IMG/VR virus record: IMGVR_UViG_3300042504_002810 | Coordinates: 1 to 25,946 of that record | From: a virus | Reading direction: 5' to 3' (one strand) | DNA length: 25,946 nucleotides | Shown here: in pieces, positions 1 to 25,946 of the stretch | How the letters are laid out: each line of letters starts with the position of its first letter | Numbering within the stretch: position 1 is the first letter of the stretch | The notes under the pieces: generated by a model | Told to the model about the DNA's origin: nothing | Databases searched by the model: none | Seen by the model: only the letters and a program-made list of their open reading frames with translations | Program-made: the position numbers and the translations under genes

Positions 1-246
1 GTGCGGCCGGAGGCGGAGGCGGGGGCGTTTGCCGGGGTGTGTTCGCGGTGCCCGGAATGGACGTTGGAGCCGACTTCGAAGCCGGGCGTGGTGGCGGGGT
101 ATTGTGGGCGGCTGGATGGCGTGGATGGAGGGGGGGTGGCGGGGCCGGTTTGTGGGTGTTTGGTGTCCCTAACGGTTGCCGGTGTGGTGTATCCGGCGGG
201 GAAGGCTGTGGTGGAGGGGGAGGTTTGTCCGCAGGGGAGGCGGTAG
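1..246 (+). CDS. Possible 3' end of a Cys-rich protein (partial)
   Basis: An open frame runs from the first base to a TAG at 244-246, so the gene may begin upstream of the window. The visible part has five cysteines: a CSRC pair near residues 14-17, one in GYCGRL near 35 and a CGC pair near 51-53. This spacing could bind zinc or an iron-sulphur cluster, but no family is recognised. The other frames here are also partly open because the DNA is very G-rich, so the coding call is weak. The next gene is preceded by its own promoter, so this frame probably closes a separate transcription unit. Confidence 0.35.
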   Translation: MRPEAEAGAFAGVCSRCPEWTLEPTSKPGVVAGYCGRLDGVDGGGVAGPVCGCLVSLTVAGVVYPAGKAVVEGEVCPQGRR

Positions 247-279
247 GTGGGGTTTTTTTGTGAAAATAGGTGTAGGCGG

Positions 280-311
280 TTGACAACAGTAGGCGATAGA
301 CTACACTGTAG
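280..311 (+). promoter_or_regulatory. Promoter with overlapping palindromic operator candidate
   Basis: A consensus -35 TTGACA (280-285) is followed after 16 bp by TACACT (302-307), close to TATAAT. The -10 lies inside a perfect dyad CTACA-C-TGTAG (301-311), where a repressor could block polymerase. The heptamer GTAGGCG occurs twice, at 272-278 and 289-295, 17 bp apart. The promoter would drive the genes from 345 to 3394. It stands out as A/T-rich against very G-rich flanks. Confidence 0.55.
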
Positions 312-344
312 GGGTAAGGAGTGGGGAAGAGTAAGGAGCAGGCC

Positions 345-683
345 ATGAAGTACGAAACCGAAACGCTTGAACTTGTCAACGACGTGGTTGCTGTCTGCAA
401 GACCATGAAGGCGGATCTGCGGAAGCGCACCGGCAAGACCTGGAGCGTGACCCGCGGCCGTGGCACCGTCAGCGGATGGATCACGATCACCGCTCCGGAA
501 TCCCGCCTTCAGTTCGGCAGCATGACCAAGGAAGATCAGGCTGAACTGTCCGCGGCGCTCGGCATCGAACATGCCCACCACCAGGGCGTGAGCATCCCCG
601 CGAGCCATGCCCACTATCGGGAATACCTCGATCGGTGCAGCGGCAAAAAGCCTTCCGTGATTGGGGTTGCGTACTGGGATTGA
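345..683 (+). CDS. Small phage protein, possibly LPD29-like
   Basis: This 112-residue acidic/basic mixed protein has no signal peptide or membrane segment. The ATG at 345 is preferred over the in-frame GTG at 321 because AAGGAG lies six bases before it, while GTG 321 has no spacing from its purine tract. The N-terminal part (ETLELVNDVVAVCKTMKADL, then basic residues and a TWSVTRGRGTVSGWITIT strand pattern) resembles the LPD29 domain, a small domain of unknown role found in phage and polyvalent proteins. That match is from memory and weak. It is the first gene after the promoter at 280-311 and heads the operon that ends with the large terminase subunit. Confidence 0.7.
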   Translation: MKYETETLELVNDVVAVCKTMKADLRKRTGKTWSVTRGRGTVSGWITITAPESRLQFGSMTKEDQAELSAALGIEHAHHQGVSIPASHAHYREYLDRCSGKKPSVIGVAYWD

Positions 684-768
684 TGCGGCATCCAACCCTC
701 GCCGCTCCCCCACAGGGTGCGGCGGGTTTCGTCGGGCAGCCGGACTGCAGGCTGCGGGAGTGCGAACG

Positions 769-1080
769 ATGGAAGACGCGACGATCAACGTACGACTAAT
801 TCCGAGCAAGGCGATCCGGTCTGACCGCAACGGCTACCCGATCGCGGTGCTTGCCAGCGGGCGCGAGCTGTGGAAGTCGGCCAAGAACGGGCTCGTGACG
901 ATTGCCCCGCAGGATCGGGCGGCGGCGCGGGCGGGCGCGGAGGTGTGTGTGATGCGGGCAACCGACGCGGAGCGGAGCGAGATCGAGGCCGCGCTCAGTG
1001 GGAAGGGGCATTCGTTGGCGTCGCTCGAGGCGATGAATGTGGCGGCTGATCAGGCGGCCGACGAGATCCAGGAGTCGTGA
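769..1080 (+). CDS. Hypothetical protein, 103 aa
   Basis: The start is placed at ATG 769, where the protein becomes compositionally normal; the same frame is open further upstream but reads as low-quality Arg/Gly/Pro sequence. The product starts MEDATINVRLIPSKAIRSDR, with alternating hydrophobic residues suggesting beta strands in the N-terminal half, and ends in an Ala/Glu-rich helix. No family is recognised. Its TGA (1078-1080) overlaps the ATG of the next gene by one base (TGATG), so the two are probably translationally coupled. It belongs to the operon leading to the large terminase subunit. Confidence 0.65.
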   Translation: MEDATINVRLIPSKAIRSDRNGYPIAVLASGRELWKSAKNGLVTIAPQDRAAARAGAEVCVMRATDAERSEIEAALSGKGHSLASLEAMNVAADQAADEIQES

Positions 1081-1286
1081 TGAAGCAGGACATCGCGGCG
1101 ATTGTGCGGGCGTGCATGGAGCGCCGGGAGGTGTCGCAGGTGGAGCTGGCCGAGCGGGCTGGCGTCGACCGGGCCCGGCTCAACAGGTGGATCAACGGCC
1201 GCGGGACGGTGACTGTGGAGAGCCTCGAGCGGGTGTTGGGGGTGCTGGGGCTGCGGGTGACGGAAGAGCAAGGGAGGGGGGCATGA
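1080..1286 (+). CDS. Small XRE-family helix-turn-helix protein
   Basis: This 68-residue protein is almost entirely one XRE/Cro-type DNA-binding domain. Residues about 18-40 (REVSQVELAERAGVDRARLN) form the helix-turn-helix, followed by RWINGRGTVTVESLERVLGVLGL, the usual third to fifth helices. No effector or protease-sensitive domain follows, so it would act as a Cro-like repressor or, given its position, as a DNA-recognition partner of packaging. It starts at ATG 1080 inside the previous stop and its own TGA (1284-1286) overlaps the terminase ATG (1283) as ATGA. Sitting directly before terL is where a small terminase subunit often lies, but the Nu1-like protein at 15796 fits that role better. 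Confidence 0.8.
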   Translation: MKQDIAAIVRACMERREVSQVELAERAGVDRARLNRWINGRGTVTVESLERVLGVLGLRVTEEQGRGA

Positions 1287-3394
1287 AGACCGCGATGGAG
1301 GTTTTGCGGGCTGGGCTCGATGGGGCGATGTCGCCGCGGGTTCGGCGTGGTGTGGCCGAGTGGGCCGATGAGCACCGGCAGATCGTCGTGGGTGAACGCA
1401 AGGGACGCTGGAGCACGGATGCCGCGCCGTATCTGCGGGGGCCGATGCAGGCGTGGACGGACCCGCGCGTGCGGCAGATCACGATCGTTTCGGCAACGCA
1501 GATGGGCAAGACCGAGAGCCTCTACAACTGCATCTTCTTCACCATCGATGAAGACCCGCAGGACATGCTGTTCGTCTACCCCACCGATGAGGATGCGCGA
1601 TTCAACAACCGGCGGCGGTTTTTGCCGACGGTGGAGCAGACGCCGCGGATCAAGCGGTGGCTGAGCGATGCCGCGCGGGACACGGCGGCGGGTGAGATCC
1701 ACTTTCGGCGGATGACGATGCGGTGGGTAGGCTCCAACAGCGGGAGCAGCCTGGAGAGCTTTCCCTACGGGCGGGCGGCGATCGACGAGCTGGACCGCTG
1801 CGATGAGGAGGTGGTGGCGCGGGTGCGGCAGCGGCTGAAGACCTTCGCGGATTCGAAGCTCCTCGTGACCAGCACGCCGACGATGGTGGGGACCGGGATC
1901 GATGCGCAGTACAACGGGACGACGTCGGTGGATGAGGCGTTTGCGGCGGAGGATGAGGGAAGGGACGGGGCGCGGGTGCACGGGACGCCTCCGAGCGATC
2001 GGCGGCGGTTTGTCGTGCCGTGCCCGCACTGCGGGATCTTCCATCTGCGGGCGTTCTCTCTGGTGCGCTGGGAGGGGGGACGCGGGGCTGCTGCGAAGGT
2101 GGTGCGGCATGGGGCCTGGATGCAGTGCCCGGGGTGCAAGGGACGCATCGAGGCGGGCGTGAACCTTTGGCAGCTGCGGCGGGGGCTGTGGGCTCCGGTG
2201 CCGGCGGATGCGGCGGGGAGCTCCAACACGGTGCACATGCCGACGCGGCTCACGTGGCCGGGGCAGGAGAGCGGCGTGATGGGGCCGGATGCGGAGCAGG
2301 AGGGCGTCGTTGGTGGGGAGTTCACGTGCGACGAGCGGCTGCTGCGGTTTGGGGAGCACGTGGGGTTTGCGCTGCATGGGCTGTGCTCGAGCCTTGTGGC
2401 CGGGGGCAACCCGTACGGATACGCGGCGGCCGAGTGGATCGCGGGGGGTTGTGTGCCGACGCGGGCGTGGTGCAACGACACGCTGGGCGAGCCGTGGGTC
2501 ATCAAGGGCGAGGCGGCGGATGTGAAGGGGCTCCTCGCGAGGGCGGGCGGGTACGGCATGGGCGAGGTGCCGGCGGAGGTGCTGGCGATCACGGTGGGCT
2601 GCGACGTGCAGCAGGATCGGATCTTCGCGGAGGTGCTCGGCTGGGGCGAGCGTGGGGGCGTGTGCTGGATGATCGAGGCGCATGAGATCCCCAGGACGCG
2701 CGGGCGGAACCTGGTGGAGCTCGACGAGCTGGCGAGGAAGACGTGGAAGCGTGCGGACGGGAAGGTGATGCAGGCGAACGTGATGGCGGTGGACTCGGGC
2801 AAGTTCACGGATGAGGTATACCGCTTCGCGATGAGGTACCCGGTGGGGGCGAGGGCGGGTGAGGGGCCGCGGCGGGTGTGGGCTGTCAAGGGCGAGCTGG
2901 GGCAGACCTGGCCGATGCCGTGGCGTGAAAGCAAGGTGGAGGCGCGTGCGGATCGTGCGGCGTCGATGATCGGCGAGGGGTTGCCGCTGTTGATCGTGAA
3001 CACGTCGTACTGGAAGGAGCACATCTTGGCGCGGCTCGCGGGGCGTGTGGAGGGGACGGCCATGGACGCCATGGACGACTGGCGGTTCCCGGCGGGGGTG
3101 CCGAAGGCGTACCTGATGCAGCTGACGGCTGAGCAGCTCGTGAGGGATCGCAAGGGCGGGCGCGTGGTGGCGTCGTGGGTGCTTCGGCCTGGACGGACGG
3201 CGAACCACTTCCTCGACTGTCGCGTGTACGGCTGTGCGGCCGCGGATCGCGAGGGCGTGCGGCAGCTGGTGCGGGTTGCTGAGGCGGCCAAGGCGACGGC
3301 GGCCAAGCGTGCGGCGGATGCTTCGCCTGGGAGTGGTGGTCGCGATGGGGGGCGGGAATCGCTGATGGCCAGGGCGCGGGACCGGCGGCGGTGA
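1283..3394 (+). CDS. terL: Terminase large subunit, GpA family
   Basis: At 703 residues this is a full-length packaging motor and nuclease of the lambda gpA type. The N-terminal ATPase has Walker A SATQMGKT (about 70-77), Walker B AAIDELD (D168, E169) and a coupling motif LLVTSTPT (near 195-202). Two CxxC pairs, CPHC near 245 and CPGC near 279, form the zinc knuckle seen in many GpA proteins. The C-terminal nuclease shows conserved acids in ITVGCDVQ (near 441), AVDSGKFTDEVYRF and HFLDCRVY. It cuts concatemers at the packaging site and drives DNA into the prohead through the portal. ATG 1283 overlaps the preceding stop; the longer open frame upstream reads as a shadow of the preceding genes. 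It is unusual in lying 12.4 kb from the small subunit and outside the head cluster. Confidence 0.95.
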   Translation: MKTAMEVLRAGLDGAMSPRVRRGVAEWADEHRQIVVGERKGRWSTDAAPYLRGPMQAWTDPRVRQITIVSATQMGKTESLYNCIFFTIDEDPQDMLFVYPTDEDARFNNRRRFLPTVEQTPRIKRWLSDAARDTAAGEIHFRRMTMRWVGSNSGSSLESFPYGRAAIDELDRCDEEVVARVRQRLKTFADSKLLVTSTPTMVGTGIDAQYNGTTSVDEAFAAEDEGRDGARVHGTPPSDRRRFVVPCPHCGIFHLRAFSLVRWEGGRGAAAKVVRHGAWMQCPGCKGRIEAGVNLWQLRRGLWAPVPADAAGSSNTVHMPTRLTWPGQESGVMGPDAEQEGVVGGEFTCDERLLRFGEHVGFALHGLCSSLVAGGNPYGYAAAEWIAGGCVPTRAWCNDTLGEPWVIKGEAADVKGLLARAGGYGMGEVPAEVLAITVGCDVQQDRIFAEVLGWGERGGVCWMIEAHEIPRTRGRNLVELDELARKTWKRADGKVMQANVMAVDSGKFTDEVYRFAMRYPVGARAGEGPRRVWAVKGELGQTWPMPWRESKVEARADRAASMIGEGLPLLIVNTSYWKEHILARLAGRVEGTAMDAMDDWRFPAGVPKAYLMQLTAEQLVRDRKGGRVVASWVLRPGRTANHFLDCRVYGCAAADREGVRQLVRVAEAAKATAAKRAADASPGSGGRDGGRESLMARARDRRR

Positions 3395-3727
3395 CGCTGG
3401 GGGCGATTGCGGGCGGTGTGGGGCGTGGGGGAGAGGCGTGGGACGTTGGGGCGTCGCGGTGGGGTCGCGTGCCTGCAGGCGGCTCTAGGTGTGGCTGGCG
3501 TGGGCTCTGGGCGTGCCGCGGATCGTCGCGGTGCTCGCTGGCCCGACCCCGTTTTGACGTTCTCGTGTCGGACAAAACCGGGGTACCCCCCCAGGTTGGG
3601 TCCTCTTTTTGCATCAATCAACCGCAGGTTTGTTTAGTCGCGGAAGGAGGGGGTTTTTGGCGTTGGATCGTTGATTGGGGTTGGGTTTGGGTGGGGAACA
3701 GGGGCCTAATATGGGAGGTGTTCGGGT
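3395..3727. other. Convergent intergenic region
   Basis: This 333 bp stretch separates the rightward terminase gene from the leftward repressor operon. It contains the dyad at 3546-3584, an adjoining palindrome GGGGTACCCC (3580-3589), and a T-run further on (CCTCTTTTT, near 3602-3610). A frame opening at GTG 3391 with a GTGA overlap runs to 3738, but it reads as Gly/Trp-rich low-complexity sequence and I do not call it a gene. Confidence 0.5.
3546..3584. terminator. Probable bidirectional terminator hairpin
   Basis: ACCCCGTTTTG (3546-3556) pairs with CAAAAC-c-GGGGT (3573-3584), giving 11 bp with one bulged C and a 16-base loop. The A/T part of the stem supplies a T-tract-like element in both directions. 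It lies between convergent transcription units, where a bidirectional terminator is expected. Confidence 0.45.
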
Positions 3728-3919
3728 TTAGCGTTTGATGTAGAGGCTGAGGATGATCGCGGTGGCGGTGGCTAGGAAGAAGATGAGGAGGGTTCCGAAG
3801 AAGACGCCTTTGGCGGTGTTGCGGGCGATTTGTTTGGCGAGCTGCTTTTGGAAGTCGTCGGAGAGGAGGGCGGACTGGACTCCCATGCGGAGGAGGTGGC
3901 CGAGTTCGTTTTGGTTCAT
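3728..3919 (-). CDS. Small single-pass membrane protein
   Basis: The 63-residue product begins MNQNELGHLL, has a charged amphipathic middle (DDFQKQLAKQIARNTAKG, about 21-38) and one C-terminal hydrophobic segment (FFGTLLIFFLATATAIILSLY, about 40-60) before a terminal KR. It would be anchored in the inner membrane with a cytoplasmic N-terminus by the positive-inside rule. The ATG (3919-3917) overlaps the stop of the repressor as ATGA, so it is co-expressed during lysogeny. Small membrane proteins in this position are often superinfection-exclusion factors, but nothing in the sequence proves that. A holin is less likely because it is not next to lysis genes. Confidence 0.75.
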   Translation of the reverse strand: MNQNELGHLLRMGVQSALLSDDFQKQLAKQIARNTAKGVFFGTLLIFFLATATAIILSLYIKR

Positions 3920-4467
3920 CGGGTGCCTTTGCGTTTGAGGGGGGTAGCTTTCTTGGCCGGCGGTTTGGCCGCCTGGTATTGGGTGATGATCTGCTCGGTG
4001 CCGCCGAGGTCCTGGCGGTACCTGGGTGGGGTTACGTGCTTCAGGATCTGGGGTTCTTCTTCGGCGGGTTCCTCCTGGGGCTGGGCGCGGGGGTTGGTGA
4101 ACTGCTCGATGGAGTGGAGCAGGTTGAGCACGGCGATCATTCCGTGCTGTGAGATAAGGCGATCCACGACGGGCATCACCACCTTGCGTTCGCGTTCGGT
4201 CTCGCTCTCCGGTGGCGTGTTGAAGATGGCGCCGCTGACGTTGGTGAGCCGCAAGAAGTCGGAGATTTCCTCGACCGTCATGCGCTCCACCTCGTGGAGG
4301 GCGCGGCCGATCATCGATGCGACGCGGGGAGTCCACGTGAACTTCACGCCGCGCTCAACCTCACCGATCGTGCGGATGTGGCACTGGGCCACGTTGGCTA
4401 ATTCCTGCTGAGACAGCCCGCGACGGGTGCGGGCGGCGATGAGGAAGGTTTGCAAACTGTTGACCAT
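3916..4467 (-). CDS. XRE-family phage repressor (CI-like role)
   Basis: The 183-residue protein has an N-terminal XRE helix-turn-helix at about 8-58 (TRRGLSQQELANVAQCHIRT then GEVERGVKFTWTPRVASMIG). Residues about 60-130 form helical segments with EISDFLRLTNVSGAIF and VVDRLISQHGMIAVLNLLHSIEQF. The Pro/Glu-rich and basic C-terminus ends KKATPLKRKGTR. There is no recognisable S24/LexA Ser-Lys protease domain, so induction by RecA-driven self-cleavage is not evident. Its leftward orientation next to a divergent early operon matches a lysogeny repressor. ATG 4467 is preferred over TTG 4470. No clear Shine-Dalgarno lies upstream, and a possible promoter at 4476-4505 would yield a leaderless mRNA. 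Confidence 0.85.
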   Translation of the reverse strand: MVNSLQTFLIAARTRRGLSQQELANVAQCHIRTIGEVERGVKFTWTPRVASMIGRALHEVERMTVEEISDFLRLTNVSGAIFNTPPESETERERKVVMPVVDRLISQHGMIAVLNLLHSIEQFTNPRAQPQEEPAEEEPQILKHVTPPRYRQDLGGTEQIITQYQAAKPPAKKATPLKRKGTR

Positions 4468-4475
4468 CAAGATTT

Positions 4476-4505
4476 TTTACACACCGCAAGTACATGAAAC
4501 CACAA
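4476..4505 (-). promoter_or_regulatory. Possible leaderless promoter for the repressor
   Basis: On the minus strand TTGTGG (4505-4500) and TGTAAA (4481-4476) are 18 bp apart. The -10 ends eight bases before the ATG at 4467, so transcription would start at or next to the start codon. The match to consensus is only partial. GTACATG occurs at 4490-4496 and again at 4575-4581 and could be operator half-sites. Confidence 0.3.
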
Positions 4506-4588
4506 GACTTATGAAGGAACAGGAAGAATAGGACACGAATGTAGAGGAGTTCTCCGACATTTTGCCGATATGCTGTACATGCACTCCG

Positions 4589-4682
4589 GCGGGTTTCGGC
4601 CCGCTCGGCGCCACGGGACGCATTGCACACCGCCTTGCGTCCCATTCTCGGACTCTGCTGAAGGCTTCGGTGTGAGGCCTTC
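4589..4682 (+). promoter_or_regulatory. Hairpin-rich leader of the early operon
   Basis: Three perfect stems follow one another before the gene at 4713: GCGGG/CCCGC (4589-4593 with 4600-4604), GGGACGCA/TGCGTCCC (4615-4622 with 4636-4643, loop 13) and GAAGGC/GCCTTC (4660-4665 with 4677-4682, loop 11). None has a T-tract. They could be operator dyads, an attenuator or an antitermination site. An extended -10-like TGCTGTACA at 4571-4579 lies just upstream. Confidence 0.4.
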
Positions 4683-4712
4683 CTGGGTGCGGTCGGTTTC
4701 GGAGCTTGCCCC

Positions 4713-5342
4713 ATGACGATCACCGTCGACGGCCGGGAAGTTCAGATCACTGCGCCCGGTCAGGCCGTCTCCCTCATCCAGGACATCGCGGGCCAAGTGA
4801 CGCAGGACCGCCTGGCGTTTCGCGAGGCGAAGATCCGCATGGGCTGGATCTTCAACCTGGTGCGCGAGGAGTGGGCCCAGCTTTCCATGGATGAGTTTTG
4901 CGAGCTGTGCCGCGTGAACCGTCGCACCGCCTATCACGCGATGAAGATCGCGGCGGAGGTGGGTGACGACCGGGGCCGCTTCAGCCCGACCAAGTATCGC
5001 GAGCTGTGCCGGCGCCGTCGCGTGCGGCCGGCGGCGAAGCCGGAGGAGCTGAGCCTCGCGAAGATCGAGGAGCACACCGGGCTCCGCTCTGTGGAATCGG
5101 AAAGCGTGCACAGCTGTGCACACGCCGACGACGCGGAAACATCGGCAGAACATGGGGCAGAAGCGGGGAGCGTGCACAGGTGTGCACACTTGGCGAAGCG
5201 GTTGGCGGCGATGGCTGCCGCGCTGGTTGACCCGTCGGCGGTGGCCCTGATCTCGCTTGCGGGTGGTGATGAGATGGACCGGCTCGAGGAGTCGGTGTTT
5301 GCCGCGGAGCGGGCCGCGGGTGTGGTCTTGGGTGTGATCTGA
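4713..5342 (+). CDS. Predicted DNA-binding early protein with repeated SVHxCAH peptide
   Basis: The 209-residue protein has a helical N-terminal domain with a likely helix-turn-helix at about 57-83 (LSMDEFCELCRVNRRTAYHA), then a basic stretch CRRRRVRPAAKP (about 99-110). Residues 131-137 (SVHSCAH) and 153-159 (SVHRCAH) repeat a short peptide 22 residues apart. The DNA encoding them forms two near-identical palindromes. The C-terminal 50 residues are Ala-rich helix. ATG 4713 has GGAG eight bases upstream (4701-4704). It is first in the early rightward operon, divergent from the repressor, which fits a replication or partition initiator or an early regulator. No family was recognised. Confidence 0.8.
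   Translation: MTITVDGREVQITAPGQAVSLIQDIAGQVTQDRLAFREAKIRMGWIFNLVREEWAQLSMDEFCELCRVNRRTAYHAMKIAAEVGDDRGRFSPTKYRELCRRRRVRPAAKPEELSLAKIEEHTGLRSVESESVHSCAHADDAETSAEHGAEAGSVHRCAHLAKRLAAMAAALVDPSAVALISLAGGDEMDRLEESVFAAERAAGVVLGVI
5104..5189. repeat. Two palindromic repeats inside the early gene
   Basis: GTGCACAGCTGTGCAC (5106-5121) is a perfect 16 bp palindrome, and GTGCACAGGTGTGCAC (5172-5187) differs from it at one central base. The 20 bp blocks at 5104-5123 and 5170-5189 match at 19 positions. Their centres are 66 bp apart, about six helical turns, on the same DNA face. This looks like a paired protein-binding site. Confidence 0.75.
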
Positions 5343-5353
5343 TTTGCCCTTCC

Positions 5354-5416
5354 AATTCGGGGTCGGCGGGCCGAAGCTCGTCACCCCGATTCGCTCTGGT
5401 CCCCGTGTGTGGGACC
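5354..5416. other. Paired intercistronic hairpins
   Basis: Between the genes at 4713 and 5453, AATTCGGGGT (5354-5363) pairs with ACCCCGATT (5383-5391) with one bulge, and GGTCCC (5398-5403) pairs perfectly with GGGACC (5411-5416) across a 7-base loop. There is no T-tract, so processing or attenuation is as likely as termination. Confidence 0.4.
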
Positions 5417-5452
5417 GACCTCCCGCATCCGGTGGCCCGGGCACGGGGGATT

Positions 5453-5734
5453 ATGAAAGACTCCATTTTGCAACGTCTGTGTGGCTGCCCTGGGTGCTCC
5501 TCGATGGAGCGGGTGCGATCGCTGATCGCGGCGCGGGTGGCGCGGCCCGCGATCGTTTCGAAGCGGTCGGCCGACGCTGGCCACAATGAGCTGGCGGTGG
5601 AGGTGGAGGCGGCGGAGGCGGCTTTGGAGGGGGAGCCGATCGTGAAGTTGGGGCAGGGGGAGTATGAGCGGGCGTGGTGGGGAAACAACGGGGTGGTGAA
5701 GGGGCGCGTGGTGCGGCATGGGGGTGGGGCGTGA
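5453..5734 (+). CDS. Hypothetical early protein, 93 aa
   Basis: Starting at ATG 5453 just after a GGGGGA tract, the product begins MKDSILQRLCGCPGCSSMER with a CGCPGC cysteine cluster (about 10-15) that could bind a metal. It then has a helical section (VRSLIAARVARPAIV) and an acidic stretch (ELAVEVEAAEAALEGEPIVK). An upstream GTG at 5405 is in frame but would place the start inside the hairpin region. The stop overlaps the next gene as GTGA (5731-5734), indicating coupled translation. No family is recognised. Confidence 0.6.
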   Translation: MKDSILQRLCGCPGCSSMERVRSLIAARVARPAIVSKRSADAGHNELAVEVEAAEAALEGEPIVKLGQGEYERAWWGNNGVVKGRVVRHGGGA

Positions 5735-6023
5735 GCGGAATTGCCAAGATGACAACTACCCCGGATGGTTTGGTGAATCTGGTAAGGCAGCTTCCGGAAG
5801 TGGGCGGGATTGCGCTTGATCGCGCTTTCATGATCTCCGTGCGTCTGAAGACCATCAAGGCGCACGAGGAGGCTATCCGCGACCTGAATGCAGAGATCGG
5901 TCGCGAGATGTCCGAGCTTCGCAAGTTCGTTTACGAAACGTGGGACTCCGCAGAAATCAACGATGCGGAAGAGCGAGTCGAGGCGATGATGCGCAATCGG
6001 GCTGGGGGTGGGGCGTGAGCGGA
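5719..6023 (+). repeat. 21 bp gene-junction sequence present twice
   Basis: The 21 bases at 5719-5739 and 6003-6023 are identical. Each copy is a G-rich tract, then GTGAGCGGA, holding the stop of one gene and the overlapping GTG start of the next. The coordinates given span both copies. The proteins on either side are otherwise unrelated, so the junction itself was duplicated or conserved. Confidence 0.8.
5731..6018 (+). CDS. Small coiled-coil early protein, 95 aa
   Basis: Translation from GTG 5731, which overlaps the previous stop as GTGA, gives a helical protein. An internal ATG at 5749 is the alternative start. Residues about 40-90 (ISVRLKTIKAHEEAIRDLNA onward) have heptad-like hydrophobic spacing and many Glu/Arg pairs, consistent with a coiled coil. 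It ends RNRAGGGA, where the last residues are encoded by the duplicated G-rich junction. No family is recognised. Confidence 0.7.
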   Translation: MSGIAKMTTTPDGLVNLVRQLPEVGGIALDRAFMISVRLKTIKAHEEAIRDLNAEIGREMSELRKFVYETWDSAEINDAEERVEAMMRNRAGGGA

Positions 6024-6362
6024 CACTGCCCGCAGTGCGGGAACTACCACGAAGAGGATGATGACCGGGTTTGCTCGAGGTGTGCGAGCTCCTCGGAGCC
6101 GACACCGCAGCCGCAGAAGCCGTGGCCCGAGTACTACGTGTCGCCGACCATCCACGTGATGGACGGGATGGCGGTTTCGAAGGGCGGCCTCACGATTCGC
6201 GACTACTTTGCCGGGCAGGCGTTGCCCGCGATCATCGCCGCAACACTGGCCGCTGAAGGGCACATCATGAAGACTCAACAGGCCGAGATGGCCTACGAGT
6301 ACGCCGACGCCATGATGGAAGCTCGCGCCTCGATCGAGAAGGCGGAAGGGCGGGGCGCGTGA
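6015..6362 (+). CDS. Zinc-ribbon early protein with conserved phage RDYFAGQAL motif
   Basis: This 115-residue protein starts at GTG 6015. Two CxxC pairs at about 5-8 (CPQC) and 20-23 (CSRC) make an N-terminal zinc ribbon. After a Pro-rich linker comes GLTIRDYFAGQALPAIIAAT (about 57-76) and a C-terminal helix AYEYADAMMEARASIEKAEG. The RDYFA...A(x)ADAMxxAR arrangement recurs in small uncharacterised proteins of many temperate phages, so this is a typical accessory gene with an added metal-binding head. It is coupled by GTGA to the gene before and by TGATG to the gene after (6360-6364). Confidence 0.8.
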   Translation: MSGHCPQCGNYHEEDDDRVCSRCASSSEPTPQPQKPWPEYYVSPTIHVMDGMAVSKGGLTIRDYFAGQALPAIIAATLAAEGHIMKTQQAEMAYEYADAMMEARASIEKAEGRGA

Positions 6363-6571
6363 TGAGCAATGCGCTGTATCCGAACGCTTTGAAGATGGCT
6401 CTCGCCGAGGTGCAGGCGAGTCGGCAACTCGTGATCAAGTCGGAGACGATCCGCGGAACCAGCACGATGAACCTGAGCCCTTGGGGCGAGAAGGAAGTCG
6501 CGAGACTGGACGCGATCATCGAAGCCGGCGAGAAGGCTCTGCGGGCGATGGGCTACGAGGTGGTCGGATGA
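6362..6571 (+). CDS. Hypothetical early protein, 69 aa
   Basis: The start is ATG 6362, overlapping the previous stop by one base. The product (MSNALYPNALKMALAEVQAS at its N-terminus) is predicted to be two helices joined by a short beta-like segment (TIRGTSTMNLSPWGEKE). The second helix is VARLDAIIEAGEKALRAMGY. No family is recognised. It is the last clear gene of the early rightward operon; its TGA (6569-6571) overlaps a further ATG at 6568 whose frame runs antisense into the integrase. Confidence 0.65.
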   Translation: MSNALYPNALKMALAEVQASRQLVIKSETIRGTSTMNLSPWGEKEVARLDAIIEAGEKALRAMGYEVVG

Positions 6572-6586
6572 AGCGTGCCGACGCGA

Positions 6587-7657
6587 TCAGCCTGGTGCGA
6601 TTGATCCGAGCGATAGTCGGCCCAGGGTCGCGCGCAGAGGGGCGAGCTCTACGGGGAGATACGTCTGACTCACGGCGCGAGGGTAATGACCAAGGGCTGT
6701 CTCGATATCTGCTCGATCCACCCCGGCCGCGGAAAGATGGGCCGCGGCCGAGTGCCGAAGCGGATGAGGCCACCCGGGTCCCACCGCGCGGCGAGCGGCT
6801 GAGCCGTACGCCTTCATGTCCGACCACACGGGCCGGGCGTGCTGCAGCCACATCAGGGCCTCGGGGCTCAACACGTACACCCGCGGGTGCCGACCGTCCC
6901 TGAACGTTTTGGAGTACTTCGGTTGGAAGAGCCCCTCGCCAATCCAGACACCGTCGCCATGCACAAGGCGCACGACCTCCGAGGGGCGGAGGGCGGCGAG
7001 GTAGTTGACCGCGAGCCACGGGGCCACGAGCGGATTGGGCTTCAGTCGCTCGAGGGTCTTTGGGTGGTGGCCGATCTCGCGGCCCAGGGCGAGGTTGATG
7101 ACGCGGGCGACTTCGGCGGGGGTCGCGGTCTTGCGCTGGAGCTGCGGGAGCGGGAGCATCTTCACGGCGCGGAGGTTGACCTCGCGGCAATAGCCCATGT
7201 CGGAGGCCCAGCGGAAGAGGCTCTTAATCGCGCGGAGGTCGTGGTTGATGGTCTTCGCGGCCAGGCGGCGGGGCTTTTGTTTGTCCTTCGCTCTCGTCGG
7301 AACTGTCAGCATGTCGGCCTTCAGGGCCTGGAGGAGTCGGGCGTTGAACGCATCGGCGGGGAGGCCTCCCCAAGTGCGGCCGAGGCGGCCGAGGTGGTAG
7401 CGGCACCATCGCCATTGGTCCTCACTGGCGTCGGTCTTGCGGCTGGCGAGGTACTCGCGGATGATGTCGATCACGCGGTGGGTGGTCTTCGCGCGGCCGC
7501 GGGCGAGCTCGTCTTGCCAGGCCGTCCATTCGCGAAGGGCCGCGCGGTACTCGCGTTCCGACTCCTCCAGGCTGATCGAAAAATATCGTCTCTCTCCCGC
7601 GAACTGGCAGAAGTAGACGCCGGTGGCGTGGCGGCGGAGCTTGGGGACTTTGGCCAT
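6587..7657 (-). CDS. int: Tyrosine-family site-specific integrase
   Basis: The 356-residue protein inserts the phage genome at a host tRNA gene. It has an arm-binding N-terminus (about 1-50), a SAM-like core-binding domain (about 57-155) and a catalytic domain (about 175-345). The catalytic residues are visible: R224 in LAALRPSEV, K250 in KYSKT, H298 and R301 in HPLRH, H324 in LGHYPR and the nucleophile Y333 in QTYLPV. ATG 7657 is used; no clear Shine-Dalgarno lies before it. The gene points away from the attachment site at 7774-7817, and repeated arm-type motifs lie on both sides of that site. Its 3' end abuts the convergent early operon. No excisionase is recognised nearby. Confidence 0.95.
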   Translation of the reverse strand: MAKVPKLRRHATGVYFCQFAGERRYFSISLEESEREYRAALREWTAWQDELARGRAKTTHRVIDIIREYLASRKTDASEDQWRWCRYHLGRLGRTWGGLPADAFNARLLQALKADMLTVPTRAKDKQKPRRLAAKTINHDLRAIKSLFRWASDMGYCREVNLRAVKMLPLPQLQRKTATPAEVARVINLALGREIGHHPKTLERLKPNPLVAPWLAVNYLAALRPSEVVRLVHGDGVWIGEGLFQPKYSKTFRDGRHPRVYVLSPEALMWLQHARPVWSDMKAYGSAARRAVGPGWPHPLRHSAAAHLSAAGVDRADIETALGHYPRAVSQTYLPVELAPLRATLGRLSLGSIAPG

Positions 7658-7680
7658 GGGGAGACCGTACCGCGCTGGTC

Positions 7681-7900
7681 GGGGGTAGTCGAGGGGGCGC
7701 GGGGGGTAGTTGGGTCGCTGGGCCGGTGGCTGCCGGCGCGTGAAAGTGCCTGTATTTCAAGGGCTTTTCGAAGCTCCCCGTGTAGGATTCGAACCTACAA
7801 CCTATCGGTTAACAGCCAAGGGTGGCGGGCTGTAAGTGCTGGGTCTGGTTGAGGTTGCGGGGTTGGGGGTGATTGATCTTGGGGGTAGTTGGGGTAGTCG
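7681..7900. repeat. Arm-type integrase-binding repeats flanking attP
   Basis: Four copies of GGGGTAGT(T/C)G occur around the core site: 7681-7691, 7702-7712, 7881-7891 and 7891-7900. Two lie on each side of the tRNA-derived core (7774-7817), and the right-hand pair is in 10 bp tandem. This is the layout expected for attP arms bound by the integrase N-terminal domain. The coordinates span all four copies. Confidence 0.6.
7774..7817 (-). other. attP core: 3' half of tRNA-Asn(GTT)
   Basis: Read on the minus strand, this is the anticodon loop CTGTTAA (anticodon GTT), 3' anticodon stem CCGAT, variable loop, T-arm GTAGG-TTCGAAT-CCTAC, 3' acceptor strand ACGGGGA and discriminator G. No CCA is encoded. 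The 5' half is absent: a matching TCCCCGT acceptor strand is not found beyond 7818, and the 5' anticodon stem breaks after four pairs. It is therefore a tRNA-derived attachment core, not a functional tRNA gene. The match implies that the host site is the 3' half of tRNA-Asn. Confidence 0.85.
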
Positions 7901-7978
7901 CTGGTTTTTTCGGCGGCGGTCGTGGTGTCGACGGGTGCGGGCGGTGTGGTCTCGGGGGGGTTCTCGGGGAGCATTGGC

Positions 7979-10891
7979 ATGGCTGCCGGTTGGAAGAACT
8001 GCTCACGGGCTCACCCTTGCGAGGTCTGTAAGGACATCGGCAGGGCGGGGAAGAATGACAAGGCCCGGTGTGGGTACACCGAGGATGGGGCGTACCACTG
8101 CTTTCGCGGGCAGGGACAGCCCGTCGCGGGCTGGCGGATCGTCAAGCCCATGGCCGCTCACGGGGGGACCGTGTACCGGCGCTCCGATGATCCGCGGGTG
8201 GCTCGCGAGCTGACCGCGGAGGACATCGAGAAGCAGCGGCGGGAGGAGGAGGAGGAGTACGCGAAAAAGGTGGCGCGGGCTCGGGCCGTGTGGGCCCAGG
8301 GCGTCGACGCCGCGGACCCCCGTGGGGTGGCGGCCCGGTACTTTGCGGGGCGGCTGGCTGGTGGGGTGGAGGGGGTGGAGGGGGTGGAGCTGCCGGAGTC
8401 GATCCGGTTCTGTGACTCGCTGGCGTTCTTCGACAACGCGGGGAATGGGAAGCCCGGGCCCGCGGTGCTGGCGGGGATGACTGATCCGATTGGGGATCTC
8501 ACGGCGTGCCACCGGATTTACCTGGAGCCGGTGAAGGAGGGCGAGGAGGGGCTGGAGGGGCGCGAGGGGGGGAAGCCGACCAAGCGGAAGAACACCGAGG
8601 CGGCGAAGCAGATGCTGGGGAAGCCGAACGGTTCGGCCGTGCGGTTTCCGGCGCGGGGCGGGGATGGTCGCACGGTGATCGTGTGCGAGGGGATTGAGAC
8701 TGGGTACGCGCTCTGGCGTGCGACCGGGTGTCGGGTGCTCGCGTGCTACTCCGGCGCTGGGATGATGAACGTGGTGCTGGACGCCGGAGAGGCCGTGGCC
8801 GAGTGTGTGCTGGTGGCCGGGGACTATGACGAGATCGACAAGGCCGGCTCACGGCCTGGCGAGCGGATGGGGAAGGTGGCGGCCAACAACATCTGGTCGA
8901 AGAACCCGAGCCTGAAGGCGGTGGAGCTGGTGCTGCCGGCTCACTCCAACGTGCCGGAGGCGATCGACATCTACGGCGCGGTGTTGTGTGGGACCAAGGG
9001 GGTGGACTGGGAGGATGTTGCGCGGTTCTGGGGGCTCGAGCGGGTGGCGGCGATCATGCGGGGGGCGGCGCAGAAGGCGATGACGGCCAGTGGGGCGAGT
9101 GGAGGGGCGAGGAGGCCGGGGATGTCCCAGGTTGTCCCGACGGCGGGCGCAGCCGATTGTGGGGTGGGGGGCGGTGATGCTGGGGCGGCGTGGGATGGGG
9201 ATCGGGACGGGGATGGCAGGCCGGTGTTGATGCCGAAGGGGGATCTCGCGCGGGCTCGGATGATGATTGAGCGGGAGGCGATGTTTGGGCGGGGGGGTGA
9301 GCGGTTCACGATCGTGTACGACTACGCGGACAAGCAGTGGTACCGCTGGGTCGGCGATCACTACGACCGGATGACGGACGAGGAGATGCGGAGCCGGGTG
9401 CTGCGGTGGGCCGAGCCTTACCAAGAGACCATGAGCGATGGGCGGTTGAAGAAGGTGGGGCTCTCGGCGAAGGCGGCGGAGAACGTGGTGAAGAGCCTGC
9501 AGACGGACACGGGCGTGCGGGTTGAGGATGTGCCGTGCTGGGTGCCGCCGACGATTGACGCGAAGCTGCGGCCGCTGTGGGCGACGACGGCGGACGAGAT
9601 GCCGCCTCTGGTCAAAGACCCGGAGGTGGTGATCCCGTTGAAGGGTGGCCTGCTGTCGGTGGATGCGTGGCTCGAGGGGGAGGTGCGGCTTCTCCCCCAC
9701 TCTCCGCGGTACCTGTCCTCCGCGCGGCCGCGGCTTGACCTGGACGTGGCCGCGCTGGCGGCGTACCGCAAGGCCGATCCCGAGTGCGAGGAGCGGGGTG
9801 GGAAGCTCGTGGCCAAGCTGGCGCCGAAGTGGATGGAGGTGATCAGCTTCGCGAGCGATGGCGATGACACCTGGCAGGAGTGCATGGGCCGGGCGTTTGG
9901 GATCTCGATGACTCCGGACACCTCGATGGAGCGGATCTTCTTCATGGAGGGGCCGCCGGGCTCGAGCAAGGGGACGATCTTTGAGGGGCTGATCTCGATG
10001 CTGGGGGAGGACATGGTGGCGACGTCGTCCCTCACCGACGTGTGCGAGAAGTTTGAGGCGTCGGCCTGGCGGGGGCGGCGGGTGGTGGGGATGACGGACG
10101 CGAGCGTGGGGCGGTACACCGACCCGGCCCGTGCGGTTGAGATCATCAAGCGGATCTCGGGAAGCGATCCGATCGCGGTTGAGAAGAAGTACGTGACCAA
10201 GCAGAGTTTCTGGCGGCCTCACCTTCACCTGTGGATCGTGACCAACGACCTCCTGAAGCTGCCGGACAAGAGCCTGAGTTTGAAGCGGCGGCTGGTGGCG
10301 ATGCCGACGATCAAGCCGGTGGGGTCGAAGCAGGACCCGCGGGTGAAGCAGGCGATCCGCGGGGAGGGCGCGGGGATTCTGGTGTGGGCGTTGTGTCACC
10401 TGCTCGCGCTGCGGCGGGACCAGGCGGCCGGGCGTGCGCCGTTTGTGTTGCCCGAGCTGGGGCGGGAGGCGATCGATCTCTTCGGCCGCAACTCGTCGCC
10501 GGTAGCGGCGTTCGTCGGTGACTGCTGCCGGGTGGACCCGACGAGCGGGGTGAGTGCCGAGCTGCTGTACGGGATCTTCAAGCGGTGGAGCCACGATGAA
10601 GGCGGGAACCCGATGACCAAGGAGAGTTTCGGCGCGGGGCTGCGGAGCCTTGTTCCCGGGCTGGCCCGCAAGCGGCTGACGGTTCAGGGCGGGGACAAGC
10701 GGCCCTGGGCGTACTTCGGGATCAGGCCGCTGATGCTCGGGGAGAGCGTGGATGGAGGGGCGGAGGGGGGGGAGGTGAAGCAGAGGAATGAGGTGGTGAT
10801 GGACGCGACGATGGTGGCGCGGCACTTGGTGCCGAGTGATCGGGAAGAGGTGGGCGGCGAGTTCTACGGCGTGGGGGATGTGCCGACGTGA
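7979..10891 (+). CDS. Primase-helicase (zinc-binding, Toprim-like, SF3/D5-type)
   Basis: The 970-residue protein combines priming and unwinding. The N-terminus has C8, C14, C17, C31, H40 and C41, a DnaG-like zinc-binding fold. A Toprim-like domain follows with E237 in VIVCEGIETGYAL and D282/D284 in AGDYDEID. An Ala/Gly-rich linker (about 365-415) separates it from a D5_N-like region (about 430-620) and a superfamily 3 helicase with Walker A GPPGSSKGT (K664) and sensor asparagine N756 in WIVTNDLLK. The C-terminus carries a small winged-helix-like region. ATG 7979 is chosen for its GGGGAG seven bases upstream; a GTG at 7922 is open but reads as low-complexity. P4 alpha-type proteins with this layout start phage replication. 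An iteron-bearing region follows immediately. Confidence 0.93.
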   Translation: MAAGWKNCSRAHPCEVCKDIGRAGKNDKARCGYTEDGAYHCFRGQGQPVAGWRIVKPMAAHGGTVYRRSDDPRVARELTAEDIEKQRREEEEEYAKKVARARAVWAQGVDAADPRGVAARYFAGRLAGGVEGVEGVELPESIRFCDSLAFFDNAGNGKPGPAVLAGMTDPIGDLTACHRIYLEPVKEGEEGLEGREGGKPTKRKNTEAAKQMLGKPNGSAVRFPARGGDGRTVIVCEGIETGYALWRATGCRVLACYSGAGMMNVVLDAGEAVAECVLVAGDYDEIDKAGSRPGERMGKVAANNIWSKNPSLKAVELVLPAHSNVPEAIDIYGAVLCGTKGVDWEDVARFWGLERVAAIMRGAAQKAMTASGASGGARRPGMSQVVPTAGAADCGVGGGDAGAAWDGDRDGDGRPVLMPKGDLARARMMIEREAMFGRGGERFTIVYDYADKQWYRWVGDHYDRMTDEEMRSRVLRWAEPYQETMSDGRLKKVGLSAKAAENVVKSLQTDTGVRVEDVPCWVPPTIDAKLRPLWATTADEMPPLVKDPEVVIPLKGGLLSVDAWLEGEVRLLPHSPRYLSSARPRLDLDVAALAAYRKADPECEERGGKLVAKLAPKWMEVISFASDGDDTWQECMGRAFGISMTPDTSMERIFFMEGPPGSSKGTIFEGLISMLGEDMVATSSLTDVCEKFEASAWRGRRVVGMTDASVGRYTDPARAVEIIKRISGSDPIAVEKKYVTKQSFWRPHLHLWIVTNDLLKLPDKSLSLKRRLVAMPTIKPVGSKQDPRVKQAIRGEGAGILVWALCHLLALRRDQAAGRAPFVLPELGREAIDLFGRNSSPVAAFVGDCCRVDPTSGVSAELLYGIFKRWSHDEGGNPMTKESFGAGLRSLVPGLARKRLTVQGGDKRPWAYFGIRPLMLGESVDGGAEGGEVKQRNEVVMDATMVARHLVPSDREEVGGEFYGVGDVPT

Positions 10892-11041
10892 ATGAGTGAG
10901 ATGTCGCGCGAGTTGCTGGCCCTGGGGTTTGGACCCCGGGGCCGGTTCGTTTTTGGGGGGTGGGCTGGGACGCGGGGTTTGGTGGAGGGGGGGCGGAGTG
11001 GCGTTCTGAGCGTGTGGCGGGGGGTGCTGGGGGCGTGGAGG

Positions 11042-11188
11042 GGGAAAAGTCCCAGCGTGTCCCAGCTGTCCCAGGGGTTCAGCAAACTCTCATCTCGTTT
11101 CGGCGAAAACAAAACAAGTGAGCTAAATGCTTTTCGTTTGCGCCGATGAAATCTCTCTAGAGTCCTGGGACAGCTGGGACTTTTGGGA
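11042..11188. repeat. Candidate replication origin: GTCCCAG iterons around an A/T-rich core
   Basis: GTCCCAG occurs three times on the plus strand (11049-11055, 11059-11065, 11068-11074) and twice inverted (11165-11171, 11174-11180), with 9-10 bp spacing. The outer arms also match: AAAAGTCCCAGC on the left against GCTGGGACTTTT on the right. Between them lie about 90 bp of A/T-rich DNA with an inner dyad TTTCG-G-CGAAA (11098-11108) and a second imperfect inverted pair (CGGCGAAAAC against GTTTGCGCCG). Iterons, an easily melted core and position right after a primase-helicase all fit an origin. Confidence 0.6.
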
Positions 11189-11318
11189 GTGATGGTGTGT
11201 TTACTCGGTGATGGGTTGGGGTCTGGATGGAGGATGGGCGGGGATGGAGGGGGGATCAGGAAGAGGGAAGGATGATGCAGAATCTTTCCGGAGTTCTGTG
11301 CTTTTTTACGCTTTCGAG

Positions 11319-11346
11319 TTGCTTTTGTACGTGAGCCCCGTACACT
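11319..11346 (+). promoter_or_regulatory. Promoter with TGTACG-N7-CGTACA dyad
   Basis: TTGCTT (11319-11324) and TACACT (11341-11346) are 16 bp apart, the same spacing and -10 as the promoter at 280-307. A perfect dyad TGTACG (11326-11331) / CGTACA (11339-11344) covers the spacer and -10 and could be an operator. It would drive 11419 onward. Confidence 0.5.
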
Positions 11347-11372
11347 GACTCCCGAGCGAGTTCTCTTTTGCC

Positions 11373-11400
11373 GACGCTGCCGGGGCCACCGGGGAGCGTC
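11373..11400 (+). promoter_or_regulatory. Leader hairpin before gene 11419
   Basis: GACGCT (11373-11378) pairs with AGCGTC (11395-11400), and an inner CCGG/CCGG pair extends the stem. It lies in the untranslated leader of the transcript expected from the promoter at 11319-11346. No T-tract follows, so attenuation, stability or an operator role are all possible. Confidence 0.4.
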
Positions 11401-11418
11401 ACACGCCGCGGGTAAGCA

Positions 11419-12243
11419 ATGCGAGCCCGGGCGGATGGGACTGCGGTGAAGATTACTTCCGGCACGTTGCCCACTCCGGCGGCGTGCGACGTTCAGAACC
11501 ACATCATGGGCGGGGCTGTCGCGACCACAAGCAATGAGGCGGTGGTCGGTGTGTACGTTTCGCGTGGAGCGGGGCGGCTGAGTCGGCGTCAGCGGCGGGG
11601 GGCGGCTGGAGGGGGTGGAGGGGGTTCGAAGATCGATGGGGTGGAGGCGAGCGCCGTGCTGCAGCGGGCGGCGGCGGCGGCGTTTGGTGATGGGCGGTTG
11701 CTGCGGCGGGTGTTGGGGGCGTCGATCTCGGAGAAGGCTGGGGCCTTGGGTGGGCGTGGGGTTGAGGGGAACGCGGCGGTGTGTCTCACGTGCCAGCTCG
11801 AGGCCGACCCGCGGTCGGCGCGGAAGCGGGCGGGGTCCTGGGGGGGGCGGGCGGGCGATGCTGGCGTGATCCGGCTGTACGAGACGCGGGACCCGTACGA
11901 CCGGGCCCATGCGGTGACGACGTACGGGATGAGCGGCGAGCGTGAGCTGGTGCCGGCGGGGCAGATCGCCTGGCGGCGGAGCAACAGCGGGCGGCCGGAG
12001 CGGTGCGCGGTGTCGCGGCCTGGGCTCTCCGCGAAGCCGCGGAAGTACCCGGCGAGCTCGATGCTTGCGAGTGGGGTGAGCATTGATAGTGCGTTTGACT
12101 GGCTGCACGAGGCGCGGCAGCGGTTGGCACGCGCGGGGATCGCGGGCTTTGGTGGGGGCGAGCGGGTTGACCCGTGGGAGCTTTCGACGGAGCTTCGGCT
12201 GCGGGACATCGTGCACGGGCGGACGAGGCTGACACCAAGATAA
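11419..12243 (+). CDS. Hypothetical basic protein, 274 aa
   Basis: The frame from ATG 11419 encodes an Arg/Gly/Ala-rich protein. After a polar N-terminus, residues 51-69 are a low-complexity RGAGRLSRRQRR...GGGGGGS segment. A helical section (VEASAVLQRAAAAAFGDGRL) follows. CLTCQ near 121-125 is the only cysteine pair. The C-terminal quarter (SIDSAFDWLHEARQRLARAG, then WELSTELRLRDIVHGRTRLT) looks like ordinary folded sequence. No domain was recognised. There is no strong ribosome binding site, and later starts are possible. It is the first gene after the origin candidate and has its own promoter, which suggests an accessory role in replication or regulation. Confidence 0.6.
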   Translation: MRARADGTAVKITSGTLPTPAACDVQNHIMGGAVATTSNEAVVGVYVSRGAGRLSRRQRRGAAGGGGGGSKIDGVEASAVLQRAAAAAFGDGRLLRRVLGASISEKAGALGGRGVEGNAAVCLTCQLEADPRSARKRAGSWGGRAGDAGVIRLYETRDPYDRAHAVTTYGMSGERELVPAGQIAWRRSNSGRPERCAVSRPGLSAKPRKYPASSMLASGVSIDSAFDWLHEARQRLARAGIAGFGGGERVDPWELSTELRLRDIVHGRTRLTPR

Positions 12244-12269
12244 AGACCATGTAAGAAGCAGGGGAACGC

Positions 12270-12506
12270 ATGCGCAAGGAAGTGATGCAGGTTGCCAAGA
12301 ATCTTCGGGAGAGCGATCTTCCCCTGATGGACCGCGCGGTGCTGGTGGGGAAACGGGATGGGAGCTTTGAGATGGCCGACGTCTTCCAGGATCACGAGCG
12401 GAGTCGGGCGGTGCAGGCGATGCGGCTGAGTGGGATGTTTGAGTTCTCGATGGTGAAGAGGGGGAAGGCTGGTCGGCCGCGGCAGGTGGCGACGTGGCGG
12501 GGGTGA
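12270..12506 (+). CDS. Hypothetical protein, 78 aa
   Basis: ATG 12270 follows a purine-rich AGCAGGGGAACGC tract that contains a usable ribosome binding site. The product starts MRKEVMQVAKNLRESDLPLM and continues with GKRDGSFEMADVFQDHERSR, then a hydrophobic helix (AVQAMRLSGMFEFSMV) and a basic tail KRGKAGRPRQVATWRG. The RGKAGRP segment resembles an AT-hook-like basic clamp, so nucleic-acid binding is possible but not shown. It follows the gene at 11419 by 26 bp and probably shares its transcript. Confidence 0.7.
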   Translation: MRKEVMQVAKNLRESDLPLMDRAVLVGKRDGSFEMADVFQDHERSRAVQAMRLSGMFEFSMVKRGKAGRPRQVATWRG

Positions 12507-12564
12507 TGGTGGATGGAGGGGTGTGGAGGGGGGTTTGCGGCTGAGCCGCGGAAAGGTGGTTGCG

Positions 12565-12696
12565 ATGGAATCAGTGGGTGGATGGGTGTTGGTGTCGGCG
12601 TTTGTTGCTTTGTTCAACGTGCTGCCGTGGGATGCCACGAATCAGCAGCAGGCGTCGGGCGAGCCGACGTTGGTGTTGGGCACTGGTCCGCGTTGA
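12565..12696 (+). CDS. Possible 43-aa hydrophobic peptide
   Basis: ATG 12565 lies six bases after AAAGGTGG, a good ribosome binding site. The peptide begins MESVGGWVLVSAFVALFNVL, one hydrophobic segment, then a polar tail PWDATNQQQASGEPTLVLGT. It could be a small membrane or exported peptide. Its TGA (12694-12696) overlaps the next ATG as TGATG. The same DNA forms several hairpins, so a non-coding reading is also open. Confidence 0.4.
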   Translation: MESVGGWVLVSAFVALFNVLPWDATNQQQASGEPTLVLGTGPR

Positions 12697-12821
12697 TGGT
12701 CGCTCGTCCGTTGCTGAGAAGCGGCGGACGGGTTTGTCTCTCTCTCCTCCCGAGCTCTGGGTGGAAGCCCAGGCCGGGAGTTCCTCACGAAGATCCTGAA
12801 GACTGGGGGTGTGCCATGTGA
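12696..12821 (+). CDS. Possible 41-aa peptide, coupled
   Basis: The frame opens at ATG 12696 inside the preceding stop and closes at TGA 12819-12821, which overlaps a further ATG at 12821. The peptide is Pro/Gly/Arg-rich, with only moderate third-position G/C. A neighbouring frame (12718-12906) gives more protein-like sequence but has no start codon, only two in-frame TGA codons upstream. The call rests mainly on the overlaps. Confidence 0.25.
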   Translation: MVARPLLRSGGRVCLSLLPSSGWKPRPGVPHEDPEDWGCAM

Positions 12822-12922
12822 TGCGAACAACGGCCTTTGGACTTCGGACGACACACGCGCTGCCCGGCTGCTTCATGTGGCCGGGCGGATTTCGGGGAAG
12901 GGATAGAGGGGGGAGGGCGAGC

Positions 12923-13108
12923 ATGGATGAGATGAAGACGGTGGCGGTGGTGCTCGCGGGGTTGGTGGTGTTGATCGGTGCGGTGTGGACGGTGGGTGTG
13001 CTGGAGCGGTACGAGCCGGAGCAGCCGCCGATTGTGCTCGAGTGGGTGGTGCCGGTGGCGTTGTTCTGGGCTGGTGTGGGGTTGGTGGTGGCGGCGGTGA
13101 CGGCGTGA
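12923..13108 (+). CDS. Small two-pass membrane protein, 61 aa
   Basis: ATG 12923 follows a strong GGGGGGAGGG tract. The product (MDEMKTVAVVLAGLVVLIGA at its start) has a first hydrophobic segment at about 6-25 and a second at about 42-60 (VVPVALFWAGVGLVVAAVTA). A polar loop, VLERYEPEQPPIVLE, joins them. The hairpin topology would place both ends on the same side of the inner membrane. The size and two passes allow a class II holin-like role, but no endolysin is seen next to it, so this is only a possibility. An in-frame ATG at 12821 would add a basic, unconvincing extension. Confidence 0.75.
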   Translation: MDEMKTVAVVLAGLVVLIGAVWTVGVLERYEPEQPPIVLEWVVPVALFWAGVGLVVAAVTA

Positions 13109-13121
13109 AGGGAGTGCGGCT

Positions 13122-13799
13122 GTGATTCATACGTGTCATGTGGTGATCGATGTTGGGCGGGCGTACCACGAGGCGGGGTCTTCGGTGTGGATGCTCGACG
13201 ACTCGCGGCTGCCTTCGCTGCGGCCTGGGCAGGCCTGGGGGAACTGGGCGAACCCGGTGACGCGCAAGAACACGGCGGCCCACTTTGGCCAGTGGGTCAC
13301 GGGGCAGGAACGTAGCAGCGGGGGCTCGTGCGAGGGGCGGGCGCTGCTGCTGAACTGTGAGCGGATGTTCGGATGGAACGAGCCCGGGGCGGTGGAGGGC
13401 GTGCGGGTGTTGTGCGAGCTGGCGTCGGACGCTGGGTTTGGGTCGACCTGGATCTTTGCGAACCATGCGGACTCGAACCCGAAGGTGCTGGAGCTGGTGG
13501 ACGGGCGGGTGATGCCGACGAGCCGGGGGCTGGGTGGGCTGTCGGCGCGGACGATTCCGATCGTGTTCCCGCGGGAGTATGGGGCGGAGGTTGCGCGGCA
13601 GACGCTGGCGGAGATTGCCGCGAAGAGCGGGATCGGGAGAGGGGCTCCCAGTGTGGTGTTGTGGGCGGCGAGCGATGTGCGGAACGGGGGCTCGACGGCG
13701 GAGACGGTGGTGATGCTGCGGGAGCTTGGGGCGTACTACTGGGAGCAGGTGGGGGCGAGGAGTGGTGGATCTGGTGGAGTTGGGAAGGGAGGCGAGTGA
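13122..13799 (+). CDS. Hypothetical protein, 225 aa, possibly TIM-barrel-like
   Basis: GTG 13122 has AAGGGAG upstream with about seven bases of spacing and comes 13 bp after the previous stop. The protein alternates beta-type and helical segments: HVVIDVGRAYH, GRALLLNCERMFGWNEPG, VRVLCELASDAGFGSTWIFA, then IPIVFPREYG and SVVLWAASDVRNGGSTAETV. An LLLNCERMFGWNEPG-like strand end with a Glu, and a late VVLWA strand, recall glycoside-hydrolase TIM barrels. I could not match a family, and the N-terminus may bind a target. The final 15 residues are Gly-rich. The stop overlaps the next ATG as TGATG. Confidence 0.75.
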   Translation: MIHTCHVVIDVGRAYHEAGSSVWMLDDSRLPSLRPGQAWGNWANPVTRKNTAAHFGQWVTGQERSSGGSCEGRALLLNCERMFGWNEPGAVEGVRVLCELASDAGFGSTWIFANHADSNPKVLELVDGRVMPTSRGLGGLSARTIPIVFPREYGAEVARQTLAEIAAKSGIGRGAPSVVLWAASDVRNGGSTAETVVMLRELGAYYWEQVGARSGGSGGVGKGGE

Positions 13800-13993
13800 T
13801 GGTGGCGATGGCGCGGGAGCGGACGAGTGGCGAGGTGGCGGAGCTGCGGCGGATCACTGGGGAGCTGATCAAGATCAAGCTCGACCGGGCCGCGAAGGGG
13901 TTGATGAACTACACCCAAGCGGACGCGGAGGCGGAGATGGAGCGGCTCGAACGAAAGTTGCGGATGAAGCCGGAGACGGCGGGGGGTTCGTGA
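13799..13993 (+). CDS. Small helical protein, 64 aa
   Basis: Beginning at ATG 13799 within the previous stop codon, this short protein is almost all helix: SGEVAELRRITGELIKIKLD, then AAKGLMNYTQADAEAEMERL and a basic end ERKLRMKPETAGGS. The heptad-like pattern of Leu/Ile with Glu/Arg suggests a coiled coil. No family is recognised. Its TGA (13991-13993) is one base from the next ATG, so it belongs to the regulatory run leading to terS. Confidence 0.7.
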   Translation: MVAMARERTSGEVAELRRITGELIKIKLDRAAKGLMNYTQADAEAEMERLERKLRMKPETAGGS

Positions 13994-13994
13994 G

Positions 13995-14384
13995 ATGGGG
14001 CGAGTGAGTGTGGCGGGTGAGATCATCCGTGAGGCGTGCGCGTCGATGGGGCTGCCGATCAAGGAGCTTCGAACCAACGGCGAGGTGGCCGCGGCGATGT
14101 GGTTTTATCTGTACCAGGTAGAGGGGTGGGAAGCCCGCGGGATCGGGCGGCTGTGGAAGATCAACCCCGCGATCGTGCTGGACGGGGTGCACCGGATCTG
14201 GGACCGGATCGAGGAGGCCGTGGGCGGGTGCAACCTGTGCAGGGCGCGGCTGGATGCGGTGGGCCTGGGATGCTGGGCCGACGATCTCAAGCGGACGCGG
14301 GAGGCGGTGGTGTGGGGGGGGCGGAAGCCCACTCGTGAGAAGAGGCGGGCGGCGGTGAAACGGGTGAGGGAGGCGGTGGCATGA
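13995..14384 (+). CDS. DnaA C-terminal-like helix-turn-helix protein
   Basis: In this 129-residue protein, residues about 28-60 (TNGEVAAAMWFYLYQVEGWE and then RGIGRLWKINPAIVLDGVHR) match the pattern of DnaA domain IV: helix, a turn around IGRLW, then a recognition helix ending VLDGVHRI. DnaA domain IV binds DnaA boxes. Similar stand-alone domains occur in phages as regulators. Here there is no ATPase. Two CxxC-spaced cysteines (CNLC, near 77-80) could add a zinc site, and the C-terminus is basic. It could compete at a host-type origin or act in transcription. The stop overlaps the next ATG as ATGA (14381-14384). Confidence 0.75.
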   Translation: MGRVSVAGEIIREACASMGLPIKELRTNGEVAAAMWFYLYQVEGWEARGIGRLWKINPAIVLDGVHRIWDRIEEAVGGCNLCRARLDAVGLGCWADDLKRTREAVVWGGRKPTREKRRAAVKRVREAVA

Positions 14385-14863
14385 AGCGGCGCGGGCGTGG
14401 TGAGAGGGACCGTGGGTTGTTCGATCGGGCGGAGCCGGAGAGTGTGTACGAGGGCTCGGCGTCGGCGTTTCGGTTTGGGCGGTCGGTGATCGTGCTGAAC
14501 CACTGGTGCTCCGAGGTGTGCCATGTGATGGGGCTGGGCGGGATGCGGCGGACTCGGCGGGGGAGTTTCACGGTGCTCGAGGCCGTGGCGTACGCGGTGG
14601 CGCCGGGGACGTTCCGACACCTGGGGCTGCACGAGGATGAGCAGGAGCAGCGGTTCAACGTGAGGCGGTGGGATTGGTGGAGGGGACGGGGGCGCGGGAG
14701 TGCAAAGCATGAAGACGGTTGCAACGACGGAGCGGGTTGGTCGGGTGTTGGCGCGGGAGATGTTGCGGCCGATTCGCACCGTTTCCGACGTGGCCAAGGA
14801 GCTGGGCATGAACCGGCACTCGGTGAACAAGGCCGAACGCAAGGCGCTGTGGAAGCTCTTTGA
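14381..14863 (+). CDS. Hypothetical protein with unusual 3' overlap
   Basis: The frame from ATG 14381 has good coding character to about residue 105 (VIVLNHWCSEVCHVMGLGGM, then SFTVLEAVAYAVAPGTFRHL and DEQEQRFNVRRWDWW). Beyond that it becomes Gly/Arg/Ala-rich and runs 155 bp out of phase through the next, clearly real gene. Either the last 50 residues are a genuine overlap or the true end is lost to a frameshift near 14660-14700. A Cys pair, CSEVC, lies at about 43-47. No family was recognised. The start overlaps the previous stop as ATGA. Confidence 0.6.
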   Translation: MKRRGRGERDRGLFDRAEPESVYEGSASAFRFGRSVIVLNHWCSEVCHVMGLGGMRRTRRGSFTVLEAVAYAVAPGTFRHLGLHEDEQEQRFNVRRWDWWRGRGRGSAKHEDGCNDGAGWSGVGAGDVAADSHRFRRGQGAGHEPALGEQGRTQGAVEAL

Positions 14864-15071
14864 CGGGATCGCGAAGCTGGCCGAGGAGGACGCGGAGATG
14901 CGGGAGCTGTTGGCGGAGATCGGTGTGCGGCGGGCGCCGTCGACGACGGGGCGGGAGTTCGCCTTCGAGGTTCGGAACCGGACGGCGGTGGCGCGGGAGG
15001 TGCGGGCGGCGATCGATGGAGGTAGGCGGCGGGAGGGGAATCGGGTGGGGCGGGGGGAGGTGAGCGGATGA
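14709..15071 (+). CDS. Sigma-region-4-like helix-turn-helix regulator
   Basis: The product is about 120 residues from ATG 14709; GTG 14700 is the alternative and adds three residues. Residues about 15-45 (LREMLRPIRTVSDVAKELGM-type sequence ending NRHSVNKAERKALWKL) match the sigma-70 region 4 pattern, in which the recognition helix is followed by an AxRKALxKL helix. Phage proteins of this shape before the terminase genes often control late transcription, as ArpU/RinA/Q-like regulators do. The C-terminal half is acidic helix and then a basic Gly-rich tail. The stop overlaps the next ATG as ATGA (15068-15071). The late-regulator role is an inference from position and fold. Confidence 0.7.
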   Translation: MKTVATTERVGRVLAREMLRPIRTVSDVAKELGMNRHSVNKAERKALWKLFDGIAKLAEEDAEMRELLAEIGVRRAPSTTGREFAFEVRNRTAVAREVRAAIDGGRRREGNRVGRGEVSG

Positions 15072-15322
15072 GGAAGAATGCGCCGGAGAAGGGTGAGGTT
15101 GTGCGGCTGATGATTCAAGATCACCCGACGCCAGCGGGTTCGAGGCGTGCGATGGGCGTTGAGGTGTGCGCTGACTTCGTTGTCGTCGAGGTGTGGGGTC
15201 CTCCGTTTGCGAACGTGTGCGCAGTGCGCGAGATCGGGCGGGATGGGCAGCTGCTGCCGGCGATTGATCTGTACTGGCCGGACTGGACTGAGGATGTGAG
15301 GCGGGAAGCGGAGGAGGAGTGA
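15068..15322 (+). CDS. Hypothetical protein, 84 aa
   Basis: ATG 15068 overlaps the previous stop. The product has alternating strands: GEVVRLMIQDHPTPAGSRRA, MGVEVCADFVVVEVWGPPFA, then VCAVREIGRDGQLLPAIDLY and a highly acidic tail EDVRREAEEE. It looks like a small beta-sheet domain. No family is recognised. The stop (15320-15322) touches the nonamer repeat that follows. Confidence 0.7.
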   Translation: MRKNAPEKGEVVRLMIQDHPTPAGSRRAMGVEVCADFVVVEVWGPPFANVCAVREIGRDGQLLPAIDLYWPDWTEDVRREAEEE

Positions 15323-15348
15323 TGGGACTGATGGGACTGATGGGACGG
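15321..15348 (+). repeat. 9 bp tandem repeat, three copies, each with an ATG
   Basis: GATGGGACT is repeated in tandem from 15321 (third copy imperfect). It offers four in-frame ATGs of a possible 27-codon peptide (15322-15405) that overlaps the previous stop (TGATG) and the next gene's start. It may be a leader peptide or a slippage-generated spacer ahead of AAGGAGG (15358-15364). Confidence 0.6.
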
Positions 15349-15370
15349 ATGCTGGGGAAGGAGGCGGGCG

Positions 15371-15586
15371 GTGCACGAGACCATCGTTCGGATGATGATG
15401 GCTGATCTGGCTGACTTTGAGCACGTTGGGGTCTCTGATGTTCAGCGTGCGTACGGACTTGGATACAAGGCCGCCAGGGCGATCATCGATGAACTGGTTG
15501 AGCGTGGGAGGCTGCGGCGGGTGTACGACCTGAACGCGCCGCGGCCGTGGAAGGTGTGCGAAGTGAAGAAGGCGGGCGATACGTGA
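15371..15586 (+). CDS. FtsK-gamma-like winged-helix protein, 71 aa
   Basis: GTG 15371 lies six bases after AAGGAGG (15358-15364), the strongest Shine-Dalgarno in the window. Residues about 19-48 (HVGVSDVQRAYGLGYKAARA, then IIDELVERGRL) closely follow the gamma domain of the DNA translocase FtsK, in which a winged helix reads KOPS sites. Stand-alone versions occur in phages and plasmids as DNA-binding factors. No motor domain is present. It might bind DNA near packaging or regulate the late operon that begins at 15796. Its stop overlaps the next GTG as GTGA. Confidence 0.75.
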   Translation: MHETIVRMMMADLADFEHVGVSDVQRAYGLGYKAARAIIDELVERGRLRRVYDLNAPRPWKVCEVKKAGDT

Positions 15587-15750
15587 AATCAAGAAACGGC
15601 GTTTTTTATTTGGGGTCGCGGCGGTTCGTGTGTCGTCTTGATGCGGCGTGGTTTATGAGTATGGCGGGGTTGATTGGGTGGGGCATTGGAGGGGGCTGGC
15701 GTGGTGTGCGGTGTTCTTTGATGTTCTTTGATGATGTCGATGGGGTTTAG
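15583..15750 (+). CDS. Small hydrophobic protein, 55 aa
   Basis: GTG 15583 overlaps the previous stop as GTGA. The product begins VKSRNGVFYLGSRRFVCRLD and has one hydrophobic segment, AAWFMSMAGLIGWGIGGGW (about 21-39), probably membrane-spanning, then a tail ending FFDDVDGV. Codon usage is less G/C-rich than that of its neighbours. No family is recognised. Confidence 0.5.
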   Translation: MKSRNGVFYLGSRRFVCRLDAAWFMSMAGLIGWGIGGGWRGVRCSLMFFDDVDGV

Positions 15751-15795
15751 GGCGGTAGAGGGTGGAGGGGCGGAGATAGAGGGGAAGAGCTACGC

Positions 15796-16512
15796 ATGGA
15801 CGTGGTTGAGACAGGGGCGGCGGGGGCGACGGTTGGGGTGACCGAGGCGGCGAGGATCTGTGGGGTTACCCCCCAGACCGTCAACAACTGGGCCAAGCGT
15901 GGGCTTGATGGTGTGGCGGTGGTGGGGAAGACCGCGGCCGGCCGCAAGCTGTACGACATCGAGAAGCTGAAGACCTGGGCCCGGCAGAATACCGGCTGGG
16001 TGCATGGTGGGAAGCGTGAGGGTTCCGGCCGCAAGCCCGGGCTGTGGGCCGCGGCGAACGCGCACCAGCGGCCCGAGCCGCCCGAGAGCAAGAAGAACGA
16101 GACCCGAAGGCCTGAGCCGCGGGTGGTGCTGGATGATCAGGCCGACGATTTGCTGGAGCTGGGCGAGGCCCGCAACCTCGAGGACCTGATGAGATTGGCC
16201 GAGGAGGGCAAGTTGCCCGTGGCTCGGGTGAACGCGATCCGGGCGCTGTGGGATGCCAAGGCCAAGGAACGCGAACACAAGATCAAGATGGGGAAGCTCG
16301 TCGATGCCGACGAGTGGACGCGGGAACTGACGGTTTTCCTCGCGGCTCTGCGGCGGGATCTTGAATCCATGGCGGGGCGGATGACCCACTCTATCTGCCA
16401 ACAGCTGAAGGTGATGGAGCCGGATTCGATCCAGCGGGTGCGGGAACAGATCCAGGCCGAGGTGGACCGCTTTGTGCAGAACGTGCACGAGTTTGGAAAG
16501 AGGGCGGAATGA
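15796..16512 (+). CDS. terS: Terminase small subunit, Nu1-like
   Basis: The 238-residue protein has an N-terminal MerR/Nu1-type winged helix (about 12-56): TEAARICGVTPQTVNNWAKR, then a wing with KTAAGRKLYDIEKLKTWARQ. A basic, Gly-rich linker follows (GGKREGSGRKPG). The C-terminal half is helical: EREHKIKMGKLVDADEWTRE then FLAALRRDLESMAGRMTHSI, the Nu1 pattern for assembly and contact with the large subunit. It recognises the packaging site and regulates terL. ATG 15796 follows a GAGGGGAAGAG tract. Its large partner is at 1283, which is unusual. The stop overlaps the next ATG as ATGA (16509-16512). Confidence 0.85.
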   Translation: MDVVETGAAGATVGVTEAARICGVTPQTVNNWAKRGLDGVAVVGKTAAGRKLYDIEKLKTWARQNTGWVHGGKREGSGRKPGLWAAANAHQRPEPPESKKNETRRPEPRVVLDDQADDLLELGEARNLEDLMRLAEEGKLPVARVNAIRALWDAKAKEREHKIKMGKLVDADEWTRELTVFLAALRRDLESMAGRMTHSICQQLKVMEPDSIQRVREQIQAEVDRFVQNVHEFGKRAE

Positions 16513-16904
16513 GCGAATATCTTGGGGATGCTGATGGTTTGGCCTCGGTGCTGGGGACTGCTCCGGCGCCGTCGACGGTTTTGGCTGACGATCTCGAGGC
16601 CGACGCGGTGGTGATCAAGGAGATCAGGATCACGATCGGCGACAAGGACCCGGCGGCGATGAAGCCTTCGGAGATCCGGGCCGAGCTGAAGATCCTGCCC
16701 GAGCCGACCGAGGTGATCACCAAGGCACGCGAGAACATGGACACCGTGAACGCCATGGTGGCCGCCGAGCGCGAGGAGCTGCGACGCCTCGAGGGCGAGG
16801 CCCAGGCGCAGTACGTGCGGGCGTGCGAGATGGCGGATCAGATTCGGCTGCGGCGGAAGGCTTTGGCCGAGGCGGCTGAGAAGAGTGGCAAAGTGGCGAA
16901 GTGA
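16509..16904 (+). CDS. Coiled-coil head-module protein, 131 aa
   Basis: ATG 16509 overlaps the terS stop. The N-terminal half is acidic and mixed; residues about 75-125 (RENMDTVNAMVAAEREELRR, then a long Ala/Glu/Arg run) form a strong coiled coil. The last residues, SGKVAK, and the stop are encoded by the first units of the repeated element at 16884-16999, so the element's arrival set this protein's C-terminus. No family is recognised. Its place between the small terminase and gpW suggests a packaging or assembly accessory. Confidence 0.75.
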   Translation: MSEYLGDADGLASVLGTAPAPSTVLADDLEADAVVIKEIRITIGDKDPAAMKPSEIRAELKILPEPTEVITKARENMDTVNAMVAAEREELRRLEGEAQAQYVRACEMADQIRLRRKALAEAAEKSGKVAK

Positions 16905-16999
16905 CACAGTGGCAAAGTGAAGAGCGGCGGGCCCGAGTACTCGGCGCGCAGCCGTGCACTTGACCACTCGACCACTTGACCACTTCTTAGGGGCTTCCC
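16884..16999. repeat. Repeated dyad element with RBS, copy 1
   Basis: Five AGTGGCAA-type 8 bp units (16884-16920) are followed by a variable GC-rich centre with the palindrome CCGAGTACTCGG (16933-16944). Next come the block CGGCGCGCAGCCGTGCACT and an arm of CCACTCGACCACTTGACCAC. The last arm is partly complementary to the first, giving a long imperfect hairpin. AGGGG (16989-16993) lies six bases before the gpW-like ATG. Copy 2 is at 22235-22349; the outer parts are nearly identical and the centre differs. Confidence 0.8.
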
Positions 17000-17263
17000 A
17001 TGTCCTGGACCTATGCCGATTGGCCTTCGCAGTCGACGGTGCCGCTGCGCCTGACGCGGCTGCGGCTGCATATGGCCGAGGTGGCCAACCAGATCGGGAA
17101 TGAGCGGAGCGGGGACGGGTATTCCAAGGGCTCGGGGTCGCTCGCGCAGTACTACCAGGGGCTTGTGAACCAGGCCCAGCGGCTTGAGTCCATGCCCGGT
17201 GCGAGTGGTGGCGGGGCTGTCAGCAACCTCCGCATCGTGCGGCGCGGGCGGGGGATCCTCTGA
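17000..17263 (+). CDS. Head-to-tail joining protein, gpW-like
   Basis: The 87-residue protein occupies the gpW position, between the terminase and portal genes. It begins MSWTYADWPSQSTVPLRLTR, has a helix RLRLHMAEVANQIGNERSGD, a second helix LAQYYQGLVNQAQRLESMPG and a basic Arg/Gly tail. This two-helix plan with a C-terminal basic strand agrees with lambda gpW (68 aa), which fills the portal after DNA entry so that the tail can attach. The length is slightly above the family norm. ATG 17000 has AGGGG at optimal spacing, supplied by the repeat element. The stop overlaps the portal ATG as TGATG. Confidence 0.7.
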   Translation: MSWTYADWPSQSTVPLRLTRLRLHMAEVANQIGNERSGDGYSKGSGSLAQYYQGLVNQAQRLESMPGASGGGAVSNLRIVRRGRGIL

Positions 17264-18786
17264 TGTTCGAGTTGATCCGGGCGAAGTACGAGGCCGCGGT
17301 GGCGAAGGCCCGGCGGTCGACCGCGCAGGATTCGGCGGTGGCCGCGCGGCTGAACTACGTGGGCAGCTACACCAACGCCGAACGCAAGCGGACGCGGGCC
17401 GGGATGCCGACCCGCAAGGGCACACGCGACCAGCACCTCGATCGGTCTACGCTGGAAAAACTGGGCAAGGAAGCCGCGGATGTGCTGCGGAACAACCCCG
17501 AGGGCCGGGCGATCATCGGCCGGCTCGCGGACCTGTTGGTTCAGAAGGGCTTTGATATCGCGGTGAACTCCGGCGACAAGGAGTTTGACAGCGCGGCGGA
17601 GCGGATCTGGAGGAAGTGGGCACGCGAGAAGTACGCGGACTCGCGGCGGGGTTTGACCCACTTCCAGCAGGCCCGCGACCTGATCGTGAACGCGATGACC
17701 GGCGGCGGGATGATCGTGATCCCGCTCCGCGACGGGAGCAATCAGCTCGTGTGCATCGACCGGCTGGCGACCGCGCTGCCGGAGAATGCAAACATCCCGA
17801 GCGAGCGGTTTTACGGGGGCGTGGAGCTCAACGACTACGGCGCGCCGCAGGCCTTTTGGATCAAGCAGGGAACGTACGGGCAGGGGAAGGCCGTGCGGGT
17901 TCCCGCGGGGGCGACGAGCGATGTGGCCCGGATGTTCCGCTGCCCGAAGATGCTGGGCGCGGAGCAGACCTTTGGCGAGCCCGGGATTCAGGCGGTGATC
18001 GAGCGGCTGGAAACGCTGGACTCCATCATTTTCAACTCCGCTCTCTGCCTCGAGGTGGCGAGCGTGTACCCGCTGGTCGTCGAGTCGCCATTCCCGGACC
18101 AGATGAAGACGGCCATGGAGGCCGCGGGCAACGAAAGCGATCAGCCGACCAATGCTGAGAGCGATGACCCGCGTGAGCTGCAGATCGAACCCGGGCGGGC
18201 GATCTTCCTGCCGCAGGGGGCGAAGGCCTCGCAGGTGAAGGCCGAGCACCCGAGCACGGGCTTCGACAAGATGGTGTGGACGATGATCGCCTTGGCCGGC
18301 GCCGATCTGGGGCTGCCGCTGGTGGTGCTCTCGCTCGACTTCAGCCAAGTGAACTTCCACGGCGGGCGGGTGGCGATGGGTATGGCGGAGCTTGCTCTGC
18401 ACTCCTGGCGTGAGGAACTCGCGTCGACGTTCATTCGGCCCAGCTACCGGCAGCTGATCTCCGCGGCGATCCGCGATGGGCGGTTGCCGTTTGTTGAGGG
18501 GTGGGACGAGATCGATATCGTCTGGCCGCCCATGCCGATCGTGGACCTGAAGGCCGAGTACGAGGCGAGCGAGCTGGGCATCCGCAACAACCTGACGACG
18601 CTGGACCGCGAAACGCGGCGATTGGGAACCGGGCAGTGGGAAGAGATCGTGGCCCAGAAGGGTCGCGAGGCCGAGGCCCAGAAGGCGGCGGGCGTGATGC
18701 CGGCACTGTTGCCGGGGGCGACGGATTTGAACGCGAAGCCCGAGGGCAACGCGGAGCCCGCGGCGGACGAGCAGAACACCGCCTGA
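17263..18786 (+). CDS. Portal protein, lambda gpB type
   Basis: At 507 residues it is close to lambda gpB (533). The N-terminus has an Arg/Ala-rich helix followed by NYVGSYTNAERKRTRAGMPT, where portals of this family carry a short basic region. The wing and stem features include NPEGRAIIGRLADLLVQKGF, the IWRKWAREKYADSRRGLTHF segment and GGGMIVIPLRDGS. The later part has GADLGLPLVVLSLDFSQVNF and RVAMGMAELALHSWREE, the pattern typical of the gpB family. Twelve copies form the vertex channel through which terL pumps DNA. ATG 17263 overlaps the previous stop. The C-terminal tail is acidic and Ala-rich. Confidence 0.92.
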   Translation: MFELIRAKYEAAVAKARRSTAQDSAVAARLNYVGSYTNAERKRTRAGMPTRKGTRDQHLDRSTLEKLGKEAADVLRNNPEGRAIIGRLADLLVQKGFDIAVNSGDKEFDSAAERIWRKWAREKYADSRRGLTHFQQARDLIVNAMTGGGMIVIPLRDGSNQLVCIDRLATALPENANIPSERFYGGVELNDYGAPQAFWIKQGTYGQGKAVRVPAGATSDVARMFRCPKMLGAEQTFGEPGIQAVIERLETLDSIIFNSALCLEVASVYPLVVESPFPDQMKTAMEAAGNESDQPTNAESDDPRELQIEPGRAIFLPQGAKASQVKAEHPSTGFDKMVWTMIALAGADLGLPLVVLSLDFSQVNFHGGRVAMGMAELALHSWREELASTFIRPSYRQLISAAIRDGRLPFVEGWDEIDIVWPPMPIVDLKAEYEASELGIRNNLTTLDRETRRLGTGQWEEIVAQKGREAEAQKAAGVMPALLPGATDLNAKPEGNAEPAADEQNTA

Positions 18787-18802
18787 GCGGGGCAATCTGA
18801 AG

Positions 18803-18834
18803 CGAGCCGCCGGTTTTGTGGCCGCTTTGGCTCG
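18803..18834 (+). terminator. Hairpin after the portal gene
   Basis: CGAGCC (18803-18808) pairs with GGCTCG (18829-18834), with an inner CGG/CCG pair, and is followed by GTTCTT. It lies 17 bases after the portal stop (18784-18786). The weak T-tract suggests partial termination or RNA processing rather than a full stop. Confidence 0.4.
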
Positions 18835-18879
18835 GTTCTTCGCATGTTGTGAACGCATTTTCAGCAAGGAAGAACAAGC

Positions 18880-20235
18880 ATGATCCGCTTGATGATGTCT
18901 CGTGGGGCGGTTGGTCGCATGGAACGGCGCGGCCGGCTCTCCATGAACCAGTGGGACAAGGAAGTGCGCGACGCGATCGGCGAGGTTCGCCGGGAGGACG
19001 TCGTGGGGACGTGGGGCAAGGTGGCCCGCGTGCGCCTTGATTCCGCGGTGATGTTTGAGCCCGACCTGTGGACGACCTACGTGAGCGGGGCCCATCCCAC
19101 CGATCGGGTGGTGGACGCGATCAAGGCCGCGGCGGGCGACCCGGACGTGAAGGCGATTGTGCTCGAGATGAACGGGCCGGGTGGCTCGGTGGCCGGGTAT
19201 GACGACATTCGTAACGCGATCGCGCAGGCCAAGAAGACCAAGGTGGTGCAGACGCTGGTTCACGACGGCGCGTTCAGCCTCCACTACCGGATGGCCGCGG
19301 CGACCGACTACATCGCGGCGACGCCGACGGCGATGGTGGGCTCGATCGGGACCATCGTGCTGATGTACGACGACTCGGCGCTGTACTCCGAGGCTGGGGT
19401 GATCCCGAAGCCGGTGGCGAGCGATGGGTTCAAGGCCCAGGGCTGGGGCGGTGTGCCGCTCACGGATGAATACCTGGAGCACGTGCGGGCCTCGATCGTT
19501 GAGCCCGATTACGCGGAGTTTGTGGGCGAGGTGGCGGCGGGGCGCGGGCTGTCGGAAGACGTCGTGCGTTCCTACGGCTCGCTCGAGTACACGGCCCAGG
19601 ACGCGCTGTCCATGGGGCTTGTTGATGAGGTTGTTTCCGCGGATGCGTTCGTGGCCGCGTTGGCTTCGAACGGACCGCGTTCACCCCGACCCGACGCAAA
19701 TAGGGCCGGGAAGGGAGTGGTTATGTCAATGGATCTGAAAGCACTGAAGGCTGCGCACCCCGATCTCGTGAAGCAGATCGAGGAGCAGGCCGCGGCGAAC
19801 GTCGCGGCGGAGATGGCCCAGCAGGCCGCCAAGCCCGCGAGCTTCGCGGAGCTGAAGGCGGAGTTTGGCCAGGACGCCGCGTTCGTGGTGCAGGCCCTCG
19901 ACAAGGGCCTCACGCTGTCGGCCGCGCGGGCCGAGTGGAACACCCAGCAGAAGGCCGCGGAGGCCAAGCTGCGCGAGGAGCTCGAGGCCAGCAAGGCCGA
20001 GGCCGCCAAGCTCGCGAAGCTGCCGGGCGCCGGGCTCGAGGGCGTGAACACCGGGGCCGGTGGCGTGGGAAACGGTGGCGGGGCGAATGGAGGGGGTGAC
20101 TACGAGAAGCTCGTGGCCGCCAAGCAAGCCGAGGGCCTCACCCGCATCGCGGCCGTCGCGTACGTGAACAAGCACCACCCCAAGGCGTGGAAGGCCCAGG
20201 CGGAGAAGCTCCGCACGGCGATCGCGTCCAACTGA
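18880..20235 (+). CDS. Head maturation protease (S49/gpC) fused to scaffold
   Basis: The 451-residue protein pairs an N-terminal serine peptidase with a C-terminal scaffold. In the S49 domain, GPGGSVAGYDDI (about 99-110) is the oxyanion/substrate loop. S133 in HDGAFSLHY aligns with the catalytic serine of lambda gpC by its 10-residue spacing to the D of AATD, and K185 in SDGFKAQGWG is the general base. TPTAMVGSIGTIV is the characteristic strand. After residue 281 comes a helical, Ala/Glu/Lys-rich scaffold with a Gly-rich linker (about 388-410). The scaffold shapes the prohead and is then degraded. An internal start at 19723 could make the scaffold separately. Confidence 0.92.
   Translation: MIRLMMSRGAVGRMERRGRLSMNQWDKEVRDAIGEVRREDVVGTWGKVARVRLDSAVMFEPDLWTTYVSGAHPTDRVVDAIKAAAGDPDVKAIVLEMNGPGGSVAGYDDIRNAIAQAKKTKVVQTLVHDGAFSLHYRMAAATDYIAATPTAMVGSIGTIVLMYDDSALYSEAGVIPKPVASDGFKAQGWGGVPLTDEYLEHVRASIVEPDYAEFVGEVAAGRGLSEDVVRSYGSLEYTAQDALSMGLVDEVVSADAFVAALASNGPRSPRPDANRAGKGVVMSMDLKALKAAHPDLVKQIEEQAAANVAAEMAQQAAKPASFAELKAEFGQDAAFVVQALDKGLTLSAARAEWNTQQKAAEAKLREELEASKAEAAKLAKLPGAGLEGVNTGAGGVGNGGGANGGGDYEKLVAAKQAEGLTRIAAVAYVNKHHPKAWKAQAEKLRTAIASN
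19723..20235 (+). CDS. Scaffold protein from internal start (Nu3-like)
   Basis: Within the protease gene, AAGGGAG (19711-19717) lies five bases before an in-frame ATG at 19723. Translation from there gives 170 residues, starting MSMDLKALKAAHPDLVKQIE, which is exactly the scaffold part. It contains the long helix EQAAANVAAEMAQQAAKPAS and a C-terminal capsid-binding-type helix KHHPKAWKAQAEKLRTAIAS. Lambda makes Nu3 from an internal start in gene C in the same way. Since the capsid needs many more scaffolds than proteases, this second product is likely. Confidence 0.7.
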   Translation: MSMDLKALKAAHPDLVKQIEEQAAANVAAEMAQQAAKPASFAELKAEFGQDAAFVVQALDKGLTLSAARAEWNTQQKAAEAKLREELEASKAEAAKLAKLPGAGLEGVNTGAGGVGNGGGANGGGDYEKLVAAKQAEGLTRIAAVAYVNKHHPKAWKAQAEKLRTAIASN

Positions 20236-20266
20236 GGCAATGGGGAATAGGCAATGGGCAATGGGG
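20236..20266 (+). repeat. GGCAATG-type heptamer array, four units
   Basis: AAT recurs every 7 bp (20239, 20246, 20253, 20260) in units GGCAATG or GGGAATA, beginning one base after the protease-scaffold stop. It is one of several arrays with a different unit at structural gene junctions. Confidence 0.75.
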
Positions 20267-20317
20267 TAAGGCCCCGCTGCTCGACCTGAGCCCTTCGAAT
20301 CTGACACACAACACACA

Positions 20318-20347
20318 CGCCGGGGCACACCAACAAAGACCCCGGCG
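20318..20347 (+). promoter_or_regulatory. Strong hairpin before the decoration gene
   Basis: CGCCGGGG (20318-20325) pairs perfectly with CCCCGGCG (20340-20347) over a 14-base A/C-rich loop. It ends 14 bases before ATG 20362, and AAAGGAAG follows the stem as the ribosome binding site. With no T-run it is more likely an RNA-processing or stability element for the highly expressed capsid genes than a terminator. Confidence 0.5.
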
Positions 20348-20361
20348 ATGAAAGGAAGACC

Positions 20362-21057
20362 ATGAGCACCCAGCTCCGAAGCACCAGCTTTTCCGCGGTG
20401 ACCGCCGAGGCGATCACCCGATTCCAGGCCGTGTACCTCAACAGCTCCGGCCAGTGGGCCGTGGCGACGACCGCGACCCCGGCCGCGATCGGTATCGCAA
20501 TCGACACCGTGGCCAGCGGCGGCGTTCTCGCGGCCGAACTCTTCGCCTCTGGCGGCAGCCTGAAGATGATCGCGGCCGAGGCGATCACCGCGGGCTCCAA
20601 CGTGTACCAGGCGGCGGCCGGCAAGGTGGCCGACACCGTGGCGGGCGCGTTCCTGGGCGTGGCCCTGGACGCGGCCAGCGCCGACGGCGATGTGATCGAG
20701 GTGCTCCTGCCCCAGCCCGGCCAGATCGGGAGCCACTACCGGGCGTACACCGCCTCGGCCTCGCTCGGCGTGAGCATGTCGGGATTCACGATCACCAACC
20801 TGGGCGCGGCGGGCTCCGTGACCATCAGCCTCCCGACCGGCGTTCCGGCCGGAACGTGGTACCGATTCGTGGTGCAGGCGGCCCAGCAGCTGCAGATCGA
20901 TTCGGGCGCGAGCGACGCGATCATGATCGGCGGCACGACGTCGGCCGATGGCGCGTACGTGTGGGCCGATGACGAGGCCGAGAGCCTGACGCTCGTGGCC
21001 GACACCAACAACAACTGGGTGGCCGTGAGCCCGGTTGGCACCTGGACCGTCGTGTAA
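20362..21057 (+). CDS. Capsid decoration (cement) protein, DUF2190-like
   Basis: The 231-residue protein lies just before the major capsid gene, the position of lambda gpD. Residues 1-118 follow the DUF2190/cement pattern: SFSAVTAEAITRFQAVYLNS, then AAIGIAIDTVASGGVLAAEL, KMIAAEAITAGSNVYQAAAG and DTVAGAFLGVALDAASADGD ending VIEVLLP. Residues 119-231 form an additional beta-rich domain with GTWYRFVVQAAQQLQIDSGA and NNNWVAVSPVGTWTVV, a fold that recurs as an add-on in phage surface proteins. It probably sits on the outer shell and stabilises the expanded head; the extra domain may project from it. Confidence 0.8.
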   Translation: MSTQLRSTSFSAVTAEAITRFQAVYLNSSGQWAVATTATPAAIGIAIDTVASGGVLAAELFASGGSLKMIAAEAITAGSNVYQAAAGKVADTVAGAFLGVALDAASADGDVIEVLLPQPGQIGSHYRAYTASASLGVSMSGFTITNLGAAGSVTISLPTGVPAGTWYRFVVQAAQQLQIDSGASDAIMIGGTTSADGAYVWADDEAESLTLVADTNNNWVAVSPVGTWTVV

Positions 21058-21084
21058 GCCGCACACCGAACCACCAGCACACAG

Positions 21085-21124
21085 ACACACACACACACAA
21101 GGAAGAGGCGTCCGCGATGGACGC
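21085..21124 (+). promoter_or_regulatory. (AC)n tract and hairpin before the capsid gene
   Basis: An alternating AC run (21085-21098) is followed by a perfect GCGTCC/GGACGC hairpin (21108-21113 with 21119-21124, loop GCGAT). AAAGGA (21125-21130) is the ribosome binding site for ATG 21141. A six-codon frame (ATG 21117 to TGA 21135-21137) covers it. This arrangement would expose the ribosome binding site just after a stable stem. Confidence 0.5.
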
Positions 21125-21140
21125 GAAAGGATTCTGAATC

Positions 21141-22130
21141 ATGGGTTTCGCAACTCTTGGAAGCAACGTGTTCGACCGCGAGGATCTCGCGGCGCACATC
21201 ATGGAAGTGAACAACCGCGGCGGCTTTGTCGCCGGGCTCGTGGCCCCGGCCCTGCCGGTCGACAAGGCCACCGGCACCCTGATGGTGGTCTCCGCCACCA
21301 CCGGGAAGACCCTCGAGACCACCAAGCGCGGCAAGGGCGGCGCCTATCCCGAGGTCTCGGGCAACCTGAGCTCGGTGAGCTACTCGACCGAGGACCACGG
21401 GGCCGAGTTTGCGGTCGATGCGGTGCAGGCCAAGGCCTACGCCGCCCAGCTCGACATGGACCAGGCGGGCTCGGGCGCTGCCTTCTCCACCGTCGCGATC
21501 CGCTACGAGTACGACACCTTCGCCGGTGCCGCCAGCGTGTACACCCAGGTCTCTGGCAACAACGGCGCCGCGGCCTGGACGACCTACGCCACGGCTACCC
21601 CTGCCGCCGACGTCGCGGTTGAGGCCGCCGAGATCACCAAGCTCCACGGCGTGCCCAAGAGCGAGATGACCCTGCTCCTCCCCCGCGCTCGCTTCGACAT
21701 CCTGCCCTTCATCCTCGACGTCCGCGCTCGCCTGCAGATCCAGACGCAGCCCTTTGCGGGTTCGCTGACCGAGGCCCAGGCGGCCCAGTACTTCGGCGTC
21801 AAGGAAGTGCTCGTGGCTTCCGCCACCTACAACACGGCCAACGAAGGACAGACGGCCTCGATGGGGTACATCCACCCGTCGAACACCTGCCTCCTGTTCG
21901 TCCGCAGCGACGGCAACCCGGCCAACTTCGCGGGCTTTGCCCGTACCCCGGTCTGGGACGACACGATGCCCTACGAGGAAATCAAGGAGCGCGTCGATGC
22001 GGGCGGTATCCCCGTCGTGATCGATCAGCGCTGGGAATCCAAGCTCCGGACCATGTACTACCGGGCCCGCAACTACCGCGGCCTGTTCATCCACCTTGCG
22101 ACCATGGGCCGCAAGGTCACGAGCATCTAA
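21141..22130 (+). CDS. Major capsid protein, HK97 fold (gpE-like)
   Basis: At 329 residues it is close to lambda gpE (341). The N-arm MGFATLGSNVFDREDLAAHI is followed by an E-loop-like stretch with KTLETTKRGKGGAYPEVSG. A spine-helix region has EVNNRGGFVAGLVAPALPVD. The P- and A-domain strands show VEAAEITKLHGVPKSEMTLL and ILPFILDVRARLQIQTQPFA. The gene order protease-scaffold, decoration and capsid is the lambda order. It forms the icosahedral shell. It uses more C at third positions than its neighbours, consistent with very high expression. Terminator-like hairpins follow it directly. Confidence 0.9.
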   Translation: MGFATLGSNVFDREDLAAHIMEVNNRGGFVAGLVAPALPVDKATGTLMVVSATTGKTLETTKRGKGGAYPEVSGNLSSVSYSTEDHGAEFAVDAVQAKAYAAQLDMDQAGSGAAFSTVAIRYEYDTFAGAASVYTQVSGNNGAAAWTTYATATPAADVAVEAAEITKLHGVPKSEMTLLLPRARFDILPFILDVRARLQIQTQPFAGSLTEAQAAQYFGVKEVLVASATYNTANEGQTASMGYIHPSNTCLLFVRSDGNPANFAGFARTPVWDDTMPYEEIKERVDAGGIPVVIDQRWESKLRTMYYRARNYRGLFIHLATMGRKVTSI

Positions 22131-22153
22131 GCAACCTACGAACCCCAACCTGC

Positions 22154-22229
22154 TCGGGCCATGGGGCTCCTCCCCTCCTCCCCGTGGCCTGACGCCGCGT
22201 GGGCCGTCGGAAACGATGGCCCGCGTTTT
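22154..22229 (+). terminator. Tandem terminator hairpins after the capsid gene
   Basis: The first hairpin pairs 22154-22166 with 22180-22192, 13 bp with GU pairs. The second has a 12 bp stem (22198-22209 with 22214-22225), a GAAA tetraloop and TTTT at 22226-22229, the classic intrinsic terminator form. They lie right after the capsid stop and would lower transcription of the tail genes relative to the capsid. Confidence 0.75.
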
Positions 22230-22234
22230 GAAGA

Positions 22235-22349
22235 AGTGGCAAAGTGGCAAAGTGACAAAGTGGCAAAGTGAAGAACTGCGCACGTCGGTACGCGGCGCGC
22301 AGCCGTGCACTTTGCCACTCGACCACTTGACCACTCCAAAGGATCTCCG
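22235..22349. repeat. Repeated dyad element with RBS, copy 2
   Basis: Five AGTGGCAA/AGTGACAA units (22235-22270), a variable centre, the block CGGCGCGCAGCCGTGCACT and the arm CCACTCGACCACTTGACCAC mirror copy 1 at 16884-16999. It ends with AAAGGA (22338-22343) six bases before ATG 22350. It starts five bases after the capsid terminator. Confidence 0.8.
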
Positions 22350-22727
22350 ATGACGTGGAACGCCGACATGGCCGCCGATGCCGCCGGGCATGTGGCCGAT
22401 TTTGGGCGGTCCTGTGTCTACACCAAGCGGGTCGCCGGGGCCTTCAACACCACCACCGGCAAGCGGGCCGCCACCGAGACCACCCACACCCTCACCATGG
22501 TGAAGGCGATGGTGCAGACCTCGCCGGAGTTTGGGCAGGCCGTGGCCCGGCGCGTGCACACCGCGACCTTCAGCATCACCGCGGCCGACCTTGCGACCGC
22601 CGGGATTACCGTGGATACCAACGACCGCGTGACCGACGCGGACTCGATCGAGTTCACGATTCAGGAAATCAATCACCGCATGGACGGGGCCTTGGTGGTC
22701 CTGACGTGCAAGAGGACTGCGCCATGA
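22350..22727 (+). CDS. Putative head-completion/connector protein
   Basis: The 125-residue product begins MTWNADMAADAAGHVADFGR and is beta-rich: CVYTKRVAGAFNTTTGKRAA, TFSITAADLATAGITVDTND, then IEFTIQEINHRMDGALVVLT. The size and place just after the capsid gene fit a gpFII-like head-tail joining protein, whose fold is a small beta-barrel. The assignment is positional. ATG 22350 has AAAGGA six bases upstream within the repeat element. The stop overlaps the next ATG as ATGA (22724-22727). Confidence 0.65.
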   Translation: MTWNADMAADAAGHVADFGRSCVYTKRVAGAFNTTTGKRAATETTHTLTMVKAMVQTSPEFGQAVARRVHTATFSITAADLATAGITVDTNDRVTDADSIEFTIQEINHRMDGALVVLTCKRTAP

Positions 22728-23314
22728 TTCAGGGACAGTGTGAGTTCATCGCCGGTGAGACCGACATCACCGCCACCGTGTCTTCGCTCACCGATGGGCG
22801 CGTGCTCGAGAACAGCATCGCGACCACCAACGTGATCCGCATCCCGCTCGGGGCCTCCCAGGGGCAGCGGCACCGGACGCTGAGCCTTCGGCCCTTCGGC
22901 AAGGGGGCGGACAACAGCGCGTTCACGCTGATCCTGTACGGGCGGCGGCGGACCTCCGCGGTGCGGGGGCGGCCCGCGTCCCCGCGCGGTGAGCTTGGGG
23001 CCCTTGTCTCCAACCAGGACGGCGAGCTGCGGAAGATCGGCGAGCTGGTCTGCACGCTGAGCACCGCGACTGGTGTCTCTGGCGGGGCGATCGATACCAG
23101 CTACCGCTTCGCGGACACGCTGGTGTGGACGGCCACCGCGTGGTGGACGGCGATCGAGGCGGCCCTGGGTGTGTCGGGCGCGGCGTACTCCCCCACCACC
23201 AACATCCCCGGCGACTTCATTCTGCCCGACCTGGCCGGGCTCGAGGATGTGTACATCCAGGCGACGATGACCAGCGCGACGGCGGCGAACGTGCTGGCCG
23301 AACTGCAGACTTGA
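22724..23314 (+). CDS. Beta-rich virion protein, 196 aa
   Basis: Starting at ATG 22724 in the previous stop, it opens MIQGQCEFIAGETDITATVS and shows many short strands: VIRIPLGASQGQRHRTLSLR, FTLILYGRRRTSAVRGRPAS, then FADTLVWTATAWWTAIEAAL and a C-terminal VYIQATMTSATAANVLAELQ. A FILPDLAGL segment lies near 163-171. Its length is that of lambda gpZ (192), but it does not resemble gpZ in sequence. It is probably a neck or head-surface component. No family is firmly recognised. Confidence 0.65.
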   Translation: MIQGQCEFIAGETDITATVSSLTDGRVLENSIATTNVIRIPLGASQGQRHRTLSLRPFGKGADNSAFTLILYGRRRTSAVRGRPASPRGELGALVSNQDGELRKIGELVCTLSTATGVSGGAIDTSYRFADTLVWTATAWWTAIEAALGVSGAAYSPTTNIPGDFILPDLAGLEDVYIQATMTSATAANVLAELQT

Positions 23315-23317
23315 TTC

Positions 23318-23353
23318 AAAGCGAAAAGCGAAAAGCGAAAAACGAAAAGAAGA
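23318..23353 (+). repeat. GCGAAAA heptamer array, four units
   Basis: Four tandem 7 bp units (GCGAAAA three times, then ACGAAAA) lie three bases after the preceding stop. This is an A-rich tract in GC-rich DNA and precedes the GGAG site of the next gene. The unit differs from every other array in the window. Confidence 0.8.
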
Positions 23354-23373
23354 CCAGAACGGAGTGATGAACT

Positions 23374-23847
23374 ATGGCGGTAGTGAACACCAACGGCACG
23401 GTGAAGCGGTGGCTGAACGGCGGCACGCTCACCATCACCGGCGCGGCCGATACCCACCCGATCCTCAACATCCACGAGGGCGCGATCACCTTCAAGCCCG
23501 TGATGCGGGAGCGGCTGTACTTCAAGGACCGCGGCGTGAACCAGCAGCCCCTCGAAGGTGACGACGTGATCGGCGAGCTGAGCGTGGAGGTGAACTGCGG
23601 CGCGCTCGCGGGCGCGACCTCCCTCCTGAGCCTGCTGCTCACCGAGGACGCGACGGATACGCAGGTGGCGAAGGAGTACGCCTCCTTCATCATGGACTTC
23701 CCCAACACCCGCGGCTCCTCCGCCGGTGAGCGGGTGACGTTCACCAACGTCTCTATCCCCGAGCCCCCCGAGTTCAGCAAGGGCACCGATCACGACACGC
23801 TGAAGTTCACGGCGCGGTTCCGGGCGCACACCGTCGCGACGTACTAA
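23374..23847 (+). CDS. Probable tail tube protein
   Basis: The 157-residue protein begins MAVVNTNGTVKRWLNGGTLT and is nearly all beta: GAITFKPVMRERLYFKDRGV, QQPLEGDDVIGELSVEVNC, then GERVTFTNVSIPEPPEFSKG and TLKFTARFRAHTVATY. The order of a first hairpin, an E/D-G-D loop and paired C-terminal strands is that of phage tail tube and related Hcp-fold proteins. It would polymerise into the tail inner tube. Its small size is compatible with short tube proteins. A neck protein is the main alternative. The start is ATG 23374 with GGAG upstream. Confidence 0.5.
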   Translation: MAVVNTNGTVKRWLNGGTLTITGAADTHPILNIHEGAITFKPVMRERLYFKDRGVNQQPLEGDDVIGELSVEVNCGALAGATSLLSLLLTEDATDTQVAKEYASFIMDFPNTRGSSAGERVTFTNVSIPEPPEFSKGTDHDTLKFTARFRAHTVATY

Positions 23848-23891
23848 GCACACTGCAGGGCGGCCGCGTGCGGCTGTGAAAGGGGCTTTCT

Positions 23892-24734
23892 GTGGCGATT
23901 ATTCGGACGGCGGCGGACTCTCCAAACCTGTTGACCCACCTGGGTACGGCCCTGGGCTCGATCGCGGACGGCGACGAGCTGCAGGTTGAGAAGTACTCCC
24001 AGGACTTCACCGGCGGGTGCAACGTCTCGACGAAAGACCTGCTCCGGTTCCGCATCGGGCCCGGGTCTTCTTCGCGTTTTATCTCCGCGAGTGGTGGCGC
24101 TCTCACGCTGGTGTGCAACCGGACCAGCACCGGGCGGTTCATCAACCAGAGCAGCGCGGACCAGGTTGAGCTCGTCAGCAGCTCGACCTCCGGCGTGATC
24201 TACAACATCGAGAATCAGCCCGCGAACGCGAGCGGCATCCTGCGCGTCAACACGTGCGACGCCAACAACATCTATCAGCTCGCGGGCCGCCTGTACCAGC
24301 AGGCCGACGCGGACTTCAACGTCGTCAACGTGCACGGCGGGGCGTTCTTCAGCCGCAACGGTTCGGCCGCGATCGGCACCCTCAACAACTACGTCGGCAC
24401 CAGCGACATCGAGCGCGATGTCGGCACGGCCAACGCCTACGGCGGGACCATTCGGCCCAACCACACGGCCTTTACCCCCGGCACCATCAACCTGCGCGGC
24501 GGCACCATCAAGGTGCTGGAGACGGGGAACTGGGGCGCGGGCAACCTGGAGCACGGCGTGATTGACCTCACCGAGTGCAAGAGCCTGGGCGCCTCCGCCG
24601 GGTTCTTGTTTGCTGTGGCGTCGGGCTCGATCGGGCCGGGCGTGATCATCCGCCAGCTCCGCGGCGGGCTCCTCTTCGACTACTCCGCGCTGACGAGCGT
24701 GGCCGGTGGGCCGCGTGTCGAATACGTGGGGTGA
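23892..24734 (+). CDS. Probable beta-helical virion protein, 280 aa
   Basis: GTG 23892 has AAAGGGG six bases upstream. The protein begins VAIIRTAADSPNLLTHLGTA. From about residue 55 it has repeated short strands ending in small or polar turns, such as GGALTLVCNRTSTGRFINQS, QVELVSSSTSGVIYNIENQP, DFNVVNVHGGAFFSRNGSAA and GTINLRGGTIKVLETGNWG. That pattern suggests a parallel beta-helix, as in adhesins and tail fibres. Its place between the tube-like and tail-terminator genes is unusual for a fibre, so a head or tail decoration is also possible. Confidence 0.6.
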   Translation: MAIIRTAADSPNLLTHLGTALGSIADGDELQVEKYSQDFTGGCNVSTKDLLRFRIGPGSSSRFISASGGALTLVCNRTSTGRFINQSSADQVELVSSSTSGVIYNIENQPANASGILRVNTCDANNIYQLAGRLYQQADADFNVVNVHGGAFFSRNGSAAIGTLNNYVGTSDIERDVGTANAYGGTIRPNHTAFTPGTINLRGGTIKVLETGNWGAGNLEHGVIDLTECKSLGASAGFLFAVASGSIGPGVIIRQLRGGLLFDYSALTSVAGGPRVEYVG

Positions 24735-24740
24735 GGCGGA

Positions 24741-24761
24741 GGGGGTGAGGGGGTGAGGGGG
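24741..24761 (+). repeat. GGGGGTGA octamer array acting as RBS
   Basis: GGGGGTGA is repeated about three times and ends five bases before ATG 24766, so the repeat itself supplies the purine-rich ribosome binding site. TGA recurs at 24746 and 24754. Confidence 0.65.
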
Positions 24762-24765
24762 TCTT

Positions 24766-25245
24766 ATGGCGATTCATCTGGACAAGGCCACCATCGCGCG
24801 GCTGGTTGAGGCTCGCATCGAGACCGCGAACGATGCGACCGGGCCTGTCACTCTGCGCGTGATCCACACCGGCGAGGCGGACCCCGACCCTTCCGAGGGT
24901 GCGGTGTGGGCCCGGGTTGTGTCCATGAAGATGGCCCGCAACCCGCGGCGGTCGACCGATGAGGAGCCGCGCGGCACCATCGAGATCCTGATCGGCGTGA
25001 GCTGCAGCGAGGCGGAGAACGAGGAGTCGGCGTTTGCGATCAACTCCGCGGTTGAGGCCGTCTCGCGCGTGCTCGAGTGCGTGACGCTGGACGACTCGGG
25101 GACCTCCGGGCATGTGATCGACCTTCACCAGACCGAGGACCAGGACGAACGCGGCGGGGCGTTTAACCAGATCGTGGCGTCCGAAGTGACGGTGTTTGGG
25201 CAGGTGCGGCGGTTGAGCGGGACGAGTGTGGAGACGTATCACTGA
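24766..25245 (+). CDS. Tail terminator protein, gpU-like
   Basis: The 159-residue protein begins MAIHLDKATIARLVEARIET and has the alpha/beta pattern of the gpU/tail-terminator family: GAVWARVVSMKMARNPRRST, then IEILIGVSCSEAENEESAFA, a helix SAVEAVSRVLECVTLDDS, and final strands ASEVTVFGQVRRLSGTSVET. In lambda, gpU (131 aa) caps the tail tube and fixes its length before the head joins. The match is by pattern and position. ATG 24766 takes its ribosome binding site from the GGGGGTGA array. Confidence 0.65.
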   Translation: MAIHLDKATIARLVEARIETANDATGPVTLRVIHTGEADPDPSEGAVWARVVSMKMARNPRRSTDEEPRGTIEILIGVSCSEAENEESAFAINSAVEAVSRVLECVTLDDSGTSGHVIDLHQTEDQDERGGAFNQIVASEVTVFGQVRRLSGTSVETYH

Positions 25246-25252
25246 GAAGAGG

Positions 25253-25280
25253 GGCACTAGGCACTGGGCACTGGGCACTA
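25253..25280 (+). repeat. GGCACT(A/G) heptamer array, four units
   Basis: GGCACTA, GGCACTG, GGCACTG and GGCACTA follow in tandem with no spacer, between the stop at 25243-25245 and the RBS of the next gene. This is another instance of a junction-specific array. Confidence 0.8.
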
Positions 25281-25305
25281 GGGGAAGAGGCGGAGGGGAC
25301 AGGAA

Positions 25306-25662
25306 ATGATTGAAGTTGAAGCAATCAAGCCGGAGCGGGATCAGGAGCATCTGGACTCGGACGAGCTGGGGTCGGCGCTGGTCTTTGATGTCGCGAACAT
25401 CGAGGACGTGGTGGTGCAGCTTGTCAACGGCGAGGGGTTGTCGGCCTGGCCGACGTCGCTTGTCGTGACCCTCCAGTGCTCGCTCGACTTCTCGGCGTGG
25501 TCTGACTTTCCGTCGGGAGCGGTGACGTACAACAGCTTCGGCGTGAAGGCCGCGGTGAATGTCTCCGGGCTTTCGGCGGTGCGGATCGTGGTGACGACGG
25601 TGAGCAGCGGCGGGCACGGGAACGTCGCGGTGCGGGTAAACGGCGTGAAGAACGTCGAGTAA
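25306..25662 (+). CDS. Small beta-sandwich virion protein, 118 aa
   Basis: ATG 25306 follows GGAGGGGACAGG. After an acidic N-terminus (MIEVEAIKPERDQEHLDSDE), strands such as ALVFDVANIEDVVVQLVNGE, SLVVTLQCSLDFSAW, KAAVNVSGLSAVRIVVTTVS and NVAVRVNGV give an all-beta protein. It may decorate the tail or serve as an assembly factor. No family is recognised. The next gene starts 12 bases after its stop. Confidence 0.6.
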   Translation: MIEVEAIKPERDQEHLDSDELGSALVFDVANIEDVVVQLVNGEGLSAWPTSLVVTLQCSLDFSAWSDFPSGAVTYNSFGVKAAVNVSGLSAVRIVVTTVSSGGHGNVAVRVNGVKNVE

Positions 25663-25674
25663 GAGGGGGAAGTT

Positions 25675-25946
25675 GTGCCCGACTACACCAGCTTCCAGTT
25701 TCTGGACGATGACGACGAGTTCCCGTTTTTCCCGGAGGACACGGGCCGGGGGCTTCGCGTGGCCCGGTACGGGTTGCTGCAGGCGGCGGACCCGCTGAAG
25801 GCGATCATGCACTCGAGCGTGCCGCAGCGGGGCGAGCGGTTGCGGGAGGACCTGTTCATGTTCGTCACCACCCGGCGGGTGATGAAGACCATGGGCGGGC
25901 GTGTGGGCGATGGCTCGGGGCCGGTGTACAAGCTCGAGATCATCTA
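25675..25946 (+). CDS. Hypothetical virion-region protein, 5' part
   Basis: GTG 25675 follows GGGGGA by four bases, and the frame is open to the end of the window (90 codons seen). The product begins VPDYTSFQFLDDDDEFPFFP, a strongly acidic start, then RVARYGLLQAADPLKAIMHS and EDLFMFVTTRRVMKTMGGR. It reads as an unknown structural or assembly protein. The C-terminus is missing because the window ends. Confidence 0.6.
   Translation, partial: MPDYTSFQFLDDDDEFPFFPEDTGRGLRVARYGLLQAADPLKAIMHSSVPQRGERLREDLFMFVTTRRVMKTMGGRVGDGSGPVYKLEII

Follow-up and report, generated by a model that had tools for sequence, protein, structure and literature searches.

The late region of this phage genome raises the question of what has placed a different short tandem array at the ends of so many of its genes, and where such arrays come from. 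We examined IMG/VR record IMGVR_UViG_3300042504_002810 over its full length (the window, 25,946 nt). Arrays were detected and delimited by TRF and counted over positions 15,001–25,946, with 300 dinucleotide shuffles giving the chance level. The following arrays were delimited:

15316–15351, + strand: GGGACTGAT x4.0, 9-bp unit, at a stop codon
16884–16919, + strand: AGTGGCAA x4.5, left half of hairpin copy 1
20236–20265, + strand: GGCAATG x4.3 with one variant unit (GGCAATG/GGGAATA), solo, immediately 3' of the S49 protease gene stop
22234–22270, + strand: AAGTGGCA x4.6, left half of hairpin copy 2
23318–23349, + strand: GCGAAAA x4.6, solo, 3 nt past a stop codon
24728–24762, + strand: GGGGTGAG x4.6 (GGGGGTGA unit), solo, spanning a stop codon
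25253–25282, + strand: GGCACTA x4.3 (GGCACTA/G), solo, 7 nt past a stop codon

It was found that the region holds eight arrays of 7–9 bp units, compared to a shuffle mean of 0.003 (maximum 1), and hence chance does not yield them. A sequence-only reading had placed such arrays at nearly every late junction. The arrays themselves are real. Of the 12 spacers measuring 25 bp or more, 7 contain one (spacers make up 10.6% of the region), and the spans listed above correct the earlier ones. The proposed placement after stop codons is borne out by stops at 15322, 16904, 20235, 23314, 24734 and 25245: arrays start within, at or a few bases past the stop codon, with the exception of that at 22234, which begins 104 nt past the capsid stop. 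The AC run counted among the arrays in that reading (21078–21099) is a dinucleotide run and of a different kind. As with STRRs, the phage units are degenerate, 7–8 bp long and present in approximately 3–5 tandem copies (TRF), and the arrays sit in spacers or overrun stop codons; 9-bp units occur in two more arrays, at 15316 and 11049. The former may be coding (MGLMGLMGR...), making its membership uncertain, and GGGACTGAT found no match among host loci.

The two AGTGGCAA-type arrays, previously taken for two plain arrays at 16884 and 22235, are in fact each the left half of a hairpin element of ~108 bp. The element is present in two copies, 85% identical, whose inverted second halves (16957–16985 and 22315–22336) had been overlooked. 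A third hairpin of similar build, 3' of the primase gene, lies outside the range covered by the sequence-only reading and was missed there:

16884–16991, + strand: hairpin copy 1, with the AGTGGCAA array (16884–16919), a GC-rich core and an inverted CACTTGAC array (16957–16985)
22234–22342, + strand: hairpin copy 2, with the AAGTGGCA array (22234–22270), a core and an inverted CCACTCGA array (22315–22336)
11049–11182, + strand: third hairpin, with a GTCCCAGCT array (9-bp unit), a core of ~70 bp and an inverted CTGGGACAG array

Copy 1 is located between a small head gene, the stop of which (16904) falls inside the array, and the gpW-like/portal genes, while copy 2 separates the major capsid and head-closure genes. 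The two cores share a stretch of 20 bp, with CGGCGCGCAGCCGTGCACTT common to both. RNA folding gave −48.7 kcal/mol for copy 1 (z −4.3 vs shuffles), −50.4 kcal/mol for copy 2 (z −4.7) and −64.1 kcal/mol for the third hairpin (z −5.6). Stem-forming inverted ends are present in these three hairpins and absent from the four solo arrays, which show no special RNA folding. The composite hairpin pattern had no match in genome contigs and the 20-bp core none in viral contigs; the exact core of the 108-bp element was absent from the genome and viral collections searched, the GTCCCAGCT unit was not seen in the host loci fetched, and an Rfam search matched no family.

The arrays could be functional phage elements kept by selection whatever their origin, serving as binding sites or in mRNA processing, stability or translation coupling. 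The share of late spacers occupied, the three hairpins that fold far better than shuffles, and the position of one of them 3' of the major capsid gene, a place where stabilisation by a hairpin would be plausible, are consistent with such a role, as are the comparable Beggiatoaceae TAACTGA arrays near start codons, which have been proposed as translational sites (PMC4679880). However, the units differ from junction to junction so that no single protein would recognise them all, the solo arrays fold unremarkably, and 20 of 21 distant capsid relatives are without arrays in the parts seen, although at 22–40% identity these are too distant for a comparison of junctions. We consider selection for function an unlikely account of the arrays. 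No close relative of the phage was found by megablast, or by capsid comparison to annotated phages; capsid relatives in viral contigs likewise fall at the 22–40% identity given above, TerL relatives are all below 60% identity (best ~30%), and TerL found only distant matches in 298 Phycisphaerae-class genomes. Since there is no close relative, no empty site is seen in the phage.

The same units recur in bacteria. Five of them (AGTGGCAA, GGCAATG, GGCACTA, GCGAAAA and GGGGGTGA) form dispersed arrays, often in inverted pairs, in Phycisphaerae-type planctomycete genomes, i.e. in genomes of the host type rather than in an identified host. The AGTGGCAA octamer was located in 99 genome-contig stretches, about half of them planctomycete, and the octamer element was matched in all 18 planctomycete genomes of the octamer set, at up to 36 places per genome. 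GGCACTA arrays occur in 7/8 planctomycete genomes and 0/8 controls, GCGAAAA in 4/18 and 0/8 (with inverted pairs ~60–100 bp apart in G015), GGGGGTGA in 3/18 and 0/8, and GGCAATG in 3/8 planctomycete genomes (dispersed in G003, G004 and G005). An inverted pair of TGAGGGGG and TCACCCTC is found in G002:C4 at 232509/232561. The eight control genomes are devoid of phage units, the one exception being GGCAATA arrays in a Bacteroidota genome, and reversed unit patterns are nearly absent, unlike the true units. This supports the earlier suggestion that the arrays are of the kind described as STRRs in cyanobacteria and are host-type. Judging from the repeats, the host is likely a Phycisphaerae-type planctomycete.

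The sequence-only reading had also proposed independent gain by polymerase slippage. On a slippage account, arrays would arise in place in neutral spacers and any likeness to the host would reflect shared composition or slippage bias. The units do vary by junction with similar copy numbers, spacers tolerate slippage, and the number of units in the Coxiella IVS differs among strains, indicating slippage alters array length. Against this, two of the arrays belong to a 108-bp element present twice, both copies having an inverted second array and the same 20 bp in the core; inverted pairs are common and not predicted by slippage, and identical units are dispersed in planctomycetes while being nearly absent from controls and reversed patterns. 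Slippage is already disfavoured for the octamer pair, and as an account of the arrays in general we regard it as decidedly improbable.

A gene accompanies many of the host-type arrays. Members of the 23S_rRNA_IVP/S23 family (IVP, PF05635), a four-helix bundle of ~115 aa, were found between inverted arrays: for inverted array flanks, 36 of 47 planctomycete IVP genes lie above the controls' 99th percentile, and 34 of the 47 score at least 35, as do only 0.2% of random host windows. Bacteroidota IVP genes are likewise flanked by inverted arrays. On plasmids, mostly cyanobacterial, 11 of 12 IVP loci are array-flanked, the cyanobacterial ones with classical STRR units. Furthermore, 22 viral contigs contain an IVP gene; 12 of the 17 distinct ones show inverted-array flanks, and some of the elements adjoin portal, tail-fibre or terminase genes. 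Three phage units are identical to IVP-flanking arrays, these being AGTGGCAA (L197 and L200), GGCAATR (L188) and GGCACTA (L190). The literature searched, comprising few subscription journals and no preprints, contained no description of a link between IVP genes and STRR arrays.

Only 7 of the 99 octamer-array loci have an adjoining IVP gene. As most arrays stand alone, either direction is possible, with an element decaying to an array or an IVP gene entering between arrays. At one dnaE site, related genomes display empty, solo-array, array-pair and full-element states, with no clean target duplication readable. Where different genomes have an IVP gene at the same junction, these genes are in most cases mutual nearest relatives, suggesting long residence and leaving rapid movement unsupported. 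The phage window contains no IVP ORF, and the phage copies can thus be at most gene-less relatives of IVP/IVS elements; they lie between protein genes and not in 23S rRNA, and so in location do not fully match an IVP/IVS. The annotated phage records yielded no IVP at E 1e-5. A reverse transcriptase (RVT_1) acting in trans was considered as partner and showed no association: it is present in 82/150 genomes, and IVP-rich genomes without it include G164 (13 IVP genes) and G048 (7), although these drafts may be incomplete.

A REP/MITE-type origin with no relation to IVP genes, in which an IS200-like (RAYT) or another DNA transposase moves the arrays, is very improbable: they do resemble REPs and MITEs as small dispersed gene-gap hairpins, and RAYT genes occur in planctomycete genomes, but those examined are flanked by ordinary REP hairpins (CGCCCCAACGGGGCG, GTAGCCACGGGT) and none by 7–8 bp arrays, which instead flank the IVP genes of those genomes. 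As for MITE features, the hairpins have inverted ends, and no parent transposase was found.

We therefore favour, with a probability of about 0.72, an origin of the phage arrays from IVP ("IVS-like") elements of the host, the solo arrays being single ends and the hairpins copies that lack the gene. A full element consists of a short tandem array, the ~115-aa PF05635 gene and an inverted copy of the array. Such elements and their solo arrays are scattered over Phycisphaerae-type planctomycete genomes, mainly in gene gaps, with a host of this type the most likely source for the phage. The elements presumably insert as units, with solo arrays as their remains or seeds, and their position at stop codons may reflect a lack of tolerance for them anywhere else. 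By analogy with the Coxiella 23S rRNA intervening sequence (PMC4990558), RNase III would cut hairpins formed by their transcripts. Within the phage, the elements are probably tolerated passengers, although as a side effect their hairpins may shield stretches of mRNA or keep them apart, e.g. behind the capsid gene.

To our knowledge, the short intergenic heptamer and octamer arrays of bacteria (classical STRRs) have been known for decades with no agreed origin, and we know of no function for the IVP/S23 protein despite its solved structure. The evidence connects the two in four phyla and in viruses, and shows that STRR-type repeats also enter viruses, with phage genomes carrying both full elements and gene-less scars. 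It is an even bet whether a single pan-bacterial class of minimal selfish element, with IVP/S23 as its sole gene, accounts for STRR-type arrays generally (those of cyanobacteria, planctomycetes, Bacteroidota, Xanthomonas and phages) as its ends, its solo remnants or copies that lack the gene; such a class would spread between genomes and viruses, and the 23S rRNA IVS would be its best-known case. STRR origin, the role of the IVP protein and element movement are now directly testable, and unit types could aid host assignment of uncultured phages.

One close counterpart is the 23S rRNA IVS, in which terminal inverted repeats form a stem and some members carry a four-helix-bundle ORF; in Coxiella burnetii, 2–3 tandem heptamers (GACAGAT) are located directly upstream of the S23p ORF, and RNase III cuts at the first heptamer repeat (PMC4990558). 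The phage elements differ in lying between phage genes, lacking the IVP gene and having tandem arrays as ends. Cyanobacterial STRRs and the Beggiatoaceae TAACTGA arrays (PMC4679880) are similarly degenerate 7–8 bp repeats of few copies in gene gaps, with many units per genome, whereas the present arrays occur in a phage and partly as inverted pairs. The Xanthomonas GGGAATC heptamer arrays are intergenic, have around four units and form 70–75 convergent inverted pairs per genome, with dnaE among the associated genes; they are, in contrast, located on a bacterial chromosome and, in the available part of that account, treated as G-quadruplex sites with no link to IVP (PMC4692102). Finally, the REP/RAYT system (REPtron; PMC3733652) also pairs small dispersed gene-gap hairpins with a repeat-flanked partner gene, but the array elements have tandem-array ends and no GTAG tag, and their partner is PF05635 rather than a Y1 transposase.

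The window, a virus record of 25,946 bases, carries lambda-type head genes.

Genes of the phage, by position in the window
1037-3394, large terminase
7922-10891, primase
15796-16512, terminase small-subunit-like protein
17263-18786, portal
18880-20235, S49 protease
20362-21057, cement protein
21141-22130, major head protein
22350-22727, head closure

The gene order is unusual: the large terminase precedes both the small-terminase-like gene and the head genes by ~12 kb. Two 30-bp copies (GAAxCGGxxAGCGTGCACAGxTGTGCACAC, 87%) lie at 5094-5189, inside an ORF at 4713-5342. A near relative of the phage was sought in the sequence collections and none was found; the claim on the phage itself is limited for this reason.

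The sequence-only reading had reported 7-9 bp tandem arrays at late gene junctions, and this was partly confirmed. TRF recovered all of the named 7-9 bp arrays at slightly shifted coordinates. The AC run at 21,085 consists of dinucleotide repeats and falls outside this class; the 9-bp array at 15,316 is possibly part of a coding sequence. Within 15,001-25,946, eight arrays have a period of 7-9 and at least 2.8 copies; dinucleotide shuffles of the same region (n=300) averaged 0.003 and never exceeded 1. Of the 12 spacers measuring 25 bp or longer, 7 contain an array (spacers make up 10.6% of the region), and the majority of arrays begin inside, at or right after a stop codon, as had been proposed.

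The arrays at 16,884 and 22,235, previously taken as plain arrays, each proved to be the left half of a 108 bp element present in two copies (85% identical), the inverted second halves having been overlooked. In both copies a GC-rich core separates a AGTGGCAA array from an inverted CCACTTGA/CCACTCGA array, and a 20 bp core stretch (CGGCGCGCAGCCGTGCACTT) is identical between them. Their predicted RNA folds reach -48.7 and -50.4 kcal/mol (z -4.3 and -4.7). A third inverted-array hairpin, with GTCCCAGCT as its 9-bp unit, spans 11,049-11,182, beyond the range originally considered (-64.1 kcal/mol, z -5.6). No special RNA folding was found for the solo arrays of the phage.

The octamer array AAGTGGCAAAGTGGCAAAGTG was found in one viral contig and in 99 stretches of genome contigs, approximately half of which are Planctomycetota (mainly Phycisphaerales), the remainder being mainly Prevotella, Flavobacterium and Anaerolineae. 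At many Phycisphaerales loci the array is followed by an inverted array within ~30-170 bp, as in the phage. The sole viral match (L026, 1178-1283) is an inverted pair in reverse order, with the CACTTTGC array first, an arrangement shared with the Prevotella loci. The phage element matches 18 of 18 planctomycete genomes at 1 to 36 places each, these genomes having been picked by the octamer and hence by selection. Other units were searched in planctomycetes alongside eight non-planctomycete genomes. GGCACTR arrays occur in 7/8 planctomycetes versus 0/8 others, GCGAAAA arrays in 4/18 versus 0/8 and GGGGGTGA arrays in 3/18 versus 0/8; GGCAATR arrays occur in 3/8 planctomycetes and also in one Bacteroidota genome. 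With the patterns reversed, neither GGCAATR nor GGCACTR gave a match and GGGGGTGA gave one; for GCGAAAA, a unit nearly alike read backwards, such a control is uninformative. TRF analysis of 400 kb of one such planctomycete genome revealed several unit families, many in inverted pairs. The shared units thus make a Phycisphaerae-type planctomycete host likely without proving it: among 298 genomes of this class, the phage terminase has distant relatives only.

At one comparison locus (L122), the two octamer arrays lie on either side of a gene from the 23S-rRNA-IVP/S23 four-helix-bundle family (PF05635, hereafter IVP), hence further PF05635 genes were fetched. Nearly all of 18 such genes from six planctomycete genomes have inverted short tandem arrays on both sides, each with its own unit; units besides those listed also flank IVP genes.

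Array units flanking IVP genes, by locus
L188, GGCAATA
L190, GGCACTA
L191 and L194, GGCATTC
L195, AGAGACGA
L197 and L200, AGTGGCAA/G
L202, AAATTGCT

The family is present in 124 of 150 genomes of the class, and 30 further loci from these brought the sample to 47 usable IVP genes. The inverted-flank score exceeds the control 99th percentile for 36 of the 47, and is at least 35 for 34 of them, versus 0.2% of random host windows. Such flanks also occur at Flavobacterium, Prevotella, Galbibacter and Polaribacter loci, at 11 of 12 plasmid IVP loci (mostly cyanobacterial) and on 12 of 17 distinct viral contigs with an IVP gene, where some elements adjoin portal, tail-fibre J or terminase genes. The flanks on cyanobacterial plasmids are classical STRR units, e.g. 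GGGAGTA, GGGTGTA, GGGAACA and GGGAAAA. On three of these plasmids (L346, L349, L351) the elements are flanked by CRISPR genes, cas6-cas4 in two cases and cas10-cmr3 in one. On viral contig L285 (1113-4949), an element with ACTAAGGA arrays lies inside an open 1279-codon DNA polymerase III alpha-type ORF. Viral contig L009 (1-4448), which has a related capsid gene, is a second phage rich in arrays; its eight arrays are built on other units (TTTTGCT/AAAGCAA hairpins, CAACGGA, TCAGTTG, ACGGACC), and one of them falls within a protease-like ORF. The literature searched, coverage of which was partial, contained no description of the IVP-array link, which may be published elsewhere.

No reverse transcriptase partner was apparent. 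RAYT (REP-associated IS200-like transposase) genes coexist with array elements in G002 and other planctomycete genomes, where they have classical REP hairpins (CGCCCCAACGGGGCG ... GTAGCCACGGGT). As RAYT genes are flanked by these ordinary hairpins and not by arrays, RAYT was rejected as a partner, and the arrays are therefore specific to the IVP gene.

Three Phycisphaerales genomes (loci L197, L072 and L200/L067) carry a full IVP element inside dnaE. The DnaE frame stays open across ~430-530 bp, overlapping the IVP gene, which is read in a different frame. Most of the 61 relatives examined at this site lack an insertion; L303, L311 and L313 have a solo array, and L327 (81 bp) and L331 an inverted pair without gene. 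The solo arrays and 108-bp hairpins of the phage correspond to these solo-array and gene-less pair states. IVP genes sharing a junction are mostly mutual nearest relatives, and elements can therefore be old residents of their sites.

Of the two origins put forward from the sequence alone, slippage in place is not supported. A host-derived origin of the phage arrays is supported by the host-type units, and is extended by the link to the IVP gene. The most economical view is that the arrays would be tolerated passengers at gene borders; the hairpin behind the capsid gene could have a putative role in shielding or separating mRNA. Transcripts of array/IVP elements would, by analogy, form stems that are cut by RNase III. 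The nearest studied case is the Coxiella 23S rRNA intervening sequence, which has inverted ends and an S23p ORF with two to three tandem heptamers immediately upstream, RNase III cutting at the first heptamer (PMC4990558).
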